Source of the DNA: Myxosarcina sp. GI1
Lineage (GTDB): Bacteria > Cyanobacteriota > Cyanobacteriia > Cyanobacteriales > Xenococcaceae
Direction: 5' to 3'
Assembly (NCBI RefSeq): GCF_000756305.1
Contig: NZ_JRFE01000024.1
Span: forward strand, 62,001 to 126,000
Length of the DNA stretch: 64,000 nt
Position numbers and translations under genes: made by a program. Every line of letters starts with the position of its first letter. The stretch's first letter is position 1. The notes below the pieces were generated by a model. That model was not told the origin of the DNA. It was given only the letters and a program-made list of their open reading frames with translations, and searched no databases. Below are positions 1-64,000 of this stretch, in pieces.

Positions 1-1750
1 GTAAAAATTGCAAGCTTTCATTAGCTTGTTCGCGCTGGCGAACAAGTTCGGTAAGTGACTGAACATTAGCAGGTAAGGAATTTATGCGATCGCTTAATTT
101 TGCCTTTTCCGCTCTTATTGCTTGTAGTTTCTCTCTATTAGCATCTAGTTGATTTTGAATGGCAATTAGTTCGCTAAAGACTTTTTGACTGATTCCATTT
201 TCTTCCTGACTCAATCTATTTTCCGCAAGCTCAGAGGGCGATACGGTTACTCCTTCGCCCAAAACTTTATTAATTTGTTGTTGGTATAAATTAAGAATTT
301 CTGCTCTTTTTTCTTGCAGAGCGATAACAGTAGGATTACTATCGGTAAAATTGGAGCGAGCGGCAGCAAGCTGTGCCTCGACATCTGTTAGCTGGGTTCT
401 TAAGTTTTCTAGCTGACGATCCTGACCTATTTTGCCTTGAATATAAGCAGATTCGGCATCGTTTACTTTTGTTATCCGTTGAAGATTGTTTGCTTTAGCT
501 TCTTGCTCTTTTATTGCAGTTAATAAATCTTGTTCTTGAGTTTCTAAACTATTCAAACTATTTACTAAGTTTGAAGTCTGGTTATTAAGATCTACAATAC
601 CGCTTTGCGCTCTATATCGATTTTCTGATGTTTCTAGCTGACTGAGTTCTTGGCGTTGTTCGTTTACTTCCCGCTCTAAAAATTGTCTTACCGAACTAGC
701 TTCCGAACGTATAGTATTGGTATTTTTGGCTATTACCGTATCGATAATTTCACTTAAAATGAGAGCCGCGAGTTCTGAATTTTGATGTACGTAACTTACT
801 TCTAGAATATTAGTATTAGGTACGACTGTTACACTTAAGTTATCTCTTACTTCGTTAGGAGAAATATGCCTAATAAAATAGCCTTCTTTTTTTTGAGCAG
901 CATTATCAAGAGCGGTTCTGATGACAGGCATAGAAGTAATCAATTCAGCTTGACTGGCTAGAGGACTATATTCATTGCTGCCAGGAATACTACTTAAATC
1001 TTTGCCCAATTCAGAAATACTTTCTTGGCGATCTTCTAAGCTGATTGAAGCTACAGCCTGGTAAGTTCTTTGAGCAAAAATCAAATACAGAATTGCACCC
1101 AATAACACCCCCAAAAATCCCATCAAGGCAGGTGGATAACGTCGCTTGAGAATGGTTAACAGACTTGAAAAATCTGGCTGACTTGGTCGTGTAAATGAAT
1201 AGTTTTCTTGTTCTGAGCTTAATTCCCTCTGTTGCACAGATGGTGTTTCTAAATAATATGCGTCTTTAGACACTTTATTATTAACATCGGTTGTTACGTC
1301 TGCAGCTTTTATTTTTTGCGGTTCTTTTTCTATATTAATAGTTACTTTATTACCAAAGCGATTGAGCTTTGAGGTAGTAAACCTGCTACCTTCATAAATC
1401 AAATTAACTGTCTCAATAATTTCTCTGGCACTGAGATTTTTTAACAAATAACCTTTAGCACCTGCATTTAAAGCCTGAATTAATAAATCATCACTGTCCT
1501 GCATGGTCAAAATTATGACGTTTATATCTAAATTTTGCAGGCAGAGTAGTTTAGTCGCCGCCAAGCCATCTAAATTTGGCATCTCTAAATCCATTAGAAC
1601 GATATCGGGAGCTAACGTTTTTGCTAACCTTATTGCTTCATAACCATCTGTAGCTATGCCAACTACTTCTATATCCGATTCTGCCTCAAAAATTGACTTG
1701 ATTTTTTCTCTAGCAGTTTTTTGGTCGTCTACGATTAAAATACGAATCAT
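1..1750 (-). CDS. Response-regulator receiver fused to Wzz-type polysaccharide chain-length protein (partial)
   Basis: The frame is open from ATG at 1750 to the window edge, giving the first 583 residues. Residues 1-120 are a CheY-like receiver: acidic pair D8/D9, phospho-acceptor D54 in VLMDLEMP, and GAKGYLLK near the end. After a linker of about 60 residues comes a Wzz/GumC-like segment with a membrane helix (YPPALMGFLGVLLGAILYLI), a periplasmic region and long coiled coils rich in Q and E. This family controls chain length or export of surface polysaccharide at the inner membrane; two glycosyltransferases follow upstream on the same strand. A receiver in front of Wzz is unusual and suggests phosphorylation-controlled export, which is inference. 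Any C-terminal tyrosine-kinase domain lies outside the window. Confidence 0.85.
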   Translation of the reverse strand, partial: MIRILIVDDQKTAREKIKSIFEAESDIEVVGIATDGYEAIRLAKTLAPDIVLMDLEMPNLDGLAATKLLCLQNLDINVIILTMQDSDDLLIQALNAGAKGYLLKNLSAREIIETVNLIYEGSRFTTSKLNRFGNKVTINIEKEPQKIKAADVTTDVNNKVSKDAYYLETPSVQQRELSSEQENYSFTRPSQPDFSSLLTILKRRYPPALMGFLGVLLGAILYLIFAQRTYQAVASISLEDRQESISELGKDLSSIPGSNEYSPLASQAELITSMPVIRTALDNAAQKKEGYFIRHISPNEVRDNLSVTVVPNTNILEVSYVHQNSELAALILSEIIDTVIAKNTNTIRSEASSVRQFLEREVNEQRQELSQLETSENRYRAQSGIVDLNNQTSNLVNSLNSLETQEQDLLTAIKEQEAKANNLQRITKVNDAESAYIQGKIGQDRQLENLRTQLTDVEAQLAAARSNFTDSNPTVIALQEKRAEILNLYQQQINKVLGEGVTVSPSELAENRLSQEENGISQKVFSELIAIQNQLDANREKLQAIRAEKAKLSDRINSLPANVQSLTELVRQREQANESLQFL

Positions 1751-1781
1751 GATAAATTCAGTTTAAATAAGACGTTTGAGA

Positions 1782-2990
1782 TTATTTATTCCTTGAGACG
1801 TGTTCTTTTTGTTTGTAGCGATCTCCAGATTTTTTCTGCCAGTTATTATTAGTTAATAATTTGGATAATTTAACATACAACATTAAATTTTCATAGCTGA
1901 CTTTTTCCCAGCTATAGTTATTAACAACGTATTCTTTGGCTCTTTGTGCTTTGGTGTTTAACTCTGCTGGTTGAGATAAAGCCTTTTCCAAATTAGATAC
2001 TAAAGAATGTATATTTCCCGCTTTAAACAGCAAACCTCTATCTTTACTAATAAGTTGGCAATGGGGAGGTATATCGCTAGCTAACACGGGTATTCCTTCT
2101 CGCATAGCTTCTAGCATTACTAAAGGTAATCCCTCAAGATCGGAAGGAAGCACAAATAAACCAGCGTTGCGTACAATATCTGCTAAGGGAGTTCCTGTAA
2201 GGGTATTAGTAAAAATAATTTTTTCGTTTTTCTTAGAGAGCAGTTTTAATTTAAAACTATCAGTGCCACTGGTGTCGCCGACAAAAACTAGTTTCCAATT
2301 TGGTGGATCGAGTAGCTTAAAAGCTTCAAGTAATAAATCGGGGCGTTTTTCTGGTACCAATCTACCGAGGAACAAAATATATTTTTTGGTTTTGAGTTTG
2401 AGAGAATCGGTATAAGAAATTAAGTTTGATTTAGCATACAATGCGGGAGCAGTCGGTATATAGGTAGTTTCAAGCTCGTATTTTTGTTGAAAATAAGTTT
2501 CAAGATATTTGGAAACCACAATCAGTTTGTGAGCGTATGAAACTGCCGCACGCTCGCCAGCATAAATAATCGAGCTACCAAGTTTGCTCCATTTAGATCT
2601 TTGCCAATCTAAACCGTGGCAGGTAACGACTATCTTTGCTGAAGAAAACCAGCGCGGTATCCAACAAAACAAGGATGGTCCAAGTGCATGAAAATGAACG
2701 ATATCGTACCTGACAAAAGTTGCAGCTACTGCCGCTATAAAAGAATTTAATAAAGCATCAAAACTTTGCCAGGGCATAGAAGGTAAAGAAATAACTTTAA
2801 CTCCATGACAATAATACGAAGAAAAGCTATTTTGTTTGGTGTAGTTAGAGCGAGCGTATAGCTCTACAGTATTACCTCTTGAGGTAATATTTTTATATAG
2901 TTCTTGACAATAATGCTCGATACCTCCTTGATTGGCTGGAATACCTTTTACTCCCACAACCGCTATTTTCATTATCTTTTTCCTTTTCAA
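1782..2990 (-). CDS. GT4 family glycosyltransferase
   Basis: This 402-residue protein has the GT-B architecture of retinaldehyde-independent, nucleotide-sugar-using GT4 enzymes. The N-terminal acceptor half has the glycine-rich GIPANQGGIE motif after the first strand. The C-terminal half has LFLGRLVPEKRPDLLLEA and the donor-binding EGLPLVMLEAMREGIPVLAS segment with the E-x7-E pattern. It should transfer a sugar from a nucleotide donor to a cell-surface glycan on the cytoplasmic side of the membrane. The neighbouring Wzz-like and GT4 genes on the same strand suggest one exopolysaccharide locus. A second in-frame ATG at 2972 (MKIAVVG) fits the family start better than the first. The specific sugar is unknown. 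Confidence 0.85.
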   Translation of the reverse strand: MKRKKIMKIAVVGVKGIPANQGGIEHYCQELYKNITSRGNTVELYARSNYTKQNSFSSYYCHGVKVISLPSMPWQSFDALLNSFIAAVAATFVRYDIVHFHALGPSLFCWIPRWFSSAKIVVTCHGLDWQRSKWSKLGSSIIYAGERAAVSYAHKLIVVSKYLETYFQQKYELETTYIPTAPALYAKSNLISYTDSLKLKTKKYILFLGRLVPEKRPDLLLEAFKLLDPPNWKLVFVGDTSGTDSFKLKLLSKKNEKIIFTNTLTGTPLADIVRNAGLFVLPSDLEGLPLVMLEAMREGIPVLASDIPPHCQLISKDRGLLFKAGNIHSLVSNLEKALSQPAELNTKAQRAKEYVVNNYSWEKVSYENLMLYVKLSKLLTNNNWQKKSGDRYKQKEHVSRNK

Positions 2991-3019
2991 AGTTTACTTT
3001 TTAAAACTGAATTTTTATC

Positions 3020-4231
3020 TCAAGCAACAGAGAGATTTTGGTGTTGCCAGTTTTGCCACATTCGGTCGTAAACATTTTTAATAACTGTTTTAGCGGCGTA
3101 TGGACGAGCGACCCGAACACAAGCCTCTATGGGATAATCTGCTGAATTTAGCAGTACTTGTTGTAAAGCTTCAGCAATAGCTTCAGGGGTTCTATCGCGA
3201 GCGACTACTCCACTATCAGATGTCAAAATTTTAGGAGTTTCCCCAGCTTTTGTGGTCACAATTGGCGTTCCGCAAGCTAGAGCTTCTAAAACAACTATAG
3301 GTAGACCCTCATAAACGCTGGTAAGAATGAAAACACTGGCTAAACGGTACAATTCTGCCATTTTTTGGCGATCTACTGCTCCCAGCATTGTCACCTGTTG
3401 CGATATTCCCAGCGAATCAATTTCTGCGCGCACTTCATTAGCTAAGTCTCCTTCTCCTGCAATCAATAGATGAACTTGAGCAGTTTTTAAAGCAGCAAAA
3501 GAACGAAGCAACAAAATGGGGTCTTTTTGTGGATGTAGACGACCAGCAAAGAGAATAAATTGAGTATTGTCTGCCAAACTTAGCTGGCTGGCAAAATGCT
3601 TTCGCTGTTTTTGTTTGTGCTCTAAGGTTATAGAGTGGAAAATTTCATTATCCACAGCATTTTTAACGTAGTTAATTCGCTCTACTAGGTTTGAATATTG
3701 CTGTCGATAAAATTTTAATGCTTCCGTATTACAAACGTAAACTTGAGTAAATTGTTTGATTACTGCATTTTCCAGGGCAAAATAGCCTTGGGGAAAATAT
3801 TTCCAGAGAATGGCATTTTTGTTATTGGTAGAATTAACTTGCTGTTGAATATCGTTATGTACGAATAAAGACTTTTCTCCTCGCCATTTCAATGCGAACA
3901 GGGTTGGCTCTATGCGATGAAAATGCATAAAATCAGAAGCAAAATTACGACCGATAAGAGCCACAGTATATTTTACACTAGTTGGAATCAAGCCTCTGAC
4001 ATCGTCGTTTTCAATACCAACCAAGGGCATAAACTGAATTGCTCTGCCAGCGTAATCTGCTTCTTGCCAAACTCCGATCGCAGAATTAGGCTTGCCAGTC
4101 CCCACCAATCTTATTTGAAACTTATCTGGAGCATATTTAATAAAAGAACGAATGACTGTTTGAATCCCTCCAATACTACTTTGCCAGGGATTGAACTGAT
4201 AAAAAATCGTTAAGATCGGTTTTCGAGTCAT
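3020..4231 (-). CDS. GT4 family glycosyltransferase
   Basis: A 403-residue GT-B glycosyltransferase, 29 bp upstream of the preceding GT4 gene and probably co-transcribed with it. The N-terminal half carries a GGIQTVIRSF segment. The C-terminal GT1/GT4 domain shows FAGRLHPQKDPILLLRSFA, LLIAGEGDL and SVYEGLPIVVLEALACGTPIV, the nucleotide-sugar site with paired glutamates. The likely role is one step of capsule or exopolysaccharide assembly in the cytoplasm. The two GT4 proteins differ greatly in their N-terminal halves, so they probably use different acceptors. Substrate cannot be read from sequence. Confidence 0.85.
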   Translation of the reverse strand: MTRKPILTIFYQFNPWQSSIGGIQTVIRSFIKYAPDKFQIRLVGTGKPNSAIGVWQEADYAGRAIQFMPLVGIENDDVRGLIPTSVKYTVALIGRNFASDFMHFHRIEPTLFALKWRGEKSLFVHNDIQQQVNSTNNKNAILWKYFPQGYFALENAVIKQFTQVYVCNTEALKFYRQQYSNLVERINYVKNAVDNEIFHSITLEHKQKQRKHFASQLSLADNTQFILFAGRLHPQKDPILLLRSFAALKTAQVHLLIAGEGDLANEVRAEIDSLGISQQVTMLGAVDRQKMAELYRLASVFILTSVYEGLPIVVLEALACGTPIVTTKAGETPKILTSDSGVVARDRTPEAIAEALQQVLLNSADYPIEACVRVARPYAAKTVIKNVYDRMWQNWQHQNLSVA

Positions 4232-4559
4232 TTCTTTTTTAAGAAAACAGCTTGTTTTAGAATGCTACAAAATACCGTACGTCAATGCAAGAAAATGTCT
4301 AGCTTGTTTGTTTGGTGTTGGCAAGGAAATTTATTGATAATTTAAAAATATTTAATGCATCTAAACACTTAGCAACATATCACACAACACCAAAAAAATA
4401 AAGTTTCCTACAAACAAAAAAATTAGTTGTATGGTTTAAAAATTGAAGTTTACATGTAGTATTTGTGCCTTGAGTATTTCTTACAATTCGTTTTAAGTCT
4501 GTCAGTATTGACCCATTTAACAGTTATGTGATGAAAAAATAACTTAATATTATGGAATT
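4232..4559. other. Intergenic region, divergent promoters
   Basis: This 328-bp AT-rich gap separates the minus-strand glycosyltransferase operon from the plus-strand FAD monooxygenase. It should contain both promoters. I see no convincing small gene, RNA or long inverted repeat. Confidence 0.5.
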
Positions 4560-5810
4560 ATGACGATCGCGCAAAAAAAAAGATCGCTTATGACTCAAGT
4601 AGCAATTATTGGCGCGGGACCAACAGGAGCTACATTAGCTTTACTGCTAGTGCGACAAGGTATTACAGTTAAGCTGATTGAAGCCGCTCGCGATTTTCGG
4701 CGTGTGTTTCGCGGTGAAGCTTTGATGCCCAGTGGTTTGGATGCTTTAGAGCAAATGGGGTTGACTGAGTTGCTAGCCGAGGTTCCCCAGACAGCTTTAA
4801 GTGGTTGGGAATTTTTTCTCAACGAGCGACCGCTTTTTCGGGTAGCAGAACCGATGTTTGGCGATAAACCTTGTACTTTAGTTTCACAACCACATCTGCT
4901 AGAGGCAATAGTAAAACAGTGTCAAGCATATCCCGAGTTTGAATTGAGTTTGAGTACTCCAGTTAGAGATTTTTTAAAAGAAGGCGATCGCGTTACTGGA
5001 GTAAGATTAGCCGATGGAACTAAAATTACCGCAGATGTAATTATTGCTGCTGATGGTCGTAATTCGATAATGCGGCAACGAGCGGGTTTGGAGTTGAAAA
5101 CTCAAGCTCACAGTATCAATCTACTTTGGTTTGAGTTAGAGGCGGGATCGCTATTTGAGAAAGAAAACACCTTTTGTTCGATTTTACAAGACCGCGATGG
5201 CTTTGGCTGTTTTCGCAGTTCCCAGGGAAAACTGCAAATTGGCTGGGGTTTGCATCCTGAAGATGATTTAGATTTAGACTGGAAACAGATAGACTGGCAG
5301 CAAATGTTAGTAGCAAATTCTCCTCCCTGGCTGGCAAAACATCTACAAATCTATGGAAATACCATAAGCAACCCAATTTTACTATCTGTAATAGTCGGTT
5401 TCTGTCCTCGATGGTACATACCAGGATTATTGTTAGTGGGTGATGCCGTTCATCCCATGTCACCGATCCGCGCTCAAGGAATCAATATGGCGTTGCGAGA
5501 TGTTATTGTTGCTGCTAACTATTTAATACCTTTATTGCAGGCAAAAGTCGATCGCCAAAAAATAGATACCGTATTGCCAAACATTCAAAGCGATCGCCAG
5601 CCAGAAATTATCAAAATTCAGCAACTACAGGATCGAGAACTACTACAGGCTAAAATTTTGCGTTCTAGCAGTCTAATCAGATGGGGAGTCAAACAGTTTA
5701 TTTCTCTATTACGCCCTGCGATTCGCTATTCTTGGCTGCGAAGACAAAAACAACTGCGTCATGGGGTAACTACCGTTCGTTTGGCATCCGACGCTCAGGA
5801 AATGTATTGA
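4560..5810 (+). CDS. FAD-dependent monooxygenase (PHBH/UbiH-like)
   Basis: A 416-residue flavoprotein of the group A aromatic hydroxylase family. An FAD-binding Rossmann motif (VAIIGAGPTGATLALLL) lies near residues 14-30. A middle DG motif (VIIAADGRNSIMRQRAG) and the late GDAVHPMSPIRAQGINMALRD motif that binds the FAD pyrophosphate and ribitol are also present. Such enzymes insert oxygen into a substrate using FAD and NAD(P)H; the substrate here is unknown, and ubiquinone-type, carotenoid and aromatic substrates are all possible. A second ATG at 4590 (MTQVAIIGAG) may be the true start, because family members normally begin just before the Rossmann strand. Confidence 0.85.
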   Translation: MTIAQKKRSLMTQVAIIGAGPTGATLALLLVRQGITVKLIEAARDFRRVFRGEALMPSGLDALEQMGLTELLAEVPQTALSGWEFFLNERPLFRVAEPMFGDKPCTLVSQPHLLEAIVKQCQAYPEFELSLSTPVRDFLKEGDRVTGVRLADGTKITADVIIAADGRNSIMRQRAGLELKTQAHSINLLWFELEAGSLFEKENTFCSILQDRDGFGCFRSSQGKLQIGWGLHPEDDLDLDWKQIDWQQMLVANSPPWLAKHLQIYGNTISNPILLSVIVGFCPRWYIPGLLLVGDAVHPMSPIRAQGINMALRDVIVAANYLIPLLQAKVDRQKIDTVLPNIQSDRQPEIIKIQQLQDRELLQAKILRSSSLIRWGVKQFISLLRPAIRYSWLRRQKQLRHGVTTVRLASDAQEMY

Positions 5811-5848
5811 AAAATTAATAGCAAGCGCTAAAAAAATTATGCCATACA

Positions 5849-6148
5849 TCAAACTATTGGTTGAATTTTCTCAATTTGTTCGGCTTCTTTTTGCATTACT
5901 CGATAGAGGTCATTGGCTCTTTGAAGGTTAAGCCAAAAGTCGGGAGATGTATTGAAGTATTTCGCCAATCTCAAAGCAGTACTAATAGTAATACCACGTT
6001 TACCATTAATTAGTTCGTTAATCCTTTGATAGCTGACACCAATCCCATCGGCAAGTTGTTGCTGAGTAAGTCTCATTGGTTCGAGAAATTCTTCTTTCAA
6101 CATTTCGCCAGGACTAGTTGGTGGTCTATTAGTTGGAACATTAACCAA
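5849..6148 (-). CDS. higA: HigA-type antitoxin
   Basis: A 99-residue helix-turn-helix protein of the HigA/VapI family. The XRE-type fold is clear in LTQQQLADGIGVSYQRINELINGKRGI with the typical PGEMLKEEFLEPM lead-in. HigA binds and neutralises HigB and represses the shared promoter. It lies 12 bp downstream of the toxin gene, the toxin-first order characteristic of higBA. The family reading is firm; in vivo activity is inference. Confidence 0.9.
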   Translation of the reverse strand: MVNVPTNRPPTSPGEMLKEEFLEPMRLTQQQLADGIGVSYQRINELINGKRGITISTALRLAKYFNTSPDFWLNLQRANDLYRVMQKEAEQIEKIQPIV

Positions 6149-6160
6149 GGTTGCCTCCTT

Positions 6161-6493
6161 TTAATGATAATCTACAATCTCAACATCTCGAACTTCATCG
6201 TCTGACCAAACAAAGCATATTCGATACTGGTTATTTATACGAATACTATGTTGCTCCTGTCGATCGCCTTTTAAAGCCTCCAATCTATTTTTAGGAGGCA
6301 AACGTAAGTCATTCAAGCTAGCAGCAAAATCCAATTGGTCTAACTTTCGCCTAGCAATTTTCCACAGGTTTTGGGGACAGGCTTTACGAGCATATCTCGT
6401 ATCATCACCGTTAAAGATATCCTTTGCTCCCTGCTGTTTATAATTTACTATCACTTTAACACGGTAATCGCGATACTGTGAATAGAATAGCAT
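6161..6493 (-). CDS. higB: HigB-type ribosome-dependent mRNA endonuclease toxin
   Basis: A RelE-superfamily toxin, first gene of the higBA pair. The core matches HigB: ARRKLDQLDFAASLNDLRLPP, a LKGDRQEQHSIRINNQYRICFVW strand pair and a terminal VEIVDYH. HigB cleaves mRNA at the ribosome and is neutralised by HigA. The longest frame begins at 6493, but the first 13 residues are atypical. A GTG at 6454 (read MIVNYKQQGAKD) gives the usual HigB N terminus of about 97 residues and is my preferred start. Confidence 0.88.
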   Translation of the reverse strand: MLFYSQYRDYRVKVIVNYKQQGAKDIFNGDDTRYARKACPQNLWKIARRKLDQLDFAASLNDLRLPPKNRLEALKGDRQEQHSIRINNQYRICFVWSDDEVRDVEIVDYH

Positions 6494-6618
6494 CCAAAAA
6501 GCGATCGCGCTTATATAGCAAACAATAACACCAGAAGTTTAATCTAAGTGGGCATCAGACAAGTTATTTGTCATAATTCATAAATCTCGATCGCGCTTAC
6601 CCTTGTAAATCAAACAAA

Positions 6619-8415
6619 ATGCAACTAATCGACTGGCTCATCGTTCTGCTCTACTTTATCTTGACGATCGCTATGGGGTTATATCTATCTCGCAAAGCTG
6701 CTGTTAGTATGGAAGACTTTTTTGTTTCTGGGCGATCGCTGCCCTGGTGGTTGGCGGGGACGAGTATGGCAGCTACCACCTTTTCGATTGATACACCATT
6801 GTACATCTGCGGTGTAGTAGCCAGTCGCGGTATCGCAGGTAATTGGGAATGGTGGAGTTTTGGTTTATCTCATGTGGTGCTAATCTATATTTTTTCCCGA
6901 CTCTGGCGGCGATCGCAAATTGTCACCGATGCCGAACTGATCGAGATGCGCTACGGGGGCAAAACTGCGGCAGTTTTGAGGGGAACAAAGGCTTTTTTGT
7001 TTGCCGTACCAATTAACTGTATCGGTATCGGCTACGCGATGTTGGCAATGGTTAAAGTAGTTGATGCTTTGCAACTATGGCAGAGTTTGGGGTTTACTCC
7101 AGGGGAAAACCTCAAGCTGTGGAGTGTTATTGGAATTAGTATTTTAGTTCTAGTATATGCAGGATTTTCTGGATTGTGGGGAGTAGTAGCCACAGATTTC
7201 TTTCAGTTTTTTCTGGCTTTATTAGGTGCGATCGTCACTGCTATAGTTGCAGTAAATAGCGTCGGGGGAATGCACCAACTAATTCCCCAGGTACGGCAAA
7301 TAACCGATATTGACGTGTTGGCTTTTTTTCCTTTGCAGTTTGACAGCGGTAGATTTAGCTGGAGTGATGCCGCTGGTATTCCCCTGACTACTTTTTCGGC
7401 TTATTTATTTCTTCAGTGGTGGTCGTTTCGGCGTAGCGATGGCGGTGGCGAATTTATTCAGCGTTTGGCGGCGGCTAAAGATGAAGCAGAAGCGGAAAAG
7501 TCTTCCTGGTTTTTTAATATTTTAAACTATATAATTCGCACTTGGCCCTGGATTATTGTAGCCTTGGTGGCGTTAGTAATTTATCCCGATTTAGAAGATA
7601 GAGAGTTAGGCTATCCCAAACTGATGCTCGATTTTTTACCACCTGTAGTTTTAGGGTTGGTAGTTACTTCTCTCATTGCAGCATTTATGAGTACGGTTTC
7701 GACTTCGATTAACTGGGGTGCTTCTTATTTAACTAATGATATTTATCGTCGCTTTCTCAAACCCAATGCCAGTCAAGCCGAATTAGTCAGCGTTGGTCGA
7801 TTGACTTCGGTATTAGTTACGGTATTTGGCGCGATCGCCGCACTATATGCTAGTGATATAACTACCGTATTTCGTTTGGTAATTGCCATTGGTACGGGTC
7901 CTGGTTTAGTGTTAATTTTACGTTGGTTTTGGTGGCGTATTAATGCCGCAGCAGAATTAGCGGCAATGCTGGGAGGGTTTATTATTGGTTTAGTTACCAG
8001 CATCAATTCCGACTTTAATCAAATTGATTTTGGCTATCGGCTACTAATTATTTCGGCAGCTACCGCTTTAATTTGGATAATTGTTATGTATCTCACTCCC
8101 CCAGAATCTGATGCAACTTTAGATGAATTTTACCTGCGAGTGCGCCCTGGCGGAATTGGCTGGCAGAGACAGAGAGAACGAACGGGAATTACTGCCGAAC
8201 AAAACTTGGGTAGAGATATTGTTAAAGTAATTGCTGCCACATTGTTACTATTTGGCTCGATGCTGGCGATCGGGGGTTTTCTGTTATTACAGCCCGTTAC
8301 TGGCTGGATTTGCTTGATAATTGCCGTTTTAGGCGGTTTTTGGCTACGCCAGTTAAACAAACGCCAACTAGCACCTATGCCCCGACCAGGATTGAATATG
8401 AAGGATGAATTGTAA
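6619..8415 (+). CDS. Sodium:solute symporter (SSS family)
   Basis: A 598-residue inner-membrane transporter with more than twelve hydrophobic helices. The N terminus (DWLIVLLYFILTIAMGLYLS, then MEDFFVSGRSLPWWLAG) is the SSS signature seen in sodium/proline and sodium/glucose symporters. TTFSIDTPLYICGVVASRG corresponds to the discontinuous first helix at the substrate and sodium site. It should drive uptake of a small organic solute with sodium. The substrate is not readable. It is longer than PutP because of extra C-terminal helices, and appears monocistronic. Confidence 0.88.
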   Translation: MQLIDWLIVLLYFILTIAMGLYLSRKAAVSMEDFFVSGRSLPWWLAGTSMAATTFSIDTPLYICGVVASRGIAGNWEWWSFGLSHVVLIYIFSRLWRRSQIVTDAELIEMRYGGKTAAVLRGTKAFLFAVPINCIGIGYAMLAMVKVVDALQLWQSLGFTPGENLKLWSVIGISILVLVYAGFSGLWGVVATDFFQFFLALLGAIVTAIVAVNSVGGMHQLIPQVRQITDIDVLAFFPLQFDSGRFSWSDAAGIPLTTFSAYLFLQWWSFRRSDGGGEFIQRLAAAKDEAEAEKSSWFFNILNYIIRTWPWIIVALVALVIYPDLEDRELGYPKLMLDFLPPVVLGLVVTSLIAAFMSTVSTSINWGASYLTNDIYRRFLKPNASQAELVSVGRLTSVLVTVFGAIAALYASDITTVFRLVIAIGTGPGLVLILRWFWWRINAAAELAAMLGGFIIGLVTSINSDFNQIDFGYRLLIISAATALIWIIVMYLTPPESDATLDEFYLRVRPGGIGWQRQRERTGITAEQNLGRDIVKVIAATLLLFGSMLAIGGFLLLQPVTGWICLIIAVLGGFWLRQLNKRQLAPMPRPGLNMKDEL

Positions 8416-8444
8416 GTAATACCAACATCGCTGAAATATCGATC

Positions 8445-8868
8445 TTATTTAACCAGACTTGTTGTAGGGTCTTGCCTCATCAACAAATTAGTCGCTTCAA
8501 CTACAGGTACGGCTAGACTGAAAAAGTTACCCTGCATATAGTTGCAGTGTAAAGTTTCCAGTAAATTTTTTAATTGTTCCGATTCAACTCCTTCGGCAAC
8601 AATGTGAAGATTGAGTCCTTTGCCTAAAGTAATAATGGCATTGATAATAGCTAGGTTTTTAGAGTTTACACTCAAGTCTTTAATAAAAGAGCGATCGAAC
8701 TTAATAGTATTAAAGGGAAACTCTTTGAGTAAACAGGTCGGAGCGAACCAAACCGAGTTGAGGATGTTGCCAACGCAACAAGGCTTCCATTGTAACAATT
8801 TTACCCGTCTTTATTTCCACAATTGGTTGATAGTGAAGGGTAAATTCTTGTTTTTCTAAGGCATTGTG
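8445..8868 (-). pseudogene. Decayed EAL domain, originally the C-terminal part of the adjacent cyclase gene
   Basis: The frame that follows the stop of the GGDEF gene continues as EAL sequence ([35 protein letters not shown]). The intervening stop looks like a single TTA-to-TAA change after LEND. The frame then runs off, and the remainder resumes in another frame as [28 protein letters not shown] and CNYMQGNFFS. The central region that would include the DDFGTG motif is missing. So the original REC-PAS-GGDEF-EAL protein lost its cyclic-di-GMP phosphodiesterase half through a nonsense change plus an internal deletion. The 117-residue open frame at 8445-8798 is part of this remnant. Confidence 0.82.
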
Positions 8869-10239
8869 TTAATCGTTTTCTAGACTTAATAATTGATGAG
8901 CTTGAGAATTGAATAGCTTGCTGTAGTGTTGATAATTATTTCTGCCTCGTTCCTTAACTTGATACAAAGCAGCATCAGCATTTTTGAGTAAAGTATCGGC
9001 ATCTTTGCCATCATTAGGAAAAACAGCAATTCCAATGCTACTGCTAACGTGCAAGTAATGTCCATCTAAGTTGAATCTTGGTTTGAGATTTTCTAAAATT
9101 CTCTCAGCGATCGCCGAAGCAGCTTCATGACAACTAATTTCTGGTAGCAATAAAGTAAATTCATCTCCTCCCCAACGAGAAATTAGATCTTGTTCTCTAA
9201 CTGAATTCTGCAATCTTTCTACCACATGTTTGAGTAAAAGATCGCCGACAGCATGACCGAGGGTATCGTTAATAATTTTGAAGCGATCGAGATCTACGAA
9301 CATTACTGCTAGCATCTTACTAGTTCGAGCGGCAAGATCGATCGCTTTGGCTAGTTGTCGGTCGAATAAAGCCCTGTTGGGCAAATTGGTTAAAGAGTCG
9401 TGAAAAGCTTGATGTTGAATTATTGCTTGAGCTTTTTTATATTCGGTAATGTCGCGAAAACTCCAAACACTGCCGATGGTTTGTTCTTGAAGTTGCTGGG
9501 CTTGAGTATAACACTCTAAAATTTTGCCATTTTTTAATTCCAAGCAAGCATAATTATCGCCCGCTAATTGAGTAGGTCTAACTTTTAAACTAGTAGCATG
9601 AGGTTGGGTAAGTCGTTCGAGAACCACACCTAGAACTTGTTGGCGATCGCGCTCGATTTCAGAAGGCAACTCCCAAATATCCACAAATTTCTGATTAAAA
9701 TTAATCACATCGCCATTGTTATCTAAAACTAATATACCGTCTGCCGTAGCGTCAAGAGTTGCTTGCAGTAAAGAAATTGAATTAGCTAACTGTTGATTGA
9801 CCTCTGTTAAAATCTGGTTTTGTTCTGCTAATTGCTGTTCTTGCTGGTAGCGTTTTAAAGCTTCTTTGACAGTAAGAATTAAATCGGTTTCGTTCCAGGG
9901 TTTGGTAACGTAACGATAGAGAGCGGCAGCATTAACCAAATTGCCTACCGCATCTGCGTCTGCTTGTCCTGTTAACAAGATTTTAAGAGTTTCGGGATAG
10001 AGAGAATGTAGTTCGATTAACAAGCGATCGCCTGTCATTTCTGACATATTTTGGTCGGAAATAACTACGGGAATGTCGATGCCTTCTGCTACTAGTTCGG
10101 CACAAATAGCGATCGCTTCCGAGCCACAATCAACTAATTCTAGATCGTATTCTCCTCCAAAACTGCGCTTGAGTTGTTCGCCCAAACTTTTAAGAATTAC
10201 ATAATCATCATCAACACAAATAATTGCCGCTCTATTCAT
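8869..10239 (-). CDS. Response regulator with PAS and GGDEF domains (diguanylate cyclase)
   Basis: 456 residues. Receiver at 1-125 (CVDDD near the N terminus, VVISDQNMSEMTG phospho-acceptor region, LLTGQADAD and KPW). A short coiled coil then leads to a PAS domain at about 155-270 (LLQATLDATADGILVLDNNG) and a GGDEF domain at about 290-445. The active site is intact (RWGGDEFTLLLPEI), with DSLTNLPNRALFDRQL and FVDLDRFKIINDTLGH. It should make cyclic-di-GMP from two GTP when activated. It is the last intact gene of a kinase-receiver-cyclase operon. Its EAL half is lost, so it has probably changed from a bifunctional enzyme to a pure cyclase. Confidence 0.92.
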   Translation of the reverse strand: MNRAAIICVDDDYVILKSLGEQLKRSFGGEYDLELVDCGSEAIAICAELVAEGIDIPVVISDQNMSEMTGDRLLIELHSLYPETLKILLTGQADADAVGNLVNAAALYRYVTKPWNETDLILTVKEALKRYQQEQQLAEQNQILTEVNQQLANSISLLQATLDATADGILVLDNNGDVINFNQKFVDIWELPSEIERDRQQVLGVVLERLTQPHATSLKVRPTQLAGDNYACLELKNGKILECYTQAQQLQEQTIGSVWSFRDITEYKKAQAIIQHQAFHDSLTNLPNRALFDRQLAKAIDLAARTSKMLAVMFVDLDRFKIINDTLGHAVGDLLLKHVVERLQNSVREQDLISRWGGDEFTLLLPEISCHEAASAIAERILENLKPRFNLDGHYLHVSSSIGIAVFPNDGKDADTLLKNADAALYQVKERGRNNYQHYSKLFNSQAHQLLSLEND

Positions 10240-10242
10240 AAA

Positions 10243-10632
10243 TTACTCCAGCGCCGAGTCAATCGTTAAATACAGTTCCTGTTCCGTCCAAGGTTTGTAC
10301 AAACAAGCATAGAGATTGGCTTTTTGTTTGGCTCTTACAATCGCGGCTTCGTCAGCCTGTCCCGTGAGCATCACGGTAACTACCTTGGGAAATTTGTGAT
10401 GGACTTGAATCAAAAATTCATCTCCTTTAATTCCTGGCATCAACCAATCAGAAACAATAATTAAAATTTTGATATCGTCTTCCTGTAACTCTTCAATTAC
10501 TTCCCAAGCTTCTTCGGCACTTTCTGCTACTTCGTAAATATAGCGATCGCGAAAATTGCGTTTGAGTTGTTCTTTAAGACTTTCTAAAATAACTATTTCA
10601 TCGTCAACACAGAGAATTGCCGCACTAGACAT
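10243..10632 (-). CDS. Stand-alone receiver protein
   Basis: A 129-residue CheY-like receiver with acidic pair D10/D11, predicted phospho-acceptor D62 (VSDWLMPG), TGQAD and the conserved K in YKPW. No output domain is present. It lies 25 bp after the histidine kinase and 3 bp before the cyclase, so it is almost certainly translated in one operon with them, perhaps as phosphate relay or sink. It closely resembles the receiver at 12708-13097 across the whole length, indicating a local duplication around the kinase gene. Confidence 0.92.
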   Translation of the reverse strand: MSSAAILCVDDEIVILESLKEQLKRNFRDRYIYEVAESAEEAWEVIEELQEDDIKILIIVSDWLMPGIKGDEFLIQVHHKFPKVVTVMLTGQADEAAIVRAKQKANLYACLYKPWTEQELYLTIDSALE

Positions 10633-10657
10633 AATTAAAAATTACTCCTAAATTATT

Positions 10658-12346
10658 TCAATTTAATCGATCGGGAGCGATAGGCAAATAAACACTAAAT
10701 TTAGTATGCCCAGGCTGGCTTTCAACTTTAATACTTCCTTGATGTTTCTCGATTATTTTTTTACAGATATGTAACCCTAAACCACTTCCTTCTCCCATTG
10801 GTTTAGTAGTAAAAAATGGCTCGAAAATTTTTGCTCTAACTTCGGGCTCGATTCCAGAGCCCGAATCGGCAATTTGCACCAAAATACTATTTTCTATCTG
10901 CTTGGTAACAATCTCAATTTTTCCTTTACCTTCAAGAGCCTGTATTGCATTATGAATTAGATTAGTCCAAACCTGAATCAATTCATCAGGATAGCACCAA
11001 ATTTCGGGTAAAGCTTGATAATTACGAATTAGTTCGATATCTCGCTTAATTTGGTTGTGATAAATCTCTAATACTGTTTCAATTCCATTGATAATTTGTG
11101 TTAGTTGTTTTTCGCCTTTTTGGTCTTGACGAGTATAGTTTTTTAAAGCAAAAACTATCTTGGAAGCCCTTTCTACTGCTGTAGAAATAGTACGATTATT
11201 GCCTAGCAAACGAGTTAAATTATAGGCTAATTGCAAAATCCAATTTACTTGAGGATGTTTTAAAAGCGGTAAATAATTGTGAAGCGTACTATCTGAATAA
11301 GACAAATCACAAGAAAAATCAGTTTTGTTTTTACTAACAATTCCAATATCTATTAAAGTATCGGCTATATTTCTTGCATTATCTATTTCTTGTTCTTGTA
11401 ATAATTTAGTCAGCTGGCGTTTGAGAGGGCGTTTTTCACTAGAAGTTAGAACTGGTTTATTTTCTATTGCCTGAGTTGTTAACTCAAAAAAGCATTGTTG
11501 TTGCGCTGAGTTAAGATGTTTAACCAGTAAAGGTAATTCTGATAGAGCCTCTTTTAAAGCTTTAGTGGTATTGTCGGCAGAAGCTTGAATTGCACCCAAA
11601 GGAGTATTTATTTCGTGAGCTACTCCAGCTACTAGCTGTCCCAAGGCTGCCATTTTTTCTTGTTGAATTAACTGTGCTTGTGTTTGCTTGAGTTCTAACA
11701 GTGCTGTTTCCAAATCGTGGTTTTTATGCCATAGTTTTTTATTAAACTGCCAAAAAACTATCCCTAAAGCCAATCCTGCAACTAACAATGATAAAGCAGA
11801 ACCAAAATTAGCAATTGTTCTTGCTTGTTGTTCTCGCTCTATGTAAATCTTTTCCAGATTGGAAATTTCTGCATACAATTCATCGTAAACTTTATCAATT
11901 TCTTCTTCATTTATTTCTATTAAATTTTGAAAGTTTTCGCTAATCAATAATTGCAAGGCTCGATTTATTTGACTTTCATATTGTTTTTGAAGAATGAAAA
12001 AATTGCTTAGTTCCTCTCGATTAGAATCGAGAGCTTTTAAATTCTTCAATACTATTGACGTTTCTTCTCGACTTTCCTCTAATTCTTGACTGACGTTCTG
12101 TTCTAGTTTGCGCTCGTTTATTTGGTACTTGGCAATAGCTTCCCATTCTAATAAATTCAGTCTACTTAACTGTTCTTTCATATTAAGTAAAAGAATTTTG
12201 GTACGAGCGCTTTTTTCTGCCCATTGATTGATTTTATTAATAGAAACTATTGTAGTAAGAGATATCAAAAGTGCTATGACTAACACCGACCATTCTGGTA
12301 AATGGAATTTTTGGTTTGAATTTTGTTTATAAACTAAGTTATTCAT
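10658..12346 (-). CDS. Membrane sensor histidine kinase
   Basis: 562 residues. A membrane helix at about 18-35 (LVIALLISLTTIVSI), a helical periplasmic sensor of about 140 residues without a recognisable fold, and a second helix at about 180-200 (LSLLVAGLALGIVFW). Then come a coiled coil, the H-box AGVAHEINTPLGAI, and a HATPase domain with N box (WTNLIHNAIQAL), G1 (DSGSGIEP), F box (FEPFFTTKP) and G2 (GSGLGLHICKKI). A long helical insert separates H-box and ATPase, as in several cyanobacterial kinases. It should phosphorylate the neighbouring receivers. The signal is unknown. Confidence 0.92.
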   Translation of the reverse strand: MNNLVYKQNSNQKFHLPEWSVLVIALLISLTTIVSINKINQWAEKSARTKILLLNMKEQLSRLNLLEWEAIAKYQINERKLEQNVSQELEESREETSIVLKNLKALDSNREELSNFFILQKQYESQINRALQLLISENFQNLIEINEEEIDKVYDELYAEISNLEKIYIEREQQARTIANFGSALSLLVAGLALGIVFWQFNKKLWHKNHDLETALLELKQTQAQLIQQEKMAALGQLVAGVAHEINTPLGAIQASADNTTKALKEALSELPLLVKHLNSAQQQCFFELTTQAIENKPVLTSSEKRPLKRQLTKLLQEQEIDNARNIADTLIDIGIVSKNKTDFSCDLSYSDSTLHNYLPLLKHPQVNWILQLAYNLTRLLGNNRTISTAVERASKIVFALKNYTRQDQKGEKQLTQIINGIETVLEIYHNQIKRDIELIRNYQALPEIWCYPDELIQVWTNLIHNAIQALEGKGKIEIVTKQIENSILVQIADSGSGIEPEVRAKIFEPFFTTKPMGEGSGLGLHICKKIIEKHQGSIKVESQPGHTKFSVYLPIAPDRLN

Positions 12347-12707
12347 AATGTCTTTATAACTTCGTCATCAGCAGAATTAGCTTGAATTACACCAACTAAT
12401 TCATAAACAAGCTAGCAGTAACATAACTTGCTTCTACTAGTAGTTTTGCTTAATTCGAGAGAGCTACACTATCTTCATTAATTTTTAGGCGCTATTAACT
12501 TTAAGATTCCCAAAACAATGCTCTAAATTGCGATCGAAAAAAAAACTATCGAACATCAGTCTGCAAAAGACTAATAAATACTAAAGAACTATTGCTGATA
12601 GTAGTGAACTAGGACAAACTAAATTTAACAACTAGCTACTTACTGACAGTAGACAGACAGTAAGAAGTAGTCGCACTATAACAACTAACGATTAATCAAC
12701 AAAAACT
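12347..12707. promoter_or_regulatory. Divergent promoter region between kinase and receiver
   Basis: A 361-bp AT-rich region between the divergently transcribed kinase operon and the second receiver gene, expected to hold both promoters. A small direct-repeat flavour (CTTACTGACAGTAG, GACAGACAGTAAG near 12640-12665) stands upstream of the receiver. I see no gene or stable RNA. Confidence 0.4.
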
Positions 12708-13097
12708 ATGTCTGAGTCTGCAATTCTCTGTGTCGATGATGAAGTAATTATTTTAGATAGTTTGAGAGAGCAACTCAAACGAAAATTTGGAACCCGCTTT
12801 ACCTATGAAGTGGCTCAAAGTGCTGAAGAAGCCTGGGAAGTAATTGAGGAACTAAATGATGAAGAAATTGACATTATCGTTATTGTCTCTGACTGGTTAA
12901 TGCCAGGAACTAAGGGAGATGAATTTCTCATTAATATTCATCAACGTTTTCCCAAACTCAAAACCATAATGCTCACTGGACAGGCTGACGAAACTGCAAT
13001 CGAACGAGCCAAACAAAAAGCCAATCTTCATGCTTGTTTGCATAAGCCCTGGAAAGAAGAAGAGTTAACTAAAGTTATTACTGCTGCAATAGATTGA
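12708..13097 (+). CDS. Stand-alone receiver protein, paralogue of the 10243-10632 receiver
   Basis: A 129-residue single-domain receiver: CVDDEVIIL, VSDWLMPGTKGDEF with the phospho-acceptor Asp, LTGQADETAIERAKQKANL and KPW. It matches the receiver on the other side of the kinase nearly residue for residue except at its surface and C terminus. It is transcribed divergently from the kinase. The pair probably competes for phosphate from the same kinase with separate expression control, which is inference. Confidence 0.92.
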   Translation: MSESAILCVDDEVIILDSLREQLKRKFGTRFTYEVAQSAEEAWEVIEELNDEEIDIIVIVSDWLMPGTKGDEFLINIHQRFPKLKTIMLTGQADETAIERAKQKANLHACLHKPWKEEELTKVITAAID

Positions 13098-13260
13098 CCG
13101 TATATTGCAATTGAGTCTAACAAAACTACATTACATTATTGTCTTTCAGGGTGGATACAATTTTTGAAAACAGCAATCGCTATTTATCAAACTAGGAAAT
13201 TTAACAAACACGATTGCTTTACACCGTATTTTATTTAAAACAAAACAACCTATTAAATCA

Positions 13261-15426
13261 CTACATTTTCTTTAATTCCTCAAACTCTGATAGCTCATTT
13301 GACAAAATTTTCTGTTGAGCTTGATATTTTTCTAGATTGTTTTTAATTTGAATTTGCTGCTTTTCAACTTCTACTATGCGATCGGTATAAGTATCGCTTA
13401 TAAATTCAAGAGTATCAGCAATCTTTTTATCTTCTGAGTCTAATGCCAGGTTAATATCTTGAATTACTTTATCTAATAAATTTTTAGTAAACGATTGATA
13501 ATAGCTAGCCAGGTCTTTCTTTAGTTTCGTACCCGCTTCTTCTAATTTATGTTTGTTGTCGTTATTGTATGCATTAACTAACAGGAAAATAATCGCACAG
13601 ACAAATATGCCAAAAAACCAAGGTTGCTCTTGAAACATGCCTGAAAGATTTTTCATCATTTGACCTTTATTAGCACTAATGCCTACAAATCCCAGCAATA
13701 AAGTTAGCATCATCATAACTTGCATCATTTGACTTCTTAGTTGCTTCATGATGTATGCACCCAAAGATTTTTGTTTGTGACTTACTTCGCAGTTAGTACC
13801 AGCAAAAGAAATTAGAAAATTATCTTTTATGTCGATTCTTTCTGGTTGGGAAAAAATAGATTCTGGTAAGAGATTGGGGACGATATTAACTGTTTGGTAA
13901 AGTCGATCTAATAAGCTATTTAATCCGCCGCGATCGTAAATATGTTGAATGCGTTGCCATTCTTCGATCGCCCAACTTTCTAAAGAAGTAGTACAAAAGC
14001 CAATTAAACTTTCATTAATATCTTCCGAATCTGGTTGAGAATCATCGTTTAACTGAATAATTTTTTGTCCATGTTTATTGAAAACAATGGGATTGAGGCG
14101 ATCGACAAAATCTTGAACTTTGTAAATAATACTTTTTTTGCTGTAAATATCTAGCAGTGCTGCTTTAGAGTTAGCTACATCTAGTTTTATTTGTTTGAAA
14201 AACTTGTCTTTATCCTGATTGGCTTGCGCGATCGCTTTTTTGCTAATTTCTTTAAAGTTGAGTTGTTCTAAAGCTTTTATTTCCTGTTGTTCTTGAGTTA
14301 TTTTCTGGATTAATTCCTCTTGTTGGTGATATAAAACTGGTTCGATTGGTTCTGCGGCACGGACGACTTTAACCGCTATGCGTTTGGCTAACATATTTTC
14401 TGGTTGACGCTTGACAGAACTTTCAACGACTTTAAAAAAGCGGTCTTGTTTTTTTTGCAGTTTGGGATCGATTTCGAGATCGGTATCTTCGCTGTAATAG
14501 GGTTTGAGATACAGAGGAATTAACTCAAAACCTTTGTCTGCAACTTCGTTTTTAAGCCAGTTTTCTAGTTCGCTAAGATTAGCGTCGGCATTTTTGGCGA
14601 CTTCTGGTTCTTGTTTGGGATTGGGTATGTCTACCACCAAAAACTGTTTGGAAATGCAGGTATTGTCGAGATCGCGGATAAATGCCGTTACTTCTGTCGT
14701 GGGTGCCTGTTTACCGTCAATAACTACAAACAGTAAATCGCAATCGACGATATCCCAATATTCTCGATCCGTGCCATCTGAGTTGGGAGTTTCAACTCTA
14801 GTAGTAAAAACTAGTTCGGCAATACCTTCACTAAACCTTGGAGAAGCTAAAGTAACTATGTCTTTAGACTGGAGTAGCTGACACTCGGTAATTTTTCTGC
14901 CGTTGACGAAAGTGCCGTTGGTACTGCCGCGATCGCAAATTTGCCATTGAGTAGCTTCGCCGTTAACAACTGGTTCGATTGCTGCATGATTCCAAGAAAC
15001 TCCCTGATATAAGTTGGGAGCGATCGCAATATCGCATTCATGGGATCTGCCAATTAGCTTTTCTTTATCCGAACTAAGTTCAAAATACTGCTGTACTCCT
15101 GTAGAGTTTTGCTGGAACTGCCTTAACTGTATGCTGGCAAACTGCTTGGGTGTAACTTTTACTACTGGCTTGGGAATGGGATCGAACTTTAGCTGAAGAA
15201 CTTCTTTTAGCTCTTTTTTACTATTAATTAGATCGAATAAAGCTTGTGCCAGCAATGGTTCGTCACTTACAATCTGGACGGTTAGCTTTTGAATATCCAG
15301 GACTTTTTTAAACTGAACCAACTTTCGTTCTATATCGGCTAAATCTTCGCGGTCGTCGGTTCTTCTGGCTAAAAAAAGCTGCAAGTTTTCTATAGTTTGC
15401 TTGAGTTTATCTGCTTTTGGTGGCAT
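13261..15426 (-). CDS. FHA-domain protein with membrane hairpin and coiled coil (possibly dynamin-like)
   Basis: 721 residues. Residues 1-60 are helical. An FHA domain covers about 115-205 with the canonical GRSHECDI, SWNHAAI and RGSTNGTFVNG motifs that read phosphothreonine peptides. The next region (CDLLFVVIDGKQAPTTEV, KQFLVVDIPNP) resembles the second half of a dynamin-type G domain but I see no P-loop. After a long helical part come two adjacent hydrophobic helices (MMQVMMMLTLLLGFVGI; WFFGIFVCAIIFLLVNA) and a charged coiled coil to the end. This suggests a membrane-attached scaffold that binds a phosphorylated partner. It lies downstream of four coiled-coil genes on the same strand. Confidence 0.78.
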   Translation of the reverse strand: MPPKADKLKQTIENLQLFLARRTDDREDLADIERKLVQFKKVLDIQKLTVQIVSDEPLLAQALFDLINSKKELKEVLQLKFDPIPKPVVKVTPKQFASIQLRQFQQNSTGVQQYFELSSDKEKLIGRSHECDIAIAPNLYQGVSWNHAAIEPVVNGEATQWQICDRGSTNGTFVNGRKITECQLLQSKDIVTLASPRFSEGIAELVFTTRVETPNSDGTDREYWDIVDCDLLFVVIDGKQAPTTEVTAFIRDLDNTCISKQFLVVDIPNPKQEPEVAKNADANLSELENWLKNEVADKGFELIPLYLKPYYSEDTDLEIDPKLQKKQDRFFKVVESSVKRQPENMLAKRIAVKVVRAAEPIEPVLYHQQEELIQKITQEQQEIKALEQLNFKEISKKAIAQANQDKDKFFKQIKLDVANSKAALLDIYSKKSIIYKVQDFVDRLNPIVFNKHGQKIIQLNDDSQPDSEDINESLIGFCTTSLESWAIEEWQRIQHIYDRGGLNSLLDRLYQTVNIVPNLLPESIFSQPERIDIKDNFLISFAGTNCEVSHKQKSLGAYIMKQLRSQMMQVMMMLTLLLGFVGISANKGQMMKNLSGMFQEQPWFFGIFVCAIIFLLVNAYNNDNKHKLEEAGTKLKKDLASYYQSFTKNLLDKVIQDINLALDSEDKKIADTLEFISDTYTDRIVEVEKQQIQIKNNLEKYQAQQKILSNELSEFEELKKM

Positions 15427-15484
15427 GAGTTTAATCGCTATAACAGATATTACCGTTTTGTTGGCATTGCTGATTCTGTAATGA

Positions 15485-15528
15485 TAAGAGACTATTTTGC
15501 TTACTTATCAGCAAATGATAGTCTCTTA
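15485..15528 (-). terminator. Inverted repeat downstream of the coiled-coil operon
   Basis: An 11-bp perfect inverted repeat (TAAGAGACTAT at 15485-15495 and its complement at 15518-15528) with a 22-nt loop. It sits 50-90 bp after the last coiled-coil gene and before the FHA-membrane gene on the same strand. It may terminate or attenuate transcription between them. A strong U-run is absent, so attenuation or RNA stabilisation is as likely as termination. Confidence 0.45.
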
Positions 15529-15577
15529 AAAGCTAAAAGCATGCGCTCCAGACTGCGCTAATGGCTTATAGCTTGTT

Positions 15578-16486
15578 CTAAACGCCGAATTTACCGAGTA
15601 ATTCTTTGACTTCATCGATAAGTCCCACAACAGTTTCCATACCGACATTGGTTAAGCTCACGCCATCAACCAAAGTATCTTTAGTGGTATCTACAGTAGT
15701 ACTGGTCGTGTCTACCATTTCGCTTAAGGTAGTCAGAGCATCTTCCAATTCTTGAGCTTTAGCAGTAAGATCGCCAAATATGCTTTCTTGCTCGCTGGTA
15801 AAATCGTTCAGAGTTTCTTCGGAAGAACTGTTGGTTTCTTCGGCTTTGTCTTCGGCTTTGGTACTCAGTTCGGTTTGTATGGTTTCCAAATGAGTTGCCA
15901 GGTTAGCCAGCATTTCGCTTAATTTCTCACTAGCATCGTTTGATACTAACTCTTGAGTTTCGGAAGCTTGAGAATCGATTTCTTCTTCGTAAGCTGCGAT
16001 CGCTTCAGATACTTCATCTTGTAGATTGCTCTCCGAGTCGGCGAGGTTTTCTATCAGATTTTCCTGGACTTCTTCAACTTTACTCTGAAGATTGTCGATA
16101 GTTTCTCTTACTGCTTCAAATACGTCGTTCAATTCCGAGCCATTAGTTTCTGATTCGTTACCCAGTTCGCCCAACTCAGCTTTAGTTTCCTCTAGCTGCT
16201 GACTGGCTTCCGATTGTAAAGATTCAATACTGCTTTCCATATCGGCAAAGCCTTGAGTGACTGCTTCTGACTCGCCACTTAAATCTTCTCTAGCAGCAGA
16301 AATTCGTTCTAATAAAGCTTCGGCTCTTTCTGCCAGACTAGACCAGTTACTATCAAACTGTGCCGATACCTCAGCTAATCTTTCTCGTGCCTGAGATAAG
16401 TTTTCTCCTGCCTCATCGGCGCGATTCATCAATTCTTGTAGCTTCGTTACCGTTTCGGCTGCGGTGGTTTCAAAATCAATTGCCAT
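15578..16486 (-). CDS. Acidic coiled-coil protein, member 4 of a four-gene array
   Basis: 302 residues, no domain I recognise. Composition is dominated by E, S, T, A, L and D with almost no aromatic residues and no cysteine. Heptad-like hydrophobic spacing runs nearly end to end, so a long amphipathic helical rod is expected. There is no signal peptide or clear membrane helix. The start at 16486 is preceded by a good Shine-Dalgarno (AGGAG). It shares size, composition and layout with the three genes upstream. The many Ser/Thr residues could supply phosphopeptides for the neighbouring FHA proteins, which is inference. Function unknown. Confidence 0.75.
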   Translation of the reverse strand: MAIDFETTAAETVTKLQELMNRADEAGENLSQARERLAEVSAQFDSNWSSLAERAEALLERISAAREDLSGESEAVTQGFADMESSIESLQSEASQQLEETKAELGELGNESETNGSELNDVFEAVRETIDNLQSKVEEVQENLIENLADSESNLQDEVSEAIAAYEEEIDSQASETQELVSNDASEKLSEMLANLATHLETIQTELSTKAEDKAEETNSSSEETLNDFTSEQESIFGDLTAKAQELEDALTTLSEMVDTTSTTVDTTKDTLVDGVSLTNVGMETVVGLIDEVKELLGKFGV

Positions 16487-16529
16487 TTGTTTAATCTCCT
16501 ACTAGTTAATTACCGTTTCAAAATTTGTT

Positions 16530-17462
16530 TTAACAAAAATCTACGCCAAACTTATTTGCTGCTGTTCTAACGTTGTCAATTCCGTCTTCTATGGGATCGA
16601 TAAAGCCTTCAAGCTGGTCGAATAGTGGCTCTAGAAGCTGTCGCGTTCCCGAAGATTCTTCTTCTGAGTCGGTCAATCTTTTAACCATGTCGTCCATTGA
16701 GTCTGTCACTTTACCGACAGCACTATCAATTAACTCTCTAATTTCTTCTTGAATGGTTTCTTTAGCATTATCCATCAAGCCATCTACTCCACCAGATAAA
16801 AGTTCTGATGTTTCGTTAAGACTGTCGCTAAAGGTAGAGGCGATACTGGCAAATTCACTAGCCATAGTCTGAATATTGCTACTAACTTCCTCTTGTCCCT
16901 GGTTAACTCGTTCGGTAAAACTGTCTATTTCTCGTTCCATTAAGTCTTGAGCCGATTCTAGTTTTTCTCGCATCGAGCTAATTTTTTCGATGGTGCTTTC
17001 CATTGCCGTCGCTAACTTTTCTTGACTTTCGTTAATAGAGTCGCGAGCTTGAGTAAGTTCGCTGTTGCTTTCTTCTTCTTTAGCTCTAGTCGAGTCGCGA
17101 TTATCGTTTAACTGACTTTGAAACTGACTAAATTTTTCCTGGGTACTTTGCACCTCTTCATCTAGCTGTTGGGTAGCCTCGCTGAGAAAATCAGTTAATT
17201 CAGTGACGCTATTTTCAAAACTTTCTACCTGAGATTCAGTTTCGGACTGATGTTCGGCTACTTCTTCGCGCATTTCATTAAGTGCGGTTTGTACCTGTGC
17301 CAGAATCTCGGCTACCTGCTGCTGTTTTTCAGCTACGTTTTCGGTTAGTTCGTTGGCTTCGGCTTCTACTTCCTGTGCCTGAATAATGATGCCATCCAAT
17401 CTTTCGGGAAAATCCGTCATCAATTGGGACATCATATCTAAAGATTCGCTTAATTCGCTCAT
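16530..17462 (-). CDS. Acidic coiled-coil protein, member 3 of a four-gene array
   Basis: 310 residues from the preferred start at 17462 (MSELSESLDMMSQ), which has GGGAG eight bases upstream. The frame is open to an ATG at 17522, but that extension reads through a short AAAAAGT tandem repeat and gives an atypical hydrophobic stretch, so I reject it. The protein is almost entirely predicted coiled coil (for example ANELTENVAEKQQQVAEIL) with a slightly more hydrophobic tail. It is soluble-looking, acidic, without known motifs, and a sister of its neighbours. Confidence 0.75.
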   Translation of the reverse strand: MSELSESLDMMSQLMTDFPERLDGIIIQAQEVEAEANELTENVAEKQQQVAEILAQVQTALNEMREEVAEHQSETESQVESFENSVTELTDFLSEATQQLDEEVQSTQEKFSQFQSQLNDNRDSTRAKEEESNSELTQARDSINESQEKLATAMESTIEKISSMREKLESAQDLMEREIDSFTERVNQGQEEVSSNIQTMASEFASIASTFSDSLNETSELLSGGVDGLMDNAKETIQEEIRELIDSAVGKVTDSMDDMVKRLTDSEEESSGTRQLLEPLFDQLEGFIDPIEDGIDNVRTAANKFGVDFC

Positions 17463-17560
17463 GTCAAAATACTCCCAAACAAAGTAAAAAGTAAAAAGTA
17501 AAAAGTTTGTAGGTTCTATCAAATCGAATAGCTTTAGAACCTCTGGATCTCAATCTGGTT

Positions 17561-18556
17561 TTAGAAAATACCGCCCAGACTTAAGACTTCGTTAATAGTA
17601 CCGATCGCAATTTTGGCTGCTGCCATCATTGGCAGTAACGGAGATAGTGCCGTGGTAACGGAAGTGCCAAAAGTCATCATGGTAAAGTTTTCTACCACTT
17701 CAGTCATCATTGCCTTGACCGAATCTTCGATCGCATCTTCAAAGGTTTCGGTAATGCGCTCTTTCATGGTTTCGCCTGCATACTCCTGAGAGTCTTCTAA
17801 AACTTCATTAAGAGTTTCTTTCAGGCGATCGGCTAAATCTTCTGTATCTTTGCCAAAAGAGTTGAACATTTCATCGAAGTTTTTGCCGAGTTCTTCTAAC
17901 CCCGAACTTATTTCTTCGAGTTGTTCGTCGGTAAGCTCACTGCTAAAGTCGCTGAGGATTGAGTCTAGTTCGGACTTTAAAGTTTCACCGATATTGTTTG
18001 CCACTTCATCAAAGTCGCTTTCAGTATCGGACTGAGCCGTTTCCATTTGCTCCTGCAAACCTTTTATGCTTTCGGTAAAGTCGTCAAAGAAGCTTTCGGT
18101 TTCGTCACTACTTTCGGCGACGCTGTCTTCCATTTCGGAAATGGTTTCCGCCAGTTCGCCAAATGCCGCTACCACCTCTTCTAAACTACTTTCTAGTTCG
18201 CTTTGACGACTATCATTATCCGAGCCAAATTCGTTTTCTGCGCTCTCTATGGTTTCGCCACCGCTAGTTAGTCTTTCTTCTAAGTCTGCTAGAGCCTCTT
18301 GTAAACTTTCCATGACGCTCAACATTTCGTCGCGAGAGCTACTAAATTCGGTTTGAGCGTTTTCAAATTCTTGTGTAGTAGCTTCTAAGCCTTCGATAAT
18401 GTTATCTTTTGCTGCTTCTAAGCTGCTATTGGTAGATTCCAACTGACCGGTGAGTTCGGTCATTTGAGTTGATGCCAACTCTGTAGCATCGATAATTTGC
18501 TGGAGTTTCTCGCTGGTTTCTTCGATATTTTGCGATAGGACTTCTGCTGCTGCCAT
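17561..18556 (-). CDS. Acidic coiled-coil protein, member 2 of a four-gene array
   Basis: 331 residues. Long Glu/Ser-rich coiled coil through about residue 270 (SLEEVVAAFGELAETISEM), followed by a C-terminal segment with hydrophobic character (MTFGTSVTTALSPLLPMMAAA) that could contact a membrane or form an oligomerisation plug. Start at 18556 has AGGAG upstream. No known domain. It lies 33 bp after the preceding coiled-coil gene, consistent with one operon. It is the only member with a clearly hydrophobic tail, so it may anchor the others; that is inference. Confidence 0.75.
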   Translation of the reverse strand: MAAAEVLSQNIEETSEKLQQIIDATELASTQMTELTGQLESTNSSLEAAKDNIIEGLEATTQEFENAQTEFSSSRDEMLSVMESLQEALADLEERLTSGGETIESAENEFGSDNDSRQSELESSLEEVVAAFGELAETISEMEDSVAESSDETESFFDDFTESIKGLQEQMETAQSDTESDFDEVANNIGETLKSELDSILSDFSSELTDEQLEEISSGLEELGKNFDEMFNSFGKDTEDLADRLKETLNEVLEDSQEYAGETMKERITETFEDAIEDSVKAMMTEVVENFTMMTFGTSVTTALSPLLPMMAAAKIAIGTINEVLSLGGIF

Positions 18557-18589
18557 ATCAATTCTCCTGTTAATTAATATTTATAAGGG

Positions 18590-19483
18590 TTACAACAATA
18601 TGGATTTAGCCGTGTCGAGAACTGGCTTAACTTCGTCAATTAAATCGGTTACTTCGGAAACTTTATCGACAATTTCGCCGATGCTGCCTTCAAGTAGTTC
18701 GCTCATTTCGCCTCCAGCATCATCTAGAGTTGAAAACGCCTTAGTAAGTCCCTCGGATGAACCCGTAAGTTCTGCCATCACCTCGTCGGCAAATTTAGAG
18801 GCGATCGCACCTATTACCCCTTCGGCTAAAGAGTCTAAATTGCTTTCAAAATCTTCTTTTTTACTAGTACTCTCCTCTTCTACGTTAGAAAAATCGTCTG
18901 CTAAAGTTTCAAGTTTCTCTTGTAACTCAGTTTCCAAAGCCGCAAATTGTTCTAGCAGCTCGGCTTTTTTCTCGTCAAAGCTATCTATAGCAGCATTGAT
19001 AGCCTCATTATGTTCGTCAATGTTGCCGTTGGCTGCTTCTTGGTAATCGACTATTGCCTCTTCCAAATTGCGGAGGTTTTCTGAAAAAGTATCCAAGTTA
19101 TTGGTAGTATTCTCTTTTTCCTCCTCCATTTGAGCGGTCATTTCTGCTTTACGGCTTTTTACCTCTTCTAACCGAGTGCTAAAGCGATCCATTGCTTCGG
19201 CTACACCATCACCGACTTCGGTAATTTTCTCTTGAAAGGAAGTGAGCCTTTCTCTGGTGCCTTCCATTTCGGTTTCTAGAGATTCTTCTGCTTCCTCTAG
19301 TTCGGCGATAATTGCCTCCCAACTTTCTTGAGCTTCCTGGTTGGCAGTGGTCAATTCATCAGCCAAGTTAGTAGCAAATTCTACGATGCGATCGACTTCA
19401 TCAAAAGCTGTTTCCGCATCGGTTATTAAAACTTGCGATTTTTGGTCGCACTGGTCGATCAGTTCGTTAATATCTTCAGCCAT
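18590..19483 (-). CDS. Acidic coiled-coil protein, first gene of a four-gene array
   Basis: 297 residues, beginning AEDINELIDQCDQKSQVL. Nearly continuous amphipathic helix rich in E, A, L, S and T (for example FSTRLEEVKSRKAEMTAQME). One cysteine near the N terminus; the sister proteins have essentially none. Ends with IVDKVSEVTDLIDEVKPVL, similar in style to the C terminus of the fourth member. It is the promoter-proximal gene, divergent from the FHA-WD40 gene across a 409-bp gap. No enzymatic motif is present; I do not recognise the family. Confidence 0.75.
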   Translation of the reverse strand: MAEDINELIDQCDQKSQVLITDAETAFDEVDRIVEFATNLADELTTANQEAQESWEAIIAELEEAEESLETEMEGTRERLTSFQEKITEVGDGVAEAMDRFSTRLEEVKSRKAEMTAQMEEEKENTTNNLDTFSENLRNLEEAIVDYQEAANGNIDEHNEAINAAIDSFDEKKAELLEQFAALETELQEKLETLADDFSNVEEESTSKKEDFESNLDSLAEGVIGAIASKFADEVMAELTGSSEGLTKAFSTLDDAGGEMSELLEGSIGEIVDKVSEVTDLIDEVKPVLDTAKSILL

Positions 19484-19892
19484 AATCTTTATTTACTAAG
19501 TTAATAGAACTCTCCAACTAGCACTCTTCAAAAAGTTACTGTCTCCAGTAGTGTTTGAAGGTTACATAGATTAAATACGCCCAACCGATCGCAAATATGC
19601 AAATAATTTTATTTTTTTGTGCGGAGAGATAATTGTATGATTTTAAATACATACAATAGTATATTTAAGTTTCACTGCAAATACTCAAACCTCTATCTAA
19701 ATATTTTTTTTACAAAATAGGTGAAAATAAGCGTAAATAACTATAACAAGGCTTTTTTGAATAATTTAAATAACTACTTAAATGCGTATTTTTGGGTGTA
19801 CCAAAATTTAATATGACCGACAAAACAAATAATTATGCAATATTTGTCAAGCAAAATTTTATAAAGTTAACAGTTAGATAAGAGGTGAATTT
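19484..19892. promoter_or_regulatory. Divergent promoter region between coiled-coil operon and FHA-WD40 gene
   Basis: 409 bp, very AT-rich, with no supported gene. It must carry the promoter of the four-gene coiled-coil operon (leftward) and of the FHA-WD40 gene (rightward). A Shine-Dalgarno-like AGAGGTG lies just before the FHA-WD40 start. The shared control region supports a common function for the genes on both sides. Confidence 0.5.
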
Positions 19893-21563
19893 ATGGCAAA
19901 TCTTGACGATGCTAATTGGGCTTCTTTGACCATTAAAACTACATCTACTAGTGAATCTAATCTCCAACAATACTCTCTATCTCCAACAGAAATTACAGTT
20001 ATCGGTCGTTCGCCAGATTGCCAAATTGCTTTAGAACCAAATAAATTTCTTACCGTATCTCGCCGTCATGCAGAGATAAAAATGGTCGATTCAAATTGGA
20101 AGATCGAAGATTTAGGAACTACTAATGGCACTTTGGTTAACGATCGCCCCATTAGCGAACCCAGACAATTAGAGTCTGGCGATCGCATTACTTTAGGAAA
20201 AAAAGGACCCGAATTTGTTTTTGAATGTTTGACCCTCGACGCTACCGTAATGGTGCAAAAGACAGAAATAAAACCTCCGCCAGTAGAAGACAAAATAGAA
20301 TTGAAAGCCGCATCTTCATCAGCAGTGGTAAAAGATGCTGACAATAATGCAACGGACTCGCCTGCTTCCGTTTCTAAATCTCCGCCAGAGTCCAAATCGC
20401 CAACTCCCGCATCAGAGAAAGCTAACATTAAAGCCAAATTTGAATCAAAAGTCGCACCGCCACCAGCATCAGTAAAAGATTCCGACGATAATGCAGCAGA
20501 CTCAGCTTCTGGCATCGCTACACCTTCATCAGAGAAAGCTGAAACTAAAGCTAAACCAGACCGTCTTAAAACTCCAGCATCGAAGTCTACTGCACCTAAA
20601 AAACAAGCTTTTACTAAAGCTAAGACTCAAGCCACAACTTCTCCAGTAGAAAAATCGACAACTCCTGAAGTAAAATCAGAAGCCGTCTCGCTTCAAGCAT
20701 CCTCAGAACCCAAATCTACACCTGCAAAACAGCCAGTTTCTCTACCAAATAATCCTCCGCCAGTAGCTACCAATAATACGGCAGGCAAATCGTTATGGAA
20801 TATAATTTCACAAACAAATTTATATCAGCTAGCAGGACATTCCCAACCAGTATTAGCGTTAGTTTTTAGTCCAGATGGACAGATATTAGCCAGCGCAGCC
20901 AAAGATAAAACTATTAAATTGTGGAATATCGCCAGCCAAACGGAAATTGCCACACTGACAGGGCATAAACTAGCGGTTAATGCTTTGGCTTTTAGTCCCG
21001 ACGGTCAAACCCTAGCTAGTAGCGGTGCTGACAAAACTATTAAACTGTGGAATGTTGCCAGTCAAGAAGAAACTGCCTCGTTTGCAGGTCATAAACTAGC
21101 GGTTAATGCCTTAGTTTTTAGTGCCGATGGTCAAACCTTGGCTAGCGGTAGTGCCGACAAAACTATTAAACTGTGGAACGTTGCCAGTCAAGAAGAAACC
21201 GCCTCGTTTGCAGGTCATAAACTGGCAATTGAAGCTCTAGCTTTTAGTGCCGATGGTCAAACCCTGGCTAGCGGTAGCAAAGATAAAACTATTAAGCTGT
21301 GGAATGTTACCGATCGAGAAGAAGTAGCGACTCTTACGGGACACAAACAGGGAATTAATGCTATTAGTTTTAGTCCCAACGGACAAATAATTGCTAGTGC
21401 CGATGGCGATCGCACCATCATATTGTGGAATTATACAACCAAAGAACAACTAGCTACAATTGCCACTCCTAGTTGGCAGGTTGGCGCGATCGCTATTGCT
21501 CCCGATGGTAAAACTTTAGCTGGTAGTGACGAGCAACATACAATAAAAATTTGGCAAAATTAA
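19893..21563 (+). CDS. FHA domain fused to a WD40 propeller
   Basis: 556 residues. An FHA domain covers about 15-110 (VIGRSPDCQIAL, SRRHAEIKM, LGTTNGTLVNDRPI), with the residues that bind phosphothreonine present. A linker of about 190 residues rich in P, S, K, A and T is probably disordered. Six to seven WD40 repeats fill about 305-556 (for example GHKLAVNALAFSPDGQTLAS, DKTIKLWN). Both halves are protein-interaction modules, so this is a scaffold that could connect a phosphorylated ligand to other partners. No membrane segment. Divergent from the four coiled-coil genes, and the second FHA protein in this cluster. Confidence 0.88.
   Translation: MANLDDANWASLTIKTTSTSESNLQQYSLSPTEITVIGRSPDCQIALEPNKFLTVSRRHAEIKMVDSNWKIEDLGTTNGTLVNDRPISEPRQLESGDRITLGKKGPEFVFECLTLDATVMVQKTEIKPPPVEDKIELKAASSSAVVKDADNNATDSPASVSKSPPESKSPTPASEKANIKAKFESKVAPPPASVKDSDDNAADSASGIATPSSEKAETKAKPDRLKTPASKSTAPKKQAFTKAKTQATTSPVEKSTTPEVKSEAVSLQASSEPKSTPAKQPVSLPNNPPPVATNNTAGKSLWNIISQTNLYQLAGHSQPVLALVFSPDGQILASAAKDKTIKLWNIASQTEIATLTGHKLAVNALAFSPDGQTLASSGADKTIKLWNVASQEETASFAGHKLAVNALVFSADGQTLASGSADKTIKLWNVASQEETASFAGHKLAIEALAFSADGQTLASGSKDKTIKLWNVTDREEVATLTGHKQGINAISFSPNGQIIASADGDRTIILWNYTTKEQLATIATPSWQVGAIAIAPDGKTLAGSDEQHTIKIWQN
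20835..21465 (+). repeat. Tandem 126-bp WD40-coding repeats
   Basis: The WD40 part of the FHA-WD40 gene contains consecutive 126-bp units (42 residues each). Three central units beginning near 20960, 21086 and 21212 are almost identical in DNA, including silent positions, and encode ADKTIKLWNVASQEETASFA in two copies. This points to recent internal duplication or gene conversion, and the repeat number may vary between strains. Confidence 0.8.
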
Positions 21564-21931
21564 GCTTTACAAATTTGATAATAATAAGAAAATAAAACTC
21601 AATATTCATACGGTTTACTAAATAAAATAATTTATTTTATCGATCTATTTTGCAAATTATTTTTTTGTTATTTGTAGTTGTAGTTTTTTTAAAACACATT
21701 TATGTTAAAATAGCAAAAATTGATTTGACAAACAGAGTTTGATTATCAAAAAGCTTTTATTGACTTTAATTTTTAACATCCTGCAAAATCAGCGGTTTTA
21801 ATAAAAGCAAAAATTTTTTATAAGCTCTAATAAAAAAAATATAAAAATCATATTAGTGCTATTGGCTACAAAACCCAAGAAAATATGAAAATATATCGAC
21901 TAATAAATTTTTTTTGTAAGGGAGTAAAATA
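21564..21931. other. Intergenic region
   Basis: 368 bp, strongly AT-rich, between two co-directional genes. It probably holds the promoter of the DUF5648 gene; AAGGGAGTAAAATA just upstream of that start gives a Shine-Dalgarno. I see no RNA gene or clear terminator. Confidence 0.45.
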
Positions 21932-23050
21932 ATGACAATTGGCAATTTTACCGCAGTTTTCGGTAGTTCTAGCAACGATGATTTTTTGTTAGCCAACAAT
22001 GGAGAAATTATTTATGGCTTGCAAGGAAATGATAATCTAGGTTTAGATCCTAGCTTGACTGAAAATAATGCTGCTATTTTAGTTGGAGGTTCTGGAGGCG
22101 ATCGCTATACATTAAATGCCAATAAATTTGCAGTTATTTTTGACAATAGCAGTTCTGAAGATGATAGCTTGATAGTTGACGGTATTGGTATTAATAATCT
22201 TAATAGCTATTTTTTAGATATAGATAATCGACATTTATATGCTTTTAATACTGACAATCAGCAGTACGTTTTGCTTTTAGATTGGCAAAACTCAGAAAAT
22301 CAAATTGAAACTTTTGAGTTAGATAACGGTCAACAGTTGTCTTATCAAAATCTAGTAACGGAACTTGATAATTTTCGTAGTATTCCTAATTCTAATTATT
22401 TAGGTAATTTTACTTTTGAACAATTAAATGACACGGCACAAAACACTTCTGGTTTTCCCTTATCAGAAGCCTTGATAGATTTTGCCTCATTTGGGTTGTC
22501 TCCAGAAACTATAGATGACGACCTTCAAGAAATAGCTAATACTGCAAAGGAACTCGAAAATTCAGATGATGATGTTGAAGTCTATCGTTTTTTGAATAGG
22601 GATACTGGAGCACATTTTTACACTGCTTCAGAGGTAGAAAGAGAAAATATTTTAGATAATTTACCTAACTATAAAAACGAAGGTATTGCTTTTGAAGGTG
22701 TGCCTTTAAATGAAAAAGATGCTTTAACTGGAGTTACGCCTGTTTATCGACTGCTAAACAGAGATACTGGAGTTCATCTCTACACTATTTTTGATAGAGA
22801 GCGAAATTCTGTTCTCAATAATCTACCTAACTACAATGATGAAGACATTGCTTACTATGCTTATGAAACTTCTCAACCAGGAACTATTCCTTTGTATCGT
22901 TATTTAAATACCGATACTGGAGCGCACTTCTATACTGCTTCAGCTAACGAAAAAGCTTCTGTAGATACCAATTTACCTAATTTAGTACCAGAAGGAAATG
23001 AAGATGGTATTGGTTATTGGGTTCTTCCTTCTACTGTAGACAGTATGTAG
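21932..23050 (+). CDS. Protein with three DUF5648-type repeats and an RTX-like N-terminal part
   Basis: 372 residues. The N-terminal 130 residues (FGSSSNDDFLLANNGEIIYG, GNDNLGL, VGGSGGDRYTL) resemble the beta-roll start of cyanobacterial hemolysin-type secreted proteins. Residues about 215-370 hold three repeats of the DUF5648 kind: YRFLNRDTGAHFYTASEVER, YRLLNRDTGVHLYT and YRYLNTDTGAHFYTASANE, each followed by LPN and a glycine/tyrosine end. Such repeats are found in exported carbohydrate-active and lipolytic proteins, probably as binding modules. No Sec signal is visible, consistent with type I export or with a cytoplasmic role. The catalytic activity, if any, is unknown. Confidence 0.75.
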   Translation: MTIGNFTAVFGSSSNDDFLLANNGEIIYGLQGNDNLGLDPSLTENNAAILVGGSGGDRYTLNANKFAVIFDNSSSEDDSLIVDGIGINNLNSYFLDIDNRHLYAFNTDNQQYVLLLDWQNSENQIETFELDNGQQLSYQNLVTELDNFRSIPNSNYLGNFTFEQLNDTAQNTSGFPLSEALIDFASFGLSPETIDDDLQEIANTAKELENSDDDVEVYRFLNRDTGAHFYTASEVERENILDNLPNYKNEGIAFEGVPLNEKDALTGVTPVYRLLNRDTGVHLYTIFDRERNSVLNNLPNYNDEDIAYYAYETSQPGTIPLYRYLNTDTGAHFYTASANEKASVDTNLPNLVPEGNEDGIGYWVLPSTVDSM

Positions 23051-23230
23051 CAATTATTTGACGCTTTAAATACGCGTCGGTCGGATACTAACAATACGAT
23101 TTTTACAGGATGATGACTGACTAAATAATTTTCTCTGTTAGTTATAAGTTACGCAGTTTTTAATCGCTCAAAGAACGCCTATTAAGTTGCTCGTATCAAG
23201 TCCGATTTAAGCAATAAAAAAATTAGCAAT

Positions 23231-24346
23231 TTATTCCGTTTCTCCAAACCATTTTTGATAAATTTCATCATAAGTTCCATTTTCGATTATCTCTAACAAT
23301 GCCTGATTGATTGGTTCTCGGTAAGGACTGTTTGATTTGAGAGCAATGCCATATTTTTGTCGTTCAAAAATCGGACCTACTACTCTAACTTTACCCACAC
23401 CATCTTTAACTGCATAGTTTTGTAATACTGGAGCATCATAAACTACAGCATCTACTCGTTCTGCTTCTAGAGACTCATAGGCATCTTCTACCAAGTCAAA
23501 TTCAATTCTTTTGATGGGTCGATTGGCTAAATATTCTGCTGCCGTACTACCTTTAACCGTAGCTATCCTTTTTCCATCGAGGCTATCGGGTCCTTCAATA
23601 GAACTTGCTAACTGTTGCACCGTTAGAGCAGAACTAACCGAAGCAGTAAAATAAGATATTAGTAAAACTCCTGTAAACATCCAAATAGTGGCGACTATTC
23701 TACCAGCCACGCCAATTGGTGCTTTATCTCCATAGCCAACAGTAACTACGGTTACGACAGACCACCAGCAAGCTTCCCAAATACCAGGTAAATATTCTCG
23801 TGGAAACATCTGAGAATTTTGCTTACGCTCGAAAAACCATAATAAGTGAGCCGAAATAAAAATAACTAGTAGCAACACACCAATAGTTTTTAAAAGAATG
23901 GGAGAAAAAATCAACCAGAAAAAGGTATCGATCGGAGAAGTTTGAGAACGTGAAAGAACTAATATTTGTAATCCTGATTCAAAAAAGGGGTAAGAAAAGT
24001 CTACAGTTTTTTCTCGTTCGGAAGTTATAGTAATTCCTGCGATCGCCACATCAGTATTTTTAGAACTTACTGAATTCAATAGCTCCGAGACAGTTGTTTC
24101 TCCGTATAGTTCGTATTCCAAATCTAACTCTTTAGCTACTTCCTGCCAAAGATCGATACTAAAGCCAATATATTGTCCTTCATGAACGAAAGCAAAAGGA
24201 GCAAATGGTTTTGTTCCTACTTGCAATGATTCAGCGCGAACGGAAACTGGAAAGATACTAATTAAAGATAGCGACGTACATCCTAATAAACTCAAGCGAA
24301 TAAACTGCTTGCGTGGAATTAGATTGCTAAAGATCGAACTAAACAT
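23231..24346 (-). CDS. GluR0-type ligand-gated potassium channel
   Basis: 371 residues. A signal peptide (LLGCTSLSLISIFPVSVRAES) leads to a periplasmic amino-acid-binding domain that is split by a channel pore. The first half is about residues 38-135 (KPFAPFAFVHEGQYIGFSID, SYPFFESGLQILV). The M1 helix is about 145-170, then the pore loop with filter TVGYGDKAP, M2 (IWMFTGVLLISYFTASVSSAL) and the second binding half (LDGKRIATVKGSTAAEYL). This is the domain order of Synechocystis GluR0, a tetrameric potassium channel opened by amino acids such as glutamate. The filter is intact, so potassium selectivity is expected. The ligand is unproven. Confidence 0.9.
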   Translation of the reverse strand: MFSSIFSNLIPRKQFIRLSLLGCTSLSLISIFPVSVRAESLQVGTKPFAPFAFVHEGQYIGFSIDLWQEVAKELDLEYELYGETTVSELLNSVSSKNTDVAIAGITITSEREKTVDFSYPFFESGLQILVLSRSQTSPIDTFFWLIFSPILLKTIGVLLLVIFISAHLLWFFERKQNSQMFPREYLPGIWEACWWSVVTVVTVGYGDKAPIGVAGRIVATIWMFTGVLLISYFTASVSSALTVQQLASSIEGPDSLDGKRIATVKGSTAAEYLANRPIKRIEFDLVEDAYESLEAERVDAVVYDAPVLQNYAVKDGVGKVRVVGPIFERQKYGIALKSNSPYREPINQALLEIIENGTYDEIYQKWFGETE

Positions 24347-24646
24347 TGCTGCTATTTAAAAAAATTTTGGCAGTAACTAAGATGTAACAATAAATTGTAG
24401 TATTAATTTTGCTGTAGACATAGTAGACCAATCGATATGCTTTATCTCTCCAGTTACAGCAGTACGCACTTAAATTAGGACACTCATTACTCATTACTTT
24501 TTAATTAGCAATTTCGGGCGGTTAGCAAACGCTTCAGTCCGCGAGAAAACCTTCGAATTACGCCTTCACAATTAGCAATAAACAAGTAACACTCGCGCAG
24601 CTAAACTCTTATTATTAATTGTTAATTGTTCGCTGTTCATCGATCG
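24347..24646. other. Intergenic region
   Basis: 300 bp between two minus-strand genes. The left part should hold the channel gene promoter. The right part contains short low-complexity runs such as ATTAATTGTTAATTGTT and CACTCATTACTCATTAC, typical of decaying intergenic repeats. No gene or RNA is supported. Confidence 0.4.
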
Positions 24647-25975
24647 TTACCACTTTCCCCAAACTGCCAAAGTCATGCCAGGATTATAAATATTAACAAA
24701 CATAGTCTGACCGTCAGGAGCAAAGCAAACCCCTGCAAATTCACTATTATTTAAAGCATTACGGGCAAATTTATAGTATTTACCTTCGGGAGTGATTCCC
24801 ACTAAAAACTGCTCGCCCATACCGTCTTCGCAAACGATTAGATCGCCAAAGGGTGCTTGAGTTAAATTATCGGGATAGTCTAAAATTCCTTTGCCTGGAG
24901 ACTCTACAAATAGTTCCAAAGTTTTTTGAAGGGGATTGTAGCGAAAAATTTGCCCCATACCTGCCTTACCGCCATTAGTACAAGTCCAGTAAATTTCTCC
25001 ATCGGTGTAACACATACCTTCCCCTCTTTTAAAAATCGCTCCACCCTTCGCTTGTGCTTCGTAGCGTAAGGTATCGTGTTCGGGATCGACATCTTCTAAT
25101 TTGACCCAGGTAACTGGTTGGGGTTTGCCAAGAGGAAAATTTACTGCCGTATCTAGTTTGGGCAGATTGGCGATCGCCAAAGCTTCTAGTGTTCCGCCTG
25201 ACGCTAGTTTACCCGCTCGATGGGGTCGAAACCGATAGATACAGCTATCCAAACAATCCTCTGTTTGATAAATATAACCTGTTTGCAGGTCGGTAGCGAT
25301 CGCCTCATGACGAAATCTGCCCATAGCAACTAAAGGTATTGGCTTGGCTAATCCTTCTTTAGAGGGGACTTCAAAGTTATATCCGTGTTTGCGAGATACT
25401 TTACCCCAGTACTGTTGACTTTCCTGAAGTGTATATCCTGGAGGTGGATAAGGAGTAGCGGTTGTTTCTTCGCAACTAATCCAGGAACCCCAGGGAGTCG
25501 TTCCGCCGCTACAGTTACGGTTAGTTCCAGCCAAAGAGAGATAGTGTTGTTGCAATCGATTGTGGCGATCGACAATCAAGGTAGTAGTACCGCCACCACA
25601 AAAGCGATCGTATTGCTCTATATCGTCAGCCAGCGTGTTTTTAGTCTGAAGGGGGTGAATTTCATGATTTCTAACCAAAATAGTCGCGCCATCTTCCCCT
25701 GCAAAAGCTGCCATACCGTCGTGATGATTTGGTACGATATTTCCATCACTCATGGTTTCGCCCACAGGAGAAAGAATGCGATACTCAAAACCTGCTGGTA
25801 AATCTAAGATTCCCGATGGATCTGAGCGTAGCGTACCAAACTTATTAGTAATTACAGATTGACCTCGATCTGCTTTAGCATACAGATTTTTAAGCGGTGC
25901 GGCTAATATGCTTCCCGTTACACCAACTCCCGTTAGCGACAAAAACTTTCTTCTAGAAAACACTGTTCGACTCAC
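24647..25975 (-). CDS. PhoX-like (DUF839) exported phosphatase-family protein
   Basis: 442 residues. A twin-arginine signal (SRRKFLSLTGVGVTGSILAA) near residue 7 sends the folded, metal-loaded protein to the periplasm. The body is a beta-propeller of the DUF839/PhoX family with the signature stretches LVRNHEIHP, NCSGGTTPWGSWISCEET, YIYQTEDCLDSCIYRF and LIVCEDGMGEQFLVGI. True PhoX enzymes are calcium/iron phosphomonoesterases; many DUF839 paralogues have no measured activity, so phosphatase function is probable rather than shown. It appears monocistronic. Confidence 0.82.
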   Translation of the reverse strand: MSRTVFSRRKFLSLTGVGVTGSILAAPLKNLYAKADRGQSVITNKFGTLRSDPSGILDLPAGFEYRILSPVGETMSDGNIVPNHHDGMAAFAGEDGATILVRNHEIHPLQTKNTLADDIEQYDRFCGGGTTTLIVDRHNRLQQHYLSLAGTNRNCSGGTTPWGSWISCEETTATPYPPPGYTLQESQQYWGKVSRKHGYNFEVPSKEGLAKPIPLVAMGRFRHEAIATDLQTGYIYQTEDCLDSCIYRFRPHRAGKLASGGTLEALAIANLPKLDTAVNFPLGKPQPVTWVKLEDVDPEHDTLRYEAQAKGGAIFKRGEGMCYTDGEIYWTCTNGGKAGMGQIFRYNPLQKTLELFVESPGKGILDYPDNLTQAPFGDLIVCEDGMGEQFLVGITPEGKYYKFARNALNNSEFAGVCFAPDGQTMFVNIYNPGMTLAVWGKW

Positions 25976-26095
25976 AAAATTACCATCGACAATATAACCT
26001 ATAGTTGGCTGTCAATATTTGGCGATCGATATTAAGCCTTAGTTAATCTATTAAAATTGCTAAGATCTATCGATACACGATCGACCAAATAACTA

Positions 26096-27106
26096 ATGCA
26101 GTTTATCGACCTAGCAGAAATAGAAGTTGTCGCAGGTAAAGGAGGTGACGGTATAGTTGCCTTTAGAAGAGAAAAATACGTACCTGCGGGTGGTCCTGCT
26201 GGAGGTAATGGTGGTAAAGGTGGCTCGGTTATTTTAACTGCCGCAGAACGCCTGCAAACTCTGCTAGATTTTAAGTATTCTCGTATTTTTAAAGCCGAAG
26301 ACGGTAAAAGAGGCGGTCCTAGCAATCGTACTGGTGCTATGGGAAGCGATCGCCTTATAGAAGTTCCTTGCGGTACTACAGTTTACGATGCTGAAACGCA
26401 AGAAATAATAGGAGATTTAGTAACTGACGGACAAACGCTATTGGTAGCTGAAGGTGGTAAAGGAGGTTTGGGAAATAAATATTTTCTGAGCAATCGCAAC
26501 CGCGCTCCAGAGTATGCTTTACCAGGATTAGAAGGAGAAACTCGCCGTTTGCGTTTGGAGTTAAAGCTGCTGGCAGAGGTAGGAATTATCGGACTACCTA
26601 ATGCAGGTAAATCAACTTTAATTGCCGCTCTTTCTTCGGCGCGACCAAAAATAGCTGATTATCCTTTTACTACTCTAGTTCCCAATTTGGGGGTAGTACG
26701 TAAACCTACGGGAGACGGAACTGTATTTGCCGATATACCAGGGTTAATTGCAGGGGCTTCTGAAGGCATCGGTTTGGGACATGAATTTTTGCGTCACATC
26801 GAACGCACTCGCTTACTATTACACTTAATAGATGTTACTGCTAACGATCCAATTGCCGACTATCAAACTATTCAGCAGGAGTTGACCGCTTACGGAAGGG
26901 GACTAAACAAACGTCCGCAGATTATTGCCTTTAATAAAATAGATGCGGTAGATGAAGAAATTCTTGCTTTGTTAACGGAAGAATTCTTGAAACTAACTAC
27001 TGCCAAGATTTTAAAAATTTCGGCAGTAACTCACACTGGTTTAGATGAATTGTTAGCAGAAGTTTGGACAGTTTTAGATAAAACCAAACCTCTAGCGATC
27101 GATTAA
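26096..27106 (+). CDS. obgE: Obg/CgtA GTPase
   Basis: 336 residues, full-length family member. The N-terminal Obg fold (about 1-158) is glycine-rich ([30 protein letters not shown]). The G domain has G1 GLPNAGKST, switch [11 protein letters not shown]3 [13 protein letters not shown]4 NKID and G5 ISA. Obg binds the large ribosomal subunit and links ribosome assembly to guanine-nucleotide state in the cytoplasm. It lacks the optional C-terminal OCT extension, as usual in cyanobacteria. The start is supported by the conserved [12 protein letters not shown] terminus. Confidence 0.97.
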
Positions 27107-27201
27107 TCGCGATCGCGTTACCGAAATAGTTTATGTAACCGCATGTAAGATATTATTTTTCTTAATTTCTAAATAGCTAAATTTTCGTTCGGCGATCGAT
27201 C

Positions 27202-28287
27202 TTGTCTAATTCACTATTAATCAATCTCTCGTTTTTGTTTGACAGACCCACAGGTATTGCTACCTATGCTCTTAATGTCATTCCTGGTTTACAAAAACTC
27301 AACCCGACACTATTAACTGCTAAAAAATTCGAGCCTTTTCGGTGTATTTCAATTCCCAATAATTTGACTCCAGCACAGGGAAGCAGCGGACATTTACGCC
27401 GACTACTCTGGACACAACTTAAATTACCGCAGATATATCGACACTCAAACGCAGATTTAATTTATTCTCCCTTACCAGAAGCACCTCTATATCGTAATTG
27501 TCGTTATGTAGTGATGTGTCACGATTTAATTCCTTTGCGTTTTCCTAAGTTAATTTCACCTTTGACTAATTATTTTCGCTATGTCGTACCTTTAGTTTTA
27601 CAACAAGCCGAACATATTATCTGTAATTCTGAAGCTACCGCCAGAGATATTAGCGATCGCTACGGCATCTCTGCTAAAAAAATAACGCCAATTTTATTAG
27701 GGTACGATCGCGATAATTTTTATCCTCGAACGGTTACTACAAAAAACTCCAACCGTCCTTATTTTCTTTATCTCGGTCGTCAAGATCCCTATAAAAACCT
27801 TCAGGGTTTAATTGCTGCCTTTGCAAAAATGTCTGACAGCAAGGAATATGAATTGTGGATAGCAGGTGAAATCGACCGTCGTTTCACTCCCCAACTACAG
27901 CAACAAGCCTTAGAGTTGGATGTTAGCGATCGCATAAAATTTCTTAATTATGTTTCCTATCAGGAGTTACCATTTTTAATTAGTGGCGCGATCGCATTGG
28001 TTTTTCCTACCTTTTGGGAGGGTTTTGGGCTTCCCGTATTAGAAGCAATGGCTTGTGGTACTCCTGCGATCGCTTCCAATCTTGCTTCTTTACCCGAAAT
28101 TACGGGAGAGGCAGCAATCCTTGTCGATCCTTACCAGACGAGTGAAATTACAGCGGCAATGGAGTCAATTGTTAGAGATACTTTGTTGCGATCGCAGTTG
28201 CGGGATTTAGGTTTACAGCGGGCTAAACTATTTAGCTGGGACAAAACCGCTGCCGCCACTCAAGAGAGTTTAGCAAAATTTCTTTAA
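27202..28287 (+). CDS. GT4 family glycosyltransferase
   Basis: 361 residues with the GT-B fold of mannosyl- and fucosyl-transferase-like GT4 enzymes. Key stretches are [18 protein letters not shown] (acceptor domain), [32 protein letters not shown] and [20 protein letters not shown], with the catalytic E-x7-E segment. It should add a sugar to a lipid- or polysaccharide acceptor. The assigned start is TTG at 27202, 95 bp after obgE, because no ATG precedes the first beta strand. Its 3' end lies 45 bp from the tRNA gene that became the CAST target. Confidence 0.85.
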
Positions 28288-28332
28288 AATTTTTTATTCT
28301 AAGCTTTATGGTAAGATGTTTAATGTTTGCAG

Positions 28333-28405
28333 GGGGCATTAACTCAGTTGGTAGAGTGCTTGCATGGCATGCAAGACGTCAGCGGTTCAAATCCGCTATG
28401 CTCCA
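28333..28405 (+). tRNA. tRNA-Ala (anticodon GGC)
   Basis: A complete cloverleaf can be folded by eye: acceptor GGGGCAT with ATGCTCC, D stem ACTC/GAGT, anticodon stem CTTGC/GCAAG around loop ATGGCAT with anticodon GGC, and T arm GCGGTTCAAATCCGC. Discriminator A is at 28405 and CCA is not encoded. The gene is intact even though the transposon begins ten bases after its 3' end. Its D-arm to anticodon segment is the protospacer of the homing crRNA. Confidence 0.96.
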
Positions 28406-28414
28406 CTCATGTTG
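28351..28414 (+). other. CAST attachment target: GTA PAM, protospacer and insertion junction
   Basis: PAM GTA lies at 28351-28353 inside the tRNA gene. The protospacer starts at 28354 with GAGTGCTTGCATGG, identical to the first 14 bases of the homing spacer; 17 of the first 18 positions match. The transposon end begins at 28415, which is 61 bp beyond the PAM, inside the 60-66 bp spacing known for Cas12k-guided integration with GTN PAMs. The five bases before the end are TGTTG. Confidence 0.88.
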
Positions 28415-28540
28415 TGTACAGTGACACATTAAATGCCATTGGAGACTAATTACTGTCATTAAGTCAAATTATACGTCGTCTTGACAACAATTTGTCGCGT
28501 AAGCATTAGTGACAAATTGTTGTCATTGGGACAAAAACTC
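28415..28540 (+). repeat. tRNA-proximal transposon end with TnsB-binding repeats
   Basis: Starts with TGTACAGTGACACATTAA, followed by imperfect copies at short intervals: GAGACTAATTACTGTCATT, AAGTCAAATTATACGTCGTC, TTGACAACAATTTGTCG and GTGACAAATTGTTGTCATT. The pattern of TGAC and GTC half-sites around an AT core matches ends of other V-K elements. This is the CRISPR-side end. No gene lies between it and the homing spacer. Confidence 0.88.
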
Positions 28541-28786
28541 ATTAGTTGAATTTAGTACCCTAATCTACTGACTTTATTTATGTTTCTATTCTATCATTTA
28601 CACTTAATCTAAATTGGACTCTAAAATTTGCAGTTTCGCTGAAATTATCAGAATAGTTTTTTCTCAGTTTATTAAAATCTCTATTTAGTAAGGCTAATTT
28701 TAATTTACATTAAACACATTATTTAATTAAGTGTTTCAATCAAACGCATTTTATAACGGTCTTTTAATACGGTTTGACGATTGATT

Positions 28787-28850
28787 ATATTCATACCATG
28801 CAAGCACTCCTTTCAATCCAGCTCATTTTATTTATATACAGTTTTGTCGA
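28787..28850 (-). ncRNA. Delocalised homing crRNA (degenerate repeat plus tRNA-Ala spacer)
   Basis: Reading leftward, the repeat-like tail TGGATTGAAAG ends at 28810, resembling the repeat 3' end TGGTTGAAAG of the array. The spacer begins at 28809 with GAGTGCTTGCATGGTATG and matches tRNA-Ala at 28354 onward, 17 of 18 positions, then diverges. The repeat's upstream part is degenerate, as in other V-K homing units. It lies apart from the array and next to the transposon end. Its expected role is to send the element to tRNA-Ala genes. Confidence 0.85.
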
Positions 28851-31241
28851 GTAGAGAGGAATACGTCGCCGTATCCTCCCCCTCTAAGAACCGTGCTTGA
28901 CTGTTTCCAATCACACGGCTCAAGCTATCTTTGACTTAGCTCGTTTACCATGTATTTGTCTGTGACATTTTTGGTGTACGTGAACAAGGTTATATTCCTC
29001 GTCGCTTCCTCCATATGCCACTTCTTGTTTATGGTGTGTCTCTATCAACTCTTGATTAAACAAGTGTTGTTTACAAACGGGGCATTTCCAGTTTTGCAAT
29101 TCTGCAATCCTGTAGAGCTTAGACCCCTTGGCATAATGATTCTTGCCTATTTTGGTCTTTCTCTTTTCCCAGTATTCTCTCAGTTGGGGGTCATCTGGGG
29201 AGGCATCACTTTTTACTTTGACATGACGGATGATTGGTATGGTAGCCAATCTAAGGATAAACTTGGTTGTATCTTCGCCCTGTCTGTTTTTAGTATCCGC
29301 TTTAAATACCCATTTGTTCCCTTTTATTCTGCCAAAATATTTGGGAATTACCCATTTCATGCCTTTGTTTGGATGTCTCCTTTTGCTCCATTTAATTAGC
29401 TTTTTGACTAATTTGTAATCAAAGTCTGCAAAGGTTTTTTTACTGACTCCATGTTTGTAGTAGTTTCCCCAACCTCTCAGTATTGGATTTAGGACATCTA
29501 TAACCGCTTCAGGTTTAGCGTTTGGATGTTTTTTTAACCATATTTTAATCTGGTTGAGTTTTTCCTTTACCTTTTCCTTCTGAGGTTTAACAATGCACTT
29601 CCCATTGAATCTTCTGATATTAAACCCTAAGAAGTTAAAACCCTCGTTAATATGTCTAACTTGAGTTTTTTCTTCGCTGAGGCATAGACCTCTGTGGGCT
29701 AACCATTCTTGAATCTTTGGGATAATAGCCTCTATTTGTTCTCTGGTTTGGGCTGTAACGATAAAGTCATCCGCATAACGGATAAATCCGTAAATTCTGC
29801 GTTCTTTTCCTCTTTTAGATTTGCCGTATATTTTTGTTTCGGTAATCTTTGAGAGCCAATTGTCCATCCCATCCAGTGCAATATTTGCAAGTAGAGGGCT
29901 TAAATTGCCACCTTGTGGTGTTCCTTTATCCGTCCTGTTGAGGACTTGAGATTCTACGTATCCTGCTTTAAGCCATTGTTTAATAAACTCTCTGCCTGGA
30001 GTAAACTCTAGGTTTTTGAGAATAAACTCATGACTAATGTTGTCGAACGCCCCTTTGATGTCCGCATCTAATATCCAGTTGTCTATCGACCCTTTTCTGA
30101 ATCTGTAGAAACATCCTTCAATTGCGTCATGACATCCCCTTCCAGGACGGAATCCAAAAGAATTACTTTCAAATCTTGCCTCCCAGCTTGGTTCCAGGGC
30201 ATTTTTTATAATGGCTTGTGCCACTCGGTCATTAATGGTAGGTATGCCTAAAGGACGTTTTTTCCCGTTTGATTTGGGTATGTATATCCTCTTGGTGGGT
30301 TTTATTTTCCATACTTGGAAGTCCCAGTTATTTACCAATTTGACTCTTTGTTTTGGGGTTTTAGCCAAGTATCCATCGATACCTGGGGTATTTTTCCCTT
30401 TATTAGCTTCGGTGACTCGGCTAACTGACAACATTAAATTGGAGTAGCTGCGTAGCATTAGTTTCATCAGGCTTCTGACCCGATTCCACTGTTTGAGCTT
30501 TGTCGCACGATATATTCTCTGTCTTAGGTTCTTAACCTTTTTCATCACCTTTTTCCAGTCAATTTCTGACCAGTTGGTGAGTTTGGTTCTTCTAGCTCCG
30601 ATGTCCGATTGGACTCTATCTTTCACTATGGGTTCAGTTCCTTTACAAAGTGTCTATCGTTGATAACCTATTGGAATTTAGCACTCTTTCAAGTGGAGCA
30701 AATCTAGAACTCCTATCTACCCGCTTATTTGTTCGCGTTGCCTTTCGGCTGGTAGCTTTCGCTTTTTCCGTATCCTTTACCCTCTAGGTGGTTCCGTCTT
30801 TCTTACGTCCGACCTACTCATAAATGAGAACCTATAGGGCTTACCGCAGTTTCACATGATTAAGATACAGTTGGGGAGGGTTTTGTCTATATTCCGACGG
30901 GGCAGTGTTTCATCGTTATCAAGATATTTTGACCTAATAACCAGCCCGCTTACCATTTTGGTCAGGGTGTATCAACCTCATTTCACCCACTTTAATTAAC
31001 GGAACCTCATCGACAATTCATTTACATTAACCCTTCCAACTTTTCCCTAGCCCTAGCTGGATAGAGGTTATCCACCTTCGGATACATTCATGGTCTGCAT
31101 TCCATTGAGTTCATTATTTACTTTCAATGTGACCAGAGTACGAGACTCCTTTACGTGGGAATAGTAGGATGAAATCTACTAGAAATCCATAACCTCAGTC
31201 ATGAAATTTTCACTTAAATCAAGCGACTTACTGCGTCGCAC
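28851..31241 (-). mobile_element. Group II intron with reverse-transcriptase ORF
   Basis: The 5' boundary is the conserved GTGCGAC at 31241 reading leftward. The 3' end is close to 28851, after a domain V-like hairpin (GAGCCGTGTGATTGG ... AAGCACGGTTC) and a domain VI-like stem (GGAGGATACGGCG ... CTCTCTAC). Total length is about 2.39 kb, normal for a cyanobacterial intron with an internal ORF. It lies between the CRISPR array and the homing crRNA in the same transcriptional orientation as both, so splicing would rejoin their precursor RNA. The 5' exon ends in a T-run. Exact 3' boundary is uncertain by a few bases. Confidence 0.85.
28920..30626 (-). CDS. ltrA: Group II intron-encoded reverse transcriptase/maturase with HNH endonuclease
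   Basis: 568 residues. The reverse transcriptase domain spans about 60-330 with IKGAFDNISHEF, GTPQGGNLSPLLANIALDGM and the catalytic RYADDFIV. A maturase X domain follows (PILRGWGNYYKHG). The C-terminal HNH nuclease has CPVCK, a central H in ETHHKQEVAYGG, and CHRQIHG. The protein helps its intron fold and splice and copies it into new DNA sites. All catalytic motifs are intact, so the intron may be active. It is not part of the CAST machinery but is nested inside it. Confidence 0.95.
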   Translation of the reverse strand: MKDRVQSDIGARRTKLTNWSEIDWKKVMKKVKNLRQRIYRATKLKQWNRVRSLMKLMLRSYSNLMLSVSRVTEANKGKNTPGIDGYLAKTPKQRVKLVNNWDFQVWKIKPTKRIYIPKSNGKKRPLGIPTINDRVAQAIIKNALEPSWEARFESNSFGFRPGRGCHDAIEGCFYRFRKGSIDNWILDADIKGAFDNISHEFILKNLEFTPGREFIKQWLKAGYVESQVLNRTDKGTPQGGNLSPLLANIALDGMDNWLSKITETKIYGKSKRGKERRIYGFIRYADDFIVTAQTREQIEAIIPKIQEWLAHRGLCLSEEKTQVRHINEGFNFLGFNIRRFNGKCIVKPQKEKVKEKLNQIKIWLKKHPNAKPEAVIDVLNPILRGWGNYYKHGVSKKTFADFDYKLVKKLIKWSKRRHPNKGMKWVIPKYFGRIKGNKWVFKADTKNRQGEDTTKFILRLATIPIIRHVKVKSDASPDDPQLREYWEKRKTKIGKNHYAKGSKLYRIAELQNWKCPVCKQHLFNQELIETHHKQEVAYGGSDEEYNLVHVHQKCHRQIHGKRAKSKIA

Positions 31242-31482
31242 AAAAAATAATTAATCGAATTTACTTGGTTTTAGACTGTATACAGCAATTGCTGATACAA
31301 ATTAAACTCGGCAAGCAAGGCGATCGCCTAAAAGTAATAAATTACTTGGAGTAACCAAAGAACAAGACTTTAAAATTACTTTCAGTTTCTTAGCGAGAAT
31401 TAGACGATAGTTATTGAGAATTAAAATTTGCGTGTGGTCGTTGGCACTTCCGCTTCATCAATAACAATGACTAAGCCTTTAT

Positions 31483-31887
31483 CTTTCAACCCAAGCCATC
31501 ACAAAATGGTCATTGAAACCTGGGGTTAAATTTTGCACCCACTCCTAAGAATTACGCTTTCAACCATACCCATCTTAAAGTGGTCGTTGAAACATAAAAT
31601 CCATTTCCATGCCCAAACGTTTGTAGGCTACTTTCAACCATACCCATCTTAAAGTGGTCGTTGAAACATAAAATCCATTTCCATGCCCAAACGTTTGTAG
31701 GCTACTTTCAACCATACCCATCTTAAAGTGGTCGTTGAAACCGACGCCCCTTTGCCTAACGGTTGGCTACTCAGAGATCTTTCAACCATACCCATCTTAA
31801 AGTGGTCGTTGAAACCAGGAGGCTATGGAAGCCTATGTTTATCAATGGGACTTTCAACCATACCCATCTTAAAGTGGTCGTTGAAAC
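31483..31887 (-). CRISPR. Type V-K CRISPR array, six repeats and five spacers
   Basis: 37-bp repeats at 31483, 31557, 31631, 31705, 31779 and 31851. Transcribed leftward they begin GTTTCAACGACCACTT and end ATGGTTGAAAG, the V-K style 3' end. Spacers are 35-37 nt. The two spacers at 31594-31630 and 31668-31704 are identical. The repeat at 31483-31519 is degenerate and marks the leader-distal end. No adaptation genes are present, as usual for V-K. I found no spacer match elsewhere in the window. Confidence 0.97.
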
Positions 31888-32079
31888 TCTGTAAGCTGAA
31901 ATAGTTATTAAGACTCATCTCCAGGGTCAATTTTGACAAACCTAAGAAAGAATTCTCTATTTTTTGTTGCATTACAGTAAAAACCACTTCGTTAAAAGTA
32001 TCAAAAGCTTGTCAGGCTTGACTTTTGCAGTTTTGTCGAACCCCCTAAGAATTTTGCCCACGCTTGGGTTCGTCAAAAA

Positions 32080-32313
32080 AGAGAAAAAATGAGGATAGAC
32101 TCCTCCTTGCTCGGAGGTGATTCGGTAGCGATCGCTGTAGTACGTCTACACCACTTATTGCTGGGGGCGCACCTTATTCCCATCTTTTCGATGGCAGCAT
32201 CAGGGCGGACAGCTACCAGGGACAGAAAGCATTCTGCCTGCCGACAGTAAAACTAACCCACATTTAACATAGTTCAGCGGTTCTAAAAGAACATGATCTA
32301 CGGCGCGATTTAT
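32080..32313 (-). ncRNA. Cas12k tracrRNA
   Basis: Between cas12k and the array on the same strand. Reading leftward, the segments AAATCGCGCCG, GTTAAATGTGGGTTAG, CTTTCTGTCCCTGGTAGCTG, CCGCCCTGATGCTGC, AAGGTGCGCCCCCAGCAATA and CCGAATCACCTCCGAGCAAG follow the order and spacing of the tracrRNA described for the Scytonema V-K CAST. It should scaffold Cas12k, crRNA and the transposition proteins. The 5' end is set by a TATAAT box at 32319-32324. I could not place the anti-repeat pairing precisely, so the 3' end is approximate. Confidence 0.88.
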
Positions 32314-32348
32314 TAAAAATTATATTTGATTTATTAAAAATTATATTT
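32307..32348 (-). promoter_or_regulatory. Duplicated 21-bp promoter element upstream of tracrRNA
   Basis: Two perfect, adjacent 21-bp direct repeats (32307-32327 and 32328-32348). Each contains a TATAAT box on the minus strand, at 32319-32324 and 32340-32345. The inner box is correctly placed for a tracrRNA start near 32312. The duplication creates a second start option or a spare promoter. Confidence 0.6.
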
Positions 32349-32399
32349 AATTTTCGAGGTACAGAAGTTATGTGCTTGAAAATTCTTAAATTGACACTC

Positions 32400-34247
32400 T
32401 TAAAATGGGACAATGCGATCGCGATAAGCACAAACCGCAATCTCTTTAGCCTGTTTTTTAGGATCTCCCCGAATAGATTGCTTACTCTCTTCAATAACTA
32501 TTCCTGCTTTAGCTGCTTGAGCTTTTATAAGGTCAATCAATCTGCCATAGCTCCATTTATGAATATTAGTGCGATATTTTTTGGCATATTCTTTCTGTTT
32601 CTCTATACATCCAGGAATTTTAGCTTCTGCTCTTGCCTGAACTTCTGCTTGAATGATTTCTCTAGTATCTTCCATGTAGGGAACGACAATACTTCCCACT
32701 CGATAATCTTTAGCCAATTGAATAATTGCTTTGGCTAACAAACGGTCGATATACTGTCCTAATTCTGACTCACCAAATTTGTTATTAGCGTGGTGTCTTT
32801 GAGCGACGTTCCTTTGATGAGAGAGAATATGCTGCTGCTGTCTTTTTCGATTGAGAAGATGATAATTTTTGCCTAGTAACTGTTTGGTACTAAGGTATGC
32901 GATTGCTTTGTCTGTCGCACCATCAACTATAGCTACAGTTGCAGGTTTATCCAGTCTAATTGCAACTCCCAATAAAATATTAGATTTACCTTTGTACAGA
33001 GGTCTACTGGGACGCGGAAAAGGATTGTTGATTCTTGATAGCGAGGTTTCTTTACGCCGTATAAATGCTTGCTGCTTTTGGTTGAGATCGCCTTTTTCTT
33101 TAATTTTGGTTAAAGTATTGGCGATCGCTTCAGCTTTTTCCTGACGAACTACCTCTGTTCCTTCGGTAGTAAGCAGCAAGTTATCGAAAGTACAGTAGAG
33201 AATCAAACGATTTACGTTCCAAGGTTCTCCTTTACCTTTTCCTTCCTGCCAAGCTATTGTTGCCGAGCGAAGTGTGAATAAAGCACTTGAGTGACTGTTT
33301 TTACTTGCCTTCTTAATCTGCTGGTCTTCGTAGAAGCGATTGAAAATCTTTAGCTGTCTGCGATCGCAATAAATTTGAAATGTATGATCGCTCAAACCAT
33401 TAAATTTGACACAAAGTCTACCTCTTTCATTCTTACTCCAAGTTAAATCTTCGTTAGATTCATAAACAATCGGATAGGGTACTAACTTAGATTTTGTTAA
33501 CAGAATATCTTGCCAGGATTTTGCTTGAGCTTCATCTTGGGGAACTTGAGAGGTCGCAGTAAAGAGCGTATTCAACCATTTTTCTCCTGTTAGATCTCTT
33601 CCTTGAGGTGCTTTACCATTAAGTTTTTCTTGAAGACGCTTAACCCTAATTTCTGTTTTGCGACGGCGCCTGGCAAATTTCTTGGGATCTTCAGGCTTTT
33701 GACGTATCTTACAGCCATTTTTCAGTAAATAAACGATCGCACTGCGAATCAAAATATCTTCTGTTTCATCATACAAATCGAACAACCGATTTGAAATACT
33801 TGGATTTTCTTCTCTATTGAGGCGATCGAGTGCTTCAGAAGCTTTTGCTTCAATCTCTTTTAAAGAGCGACCGCTTTCAGCCACTAATTCTTCATCGCTC
33901 TTAAGCATCTGTAACCAACGCTGCTGTCCATTGAGTCTAAAAATTAATCGTCTTTGAAGCTTGAGCCACGATCTATAAATGTATTCAGCCAAAGAAATTA
34001 CCGAGCTGTAAAATCTTCCTGGTTGATTAATGTATTGCGGACAAGTTCTTAAAGGTTGACACAGATTTTTGACAGTTCCAGGTGGAATTTTTCCTTTCCG
34101 TTTCCAAGTTTCAAGTTCTGGATGTTCCGCTAATTGTTTTAATAATTCATTTATCAATGGGGTATTTTTCTCTGCCATCAGTTGCCATTGTTGACGGCGA
34201 GTAGTTTCTGGTGCAATTAAACGACATTGAATAGCATTTTGACTCAT
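32400..34247 (-). CDS. cas12k: Cas12k effector
   Basis: 615 residues, close to the usual size of about 640. The N terminus (IQCRLIAPETTRRQQWQLMAEKNTPLINELL) and the GLSDHTFQIYCDRRQLKIF and VPYMEDTREIIQAEVQARAE regions are typical of Cas12k. The RuvC-like part starts at ILLGVAIRLDKPATVAIVDG, where active Cas12 enzymes carry a catalytic Asp; the family is nuclease-dead and serves only for RNA-guided DNA binding. Context is decisive: tracrRNA and CRISPR array downstream, cvkR divergent upstream, tnsB/tnsC/tniQ in the same element. A CvkR operator lies in its promoter. Confidence 0.95.
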   Translation of the reverse strand: MSQNAIQCRLIAPETTRRQQWQLMAEKNTPLINELLKQLAEHPELETWKRKGKIPPGTVKNLCQPLRTCPQYINQPGRFYSSVISLAEYIYRSWLKLQRRLIFRLNGQQRWLQMLKSDEELVAESGRSLKEIEAKASEALDRLNREENPSISNRLFDLYDETEDILIRSAIVYLLKNGCKIRQKPEDPKKFARRRRKTEIRVKRLQEKLNGKAPQGRDLTGEKWLNTLFTATSQVPQDEAQAKSWQDILLTKSKLVPYPIVYESNEDLTWSKNERGRLCVKFNGLSDHTFQIYCDRRQLKIFNRFYEDQQIKKASKNSHSSALFTLRSATIAWQEGKGKGEPWNVNRLILYCTFDNLLLTTEGTEVVRQEKAEAIANTLTKIKEKGDLNQKQQAFIRRKETSLSRINNPFPRPSRPLYKGKSNILLGVAIRLDKPATVAIVDGATDKAIAYLSTKQLLGKNYHLLNRKRQQQHILSHQRNVAQRHHANNKFGESELGQYIDRLLAKAIIQLAKDYRVGSIVVPYMEDTREIIQAEVQARAEAKIPGCIEKQKEYAKKYRTNIHKWSYGRLIDLIKAQAAKAGIVIEESKQSIRGDPKKQAKEIAVCAYRDRIVPF

Positions 34248-34267
34248 GAATAAAAATATAAATCAAA

Positions 34268-34282
34268 AACACATTATGTATT
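34268..34282. promoter_or_regulatory. CvkR operator between cas12k and cvkR
   Basis: AACACATTATGTAT with its flanking bases fits the published CvkR consensus AnnACATnATGTnnT at every defined position. It sits in the 73-bp gap between divergent cas12k and cvkR, so one bound repressor could silence both. An identical-type site stands before tnsB. Confidence 0.85.
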
Positions 34283-34320
34283 TTTAAAGTTAATAATTAT
34301 TCATATTTCTCTTCTTTACC

Positions 34321-34833
34321 GTGCCATCATGGTTGATTATGGGAGAACCTTTTTATACCAGCACAGAAGCATCATTAATTACAGGTTGCTCTCGCCGACA
34401 ACTTCAGTATTGGCGAAAGCAAGGTGTCGTCGTGCCTACTGTCAATCCTGGTGGAAAAGGACGCAATGTCTATTACACAGAATCAGATTTATTGATATTG
34501 TCCGTAATGAAGTATTTACTTTCTCTAGGATTGAATTTTGATGTGTCTTTGAAAGTTTTAGAAACTCTTAGAGAGAAAGAAATATTATGTTTTTTAGACT
34601 GGTCTTTATCCAAGAATACAAAAAAACGTTTTATGCTTGTATTGGATACTGAAGAAAAAAATACGATTCACATAACTAACTTTGATACTGAACTAGCCGT
34701 ACAAAAGTTGCAAGAAGGATTTGCTATTGCTCCTTTTGGACGCGATCGCATTTACCAAAAACTACAAGATAACCTTCAAGCTTTTTACCGTAATAGAAAA
34801 AGTCTCAAGGGCGACCGCAGAACTAAAAATTAG
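34321..34833 (+). CDS. cvkR: MerR-type repressor of the V-K CAST
   Basis: Up to 170 residues. A winged-helix MerR-like domain at the N terminus: YTSTEASLITGCSRRQLQYW is the helix-turn-helix, VNPGGKGRNVYYTESDL the wing, and MKYLLSLGLNFDVSLKVLE the following helix. The C-terminal half is the CvkR type, without metal-binding cysteines of classical MerR. CvkR represses cas12k and tracrRNA in related cyanobacteria. Its operator lies immediately upstream and again at tnsB. The frame opens with GTG at 34321, but ATG at 34339 (MGEPFYTSTEAS) is the more likely start. Its 3' end converges on the cargo helicase gene. Confidence 0.88.
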   Translation: MPSWLIMGEPFYTSTEASLITGCSRRQLQYWRKQGVVVPTVNPGGKGRNVYYTESDLLILSVMKYLLSLGLNFDVSLKVLETLREKEILCFLDWSLSKNTKKRFMLVLDTEEKNTIHITNFDTELAVQKLQEGFAIAPFGRDRIYQKLQDNLQAFYRNRKSLKGDRRTKN

Positions 34834-34853
34834 TTTGGAAAATGATTTTGCAT

Positions 34854-37800
34854 TTAAATTAGAGTGCGAAGATATTCTATTTGAGATCCTAGATCTTTCC
34901 GATAATCGATTGAAATCGCCATGTATCCAGTAATGTCCTGTAAGTCTTCTCGTTGTATGCGATCGCGTTGTTGTTGTTCTGGAGAATCATGTACGGAACC
35001 ATCGCAGAAAATAGCAATCTTAGCTTTCTTGTAAATAAAGTCTGGCTTGCAGTTGGCTTCTGGTATTAATTCTTGAGCAGAATCAGGTAGTTTGATTCCC
35101 TGTTCGTATATGGCTTTTAAAACTACTCGCTCGAATTCTGAATTAGGATCGGTTTGTTGAAGTAGCCATTGATATTGTTCTTCTCGCGATTGCGAAGCTA
35201 GCCGAAGGCATCGCTCATCTTGTTCTAAAGCAACTTGACTGTGATTTAATTGCTCTAAAAAATCTTTAATTAAATATCGATTGAGATAGGGATGGTCGAA
35301 CTGATTGCGATAAGAAAGCAAACATTGATAACAAGCTTGAGCGCAACTAGGTTTGGGTTCAAGGAAATGACAGATATCTTGCGCTTCTCTTGCTAACTTT
35401 TGAAAGGAAGTGGAATCTTCTAAAATTTGTGAAAGCACCCCTGCACCTCCTTCTGCGGCTTCCCAAAATAAAATATGTTTGCCTTCTCCTACTCTTTCAG
35501 ACGCTAATTCGTCATTTTCTAGTTTATACAAAGCTTGAATAGCTCTTTCTAAGGCGTATTGAAGAGTAATGATAAAAGCTTTCGACTCCTTATCTGGAAG
35601 AATTAAAGGTTCGATAATCAAAATATTAGAAGTATCTCTCACCATTAGATGAACGTTAGTATCTACCGCATCTGCATTTAGCTCGCTATCATTACTTACC
35701 CATTCTCCAGTAGTATTATTGAGTTTAAAACCAGTTTCTTGAGAGCGGGTCAGTCCTTGATTGATTCTCCAAATCTCGGCGGTTTCTCCATAGGAAAGAC
35801 GAAGTAGTTCTGTACCGTCATTGGCAGTAACAGTAGCTACCTGTTGTTTGTCTCCAGCGTAGCGAAAATGGGTAATTAACTTATAGCCATATTTAAGTCT
35901 TTCTTCTTCATCACAGGTAATGCGATTGGTTTTACCAGCGATCGCATTATCCATTTCTAAAACTTGGGTTAATCTGGCTGGATTACCTCGCTCGTCTTGA
36001 GTTAGTCTGCGATCGCAATTAGAGCAAACATCGCGGTGAAAGTTTTCTCTTTCATGAAAATATCCGCAATGGTGACAGAGAGCAACTCGATTGTAGGTAA
36101 CACCTTTAACAGGGATACGAGTGCGATCGATTCGATATTTATTACCTTCGTAGTAAAGAATATTAGTCGGTGCGAGTTCGCGGATTGCAATAATTCGAGG
36201 ACGAGAAATAAATTCACCTTTATCTCTAGCACGAATAAAAGCTCGAACGGGAAGTCGGGGAAAGTTAAATCCTGGCAAAAAACCTTCAGAAGCAAAATAG
36301 CGATATGGATAAAAATCAAATTGGCTATTGTTATTACCTTGAGAATGACCTACTAATAAATCTTTTTGGCGTTGAGCTTCTCTTCGTAAAACTTCCGCAT
36401 CATCGTATTCTTTTTTGGTTATATTACCTCTACTAAAGCTATCGATAACTTCTCTTGCTTTAATTAACTGAAAATTGGCATCTTTATAAAGATCGCGCCA
36501 ACGTTGACAAGCTCGATCGAAAGCATGAAAAGCATTATTAAGAATATTTTTTAACCACTCGGAACTATACCAACTAATATTTTGTAAATCTGTTTGACAA
36601 AAGCGATCGCTTAAAATTTGTTCTAAATCTCTTAAGCAAAGATTAAAACTCGTTTCATTCAGATTGAGAGCGGCTTTAATATCTTCCTCGATCGGATATC
36701 CATCTTTGTCTAAATCCAGAATTTTATTCATCGAATCTCCCAGATCGACTCCTGTATAGGATAGCCAGAGAGAATAAACATGGGATTCAATCAAGTCTCG
36801 ATTAGCTAGTTCTAATTTAGGAGGAACGACTGCGCCAGCTACCATCTGTTGCTGACGTTGATAAAAATACTGGTCGTGAGGACTGCCCGCAGCAGCATAG
36901 CTCACGACTAGAGCATTTTGACCGCCTCTACCTGCTCGTCCGCTACGTTGAGCATAATTAGCGGGAGTAGGAGGAATATTGCGTAAATGAACTACGCTGA
37001 GGTCAGATATATCTATGCCTAATTCCATCGTGGGAGAGCAAAACAGAGTCGATAGATTTCCGTTACGAAATTTCTCCTCTCGTACTTTGCGATTTTCATA
37101 GTTTACTTGACCAGTATGTTCTCGCCCCTCCATTCCTCTGATGGTACTGGCGTTATCACTGTAAAAGCTCTGAAAGAACTGATTTACTTTGCGTCCTACT
37201 TCCTCACTTCCTAAAAGACGTTTACTGTTAAGAATATCGACACTCAAGCGATCGCTTTTACTCGCTTTCCAAACTATTGAATCGATACGTAATTGAATTT
37301 CATTGCTGCTATTTTGCTTGAGGTATCCATAATCTCGCAGAGTGTTTATCAGCGATGTAATTAGCTGCTGATATTCGGGATCGGATAGAGGAGAAGATAA
37401 CCAAGACCAAGCGCGATCGCTTTTTAAAAAACGTCCGATTTTGCTCTTATCTGTAAGTTTAACTTTACTTTTATATCGATCGCTTCCTACAGTGAGTGTT
37501 GCCCATCTTGCTTCGTGAAGTCTTTCTTGATAGTCAAACTTCCATCGCTCGTTTAAAGCTTGAGATACATCCCTTTGTAATTTTTTTAAATTATCTAACT
37601 GTAGTAGTTCGGCATCTATTACCAGTTGCTTACGAAGATAGTCTAAAAAGGTTTTGACAACGAGATATCTTTGTTCGGGAGTTGCCTGTAGTAAAGCTGA
37701 ATGAGGATATTTTGTCCAAACAGAGCGATTGCCACACTTCGCTTCTAACTCTTCGTATTCTATTTCTAGCAAGCCACACTGCTCTAAATTAGGTTGTACG

Positions 37801-40241
37801 ATCCGCCAGCCTCTTCTGAGGTCTTCGTAAAGACGATATTCAATTAACTGCTCGAAGACTTTTGGATTGCGTCTACTACCCACAGCTGGTTGTTCTGCAT
37901 ACTCATCTTGAGATAAATCCATTTGCCGCACGACAACTGCTGCTAGCTCTGAATGAGTAAGCTTTTGTTTGGCTTGTAATGCGCCATTGAGACTGGCACG
38001 TAAAAAGCTAGTTTGTACGAAATCATTAAAATGTCCTGCTTGAAGAGATGCGTCTTGGCGGTTATCAGTGAAACTGAGAATTTTAGCGGCATCTGCGGTA
38101 AGAGCCTCAGTTTCTTTAAGTCTCGTGACAGAAGATAGACAAAGTAAGGTAGTAGCGGTACTACGTCCTTCACTGCTAAGACGAGCTAGTTTGGTATATT
38201 CGCTAGTTTTGCGATCGTAAACAATACCACAGTTGAGACACGTTAGAAATGGTTTGGGAATGAACCAAAAAGGAATTAGGTTATTAACTTGTGTATCTGC
38301 AACTACTCTAGATTCAATCGTGCCATTGGGATAAAGATAACGCTTTCGGGGAACGCAGTTTTGATATTCTCTTTTGACTGTTCTTCCATTACGCTTTGTT
38401 TCTTTAAACCAATTTTCGGGTAGCAGATCTCGATCTTCATCGCTCCAAAGGTTTGGTTCATCTAAGGTTAAATAACCTTCTTCAGTAGCTTCATCGCTAT
38501 CATTGTCGATCGCAATAGGTAATAAAGGAGTTATTTCATTTTTATCGGTGTTGTAGCGCACAGCGTAGTAATCTTGACCGCATTCGCGACAGAAAACTAG
38601 GGGAAATAACAAGCGATCTTTTGTAGTTTTATATTGTCCTTCTAAAGTTAAATGTCTTTTTTCTTTTGATTCTAAAGTGGCATAAACGCTACCGCCTTGA
38701 GAAATAAACTGATGCAGTCGGAATGGTAAACCGTTTACTCGACTACTCCAAAAAAACATTTGTTTTAAGGTGTCTGAACAGATTTCGACATCTATTCCCG
38801 TAATTTTTGATAGCTCCATGCTTCCTTCGGAAAGCGCAATGGGATCTCTGCGAGTAAAATGACCGTCTTCTCGTGCTAAACCAAAATTCATCTCAATCCA
38901 GGTACTGAGAGGATGCTGTAAAAATACTTCTGAAGTTTGATGTTCTTGAGAAGGTAATCCAGCTTCTAAACACTCGACTAGCTCCTCTGTATTTGGTTGG
39001 GGTCTAGTAATAGCTGGTTTTAAAGTTTCATCAATAACATTACCTGGTTTAACCTCTACCCCAAAAAGTTTGCTTGCTACTTCAGCTACAGTAGTTTGAC
39101 GATTTGTACGATCGCCTTGGCTAGACATGGTAGCCGAAGTGCCGATACATAGAATAGAAAGCTTCTTATCTTTTTTGACATTACGGGAAATTTGCTTTAA
39201 TTTCCTAATTACCATTGCTACATCTGCACCCTGACGACCTCGATAAGTGTGTAATTCATCTAGTATGAGATATTTCAGAATTGGAGATTCAATAAACTTT
39301 TTTTCATGGACGCGAGAAAGCATTAGTTCTAGCATCACATAGTTGGTTAGAAGAATATGGGGAGGATTGTTTTGAATTTCAATTTTCTGAGATAAGCTTT
39401 CTTGTCCTGTATATCTAGCGACTTTTATATGAGAGTCTTTACCAGAAATCTTTTTAAACTTTTCTAAGTACTTGTTAAATTCTTCTTCCTGCGAGTTGAT
39501 TAGAGCATTCATCGGATAGACCAAAATCGCTCTAACTCCTTTTAAATGTGGATTGCGTAGAAGATCGTCAATAATAGGAACGACATAACAGAGGCTTTTT
39601 CCCGAACCCGTACCAGTAGTAACTACAAAGGGTTCGTTATCTTTGGCACAGCGAAATGCTCGTTCTTGATGGTAGTAAAAATTAGTAATGTTAGAGAAAT
39701 ACTTTCTACAATCTAAATGCAAAATATTCTCTTGAATTAAAAGATCTAGATCTGCACCTTTTTTATAAGCGGGGTTTATTTGAACTAAAGGATCTTGCCA
39801 AAAATATCCTCGATCTAATTCCTGTCTGACAAACTCCTCAATACGGCGATCGCGTATTTCTAAGAAACTTTCAATATAGTTACGATAGTCGCCGATTACT
39901 TCGTCTCGCAGCTTGAAAATATCTAAAGCTTTATTTTCCTCGTTTGTATCAGGAGAAGGATCTGGGGACACAGAAAGTCTTCCGTGTCGGCGATCGCAGT
40001 ATTCACTAAACTGTTGTGCCAAAGTATTACTCAAAGTATTGGTATTAAATACTTCCGCTAATTCAACAAAATCCCAACTATCAGGAATACCAGAAAATAG
40101 CTGGCTGAATTGTTCTTCGGTCAGAAATTCGACATCACTACAGTCGATCGCTACCATTCCTTGACCGATAAGCGTACTAGTAGCCGCGATCGCAGCTTCA
40201 CCTTGTTGGATTAAATCTTTTAGTTTAAAAGTAGGTTTCAT
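34854..40241 (-). CDS. Giant DEAH helicase with DUF1998 and nuclease-like tail (DISARM DrmA/DrmB-like or DruE-like)
   Basis: 1,795 residues. The SF2 motor has Walker [13 protein letters not shown] near residue 210, motif [13 protein letters not shown], motif [10 protein letters not shown], and a split C-terminal lobe with [15 protein letters not shown] and [11 protein letters not shown]. Zinc-ribbon-like cysteine pairs follow (CHHCG, CSNCD). Then comes DUF1998 with [10 protein letters not shown] and [14 protein letters not shown]. The last 80 residues ([20 protein letters not shown]) look like a PD-(D/E)XK-type fold. DISARM usually splits helicase and DUF1998 between DrmA and DrmB; Druantia DruE also joins them. 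The operon context with DrmD- and DrmMI-like proteins favours DISARM. It is the last gene of the cargo operon. Confidence 0.82.
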
Positions 40242-40278
40242 AATAAAAATAAATAAGAAAAATAAAATAAATAATTTA

Positions 40279-42378
40279 TTAATATTGCCAATAAGGGTCT
40301 TTTAGAGTAGTGAGAAAACTAGAAGGATTGGAAGAAGAACCACAAACTATCAGAAAACGCATCGCACGAGAACAGCCAACGTAGAATAAACGACGTTGTT
40401 GCTCTAATACCGACTCAACTTCGTCGGGAGGAATAGCGCGATCGATTGCTGGCAATACCCCTTCTTCTAAGCCAACTACCGCAACAAAAGGAAACTCCAA
40501 GCCTTTAGCAGAATGTAAAGTAAGAACTTTGACGTGAGGAGAATGTAGATCGATCTTCTTACTAGAGAAAAATTGAGCTTTTACATCTTTTGCTTGTAAC
40601 TTCCGAGCAACTTCTTCGCCCAATTTGTTAGTAGGGCATAATATTGCTCCACCATGAAGGGGTAAACGATATTTTTTAGCAGCAGTGGTAAAAGCTTGCA
40701 GGATTGCCGAAATATGTATGTCTAAATTATCAGACAGTAAAATTTGAGGGCGATCGCCAGTGTATGGTGAAAGTTCTTGGTCGAGACATTCTTTATCACC
40801 TGCATTCGTACCGTCTAAAATTTCCTTACAAGCTTGAGTAATTTGTTGCGTATTACGATAGTTGCGCTTGAGAATTAGAGTGCGTCCAGCTACTTTAAGA
40901 TCTTCATGGACTTGTTTCCAGCTAAAACCTCTTTGATAAAGCGACTGAGAAGCATCGGCAGTAAGATAAATTCCCTTGCTGGAACTAACTAAGTTAATCA
41001 AAAAGCGAATGGCGATCGGGGATAAATCTTGCGCCTCATCAATTATTAAAGCTTCAAAAGGTTTTTGCGGTAGATTACTAGCAATTTCGTTGGCGTAACA
41101 GCGCATTTGAGCGAAGGTAACGTATCGGTGTTGTTTTAATAAATTGCGCCAAGTTTCATACACTTTCCAAATAGCTTCTCTCTGACTAGCTTTAATAGAC
41201 AGTCCTCTGCCACGACGCGGAAATTTTGAATATTGTTTTTGTTCGCTTATTCCCCAGGCATCAATAACCGTTTCAAATTCTTCTAATAAATAGGCAATAC
41301 CCAAACGTTCTAAATATTGGCGTTGTGCTTTTTCTTCAAAGATATTTTTAGCAGGAATTTTAGTCTCGGCTAAAGCGGTGTTTAGTAATTCTCGACTTCT
41401 GTATGCTCTAACTAAATTTGGTTTCCCGTAGTTATTGGCGTAATACTGATAAATTAAAGAATCTACGGTAGCAACCTTTACCCCCAAATCTTCTGGGGGT
41501 TTTCTCAAAAGTTGTTCCAGTAATTGCTGAGAATAATTACTTAAAGCATTAGTGTAGGTAGTAAAAAGAATTGAGTTGTAACCTTCTTCTATTAACCTTT
41601 TGACTCTGTACAAAGCCAGGGTGGATTTACCCGCACCCGCACCGCCTTTTACCAAAACCGCTCCTCTGTCGATTCCAAAATCTAGTAATTTTTCCTGTTC
41701 GGGGTCGAGTTTGAGTAAAAACGCTTCAACTTCTCCTTCAATAAAGCGTTCTAGATCTTCTGGTTTGGTCAGTTGATAATTTGGCGATCGCTCGATGTCT
41801 TCTAAGTTACGGGGAAAGCAATTATCTAAAATACGACTGATAAAGCGATCTGGAATCGACAAGTCTAGAATGTCATCAGAATGTTGAATCTTTTGGATTT
41901 CTTGCCAATATTCCTGGGGAATATGCCACTTTTTCAATAAAGCGGAAGTAAATTTAAAAGGTAGGTCGGATTCGGGAGTGTTTTTATCACTGGTGTTATC
42001 TTCCTGTAATTCTTGCCTACTCGATAAGTCTTCTTGCTCTAAAATATTAAGCTGAGATTCTGAATAAGCAACTTTTGGAACGGGATTGGGTACAGTAACT
42101 TCTGGTATTTCTAATTCGTAGGTGCGATCGTCACGTTTGCGAACGCTGAGAAGTTTGACCCAACCGCTACCAAAGCTATAAAACAGCCGATAGTTACCAA
42201 TCCGAACTCGATAGATATTGTTGTTGTGACCTTTAAGCTTTTTGGCATCTCCTCGCGCTGAAATAGGATCTTTTTCGAGAATTTTAATTTTTTTAGAAAC
42301 TTTTTTACTAATACTTTTGGGTATATTTAATAGTTCGTTGATAAAAGTATCGGCAAAGGTGATTGTCCAGGTAGTCAT
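40279..42378 (-). CDS. RelE/ParE-like domain fused to a UvrD-type helicase
   Basis: 699 residues. Residues 1-90 resemble a RelE/ParE toxin fold ([55 protein letters not shown]). After a linker of about 140 residues comes an SF1A helicase with Walker [20 protein letters not shown], motif [33 protein letters not shown] and [12 protein letters not shown]. Such motors move 3'-5' on DNA and unwind it. The toxin-like head might cleave RNA or simply bind a partner; its activity is unproven. It lies 37 bp upstream of the DUF1998 helicase in the same operon. Confidence 0.85.
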
Positions 42379-42401
42379 TTTAAAACTTTTGGCTTACTTA
42401 T

Positions 42402-42605
42402 CTAAAAATTGCAATTTTTCCAATCATTTTGTTCTTTGATTTCTCGAACAAGCTTTTGCAAATTAGCTAAAGTAGTTTCTAATTCCTGTAAAAGCTCTAA
42501 ATCTTTACTCTCTAATTTGTCATTTTTTGCTTTAGCTATTAATTGTTTGTGTTGTTTAAAAAACAAGGCGATAAGAATAAATTTTCTTCTTTGGCTATCT
42601 GACAA
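42402..42605 (-). CDS. Small coiled-coil protein (tentative)
   Basis: 67 residues from a TTG start, overlapping the 3' end of the preceding gene by 67 bp in another frame. The sequence (LELLQELETTLANLQKLVRE) is a single amphipathic helix with a basic N terminus. Its position in the operon gap between two real genes, with 23 bp to the next start, makes it plausible. No homologue family is recognised. Confidence 0.4.
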   Translation of the reverse strand: MSDSQRRKFILIALFFKQHKQLIAKAKNDKLESKDLELLQELETTLANLQKLVREIKEQNDWKNCNF

Positions 42606-43510
42606 GTCAAAGGTGGCAATTCTGTTGAACTGGAGTCCATCTTCAAAGAATTTTGGAAGGGATTCTGGGATGGAGAAGAAATTGATTTCTCTATTTTGGG
42701 AGAAAGGTTTATTTGAGGTTGAGACTGCTTGGGATGGGCTAATCTTATTATCGCTGCGATCGCAATTACCAGAATCAGAACGATTACCATGCCCAGAACT
42801 ACTGTTTTTTTTTGAGCCTGTCTATTGATTACAGCTATAGAATTATCTTCATCTTTTTCAGATTCTTCTGATTCAACTCTATTAGATAAAGCTCTCCATA
42901 CATCAAGTTCTTTTAATGCAAAAGCTGATTTTATACTAGTTAATAAAATTGATAAACCTTCTTTATTTGGTAAAGCTTTGTTAGTTAACTCATCAGCAAG
43001 ATCCTTTTGTGAATCAACAGAGTTATTATTTATTTTCCACTTATTTTCTGTAACTTGATTAGTCTTCAGTATGTTTAAATCAGGAAGTTGTATTAATTTT
43101 TCATAATCTATTTGAAACTCGTATTCTCCTCCAGGATTTATAATTTTATCTATCTCGTCTCTCAAACTGCCTCGTAAAGCCTTAATTACTATCGAACGAA
43201 TTTTTTGTTCGTTTTTATCTGTTATTTTTGCTATCCAAAGTAAAGAATTTAAAACCTGACGACCCATAAAATCGGCTCGCTCTTTTCTGGCTTTTAAACC
43301 AGTTATATATAAATAATAATTTTTTTGGCTATTTACTAAGACGATAGAAAATTTTTGTGTATCAATTAAATCATCTAATTTTAGATTAATACCATTAGAG
43401 AATTTCACTGATAATTTTGGTTTTTTGACAGATATTTTGTTTTTTTGCACATCAAGCCAGCAATAACCATTTTCTTGAGATATTCCCCTACTTTGAACGT
43501 AAATTAACAT
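42539..43510 (-). CDS. Membrane-anchored protein of unknown function, partner of adjacent GTPase
   Basis: 323 residues. The N-terminal part (LIYVQSRGISQENGYCWLDV, then beta-rich sequence) forms an apparent globular domain of about 110 residues. A helical middle follows, then one hydrophobic helix at about 245-268 (VVLGMVIVLILVIAIAAII) and a Ser/Pro-rich tail. Topology is probably cytoplasmic N terminus with a C-terminal membrane anchor. It starts 12 bp after the GTPase gene, so the two are probably translationally linked and may interact. I do not recognise a named family. Confidence 0.7.
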   Translation of the reverse strand: MLIYVQSRGISQENGYCWLDVQKNKISVKKPKLSVKFSNGINLKLDDLIDTQKFSIVLVNSQKNYYLYITGLKARKERADFMGRQVLNSLLWIAKITDKNEQKIRSIVIKALRGSLRDEIDKIINPGGEYEFQIDYEKLIQLPDLNILKTNQVTENKWKINNNSVDSQKDLADELTNKALPNKEGLSILLTSIKSAFALKELDVWRALSNRVESEESEKDEDNSIAVINRQAQKKTVVLGMVIVLILVIAIAAIIRLAHPKQSQPQINLSPKIEKSISSPSQNPFQNSLKMDSSSTELPPLTCQIAKEENLFLSPCFLNNTNN

Positions 43511-43522
43511 TTACTTACTCTC

Positions 43523-44491
43523 CTAAATATTCAACCATTTTTCGCCTTTTAGCACCGTAAAATTGCCGTTAGTTTTGCAACCATCAGCAAATTCATTAAC
43601 TGCTTTTTTAAGATGAGTATCTAGTTTCAACCAATCACGAATAAAATTGAAAAATTGCCACTGCCTAGATTCAAGATGAAGTTTTAGTAAAAAACTTAAT
43701 ATATATCGCAAAGGCTGTTCGCTATCAATGGGAGAGTATTCAGCATCATGTCTAATTTTGCGGAAGTAGAAATGAGGATTATTCTTGCTATCCACTTCTA
43801 TACGAGAAAAAACAACGCTACCGACTGTTTGTACTGGAGTAATTACACTGGCAACTCCAGGATCTGAACCTAGAGAATTGAAGTAGTCTAGTAAGGGTGC
43901 GTATCCTGATTTTACTTTTTCTAATAACTCTTTAGCAGTTTTACTATTTACTAAATACTTTTCACACTTAACTGGTGCAAAGATGACTAATCGAGGTGAG
44001 TCTAATTCTCGATATGCTATTTTAAATAAATCTTTGATTAGTTGGGGTCGATTAATCCTTTCATGAAATTTTCCATTTTTTTCCATTAAAGATGGCGCAT
44101 CAATAGGAATCAAAACAGCAGTTGATTCCATCAGTAATTTTTTGACTGATTCTTTATCATCTTTAGAAGCGTTAGCATTATGGTATTCGCCATTGTAGTC
44201 ATGAAAACACAACTGCAAAGAAGGTGCTGTACCCTTTTTACCCAAGCCAAATGTAAACGATCTGATTCTATCAGTAGGCGTGATACCTATTTGTCCCCTG
44301 GCTTCAAAGACATCAAGCAGTTCTTTTAACTCTATTAAACGTTCTTGTAAAAGCACTGCACTTTCATCATCGGGAGTTAACTGTAGATTGGTGTTGCCAA
44401 TATTGCTTTCAAACTGTTCGTACATTGCTGTAAGCAGGGTAGTCTTGCCTACCCCACTTGCACCGAGCATGGTAATTTTTAGTTCTTGCAT
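43523..44491 (-). CDS. Small GTPase-like protein of the cargo operon
   Basis: 322 residues with one GTPase domain at the N terminus. G1 is GASGVGKTTLLTAMYEQF and G3 is HDYNGEYHN. The region LIPIDAPSLMEKNGK and RLVIFAPVKCEKY correspond to the strands around the G4 position, though a classic NKxD is absent. The long insert between G1 and G3 is characteristic of double-GTPase-type proteins found in bacterial conflict systems. It sits 12 bp after the dynamin-like gene and 12 bp before its presumed membrane partner. It may sense a trigger and transmit it to the membrane components. Confidence 0.78.
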   Translation of the reverse strand: MQELKITMLGASGVGKTTLLTAMYEQFESNIGNTNLQLTPDDESAVLLQERLIELKELLDVFEARGQIGITPTDRIRSFTFGLGKKGTAPSLQLCFHDYNGEYHNANASKDDKESVKKLLMESTAVLIPIDAPSLMEKNGKFHERINRPQLIKDLFKIAYRELDSPRLVIFAPVKCEKYLVNSKTAKELLEKVKSGYAPLLDYFNSLGSDPGVASVITPVQTVGSVVFSRIEVDSKNNPHFYFRKIRHDAEYSPIDSEQPLRYILSFLLKLHLESRQWQFFNFIRDWLKLDTHLKKAVNEFADGCKTNGNFTVLKGEKWLNI

Positions 44492-44503
44492 TGAGATTCC
44501 TTT

Positions 44504-46708
44504 TTAAAACTGAAAGTTATCTTTTTGATTAAATGCGATCGCTCGTTCGACCTCTAAGATCCACTGTTGGCTTATTTTGCTATTGTTCCCAAACTCTTCA
44601 AATTCTTCTACCCAAACGCGATCGTATACCTCCTGTAAAAACTTGAGCCATTCCTTCTTGACCTCTTTGGCTCTTAAAATACGGTCTAAAAACTCTTCGA
44701 CGATCGCAAAAGCAGCTTGATTGGGTTCGGCTAAAAGATCGTCTAAAGCGTTTTGACATTTGTATACAGCTTCAGAGTGAAGAGAAGTAAGACAACTCAA
44801 TACTTCAGCAGCAGAAGGAGAAGGAGAAAGTTGCAAGGTAGTTTCATCGGGAGTGAGATCGTCAAGATGTTGGCGAATGCGGTGCTGAATCAAACCTCGA
44901 TAGGAAAGCTCAAATTCTGCTAGAGTTTCAAACCCCAATTTGAGGCGTTTGAGATTATCGGGAATTATTTCCGCGATCGTGCCTAAAAATTCTGCCTCTC
45001 TCGCTTCAGTTAAATTGCCTAACTTACCGTTTTTAATAAGTATTTCGGTAATTTGAGTTTTGACTTTGTTTATTTCTTGTTTGAGAACTTCATCTAGAAG
45101 TAAGAAATGTTGGGATAGATGGGCGCGGACTTCGTTGAGATATTCGTAGTAAGCATTGGGATATCCTCCTTTGCTATGACGAAGCTGTTCGATTTCTGAT
45201 TCTGTAGGAAGACCACTATCTTCTTTACAAGCAGCGATCGCAGTTTTTATCTGTTGCTGAAATGCAAAATTTTCTAGATCTCTCTCGGCTCGTAACTCTT
45301 TAAGTAGTTCTTCCAAACCGCTAGTTAATTTGTCCCAAAACTTATCGAACAGTTCTATAAATAAAGGAAAATAATTTTGATTTTGAGCCGACTGCTTTAA
45401 TGCTTGTCTTGATAAATTTAATTCTGCCGATACTTTCTGTTGCAATTGGAGTAAATCTTCTTGGCACACAGACACATACTTGCGATCGAGTTCGGTAATG
45501 TTCTCAACCAAAAAATTTAGTACGGGATCGAGAAGCTTTTGATTGGTGTCCTCAGCATTGGCACAATTTGCTGTAATACAGTCAGCAAAATATAACCCTT
45601 TATTTTCGCGATCGCGTTCTAAATCTTGACAGTAAACTGAATTATCTCCAATGGGCGAATTAACATCTGTATGATTGAGAATAAGAAAAGACCACTGTTT
45701 AAAGGACAAAGCAGTTAAAGCTTTGCTAGCTGTATCGTAAAGCTGTAAGTCTACATCTTTCCAATACTCTCTTGGCGGACTGGGAAGGCGCACCATCATC
45801 ACCAAATCCACATCCTGCGCTAAAGTTTCTATTAACCTGCTTTCATCTCCTACTCCCGTGTCGCCCAAACCAGGCATATCAATTAGAGCAATTTGTCCGA
45901 CATCGGGATGGGGGAAAGTACAAAAGATTTTGGCTTCTCGTACTGCTAAATAGTTATGATAAACTCGTTCTCCTGCCAGATTATCTTGAGCGACATATTC
46001 TCTAATTTGGTCTTTGGTAATTCTAATAGAAGTTGGTTTGGCTAGGAGATGACGATATTGGGGAAGATGCTGGTGATATTTTTGTAGGTACTCATATTTT
46101 CCTTCTGCTACTGCGGTATTCGTAAGATGACTGGGACGAGATGGCAGAGGGTTACAAGCGAATTCATCCAAGCTATAGGGTACTTGACCTAAATCCAATT
46201 CTTTATAGTAGGGAGCGATAACTTCTTGGAGAAATGAATGCTCTGAATGAAAAGTAATCTCACCATAGGTATCTGTTTCAGGCTGATGTAAAATCTTACT
46301 GCGAACTCCCGTACAGTGTCCGCGATCGCCTGTTGGAATTTCATTGCTAGATAGTCCTGTCAAACTTTGTAGCAGACGGCTTTTTCCCTGTCCCGCACGA
46401 CCAATTACACCAATGTTGATAGTGTTGCGATTAAAGCGATTTTTGAGTAAATCCAATTCTACAAGCTGAGATTGAATTTGGGACTGTAGTTCTTGAAAAT
46501 TTAGTTGCTGTAAATTGTCTGTTTCTTCTGGTTCGGTAATTTGAGTGATTAAGCGATCGCGTTGCTTGGTTAATGTATCAAGAGAAATCACAAGCGATCG
46601 CAAGTTATCTCCAACTGCGGTAATTTTTTCTTTTAAAGGCTGTCTTCGAGCGAGAATTTCCTGGATTTGTTTGGTTCTGTCGGTGGTAACTAAATTTTGG
46701 ATTGTCAT
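44504..46708 (-). CDS. Dynamin-like large GTPase
   Basis: 734 residues. A leading coiled coil (about 1-85) is followed by a G domain with G1 GVIGRAGQGKSRLLQSLTG, a switch threonine in GDRGHCTGVRS, G3 ALIDMPGLGDTG and G4 LNHTD. The remaining 350 residues are almost entirely helical, like the stalk of bacterial dynamin-like proteins, with no clear membrane helix. Dynamin-like proteins remodel or guard membranes by GTP-driven assembly; some act in phage defence. It lies between the ABC gene (24 bp) and the second GTPase (12 bp). Confidence 0.82.
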   Translation of the reverse strand: MTIQNLVTTDRTKQIQEILARRQPLKEKITAVGDNLRSLVISLDTLTKQRDRLITQITEPEETDNLQQLNFQELQSQIQSQLVELDLLKNRFNRNTINIGVIGRAGQGKSRLLQSLTGLSSNEIPTGDRGHCTGVRSKILHQPETDTYGEITFHSEHSFLQEVIAPYYKELDLGQVPYSLDEFACNPLPSRPSHLTNTAVAEGKYEYLQKYHQHLPQYRHLLAKPTSIRITKDQIREYVAQDNLAGERVYHNYLAVREAKIFCTFPHPDVGQIALIDMPGLGDTGVGDESRLIETLAQDVDLVMMVRLPSPPREYWKDVDLQLYDTASKALTALSFKQWSFLILNHTDVNSPIGDNSVYCQDLERDRENKGLYFADCITANCANAEDTNQKLLDPVLNFLVENITELDRKYVSVCQEDLLQLQQKVSAELNLSRQALKQSAQNQNYFPLFIELFDKFWDKLTSGLEELLKELRAERDLENFAFQQQIKTAIAACKEDSGLPTESEIEQLRHSKGGYPNAYYEYLNEVRAHLSQHFLLLDEVLKQEINKVKTQITEILIKNGKLGNLTEAREAEFLGTIAEIIPDNLKRLKLGFETLAEFELSYRGLIQHRIRQHLDDLTPDETTLQLSPSPSAAEVLSCLTSLHSEAVYKCQNALDDLLAEPNQAAFAIVEEFLDRILRAKEVKKEWLKFLQEVYDRVWVEEFEEFGNNSKISQQWILEVERAIAFNQKDNFQF

Positions 46709-46732
46709 TTTAGTAAAATCGATTATTGTTTT

Positions 46733-48190
46733 CTATTGAATTGCTTGTTCGCGCTGATACGACCATAGTGCGATCGCGCCAAAAACTATCGTTGCCCAAA
46801 TCAGCCATGTTAAATGGAGAAATATTTGATTGTCGTAGTCTAATCCTGCTGCCCAAAGGATTGCTTCTTTGTAGTGATAGAAGGGCGATAGGGTAATAGC
46901 ATCCTGTAAATAATTGGGTATGGGCAAAGCAAATGCACCACAGGCGACGGGAATAACAATTATGGTTAAACCTATGATGGAGTCAGCACTTTTGGGATTG
47001 ATTAGATAACCCAAAGTTAGACCAAGAATTGCAAAGGGAACAATACCAATTGTCAAAACTAAAAATAAATGTATCCACATACCAATATGGGCATCAATGC
47101 CTAACTGCCAATGCCCTAAGATGAATGTCAAAAAAACGCTTACAGTACAAATCAAAAGAGAAGTGGCAACTTTAGCAGCAATATGAATATAGGAAGGTAA
47201 ACAAGTCACTTTAAGCATTTTGAGCCACTTTTCCGCTCGCTCAACAACAACTCTTTTGCCCAAACGTTCGATAACAATAGTGAACAGAATAACTCCACAA
47301 AAATTGCTTAGAGATTCAATAGCTGTATCACCATAAATGCCCAACTGCTTTAACAACGGTACAAAAGCGACTAAAGCTATAGTCATAATGAGAAATAAAG
47401 GAGTGCGGAGTAGTTGCTGAATTTCAAAGCGCAACTGTCCGATAAAAGCAAATAGTAGATTAGAAGATGTTTCTTCTGTCTGGAAATTTGTCTGAAAATT
47501 CCTGGAATTGCTTTGTAGAGTTTTTTCGGTAAGCTGTCCCGATGCTGGTGCTTCAGAATGCTTGTGTAAAGTTATTTCGCGGGTTGCCAAGCTTTCTAAT
47601 TCCTGCCAGTCGGATTTATTATTTGTCACCATCAAGACAGTTATTCCTGCCTGATAGCAAAGCTTTATCTGCTGCCAAAACTCTTTATAGCCTTTGTCGT
47701 CCAGGTTTCTCGTTGGTTCGTCTAAAATCAGTAATTCGGGATTTCCAGCTAAAGCTAGAGCAAAATAAAGCCGTTGTTTTTGTCCGCCAGACAAGCCACT
47801 GGCATCGAGTTGTTCTTTGCCTTTAAGATTGACCTTAGACAATATTTCATCGGTAGAAAGCGCATCAGGGTAATAGCTGCGCCACAGTTTTACCAACTCG
47901 ATTACTTTAGCGTTGGGAGGAATCTGGGTATCTTGTAGGACGACTCCGACTTTCAGCTTGGAATTGCTGTCTTGTGGCGATCGCCCCATAAGTTTGACCT
48001 CTCCACTACTAGGTTTGAGTAACCCTAAAGCTAAATTGAGGATGGTGCTTTTTCCCGAACCGTTTTCACCTCGAAGAATTACGAATTCACCCTTTTGAAT
48101 ATTGAAGCTGATATTTTCGAGAATGGTTGTTTTCTGCTGGAATATTTTGGAGAAAGTTTTATCAACGCGATCGAAGGTAATTAAGTTCAT
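46733..48190 (-). CDS. ABC transporter, fused ATPase and permease
   Basis: 485 residues. The N-terminal ATPase (1-215) has Walker A RGENGSGKSTILNLALG, Q-loop VVLQDTQIP, signature LSGGQKQRLYFALAL and Walker B LLILDEPTRNLDD. After a linker come about 230 residues with six hydrophobic helices of the ABC-2 permease kind (for example FLIMTIALVAFVPLL, IGLTIIVIPVACGAFALPI). A single chain holds one half-transporter, so it probably works as a homodimer. Direction of transport cannot be read. It separates the membrane genes from the GTPase genes in the cargo operon. Confidence 0.85.
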   Translation of the reverse strand: MNLITFDRVDKTFSKIFQQKTTILENISFNIQKGEFVILRGENGSGKSTILNLALGLLKPSSGEVKLMGRSPQDSNSKLKVGVVLQDTQIPPNAKVIELVKLWRSYYPDALSTDEILSKVNLKGKEQLDASGLSGGQKQRLYFALALAGNPELLILDEPTRNLDDKGYKEFWQQIKLCYQAGITVLMVTNNKSDWQELESLATREITLHKHSEAPASGQLTEKTLQSNSRNFQTNFQTEETSSNLLFAFIGQLRFEIQQLLRTPLFLIMTIALVAFVPLLKQLGIYGDTAIESLSNFCGVILFTIVIERLGKRVVVERAEKWLKMLKVTCLPSYIHIAAKVATSLLICTVSVFLTFILGHWQLGIDAHIGMWIHLFLVLTIGIVPFAILGLTLGYLINPKSADSIIGLTIIVIPVACGAFALPIPNYLQDAITLSPFYHYKEAILWAAGLDYDNQIFLHLTWLIWATIVFGAIALWSYQREQAIQ

Positions 48191-48221
48191 TGTTTTATTT
48201 GGATTGATTAAAAGCTTATAA

Positions 48222-48623
48222 TTAACGGACTAAATGTACGAAAAACCAAATTCCAGTAGAAACAGCAATAGCAGGAAGTAAAGGAACACCAACAAAGGTA
48301 AGTCCAACAAGAGTTGCTGCACTACCCGCATAGATTAAAAATTCATTTCCTACTGATAAATCTCCGCTTGAATAGCTGTATTCACTACAGGTACTAAACA
48401 AACAAGTATCAGTTTCTTTACTAAGAAAAACGTAAGCAGCTATTGTTAACACGACACAACAGCCAACAATCGCCCACTTTTTAAGTTCTAAAGAATTTTT
48501 GTGTTCGGAATTAGTGACAGAGATAGGCTGAGTCTCCAAAACTGTTTCGGGAGAGTCGTTTTGTAAGATCTCGTTTTGTGTTTCGTTATTAGAAATGATT
48601 TCGGAAGATTGATTATTATCCAT
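48222..48623 (-). CDS. Small membrane protein of the cargo operon
   Basis: 133 residues. A hydrophilic N terminus of about 48 residues, then a hydrophobic helix (WAIVGCCVVLTIAAYVFLS), a loop with two cysteines (CLFSTCSEYSYSSGD) and a C-terminal hydrophobic hairpin (YAGSAATLVGLTFVGVPLLP, AVSTGIWFFVHLV). Its C terminus resembles that of the 231-residue protein upstream (IGFGIWFLIRSAL), so the two may be distant paralogues. Function unknown; a membrane-perturbing role is possible. Confidence 0.65.
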   Translation of the reverse strand: MDNNQSSEIISNNETQNEILQNDSPETVLETQPISVTNSEHKNSLELKKWAIVGCCVVLTIAAYVFLSKETDTCLFSTCSEYSYSSGDLSVGNEFLIYAGSAATLVGLTFVGVPLLPAIAVSTGIWFFVHLVR

Positions 48624-48755
48624 GATTATTGGTTACTCCTTCGTTTAATTCTTTGACAGACAGAAAATAAATTTGACGTTTGATAACTAAAGTCGGTACA
48701 AACCGACTTAAACTCTTAGCTAAGAAATATGTTCCTCAATCAGAGAAGCGATCGC

Positions 48756-49451
48756 TTAAAGTGCAGATCTGATTAGAAACCAAATACCAAATCCTATTGC
48801 TACTGCACCAGCTACGGGTATGGAAAAAGCTGCCGTAGCACTAGCTGCTGCTACAGTTGCTACTCCTCCTGCTACACCTGCTATTCCACCAACTATGTCA
48901 TTAGAGTGTTCGTTGACAAATTGACCTACTGAGTTAGATAGATCTTCTGGTTCCGAGCGAGAATTGACTTGAGTTATTTCTGGTTCAGTAGCTTTAGGAC
49001 TACTAGTAGCCTTATCTGTTAAAGGTTTAACAGTATTTTGAGAAATTAAAGGTTGAGCAGATGACACGTCGAGGTTTTTTCGGCTAGTGCGATCGAGTTG
49101 TGGAGCAATTTGAGGTTGCTGTTTTGGTGTTATTAATTCTTGTTTTGCTTGAGAACTAAAATTATCGTAATTTTTAAAGTCAGCTTTTATCGCCATTTCG
49201 CACTCTGTGGGAAGTTCTCCCGTCCAATGAATCATCGGATTACAGGAATGCTGAACTTGTAAAGTTTGTCTGACTAATAGTGATGTAAAGCTAATCAGAC
49301 TGACTAATAGAATTGTCTTTAATTTAGACATAGTTAAATGCGATCGCATTGAGCTTAATGTTTCATAAAAGCGCGATTGTATTCTAGTATTGTTGATAAT
49401 TTCTTTGGTAATTTGCATGGTTTTGTTATTTGGTTGTTTGATAGCAGTCAA
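48756..49451 (-). CDS. Glycine-zipper membrane protein of the cargo operon
   Basis: 231 residues. An N-terminal membrane helix (KTILLVSLISFTSLLV), a polar Q/S/T-rich middle, and a C-terminal hydrophobic hairpin of small residues (GGIAGVAGGVATVAAASATA, IPVAGAVAIGFGIWFLIRS). The GxxxG-like spacing is that of glycine zippers found in pore-forming and membrane-associating proteins. In the operon it follows the methylase gene after 48 bp. The likely start may be internal (MSKLKTILLV at about 49330), since the first 40 residues are polar and the helix then becomes N-terminal. No named family recognised. Confidence 0.65.
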   Translation of the reverse strand: MTAIKQPNNKTMQITKEIINNTRIQSRFYETLSSMRSHLTMSKLKTILLVSLISFTSLLVRQTLQVQHSCNPMIHWTGELPTECEMAIKADFKNYDNFSSQAKQELITPKQQPQIAPQLDRTSRKNLDVSSAQPLISQNTVKPLTDKATSSPKATEPEITQVNSRSEPEDLSNSVGQFVNEHSNDIVGGIAGVAGGVATVAAASATAAFSIPVAGAVAIGFGIWFLIRSAL

Positions 49452-49499
49452 CGATTAATCTAGAAGGCGCAAATTTATTTAAAACAGATTGTAAAAATA

Positions 49500-52400
49500 T
49501 CAGCTAAACATCTTGTCCCACGCCTCCAATACCAATCTTTGCGTCCGATATTCGCCATATTGTTTAATTTCCTTGTTCTTCAAGACTTGAAAAGTTTCAC
49601 TAGGAAAATCTGCGCCATAAACATCAGCAGGATCGAGAATGTAGCGCAGTTCATCGCGAGTAAGTCCGTAAAGTTTGGCGTAATATGCGTCCAATTCTGC
49701 TCTTAATATTGCCCGTCTTTGTTCGTCCCAAATGAATGGTTCGCCATCATAACCCATGTCTTTAGCAAAGGGTTGCATATCCCAGGCGGTGTAAACTAGT
49801 TCGAGAACACGGCTGCTGATAAATTTGATGTTTTCTTCGGTATAGGTTTCTGGTGGAATTATTGGTAGTTGACGAACTACATAAAAGTTTAAATTTCCAC
49901 CGCTTGCTTTTTGTTTAGTAACATAATCAAGAATCAATGAATTAAAATTAGCAACCAAACAACAAAGTCTATCAGTAGATTTATCGGAAAAAATTAAAGG
50001 CATAGAATTTCCTACACCACACCTGGGAATGATAGAAAATCTCACACTTCTTGAATCAGCAACAGCACTTATGGCATTCCTAAAACCTATAAGCCACTGA
50101 TGTTTCCAAAAATCGGGAATTCTTGTCTCAACTTCTTTTTTACTTACCCAGTATCTAGGTAAAGCTATTTCAATTGGATTGCTTAGTTGCTCAGAATCTA
50201 AACTATTAGTTTTTGGTCTAGTGCCATATTTATCTTTTTCTGCTATTCCTAAAAAAGTTGATTGGCGATGATTGAAGATATGTGTCAGTTTAGATTCATA
50301 TAAAGGAATATATTCTTTATTATTTTTCTGAAAAATGTTTGATTTTAATTCATAATCTCGGTCTTCTAGCTGATTTAGTTTTCTGAATAATCCAAGATCG
50401 TTAGTCATATGAAACATTGCAAAAAGTGTTGCATTCCAATAGTTTTTTTGTAATTTTTGATTTTCCAGTACTGGGCAATTGGTGTAAATTTGCTTTATCA
50501 ACTCAACGTCTTTGAAAGTTCTTAATATAGGTAAATTCTCAGTATTCGGATTAAGTCTCTTAATATCTTTTTTACTAAGGTTGTAAACTCTTTCTGCTTT
50601 TTTCAAATCATCTAACTTCCATAGTTGAGCAGCCAAATAAAAGTTTTTAATGGGAGATTTAGAAATGGTCAACAAAGCAAAAGCGTGAGTGCTTTCCAAA
50701 GCTTTAAAAATATATCCTCTATTTGTAAAATCGTAGAAACTATCTAGTGAATCAGTGTTGACAAGTTCCTGAATAAAAATTTTAGTTGAATCATCAGTTG
50801 CAATACCAGGAGGAATCAAACAACCTGCTTTTCCTTTATTATTAATAAGTTTCCAATTTGTTTCCGTAAATACAGTATATGTATTTATATCTCCTCTAGC
50901 AGTCAAAGGAAATCTTATGGATTCCCTGAGAAATTCACCTAATGCTTCAGAGTCATATTGAATATCTCGCCATTCTCTAGCTAATACCGGATTAGTTTTA
51001 TCTAATTCTTGAATGAGTTTTTTTCTCTTAGGACTTTGGGCGATTTCAGGGGCATAAACTTTAAAAAATTCCTTTTCTTGTACTTTGATTTTTTCCCAAG
51101 GTGGATTACTCAAAACACAGGCAAACCCACCATTTTCAAATACTTCGGGAAATTCTAACGCCCAATGGAAAAACCGCTTTTCTTTGGCTAATTTATTGGC
51201 AGCATCAACTATCTTTTGAGTTGTCCAATTACCCTGTAAGAGTTGAAATAATGCCGTAGAAGTGGGCAATAACTGTAACTTTTGTTCGGTTAAGGGAGTA
51301 AAAAAGGCTGCCGTCCAGAGATTACAGGCAGAAGTATCGCGCCACCAAGGATTATCAGGGTTTTCTTGTCTGGTATCGCGATATTGCTGTTGTTTCTGTT
51401 TGATATCTCCTGTTTTGTCTTCTGGTAATTGAGCGATCGCGCTTTGAACTTCTCCGTAATGCGATCGCTCTTGTTCCAAGTTATTAAAGGGAATAATAAA
51501 TTGATTGCTGTTTTGACGCTGTATTTTGTTATCTTTTTTAATTTCTTTAGCAACATCTTTATTATCGCCAGTAACGGGCTTAAAAGCATTATCGGGAATA
51601 CCTTCTTTAAGACAATCTAAATCCAATACTCCAACTAATGAGTTACCGCACTTAATCCGATGATCCAAGAAACTAAGGGGTTTACCGCGATTAAATCCTT
51701 CAATCCATAACGCCACCTTACACAAATCTACCGCTAAAGGATTGAGATCGACTCCATAAATACAGTGCTGAATTACATCCCGTATCGCCTTACGGATGGG
51801 TTCGACTCCTGGTTGAGATTCACCAGTACGTATCCTCGCCAATTCCTTACCAATGCGTCTGGCTGCGGCGAGAAGGAAATGTCCCGAACCACAGGCGGGA
51901 TCGCAAACGGTGATGTTTAATAATGCTTGTTCTTGATATTCCTTGAGTGCCAAGAAATTAATTTCTTGGCTAATAGCAGAAGTCTTCTTAAGAAGACTTT
52001 CGTTTTCAGACAGAGAATTAATTCTCTGGCTATTATTAATGCTTTTATATTGTTCCTCAGCCTCTTTTAATCTCTCTTCAATTACGGGTTCCAAAGCCGT
52101 TTTAATCAACTGTGCTACCAATTCTGGAGGAGTATAGTAAGAACCAGTAGACTTGCGATCGCTACCCGTAACTAACTTAAATTGATGGATTCCCGATGGT
52201 GTTTCAATTTTAGGTGCAAAATCGAGCAGCGATTCATATACACTGCCCAACTCCTCCACATCTAAAACTGCATAATTAACTCGTCGCAGTTGTTTTTTGT
52301 CGTTATAAAAAAGAGATAATTGACGGATAGCCTGAAGCAGATCGTAATTGTCGATCGCGCATTCATCCAGACTTTGTAGAGTCTTTGAACCGAATAGATC

Positions 52401-53504
52401 GCCATTGAGAGGCGACAAACCCAAGATTTCTCCCCGCCAATTCTCGTCAAAGATGGCAAAAGTTACTCGCAATCCCTGCCATAAATCTTGAAAACCTTCT
52501 CTACGGTAGCTAGGGCGTTCGGCTAAGATGCGTAAACGTCCGATACTGTAGTATTCCTGATAAATCTTTGCCTTTTCGCTGTCTTCCCCAATTGCTAGAA
52601 TATTTCGTCCTTCAGCTACCATCAAAAACAAGAAACGGTAGATTAATAGCAATAACTGACGGTAAAATTCTTTATCCGATAATTCACCGCGATCGATCTT
52701 GTCTCTCAAGACTTGATTGTGAGGATGCTGTAAAAAGCCCGTTCCTAGTAGCTGTAAAGCTTGTTCTACACCATCTCTCAGGCGATCGCGTACTCTGCCA
52801 CCCTGCTGTAAAGTCTCTTGGTGATAGAATTCCAACAGGCACTTATCCGCATCTTCCATACCCTCTGGTAAACGGGTACGGTGAAACAGCCGATAGAATA
52901 AGCCAAATTCGGCATAATTTTCATTATTGAGAATCTGTTCGAGATCGAACTCGATGTAGGTAAGGCGAGTCATCAAAGAACAGTCTCTTAACAACCGCCA
53001 CTGCAAACCATTGGTAATAATTCCCCACAGATGTTCGGTACAGTTGAGGTATTCCTGCATCAACCCATGAGCCGAAAGTCGAGGAGTACCGCTAGGCGGA
53101 CGCTGTTCGAGATTTAAGCGACTACCGATAATGTGAATTGGTGGCTTATCGGTTCCTGCTTCGGCACGGTGAGAAATAGCAAAAGTCTGTCCTTCTACAA
53201 GCTCTGCTTTAGGTTGGTATTCTGGTTGGTATCCCAAAGATTCTAATAAAGGAACCGCCCAATATTCCCTAGTTAAGCTGGTAGCTGTTTCTGTTTCATT
53301 TAACTTAGCCAGTCGTCTTTGAAACGCTGCCCAATAAGTTTTAGCATCACCCCAAGCGATCGCAATTTCATCTTCTAGTTTGTCGCTGGACTTTAAGCCA
53401 AAATCTTGAGAAGTCTGTCCTGGTAAATTGTTTTCTAATAGATCCGCAGTTACATCGAGAGTAATCAAATTACCCTCAATCTGAATTCCTGTGAGAGTAG
53501 TCAT
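49500..53504 (-). CDS. Eco57I/PglX-type adenine-specific DNA methyltransferase (DrmMI-like)
   Basis: 1,334 residues. The N-terminal part is helical (about 1-440). The methylase core has TGSYYTPPELVAQLIKTAL, S-adenosylmethionine motif I VCDPACGSGHFLLAAARRI, GVDLNPLAVDLCKVALW and catalytic motif IV LSNPPWEKIKV. A C-terminal target-recognition-like region follows (VRQLPIIPPETY). This architecture modifies N6 of adenine and is shared by BREX PglX and DISARM DrmMI. Its partner is the SNF2 helicase gene 42 bp upstream, the pairing typical of DISARM class 1. It should mark host DNA against the system's own restriction. Confidence 0.85.
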   Translation of the reverse strand: MTTLTGIQIEGNLITLDVTADLLENNLPGQTSQDFGLKSSDKLEDEIAIAWGDAKTYWAAFQRRLAKLNETETATSLTREYWAVPLLESLGYQPEYQPKAELVEGQTFAISHRAEAGTDKPPIHIIGSRLNLEQRPPSGTPRLSAHGLMQEYLNCTEHLWGIITNGLQWRLLRDCSLMTRLTYIEFDLEQILNNENYAEFGLFYRLFHRTRLPEGMEDADKCLLEFYHQETLQQGGRVRDRLRDGVEQALQLLGTGFLQHPHNQVLRDKIDRGELSDKEFYRQLLLLIYRFLFLMVAEGRNILAIGEDSEKAKIYQEYYSIGRLRILAERPSYRREGFQDLWQGLRVTFAIFDENWRGEILGLSPLNGDLFGSKTLQSLDECAIDNYDLLQAIRQLSLFYNDKKQLRRVNYAVLDVEELGSVYESLLDFAPKIETPSGIHQFKLVTGSDRKSTGSYYTPPELVAQLIKTALEPVIEERLKEAEEQYKSINNSQRINSLSENESLLKKTSAISQEINFLALKEYQEQALLNITVCDPACGSGHFLLAAARRIGKELARIRTGESQPGVEPIRKAIRDVIQHCIYGVDLNPLAVDLCKVALWIEGFNRGKPLSFLDHRIKCGNSLVGVLDLDCLKEGIPDNAFKPVTGDNKDVAKEIKKDNKIQRQNSNQFIIPFNNLEQERSHYGEVQSAIAQLPEDKTGDIKQKQQQYRDTRQENPDNPWWRDTSACNLWTAAFFTPLTEQKLQLLPTSTALFQLLQGNWTTQKIVDAANKLAKEKRFFHWALEFPEVFENGGFACVLSNPPWEKIKVQEKEFFKVYAPEIAQSPKRKKLIQELDKTNPVLAREWRDIQYDSEALGEFLRESIRFPLTARGDINTYTVFTETNWKLINNKGKAGCLIPPGIATDDSTKIFIQELVNTDSLDSFYDFTNRGYIFKALESTHAFALLTISKSPIKNFYLAAQLWKLDDLKKAERVYNLSKKDIKRLNPNTENLPILRTFKDVELIKQIYTNCPVLENQKLQKNYWNATLFAMFHMTNDLGLFRKLNQLEDRDYELKSNIFQKNNKEYIPLYESKLTHIFNHRQSTFLGIAEKDKYGTRPKTNSLDSEQLSNPIEIALPRYWVSKKEVETRIPDFWKHQWLIGFRNAISAVADSRSVRFSIIPRCGVGNSMPLIFSDKSTDRLCCLVANFNSLILDYVTKQKASGGNLNFYVVRQLPIIPPETYTEENIKFISSRVLELVYTAWDMQPFAKDMGYDGEPFIWDEQRRAILRAELDAYYAKLYGLTRDELRYILDPADVYGADFPSETFQVLKNKEIKQYGEYRTQRLVLEAWDKMFS

Positions 53505-53546
53505 AATATTTAGTTGAGATAAAAATTATTTATAAAAGCTTTAAAA

Positions 53547-56390
53547 TTATTCGGGGAGCAAATAATAAACCCCTAAAATATCCATTGGTAGCTGCGGTTT
53601 GACCTTTACCTGTCCTTCTTTAGTAATGGTTCTAACTCTGCGATGAGAAACTTTAAGAGCTTCGGCTCTTTCTTCAGCCAATTGGTTTAAATTCGTTTCT
53701 AAATCCGACAATCGATCGAGTAGACGTTTAACTCGCAACTTCTTGTTTTCGTAATTTAGTTTGCTACTGGTCGGTTCGACTCGTTCTAAAAGTTCTAAAG
53801 TTTCATCTTGAGACAACCATTGAGGATTGCTAGGCGCACCAGTAAAACCAGTTACCAAACACTCTTCAACTAATAAATCTGAATACTTCGGGCTTGCTAA
53901 TAAGTGTCTCAAGCGCAATAAAAGAATGGCAGTAGGTTTGCTAACTGCACTACTTTCAGTTACTCCGCATCTAGCAGCCGTTGGTTCATCGCTTGTAACA
54001 ATTGCTTCTTCCAACAAGTATCTCGCCAATCCCTCAACAATTGGATGATTGCGCCCGATGTACTCCACTCCTTCAGGTGCGGGTAAGGTAAAGGTAATCA
54101 AACGAGATTTAGTGCCTAAAGTAGATTGCAGACATTGGGGAATAGTCCCCATGTACCAGTTGTTCTTCTTTTTAACTAAAGGAGTATTCAAACGTTCGCA
54201 AGCACTTTTGACAAAATGCTCTACGGTTTTCTGACTGCCTAAAATGCGATCGCTTTCTTCTAATTCCTGCTTGACTTCCTCTGGTTTAATTGCTCGCTGT
54301 GCAAAGCGAGTGCGGTTTTGTTTCTCTCTTTCTACTGCGCGATCCCAATTTAGATTAACTTCGACTACTGGAGCTTCTTGAAGTACGAGATCGAGAGTTA
54401 GCTGTTCGACTTCGGGTGGAAATAAAGATAGCTGCTTGGCTTCTACTTTCTCAAACAAAGATTTAAATACAGCCTCTTGTACCGTGTTACTATCCATAGG
54501 TACTGGAACGGTAATACCTAACTGGCGGTGCATCTTAACTGCTTTACGAATTAAGACATCCAATACCGCACCATCTACAGGATTATCTTGTCCGTAGAGG
54601 AGAATGCACTTAACCTTAGTAGCAGATTGTCCATAGCGATCGATCCTACCTTCTCTTTGTTCTAGGCGATTGGGGTTCCAAGGCAAATCGTAGTGAACCA
54701 CGGCAGTAAAATGTTCTTGAAGATTTATCCCTTCACTCAGACAGTCTGTAGCCACCATAATTCGCTGATGAGGATATTCTTTTAATTCATTAAGGCGAAT
54801 TTCTCGTTCGTCTTCTGACTGTTCTCCAGTTATAGCGATCGCCCAAACCTGGCTATTTTTTTTCTTCTCAAATTTATCTTTTAGAGCATCAGCTACATAA
54901 TTAGCAGTAGCAATATAGCGACACCAGATGATTGGGTTGTATTTATCTGCTATTAGACTTTCAACTAGAGTAATAAGCTGTTGTAATTTGCGATCTTGTT
55001 TGCCTCCCTGTAATGCTTCTGCTGCTTTAACAAAATCCCTTAATTTTTGCCGTTGAGACTCGCTATAAGTTTGTTTGACGTTTTCCACTACCGCAGTAGG
55101 GGCGACATCTACCACTCGTTCGGTTTCGGTAGAATCATATACTTGACTGACAGCTAACTCTTCATCTATTTCCTCGATCGCATCAAGATTAGTATCTTTA
55201 CTAAGCTGACGCGAAAGAGTAGCGATCGCCGCAGCAGGGGAAGACATGACACAGCGAATAATCGCCAGTGCCGACCAATATCGTCCTTGCCGTTGAGCCT
55301 GAGAGAGCTTGCTATCTCGGTCTTTAACTAATCCTCTGGCTAATTTATAAACCTGCTCGAACAGAGTACGATATTCTGTAGATAGCTTGTATGCCTCTTC
55401 TTCTGATTCTCTTTCTGGAAAAGGTGTTTCGTCACCCAACCAGCTACGAACGTCTGCCCGACGACGCTGTACAAAATGTCGAGCTAGTTCTTTACGCTGC
55501 GATTCGGTTAAGTTATCGAGATCGAACTTCTCAAATTTTCGGTTAACTAATCCCAAAAGCGATAGGAAAGATGCCGAAATCCCACTGTGCGGAGTAGCCG
55601 TCAGTAAGAGCAGATGGCGATCGCTATGATTCGCAATTTGTTCGACCAACTGATAACGCTGTTGTTTAGACCCATCTCGGTCATTATTGCTGGCAGTATG
55701 TGCTTCATCAACTATTACCAAGTCAGGACAGTGAGTTAAAAAACTTGCCCTACGGCGATCGCTTTTAGCATAGTCGAGACTGACAATAATATGAGGAAAA
55801 TAACTAAATACATGACTATCTCCCGAAGGTAACTCTCGTTCTAGTTTGCCTACCGTACCAGAACGAATTACCACCGCATCGATATGAAATTTCTGTTTTA
55901 ATTCTTGTTGCCACTGGTCGCATAGTTGAGGCGGACACAGTACAGCCAAGCGTTTGACTTCAGCGCGATCGAGCATTTCACGAGCAATTAAACCTGCTTC
56001 TATCGTTTTGCCAATACCAACATCGTCGGCAATGAGCATTCTTACTGTTTCTAACCGTAAAGCCATCAACAGAGGAACTAGTTGATAAGGACGGGGACTA
56101 ACAGATAAACGACCCAAACAGCGAAAAGGACCCGCACCACTGCGAAGACTCAATCTGGCTGCTTCTAATAACAGTTGACCTGCCATGTGGTCTTGTAACG
56201 CTTCGGCATCGGGTAAGGGAAATTGAGCAGATTTAAGATCGTTTTCAAGAGGAGTAAAAATACCGCAGATTTCCGACTCGTTACCCGAAAGCGGACGCAG
56301 ACGTATGATATTTTCAATATCTGATGGCAAAATTACCCATTGGCGATCGCGGCAAGCCACAATCGACCCTGGACTGTAGGCGACTGTCAT
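53547..56390 (-). CDS. drmD: SNF2-family helicase, DISARM DrmD-like
   Basis: 947 residues. The N terminus has RSGAGPFRCLGRLSVSPRPY and QLVPLLMALRLETVRMLI, sequence I associate with DrmD. Motor motifs are Walker A ADDVGIGKTIEAGLIARE, motif II IVDEAHTAS, motif III LLTATPHSG and, in the second lobe, TDCLSEGINLQEHFTAVVHY and LEQREGRIDRYGQ. It should translocate on duplex DNA. It is first in the cargo operon after the XRE regulator and immediately precedes the adenine methylase. Gene identity rests on recalled family sequence, not on a search. Confidence 0.82.
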   Translation of the reverse strand: MTVAYSPGSIVACRDRQWVILPSDIENIIRLRPLSGNESEICGIFTPLENDLKSAQFPLPDAEALQDHMAGQLLLEAARLSLRSGAGPFRCLGRLSVSPRPYQLVPLLMALRLETVRMLIADDVGIGKTIEAGLIAREMLDRAEVKRLAVLCPPQLCDQWQQELKQKFHIDAVVIRSGTVGKLERELPSGDSHVFSYFPHIIVSLDYAKSDRRRASFLTHCPDLVIVDEAHTASNNDRDGSKQQRYQLVEQIANHSDRHLLLLTATPHSGISASFLSLLGLVNRKFEKFDLDNLTESQRKELARHFVQRRRADVRSWLGDETPFPERESEEEAYKLSTEYRTLFEQVYKLARGLVKDRDSKLSQAQRQGRYWSALAIIRCVMSSPAAAIATLSRQLSKDTNLDAIEEIDEELAVSQVYDSTETERVVDVAPTAVVENVKQTYSESQRQKLRDFVKAAEALQGGKQDRKLQQLITLVESLIADKYNPIIWCRYIATANYVADALKDKFEKKKNSQVWAIAITGEQSEDEREIRLNELKEYPHQRIMVATDCLSEGINLQEHFTAVVHYDLPWNPNRLEQREGRIDRYGQSATKVKCILLYGQDNPVDGAVLDVLIRKAVKMHRQLGITVPVPMDSNTVQEAVFKSLFEKVEAKQLSLFPPEVEQLTLDLVLQEAPVVEVNLNWDRAVEREKQNRTRFAQRAIKPEEVKQELEESDRILGSQKTVEHFVKSACERLNTPLVKKKNNWYMGTIPQCLQSTLGTKSRLITFTLPAPEGVEYIGRNHPIVEGLARYLLEEAIVTSDEPTAARCGVTESSAVSKPTAILLLRLRHLLASPKYSDLLVEECLVTGFTGAPSNPQWLSQDETLELLERVEPTSSKLNYENKKLRVKRLLDRLSDLETNLNQLAEERAEALKVSHRRVRTITKEGQVKVKPQLPMDILGVYYLLPE

Positions 56391-56440
56391 AATATTTATA
56401 TTTATTAAAAAACTGTTAATAAAATGCTGTTGGGGAACAA

Positions 56441-56698
56441 TTAAACTTGATATCTTTGCAATAAATGCTCTCCTTTTTTACCCATAGCTTCTAACTTATT
56501 TTGAATTACTTTTAAAGCTAAAGAAGAAGGTTTATTATGTCCTTTTTCCCAACGGTTTACGGTTGAAAACACCACGCCAAAATGAGTTGCAAATTCTTCT
56601 TGAGTTAAATCCATTTCTTGTCGCAAGTCTCTAATTAAAAGACCAATTTGCGGTTGCGTTAATTTTTTTATAAATTTTTCCATAGCAAAAATAAGCAT
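56441..56698 (-). CDS. XRE-family transcriptional regulator
   Basis: 85 residues, or 80 from the better internal start at 56683 (MEKFIKKLTQ). A single helix-turn-helix domain: IRDLRQEMDLTQEEFATHFG, VVFSTVNRWEKGHNKPS. First gene of the cargo operon, 50 bp before the SNF2 helicase, and likely to control it. Motif AAAATGCT or its complement recurs around the gene (near 56421, 56694, 56723 and 56758), which may be its operator. Confidence 0.82.
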   Translation of the reverse strand: MLIFAMEKFIKKLTQPQIGLLIRDLRQEMDLTQEEFATHFGVVFSTVNRWEKGHNKPSSLALKVIQNKLEAMGKKGEHLLQRYQV

Positions 56699-56841
56699 TT
56701 ATCTATATAATTCATGCTTTAGAAAATGCTATATTTATATTTAATTAATAAAAGATAAAATGCTGTGATTTAGATCCTTGTGTATCAAATTTCGTTCGAT
56801 ATTACTTTTGTTTGCCAACTAAAAGTTAGATACAAAATTGC

Positions 56842-57264
56842 CTATACTGACTGTTGGTATTGAGCGATCGCAGCAAAAGGCAAACGACACCGATGACAAC
56901 AACCATACTCCCATAGAGCAGGCATTTTAAACTTGGCTCGGCAATTGGGACATTTAGAAATAAGCTTGAGATTGTGGCGATCGCATTTCATTCCCGTTCC
57001 TTTCGGTGGCAGCATTTCTCTTAGTGTCGAGCTATCCACATCAACAACCTCAGCTAAAGCCTGAAACTGCTCATCTGTAGGAAAAGGATTGAGGTGAAAT
57101 CTCTCCCAACGAGCCACAACTCCACCAATACCTGCCAAATCTCCTAATGCACTAGGAGAAAGATGATTGCTTCTTCTAAATCTCCCTAGAAAATGACTGA
57201 GGCTTTCTCCGTTACTTGGCTCGACAGGAAAAAGCCAAAGTTGAGCTTCTTTGGTATTATTCAT
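56842..57264 (-). CDS. tniQ: TniQ transposition protein
   Basis: 140 residues, a short TniQ as usual for type V-K elements. The N terminus has LWLFPVEPSNGESLSHFLGR, the TniQ signature, followed by a helix-turn-helix part (LSPSALGDLAGIGGVVARWE). The C-terminal zinc ribbon has CDRH, CPNCRAKF and CCHRCRLPF. TniQ links the target complex to the TnsC filament. It overlaps tnsC by 4 bp, consistent with coupled translation. Confidence 0.93.
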   Translation of the reverse strand: MNNTKEAQLWLFPVEPSNGESLSHFLGRFRRSNHLSPSALGDLAGIGGVVARWERFHLNPFPTDEQFQALAEVVDVDSSTLREMLPPKGTGMKCDRHNLKLISKCPNCRAKFKMPALWEYGCCHRCRLPFAAIAQYQQSV

Positions 57265-58109
57265 GAATACTCCCTGGCTATCTCTTTAAGAATTTTGGGA
57301 TCGACTTTTTTATGTCCTTGAGATAGAGATGCGATCGCAGCTTCTCGCAAAATCTCATCGAGTCTACCAATAAAACCTTCAGTAGCTATAAGCAAAATTT
57401 TCCATGTAGTTTTATTAGTTAAATTGGAAGCCACAGGAAGCTTAAGAATTTTTTCCTCCCAAATTTCCACTGTTTTCTTAAAATTTATTCCCTCTAACGT
57501 ACCAAAGCGACGATTAGCTCTAAAACGATTCTCAACCTGCTCGTCTCTTTTAACTGCTGTATCAAGCCGCTCTGTTCCCACTAAAACTACAGCTATTTCT
57601 AGCTTGTCATAAATGTCTCTTACTTCCGAAAACGTCTCAGGTTTTAAGCGATCCGCTTCATCAATAATTAGCATTTCCACCTGACACTTTTGCAAAACAT
57701 CCATTGCCCTACTTCTAAACTCTGAAATAGTTCCTTTAACTGCCCTGAACTTCAGGCATTCAATAATCTCTCTAAATAACTCTTTAGCACCACATTTTTG
57801 TGGAGGCATAATCATGATTACAGGTTCGATGGGGATTTGATTTTTAGTTTGTCTCTCTTGAGGTGGTTTGTTTAGCTTATTTCTCATGACATAAGCTTCA
57901 CAAGCAACTGTTTTTCCCGTTCTCGACTTTCCTACTATCCGACAAGATCGCCTTGATTTACGCTTCCCATCTAGCCAATCGTGTAATTCTTTAATATGTT
58001 CTAGAGCTACTGTACTTTTTCGATTTAAACGGGCAATTTCTTTTTGTACCCATTCTTCATCCAATTCAATTTTGCCTAATTTATCGGCAATTGCTTTAGC
58101 TTCAGTCAC
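57261..58109 (-). CDS. tnsC: TnsC AAA+ ATPase
   Basis: 282 residues. Walker A GKSRTGKTVACEAYV, Walker B VEMLIIDEADRL and sensor-1 VVLVGTERLD are all intact. This small TnsC type forms a filament on target DNA next to Cas12k and recruits TnsB. It starts 12 bp after tnsB and overlaps tniQ. Length matches V-K family members. Confidence 0.94.
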   Translation of the reverse strand: MTEAKAIADKLGKIELDEEWVQKEIARLNRKSTVALEHIKELHDWLDGKRKSRRSCRIVGKSRTGKTVACEAYVMRNKLNKPPQERQTKNQIPIEPVIMIMPPQKCGAKELFREIIECLKFRAVKGTISEFRSRAMDVLQKCQVEMLIIDEADRLKPETFSEVRDIYDKLEIAVVLVGTERLDTAVKRDEQVENRFRANRRFGTLEGINFKKTVEIWEEKILKLPVASNLTNKTTWKILLIATEGFIGRLDEILREAAIASLSQGHKKVDPKILKEIAREYS

Positions 58110-58121
58110 TGTTTATCATCC

Positions 58122-59813
58122 TTATTCGTCTTCTAGTTCGTCAAAATCCCACACTTCTACATCAGCAATTTCTGCTGAAATATCTCGTTCTATTTCTTGT
58201 GATTCGATGTCTTGAGCAACAACTTTTGGTGAAGTAATTAACTTATAGCTTTGCTCCTCTTTTTGCCTTTGCTTGCGACTTTTCTTCTTGTCTACTGCAC
58301 TATCTCTAAGAAGAATTTCTTGATGTATCGATTCGTTACTTATTTTCTTTTTTGCTTGACGTAGGCGTTTCACAGATGCCCTTGCTTCAGATAAAGAATG
58401 TATCTCTGTTTCCCAACCCAGGGCATGAGCGCGAGTTAAAAACACTTCTTTGCCTTGCTCTCGACGATAGACCAGAATCGTTGTAATATTTATAGGATTG
58501 TATCGAACATTAACAATATCTCCTTCGTAACCAGCTAAATATTCACCACGATAAATAATATTTTCAAACTGTAGATGTCCCCCCCTTTGAACGGTACGTC
58601 TTTTAGATTTCATTAAGCAGATATCTAATTCTCGCTCGGAAATAATCTTTGGATCTTTTATCAATCCTGCTTCCCAACGTTGATAGCGGGTTTGTTCGTC
58701 TTTGCCAGCGATCGTACTTTGATTGTATTTATCGACGATAAAGCGTACGATTAACATCTCCAAATCTCTCAAAGTTAATCGAGCATCTTTCTCCGCATCT
58801 TTGGGACGCTCTTGAACATTTGAGCCAGTATAACCAGGTAAAGTAGAAAATAAAGACTGATTCAAAGTTTTAAAGGGACGCTCGACAATGCCTCCTTCCG
58901 AAGGGCGATCGCGTAACTTACGAATAAAACCCAATTGGGTAGCAATTTCCTCTAAGTGATTAGAGCGGAAATCTTTTCCTCCGTCAGTAAACAAACATTC
59001 TGGTAATCCAAATACTCCCCAATCACAATACAATTGAAAATCTTGACTATAATTTTTTGGCAGAATACTATGGCGTAACGCCAAAGCTACCACTAGAGAG
59101 CTAGGAGCATCAAAACCCAAGTTTATTCCCATCACACAACGAGAATAACTATCAACTACAGTAGTAAGCCAAGGACGACCAATTAATTCACCATGTCGAT
59201 CTACTAACAAAACATCCACAAGAGTATGGTCGCATTGCCAGACTTGATTACTATGGTTAATCTGAATATCTTGTCCATCACGAGTTTTAACTGATAGAGT
59301 CGTACCTTGCCACCCAGGAGAACGAATAGTTCTTTCTTTTTTCTTTTGAATTGGTTTGAGTAATCTCAATACAGTTTTATAACTCGGTGGCTTATTGTCT
59401 TTAATTTCCGATGCTTTGGCTTGTACTCTTATAGCAACTTGCTTTGGACTCATTCTTTTACTACCTTTATTTCCTTGTATATAGGTTTGAAGAATAAAAT
59501 CTTGCCAAAATGAACTAATTCGACGATTTCCTTTGTCGACTCTGTTTGTAGAAACTAAAGCAGTCAAACCTTGCTCTTGATACTTCTTAAATAGTCGCTG
59601 TACCGAACGCACTGAAATATCGAGTTTTTTTGCGCCCGCTCTTAATCTCTCCCCGTAAGTAGCGCGATCGCAGGGTTCGAGCAAACTTTGAATGACCTCC
59701 AGTCTCTCTTTTGCTTTTCCTTCTAGCTGAGAAGTAATGACTATTTCTCGGTCGTCTTCCAAATCAGATATAGCTAATTTTGAATTTGTTTCGGAAGTGC
59801 TTTCACTATTCAT
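58122..59813 (-). CDS. tnsB: TnsB transposase (DDE integrase family)
   Basis: 563 residues. N-terminal helix-turn-helix domains (LDISVRSVQRLFKKYQEQGL) bind the end repeats. The catalytic core shows the first Asp in VWQCDHTLVDVLLVDRHGE, the second in FTDGGKDFRSNHLEEIA and the Glu in SEGGIVERPFKTLNQSLF. C-terminal beta barrel and a long charged tail that contacts TnsC. It cuts and joins transposon ends. There is no TnsA gene, so integration should give cointegrates, as known for V-K CASTs. A CvkR operator is 25 bp upstream. Confidence 0.95.
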   Translation of the reverse strand: MNSESTSETNSKLAISDLEDDREIVITSQLEGKAKERLEVIQSLLEPCDRATYGERLRAGAKKLDISVRSVQRLFKKYQEQGLTALVSTNRVDKGNRRISSFWQDFILQTYIQGNKGSKRMSPKQVAIRVQAKASEIKDNKPPSYKTVLRLLKPIQKKKERTIRSPGWQGTTLSVKTRDGQDIQINHSNQVWQCDHTLVDVLLVDRHGELIGRPWLTTVVDSYSRCVMGINLGFDAPSSLVVALALRHSILPKNYSQDFQLYCDWGVFGLPECLFTDGGKDFRSNHLEEIATQLGFIRKLRDRPSEGGIVERPFKTLNQSLFSTLPGYTGSNVQERPKDAEKDARLTLRDLEMLIVRFIVDKYNQSTIAGKDEQTRYQRWEAGLIKDPKIISERELDICLMKSKRRTVQRGGHLQFENIIYRGEYLAGYEGDIVNVRYNPINITTILVYRREQGKEVFLTRAHALGWETEIHSLSEARASVKRLRQAKKKISNESIHQEILLRDSAVDKKKSRKQRQKEEQSYKLITSPKVVAQDIESQEIERDISAEIADVEVWDFDELEDE

Positions 59814-59837
59814 TTTAGTAAATTAGTTTTTTTAAAA

Positions 59838-59852
59838 AACACATAATGTAAT
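59838..59852. promoter_or_regulatory. CvkR operator upstream of tnsB
   Basis: AACACATAATGTAAT is a perfect fit to AnnACATnATGTnnT. It lies 25-39 bp before the tnsB start, where bound CvkR would block the transposase operon. Same half-sites as at 34268-34282. Confidence 0.82.
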
Positions 59853-59870
59853 TCTATATTTAAATAAAAA

Positions 59871-60076
59871 AGTGACACAGATCTTGTCACTTTTCTTTAA
59901 AACTGAATTTTCAATAAACGACAGCTAATTAGTCATTTTGCAAACAAACGACATTTTGTTTGTCATTATATAAGTCAATCAAATATTATAATAAAAATGC
60001 TATGATGCCTAGCATATAAAGCTTTGAATTGCATGACAACAATTTGTCATTATGTCAAATAATTAGTCACCGTACA
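59871..60076 (-). repeat. tnsB-side transposon end with TnsB-binding repeats
   Basis: Reading inward from 60076 the end starts TGTACGGTGACTAATTAT. Inside are copies such as ATGACAAATTGTTGTCATG, AATGACAAACAAAATGTCG, AATGACTAATTAGCTGTCG and an AAGTGAC/GTCACTT palindrome at 59870-59892. The set matches the other end in motif type and is about 200 bp long. The five bases outside are TATTT. Confidence 0.85.
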
Positions 60077-60357
60077 TATTTATTCAAAAAGAAGAGGTTC
60101 CTATTAATAGTGGAATTAGTGGCATCATTCAGGGAATTCTACTTCTGTTGATAGGACGCTGGAATGTACTAGCGGCTGGCGGCTTTCAGCGCATTGTCAA
60201 AACTTCAGGTAACGATATTGATAACCTAATGAACGCAATGAGCCAATTACGCAAGCTATACACGCTGCAATATGGCTTGGCGATTTTCGCTTTGATTGTC
60301 ATTGGTATTGCTGCTGTAATTTCTATGTTGGCAATAATAGCTTCGCTCGGCAATTAA
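60077..60357 (+). pseudogene. Small membrane-protein gene truncated at the transposon end
   Basis: The frame is open from the transposon boundary to 60357 and reads IQKEEVPINSGISGIIQGI, then LLLLIGRWNVLAAGGFQRIV and a C-terminal helix (YGLAIFALIVIGIAAVISML). No ATG or GTG occurs before 60148, where only a TTG is available inside the first hydrophobic segment. So the 5' end was probably cut away by the transposon or a later deletion. The other flank at 28.4 kb carries no matching N-terminal part. A product from the TTG (69 residues) cannot be excluded. Confidence 0.6.
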
Positions 60358-60373
60358 ATTTTTTATTGAAAGA

Positions 60374-60616
60374 GGTTATACCAACACTACGGGGAGAGTA
60401 AAGCAAGAAAAGTTAATTGATGATTTTCTCTATTTCTACGACACGGAGTTTTTAGAAGTTATAGATTCAACCGTAGCTTATGAAGATAAAAGTAATTGGC
60501 TGTTTCAAATAGTTAGGAAGCCTCGTAAAATATTTCATCTGTTTGGCTATTTAGTAGTGGAAGAGATCTTCTCGCCGCGACAAGATAATTTAAGAGCGCT
60601 CTATGAGCCTAGATAG
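60374..60616 (+). pseudogene. C-terminal remnant of a TnsD/TniQ-family target selector
   Basis: An open frame with no start codon reads GRVKQEKLIDDFLYFYDTEF, LEVIDSTVAYEDKSNWLFQI and VRKPRKIFHLFGYLVVEEIF, stopping at 60616. The WLF...VRKPRK.FH.....L pattern resembles the C-terminal part of TnsD-type proteins that direct Tn7-like elements to fixed sites. It lies 300 bp outside the CAST end and overlaps the 3' end of the next gene. It suggests that another Tn7-like element, or an older target-selection gene, once occupied this locus. Confidence 0.5.
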
Positions 60617-62106
60617 CCAAACCAAGACGGATCGATGTAGTTAATTCGAGCGCATGGTTCTAAAGCCGCTAAGATGGTTTTGCCATAGCTGCGAAAGTTG
60701 ACGCGGTTATCTAATAAAGCTACTACTCCTTGGCTTTCTCTCAGAGGAACTATTGCTTGCTGTAGCCTTCTCAAGGCACTAGGTAAAAGATAGTAACGAA
60801 ACCAGTCTTGACGCTGTTTTTTATAGTAGGTAACGCGGCTGGCAACCAGTGGATTTTCTAAAGAAGGAAGGGGTAAAGTAACAACGATCAATAGCTGTGG
60901 TACGGGTAGCTTATCTTGATGGAGTTTCCAAAAAGACCAGCCACAGACTAAAATACCGCGATCGCTTAAATTTCTACTATCTTCAACTCGGACGCGAGAA
61001 CCAAATTCTGAGGCTAAAACCGAACCTACCTGAGCCTGTAACGGAACGTCTTCGACTAAAATCACTACGGGTCGAGCGATATTGTTACTCAAACCTACTA
61101 ATAATTTTACCTGTTGGAGTACTGCTGGCTGAAACTGAGGCGTATTGTGCATCGGTAAACGGTCTGGGATGTATAGTTGAATTGGTTCGTATTGACGGTC
61201 GGGAGAGAATTTCAAACAAAGTATATCTTCGATCCCTAATTCGTGACGGTAGATTGGTGCTGAAGCATCGAGATCGAGAAAGCTACCCGTAACCACTACT
61301 GGCTGACGCTGCCAAATCGGTTGTAGAGAAGTGGCTACCTCTACAGGGGCGAGATAAAGCTCGAAAACTCCTCGTTCTCTATCTCTAGATGACCAAATGA
61401 TACTAGGTCGCTCTTGCCATAGCTGCCAAAAATCGCTAAATTTTGGGGTAAGTAAAGTTTCTGAAGCTAATTTGGCGCACAAATTTTGGATGAGTTCTGG
61501 CTCTATTCCCGACAGCAAATAGCATTGATAGGGGTTTTGCGGACGGCTGAAGATTGCCTTAGTCAACTTGACTTTGGTGTCGCGGATCGTTTCGACGTAC
61601 TGTGGTGCAGATTCCATCAATCTATTCCAGTCAGATATGGAGAGATTTATGGTGAGTAGCTTTCTCGTCCACTGCTCTAAATCTTCGGCGCGATCGATAA
61701 TCGTAGGAATATTTGCAGGAAAGCGGTGTTGCACTTTGAGGCGATCGCTCAACCAGCTTTCAGGGGTAGTCAAGAGCAAACTATCGCCAGCTTCCCAGCG
61801 GTCGCCAATTCTAACTGGTTTACTAGTTTCCAGCCAGTCTTGTAACTGAGGAATTTCTTCTGTTAATAAATATTGTAAAACCGAACGCGGAGCTACCAGC
61901 AGCACCGATCGCTCTCCCCATAAAACTGGCATTAAATAGCTCCAGCAATATTTGCTCACGCTACTACCAGTTTGCATCAGAGCCGATCGCTCCAAACGCA
62001 AAGCTCTAGCAACTAGTCTCGCCATCGTTAAATGATGCGCCCAATTGCGATCGCCTCGCTCTTTAATAAAATCTCGCAGAACAGAATGAACTTCTACTTC
62101 AAACAC
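60601..62106 (-). CDS. DinG/XPD-like helicase paralogue, probably catalytically degenerate
   Basis: 501 residues with the layout of a short superfamily 2 helicase. The position of Walker A holds QTGSSVSKYCWSYLMPVLWG, where the GKT of an active P-loop is missing. A DEAH-like motif is replaced by IIDRAEDLEQW. The C-terminal half resembles helicase_C_2 (VVILVEDVPLQAQVGSVLAS, QLLIVVTLPLPSLENPLVAS, RLQQAIVPLRESQGVVALLD). It is therefore likely a structural or nucleic-acid-binding paralogue without ATPase activity. The start at 62106 is unremarkable; the htrA gene lies 33 bp upstream on the same strand. Confidence 0.7.
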   Translation of the reverse strand: MFEVEVHSVLRDFIKERGDRNWAHHLTMARLVARALRLERSALMQTGSSVSKYCWSYLMPVLWGERSVLLVAPRSVLQYLLTEEIPQLQDWLETSKPVRIGDRWEAGDSLLLTTPESWLSDRLKVQHRFPANIPTIIDRAEDLEQWTRKLLTINLSISDWNRLMESAPQYVETIRDTKVKLTKAIFSRPQNPYQCYLLSGIEPELIQNLCAKLASETLLTPKFSDFWQLWQERPSIIWSSRDRERGVFELYLAPVEVATSLQPIWQRQPVVVTGSFLDLDASAPIYRHELGIEDILCLKFSPDRQYEPIQLYIPDRLPMHNTPQFQPAVLQQVKLLVGLSNNIARPVVILVEDVPLQAQVGSVLASEFGSRVRVEDSRNLSDRGILVCGWSFWKLHQDKLPVPQLLIVVTLPLPSLENPLVASRVTYYKKQRQDWFRYYLLPSALRRLQQAIVPLRESQGVVALLDNRVNFRSYGKTILAALEPCARINYIDPSWFGYLGS

Positions 62107-62139
62107 ATTTAGTCAATTAACAGCAACAAACTGAGTTAA

Positions 62140-63342
62140 TTACTCAGAGGTAGTGTCGGGAAAAATGCCCGGTCTAACTTCAATAATCTTTACTTTACCT
62201 TTTCGAGTTACTTCTACGCTCAAAGCTTCGCCAATTTGACTGTTTTCTACTTGTTCTTGTACCTGATTAGAGTCTGTCACCAGGCGATCGCCTACTTTGT
62301 CAATAATATCTCCTGGCTGTAAACCAGCGCGTTCGGCAGGAGAATCAGCAATCACTCTAACTATCAATACCCCAGTATTTTTATTTACTTTAAAATTAAG
62401 CTTGCTTTGAGAATTAATCTCTTCTTTGGCTCTGTCATTAAGAGTTATCATGTGAATCCCCAAATAGGGATGATCGGCTTTACCTTTGGCAAACAATTGA
62501 GCGGCAATGCGCTGTGCGGTTTCGATAGGAATGGCAAAGCCCAAACCTTGAGCATCGGCGCGAATGGCGGTGTTAATGCCAATCACTTCACCATTAGCAT
62601 TTAGTAAAGGACCTCCAGAGTTACCAGGATTAATCGCCGCATCGGTTTGAATAAATCTCACTCGTTTGTCGGGGACTCCAACTTGAGAACTAGAACGACC
62701 AATGGCACTAACAATCCCTACCGTAACTGTATTATCCAAACCTAAAGGATTGCCAATAGCGATCGCCCACTCTCCTGGTGTTAGCCCTTGAGTATTTCCT
62801 AATGTTACTGTCGGTAGGGAAACAGCATCAATTTTTACTACTGCTACATCTGTAACTGAATCGGTACCCAATACTTCTCCCTGATAGACTTGACCGTCTT
62901 TTAAAGTCACTTGAACTCGCTCGGTGCCGTCAACTACATGAGCATTAGTAATCAGACGACCATCAGAACTAATAATAAAACCCGATCCAGTTCCTCGTTC
63001 TACTTTATCTGGCAGAGACGGATTGGGATTATCAAAATAACGCCTGAGAAATGGTTCGTTGGGTAAAATATCTGGCAGTGCCGAAGAAATCTGACGTGAA
63101 GCATCAATCCGAACTACCGCAGGACCCACTTTTTGAACCGCCGTAGCAATAAAGTTAACGTTTTCACTAAAGTCAAAATTACTTGGTGAAGTTGCTAAAG
63201 TCGAAACTGTCTGGGGATACACTGGAGACTGTTCGATTGCTATCTGCTCTTGCCTGAAATAACGGCTACCCCAAAATCCCGCGCCACCGCCTAATGCTAA
63301 TATGCCAAAATAAACACCCAGCTTGTTAGAGAAAAGTTTCAT
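62140..63342 (-). CDS. HtrA/Deg-type serine protease
   Basis: About 400 residues from ATG at 63342 (MKLFSNKLGVYFGILALGGG), which places the membrane helix at the N terminus; the frame is open to 63378. The trypsin-like domain has the catalytic His in LITNAHVVDG, Asp in DSVTDVAVVKI and Ser in NPGNSGGPLL. One PDZ domain follows (NTGVLIVRVIADSPAERAGL, PGDIIDKVGDRLV). This is the cyanobacterial HhoA/HhoB/HtrA group, which degrades or refolds damaged proteins in the periplasm or thylakoid lumen. Which of the three paralogues it is cannot be decided here. Confidence 0.92.
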   Translation of the reverse strand: MKLFSNKLGVYFGILALGGGAGFWGSRYFRQEQIAIEQSPVYPQTVSTLATSPSNFDFSENVNFIATAVQKVGPAVVRIDASRQISSALPDILPNEPFLRRYFDNPNPSLPDKVERGTGSGFIISSDGRLITNAHVVDGTERVQVTLKDGQVYQGEVLGTDSVTDVAVVKIDAVSLPTVTLGNTQGLTPGEWAIAIGNPLGLDNTVTVGIVSAIGRSSSQVGVPDKRVRFIQTDAAINPGNSGGPLLNANGEVIGINTAIRADAQGLGFAIPIETAQRIAAQLFAKGKADHPYLGIHMITLNDRAKEEINSQSKLNFKVNKNTGVLIVRVIADSPAERAGLQPGDIIDKVGDRLVTDSNQVQEQVENSQIGEALSVEVTRKGKVKIIEVRPGIFPDTTSE

Positions 63343-63378
63343 ATTTATTAGCCTACGCTTGGGTTCTCCATACTTCAA

Positions 63379-64000
63379 GTTATCACAGACGCAAGTTGAG
63401 AAGGTTTGCTTGGTACAACTTTAGCGTTCTACTAATGGTTGGGGCGATCTTTTTAATTATCAATAAATAAAGAAATTATCGATTCATAGATTGCAAACCA
63501 CAAAAACCAATAGTTAGCAGAACTAGTAAAAATTTTTACCCCCGTTTAATATTCTATTTTATTGTTGAAGCATGGCGACAAAAATACTGTTTTCGCCCGC
63601 GGCATTGGCGATCGCTTGTTGCGACTAAATCTTTATTTAGTTATCGCCTGGTGTTATTGCTAGTTTACCTTTCTGGCTCGTAGTCTGGTATTCGTTTTTC
63701 CACTTCTTGTAGTGTGGAAAAAGCATAACCACCTAATGCTAACAGGAAACCACAGCTAGAAAATCAAGCGATCGCCAGTGCCATACCAGCACCAATTTGA
63801 GTACCAAATAAACCGCTAAAGATTGAAGCCAAACTACCCCCTTTTTCTCATAGCTGGCTCGAAAAAGCGCTCGGCGAGAGATTCTGCGATCTCCGAAGCC
63901 ATTAGTTATTTGGATTTATTCTTGGTGCGGGATTGACCTTGTTAAATTTAAGCTTAATTTTTGTTAATAGCTTGCAATCAAAGCTTTAAAGAACTTATCA
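63379..64000. other. Intergenic region with decayed sequence
   Basis: 622 bp between the protease gene and the window edge. Apart from the MFS remnant described separately, it holds AT-rich sequence with the protease promoter near 63350-63480 and several HIP1-like motifs. No intact gene or RNA is supported. Confidence 0.5.
63665..63902 (-). pseudogene. C-terminal remnant of an MFS transporter
   Basis: Reading leftward from an ATG at 63902 the frame gives MASEIAESLAERFFEPAMRK and then stops; another frame continues LASIFSGLFGTQIGAGMALA, reaches a TGA, then FSSCGFLLALGGYAFSTLQE and VEKRIPDYEPER. The FEPAM, GxGAGMAL, LGGY and IPDYE elements resemble the C terminus of cyanobacterial major-facilitator permeases. 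One frameshift, one nonsense codon and the missing N-terminal part make it a pseudogene. Confidence 0.6.

Follow-up and report, generated by a model that had tools for sequence, protein, structure and literature searches.

The threonine phosphorylation pathway of type VI secretion comprises the kinase PpkA, the phosphatase PppA, and Fha1. The cyanobacterial locus considered here, in which four helical rod proteins (R1–R4) lie beside two FHA proteins, resembles it in that a Ser/Thr kinase and an FHA protein would switch a multi-protein apparatus, and in one relative (G382) a PP2C gene lies next to the cluster. We know of no counterpart of the rods in the type VI pathway, and no type VI genes were seen in the loci fetched, to which the inspection was confined. 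Type VIIb secretion, with its LXG toxins carrying helical N-terminal targeting parts and its kinase-like and FHA components, is similar to the rod loci in the helical toxin N-termini and in the kinase-like and FHA parts. The EssC model TIGR03928, a Firmicutes model, exceeds its cut-off in none of the 29 genomes that carry the rods (28 others and the present one, G000). Weaker matches occur in 11 of the 29, two of them in frames of about 1800 aa; they mean little, because 9 of 14 well-known control genomes match as well and only 1 passes the cut-off.

Polar scaffolds of the DivIVA/FilP/Scy type under Hanks-type kinases share with the locus, by description, a helical scaffold and a Hanks-type kinase, while to our knowledge they have neither an FHA-membrane anchor nor a K+ channel. 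Slr7083 and HmpF, presented in PMC7002697, are long helical cyanobacterial proteins and candidate scaffolds, which likens them to the rods by description; the word FHA is absent from the text of that paper. Polymorphic toxin systems, finally, share with four rod loci a common N-terminus, a pretoxin region, and exchanged C-termini, together with a SUKH gene in one of them. The trafficking routes listed in the accessible sections of PMC3482391 are T2SS, T5SS, T6SS, T7SS, PVC, TcdB/TcaC, PrsW, and similar ones, and no rod-like N-terminus is named in those sections; moreover, such toxins are missing from 25 of the 29 rod genomes.

Gene set and rod families

The window, that is, the whole stretch of 64,000 nucleotides analyzed, was initially annotated as containing four consecutive rod genes, an FHA-membrane gene, and a divergent FHA-WD40 gene, and the ORFs bear this out. 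R4 (18590–19483, minus strand, 297 aa), assigned from its ORF and orthologues, is the first gene of the quartet and is followed by R3 (17561–18556, minus strand, 331 aa), which has an invariant Thr301 and an apolar stretch at the C-terminus. R2 was listed as a frame of 330 aa (16530–17522, minus strand) opening with TTG at 17522; its start is probably the ATG at 17462 (16530–17462, 310 aa), because this matches the start residue of most R2 orthologues. R1 (15578–16486, minus strand, 302 aa) has an invariant Thr279 and an N-terminus resembling that of the toxins of other rod loci. Next lies the gene of the FHA-membrane protein (13261–15426, minus strand, 721 aa), with an FHA domain at residues 124–193 and membrane segments at 567–585 and 602–620 predicted by a crude hydropathy scan. 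The FHA-WD40 protein (19893–21563, plus strand, 556 aa) has a Ser/Thr/Pro/Lys-rich linker joining its two domains. The linked set reaches past 13261–21563, to a gene at 23231–24346 (minus strand, 371 aa) whose Pfam domains suggest a GluR0-like glutamate-gated K+ channel.

We propose that R1–R4 and the FHA-membrane anchor constitute a kinase-switched, membrane-anchored hetero-rod assembly, a reading whose chances we judge to be evenly balanced. Each of R1–R4 would be a specialised subunit of a single long helical structure, which the FHA-membrane protein would anchor or nucleate at a membrane and a Hanks-type kinase would switch. Phosphothreonine would most likely be placed on the invariant Thr that R1 and R3 each have close to their C-terminus, in one of them or in both, or on the FHA-WD40 linker, and its binding by the FHA domains would couple rods, membrane anchor, and WD40 hub. 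The observations behind this are the gene set with its conservation and linkage, the conserved FHA residues, the neighbouring kinase genes with catalytic motifs, the invariant Thr, and the helical periodicity; we infer the co-assembly of the rods, their membrane anchoring, and their phospho-control.

The rods of the window are acidic and Ser/Thr-rich, as proposed, with net charges of −55 to −68 and 14–21% Ser+Thr (R2 taken as 330 aa). The coiled-coil label given to them is only roughly right: over the whole rod, the main hydrophobic period has family-mean peaks at 3.55–3.60 residues and not at the heptad value of 3.50, and single thirds of the rods range from 3.54 to 3.74. The periodicity is much stronger than in shuffled sequences, which supports the hetero-rod proposal. 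The structure model of R2 is all-helical at low-to-medium confidence (pLDDT 67).

Such amphipathic helices could also coat lipid or membrane in the manner of apolipoproteins: R2 (42.1 bits) and R4 (46.7) pass the Pfam ApoLp-III model (PF07464, cut-off 36.3 bits), and a PDB search with the R2 profile finds ApoA-IV at 4.5e-7. We consider this very improbable, as R1 (15.7) and R3 (23.8) fall short of the same cut-off, and designed helix bundles and other unrelated helical chains match likewise, which indicates a generic amphipathic helix. One further PDB profile search gave no match under 0.09. Among the PADLOC anti-phage models, only helical parts of ZorA, LmuB, JetC, and others match the rods; the FHA-membrane and GluR0-like proteins have no match, and for the FHA-WD40 protein a single HEAT-ARM model matches, covering a portion of the propeller.

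Orthologues of the rods are present in 28 further cyanobacterial genomes sampled, with almost constant lengths, and the gene order R4-R3-R2-R1 is kept in 26 of 28 complete sets. Each rod recovers its own orthologue under low-complexity masking (R2 at 1e-92 and R4 at 3e-68 against G368), so that the matches are beyond chance. The rods are four separate families rather than interchangeable coils. Additional rods adjoin the quartet in 6 of the 29 genomes; those of G592 match R4, R3, R2, and R1 in the same sequence of genes, while G545 has two rod copies on separate contigs, one adjoining an FHA-membrane gene. Both the fixed order and the extra rods argue for a hetero-rod. Counts over the 29 genomes do not represent independent events, since the genomes are related. 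Identical proteins, frames shorter than 280 aa (by which G545 and G550 each lost one R1), the G549 locus, and the second-contig locus of G545 were left out of the rod statistics. Weak R2 matches in seven more genomes (3.9e-11 to 8.4e-7), which in four of them sit in a frame of more than 1,400 aa, were taken as generic helix, and a plasmid search matched neither R2 nor the FHA-membrane protein. No specific curated family that matches the rods, or the FHA-membrane protein in its body, was found, yet they form a conserved set in near-fixed order, which points to an undescribed switchable assembly in some cyanobacteria.

FHA proteins, threonines, and kinases

The association had been staked on rods and FHA genes occurring together in other genomes, and in other cyanobacteria the two are indeed co-present and often linked. 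In a 388-genome sample of the order, all 28 R2-positive genomes have the FHA-membrane protein. Its profile, built from rod-positive genomes with the FHA domain excluded, matches 54 of the 388 genomes at E ≤ 1e-6, 28 with R2 and 26 without; the cut separating the 29 strong matches (3e-65) was set after the list was known. The rods thus imply the FHA-membrane protein, but the reverse fails, as relatives of it exist without rods, which counts against the hetero-rod proposal. R2 and the FHA-membrane gene lie within 26 kb of each other in at least 21 of the 29 rod genomes, in varying orientations. This and the other neighbourhood counts are lower bounds: five genomes have the rods on one contig and the FHA-membrane gene on another, and for G545 the contig lacking the latter was the one scored. 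Linkage and co-occurrence favor the hetero-rod, and the long distance between the two in G119 and G109 weighs on the other side. That the genes are unrelated chance neighbours might be suspected from how common FHA, WD40, and helical proteins are and from the weak rod matches to many models; this is the least credible reading, contradicted by co-occurrence, by linkage in several arrangements, and by the fixed rod order.

The FHA domain is clear in Pfam for both the FHA-membrane protein (5.5e-15) and the FHA-WD40 protein (5.1e-20). The structure model of the former, from an alignment of two sequences only, reaches a pLDDT of 46.6, which also tells against the proposal. Shorter homologues of 542–549 aa (L232, L233, and L234) keep the core and have no FHA domain, and a scan of one of these gave no family name. 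A contig scan with the FHA-membrane alignment, one of whose two patterns was an FHA motif, listed 80 loci that, except for Myxacorys californica, match the FHA part or little more. FHA domains are among the 60 matches listed in a PDB profile search. The order of the predicted strands and helices had raised the suspicion of a dynamin-like protein. This identity was rejected because the P-loop GxxxxGK[ST] is found in none of 36 FHA-membrane proteins, no dynamin model is among the 25 Pfam families listed for 32 members, and hhalign gives a probability of 0.2% against the window's large GTPase-like protein (44504–46708, identified by eye).

Phosphate is bound in FHA domains by Gly, Arg, Ser, His, and Asn residues. 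In the FHA-membrane proteins, Gly126, Arg127, and Ser144 are kept in 35 of 36 sequences and His147 and Asn170 in 34; in the FHA-WD40 proteins, Gly38, Arg39, Ser56, His59, Asn78, and Gly79 are kept in all 18. A stricter FHA pattern is matched by 24/36 and 6/18, respectively. Both proteins are thus probably readers of phosphate marks, which agrees with the phosphothreonine binding first suggested for them and supports the hetero-rod proposal. The companion idea, that the many Ser/Thr of the rods serve as phospho-targets, fares worse: Thr is invariant once in R1 (T279, 27/27) and once in R3 (T301, 26/26), and never in the R2 and R4 alignments, so that Ser/Thr richness is beside the point. The two invariant threonines are in favor of the proposal, with the reservations that an invariant Thr can have a structural cause and that R3 has an invariant Ser as well. 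If the phospho-switch is real, two threonines and two FHA domains would give a direct handle on it.

Kinase neighbours provide further support. In at least 14 of the 29 rod genomes, the FHA-membrane gene has a kinase gene no more than 3 kb away, as it does at 8 of 9 rodless loci fetched; catalytic motifs are present in those of many relatives, and the neighbour kinase of G498, for one, has 681 aa. Six kinase-like neighbours without a catalytic motif were counted, of which five are real, since the one in G382 is no more than the cut-off end of a kinase that is itself intact. The other 15 rod genomes as fetched, the present window among them, have none within 3 kb, a point against the proposal. 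The annotation had noted that the cluster contains no kinase and that a distant one would be needed; none of the genome's 19 kinase matches is on the window's contig (C24), and a probable orthologue of the relatives' neighbour kinase, 57% identical, is encoded elsewhere in the genome.

Toxin genes and a GluR0-like channel in rod loci

Two features were not anticipated in the annotation, toxin genes and the linked channel gene. Polymorphic-toxin genes lie within the rod locus of 4 of the 29 rod genomes, in three genera, two of the genomes being congeneric. Their Pfam matches are PT-HINT+Ntox24, Ntox44, and a neighbouring SUKH-1; this immunity-type gene adjoins the toxin in G185, and in G389 and G549 the toxin is followed by unnamed ORFs. 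Between the sister genomes G506 and G549, the first part of the toxin is common and the C-terminal end is exchanged. The N-terminal section is found in rod genomes only, and its similarity to the R1 N-terminus is above controls.

From these features one might conclude that the rod complex handles or delivers polymorphic toxins and other clients, with the R1-like helix docking in the rod assembly and kinase and FHA proteins timing the action, much as the threonine phosphorylation pathway times type VI secretion. This is a bolder option than the kinase-switched hetero-rod, and we find it rather doubtful. No toxin with the common N-terminus was matched in 25 of the 29 rod genomes, G000 included, no secretion ATPase or channel was identified, and so narrow a distribution allows for a chance landing. 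What is alike, furthermore, are amphipathic helices, and for 17 of 27 R1 proteins the score against the toxin N-terminus is no higher than that of the best reversed rod. If true, the toxin link would be a new bacterial way of handling polymorphic toxins.

The channel of the window matches SBP_bac_3 (5.4e-33, residues 41–369), Lig_chan (3.3e-14), and Ion_trans_2 (1.3e-13), and the K+ selectivity filter motif TVGYGD can be read in its sequence. It thus has the GluR0-type make-up of a solute-binding domain split around an ion-channel domain with a K+ filter. The gene is linked to the rod set in 13 of the 29 rod genomes, the window included; families f1 and f9 comprise exactly these 13.

Ionic or volume stress may, given this linkage in two genome families, be the trigger or the output. 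A tentative and rather unlikely extension of the kinase-switched hetero-rod, with FHA-membrane anchor and FHA-WD40 hub, would be a new kind of cyanobacterial signal-gated apparatus building the rod at the membrane, through which toxins are loaded or delivered by an R1-imitating helix in some lineages and for which the GluR0-like channel is trigger or output in others. Alternatively, the rods might serve cell shape, turgor, or volume as a scaffold or filament at the cell cortex, with the GluR0-like protein as partner and the toxins as irrelevant passengers. This would accord with the f1 and f9 linkage and with the filament-like structures formed by cyanobacterial coiled-coil-rich proteins, as described in PMC7002697. 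We deem it unlikely, the stretches fetched from the other 16 rod genomes containing no GluR0-like gene above 200 bits. Synechocystis GluR0, which according to PMC13099474 slows shrinkage upon KCl upshock, a further point in favor of such a scaffold, shares the domain make-up and the K+ filter motif with the window gene. It differs in the rod/FHA link, neither FHA nor an operon being mentioned in the text of that paper; for what is a bacterial relative of the glutamate receptors of animals, the link would offer a possible partner machinery.

Gene set and co-occurrence

The open reading frames confirm the six genes that the initial annotation had placed in this region, namely those of four long helical proteins (rods R4, R3, R2, and R1; minus strand, 18590-19483, 17561-18556, 16530-17462, and 15578-16486, respectively) and of two FHA proteins. 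On the minus strand, the genes in the direction of transcription are R4, R3, R2, R1, and that of an FHA protein for which two membrane segments are predicted (13261-15426, 721 residues); the gene of an FHA-WD40 protein (19893-21563, plus strand) is divergent from these. The start of R2 is probably the ATG at 17462. The source genome comprises 7.07 Mb in 76 contigs. The rods carry no curated family name, matching only a scatter of helical models in Pfam, NCBIfam, and PADLOC; among the matches listed, the sole helical model above its cut-off is Pfam ApoLp-III, for R2 and R4. Its FHA domain aside, no model matches the FHA-membrane protein above cut-off, and a test of a dynamin identity for it gave a negative result. 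Histidine kinase and response-regulator genes (8869-13097) adjoin the set.

In a sample of 386 genomes from the phylum, most of the FHA-membrane protein is matched in the window's genome and in seven others (one split by stops), the match in the remaining 71 of the 79 matching genomes being to its FHA region. The R2 profile (E < 1e-100) finds the same eight genomes and no others, and orthologues of all four rods are present in 8/8. In a sample of 388 genomes from the order, R2 occurs in 28 (E <= 1e-20). All 28 match the FHA-membrane profile, made here from the C-terminal part without the FHA domain, at E 3e-65 or better, such that rod and FHA genes do co-occur in other genomes; a lack of such co-occurrence would, according to the initial annotation, have refuted its reading. 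One genome (67% complete) has the FHA-membrane protein without an R2 match. At 1e-6 the C-terminal profile matches 54 of the 388 genomes, and rodless relatives of the protein therefore exist. The 29 rod genomes considered below are the 28 of the order sample and G185 of the phylum sample.

Three loci of genome family f1 (L232, 6103-7752; L233, 6483-8117; L234, 6145-7773) encode FHA-membrane homologues of 542-549 residues that lack the FHA domain, next to an Era-like GTPase gene (named by eye). Proteins of this kind may have gained the FHA domain by insertion. In L225 (genome G591, 6982-8526; FHA match 2.6e-10) and L226 (G518, 6597-8111), the FHA-WD40 and FHA-membrane genes flank a third FHA gene.

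The rod quartet

The rods measure 296-302 residues for R1 (27 proteins), 301-330 by longest frame for R2 (27), 327-335 for R3 (26), and 295-312 for R4 (28). The order R4-R3-R2-R1 on one strand is found in 26 of 28 complete sets, G545, which has two rod copies, being counted by one of them, with a short R1 frame. The exceptions are G506 and G549, which are rearranged; G550 is cut by a contig end, and in G185 and G389 the R3-R2 gap contains other genes. Extra rods are present in 6 of the 29 rod genomes. In G592, four of them follow the quartet, with best matches to R4, R3, R2, and R1 in the same order, and G475 has a similar row. Such duplication of the complete set speaks for joint action of the four rods. 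Two ORFs of G545 (277 and 280 residues; L263, 4963-6762), located between R4 and an R1 copy, have a similar short helix at the C-terminal end and might be another kind of client.

The description of the rods as coiled coils holds in part. Their helical periodicity is strong, the hydrophobic-period power being 15-23 for the family means and 16-23 for the window's own rods, compared to 6.0-6.5 at the 95th percentile of shuffled rods. However, the plain heptad period of 3.50 is not matched by the rod families (3.55-3.60), whose mean dominant periods along the whole rod are 3.56, 3.55, 3.56, and 3.60 for R1, R2, R3, and R4, respectively; single thirds give 3.54 to 3.74. A mixture of heptads and hendecads would fit these values. 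A two-sequence model of R2 predicts helix at residues 2-217 and 225-304, with a mean pLDDT of 67. As a helix rises 0.15 nm per residue, one of 300 residues would extend over ~45 nm.

Proposed phosphorylation and working

For the observed gene set, with its conservation, motifs, and linkage, the best supported working is a hetero-rod assembly that would be anchored at the membrane and that a Hanks-type kinase would switch by way of the FHA domains. The assembly may serve a mechanical purpose (cortex, volume), a role in conflict (toxins), or both.

The FHA residues compared, which we take to be phosphate-binding, are conserved in both the FHA-membrane and the FHA-WD40 proteins. Among the rod threonines, invariance is limited to R1 Thr279 (27/27), which lies 23 residues before the C-terminus, and R3 Thr301 (26/26), which lies 30 residues before it; each has a conserved glycine three or four residues away. 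The invariant residues number nine in R1 and five in R3, one of the latter a serine. The best-conserved threonines of R2 and R4 reach only 74-75%.

The window has no kinase near its rod and FHA genes, as had been noted initially. In 14 of the 29 rod genomes, the FHA-membrane gene has a Hanks-type kinase gene no more than 3 kb away; all 14 kinases have an HRD-type motif, and 13 have DFG too. Judged by the 19 kinase matches found over the 7 Mb of the window's genome, chance alone would place a kinase this close to a given gene a few per cent of the time. In that genome, the best match to the neighbouring kinase of the relatives is on another contig (C6), 57% identical over the full length. In five rod genomes the kinase-like neighbour is without HRD-type and DFG motifs, and in G382 a PP2C gene adjoins the rod cluster. 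Rodless FHA-membrane homologues (~700 residues) also have a kinase gene no more than 3 kb away in eight of the nine loci retrieved (G402, G390, G395, G438, G611, G551, G555, and G415; not G398), nine of ten loci being counted and G511 left out. The pair of kinase and FHA-membrane protein looks older than the rods.

Taken singly, the domains (FHA, kinase, WD40, GluR0, and toxin) belong to known kinds, whereas the quartet and its proposed assembly with them match no known system among those tested or found. Literature searches of open-access PubMed Central text yielded no description of the rod/FHA/kinase/channel gene set in the titles, abstract openings, and passages returned. An EssC model search gave no support for a T7SS in the rod genomes; frames of ~1800 residues in L266 (G119) and at G550:C139:4610-5332 match part of this model, below cut-off.

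Channel, toxins, and a putative transposon

A GluR0-type gene, that of a glutamate-gated K+ channel according to its domain matches, is located at 23231-24346. In 11 of the 29 rod genomes, all belonging to f1 or f9, R2 has a gene of this type no more than 26 kb away; the remaining two rod genomes of these families, G475 and G550, have it near the FHA-membrane gene on a different contig from R2, and in G550 it is split. For the other 16, the stretches retrieved contain no channel match above 200 bits. In Synechocystis, GluR0 reduces the rate at which cells shrink upon KCl upshock (PMC13099474). No papers with both 'GluR0' and 'FHA domain' were found in open-access PubMed Central text. At rod loci of f1 and f9, COP23-type and S1-protease-type genes are found no more than 26 kb from R2, each type in 8 of the 29 rod genomes.

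ORFs with a common N-terminus lie in the R3-R2 gap of G185 and G389 and among the extra rod copies of G506 and G549, two genomes of one genus. Of four such toxin ORFs scanned with Pfam, one has PT-HINT and Ntox24, one has Ntox44, and two have no match; in G185, a gene of the known immunity family SUKH-1 adjoins the toxin ORF. One toxin of G506 and G549 has a common first part and a different remainder, which is a usual sign of polymorphic toxins, and one of the differing ends, read by eye, looks like a GIY-YIG nuclease. With a profile of the common part, built from three of the rod-locus toxins, the N-terminal section is found in 4 of the 29 rod genomes, always within the rod locus. Of the 386 phylum genomes, G185, one of the rod genomes, is the sole one with this section, and a further two match no more than the pretoxin part. 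Toxins of this type were not found in 25 of the 29 rod genomes, the window's included.

In 19 of 27 R1 proteins, a 24-residue matrix from six toxin N-termini fits best at residue 18 or 19; its top score is 39, versus 26.2 for shuffled rods, 29.8 for reversed rods, and 29.2 for R2-R4. Ten of the 27 exceed the best reversed rod, one at a different position. Given the relatedness of the R1 proteins and the simplicity of the control, we consider this similarity a lead, suggesting that the toxins may dock where R1 docks.

The region 28333-59813, adjoining tRNA-Ala, has the appearance of a type V-K CRISPR-associated transposon, with Cas12k (32400-34247, NCBIfam 1.8e-276) and, named by eye, TnsB-like (58122-59813, weak transposase matches), TnsC-like (57261-58109), and MerR-like ORFs. 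A group II intron (28846-30626; RNA by Rfam match, 28846-28923; maturase, 28920-30626, 5.3e-106) separates tRNA-Ala from the Cas12k gene. Possible defence-type cargo (34854-56390) includes two helicase-like ORFs and a PglX/Alw26-like methyltransferase (weak matches), as well as a large ORF (44504-46708) that looks GTPase-like by eye. In G185 (Myxacorys californica), a Cas12k-like ORF (L038, 178-2022, by eye) lies ~8 kb from the FHA-membrane gene, probably by coincidence.
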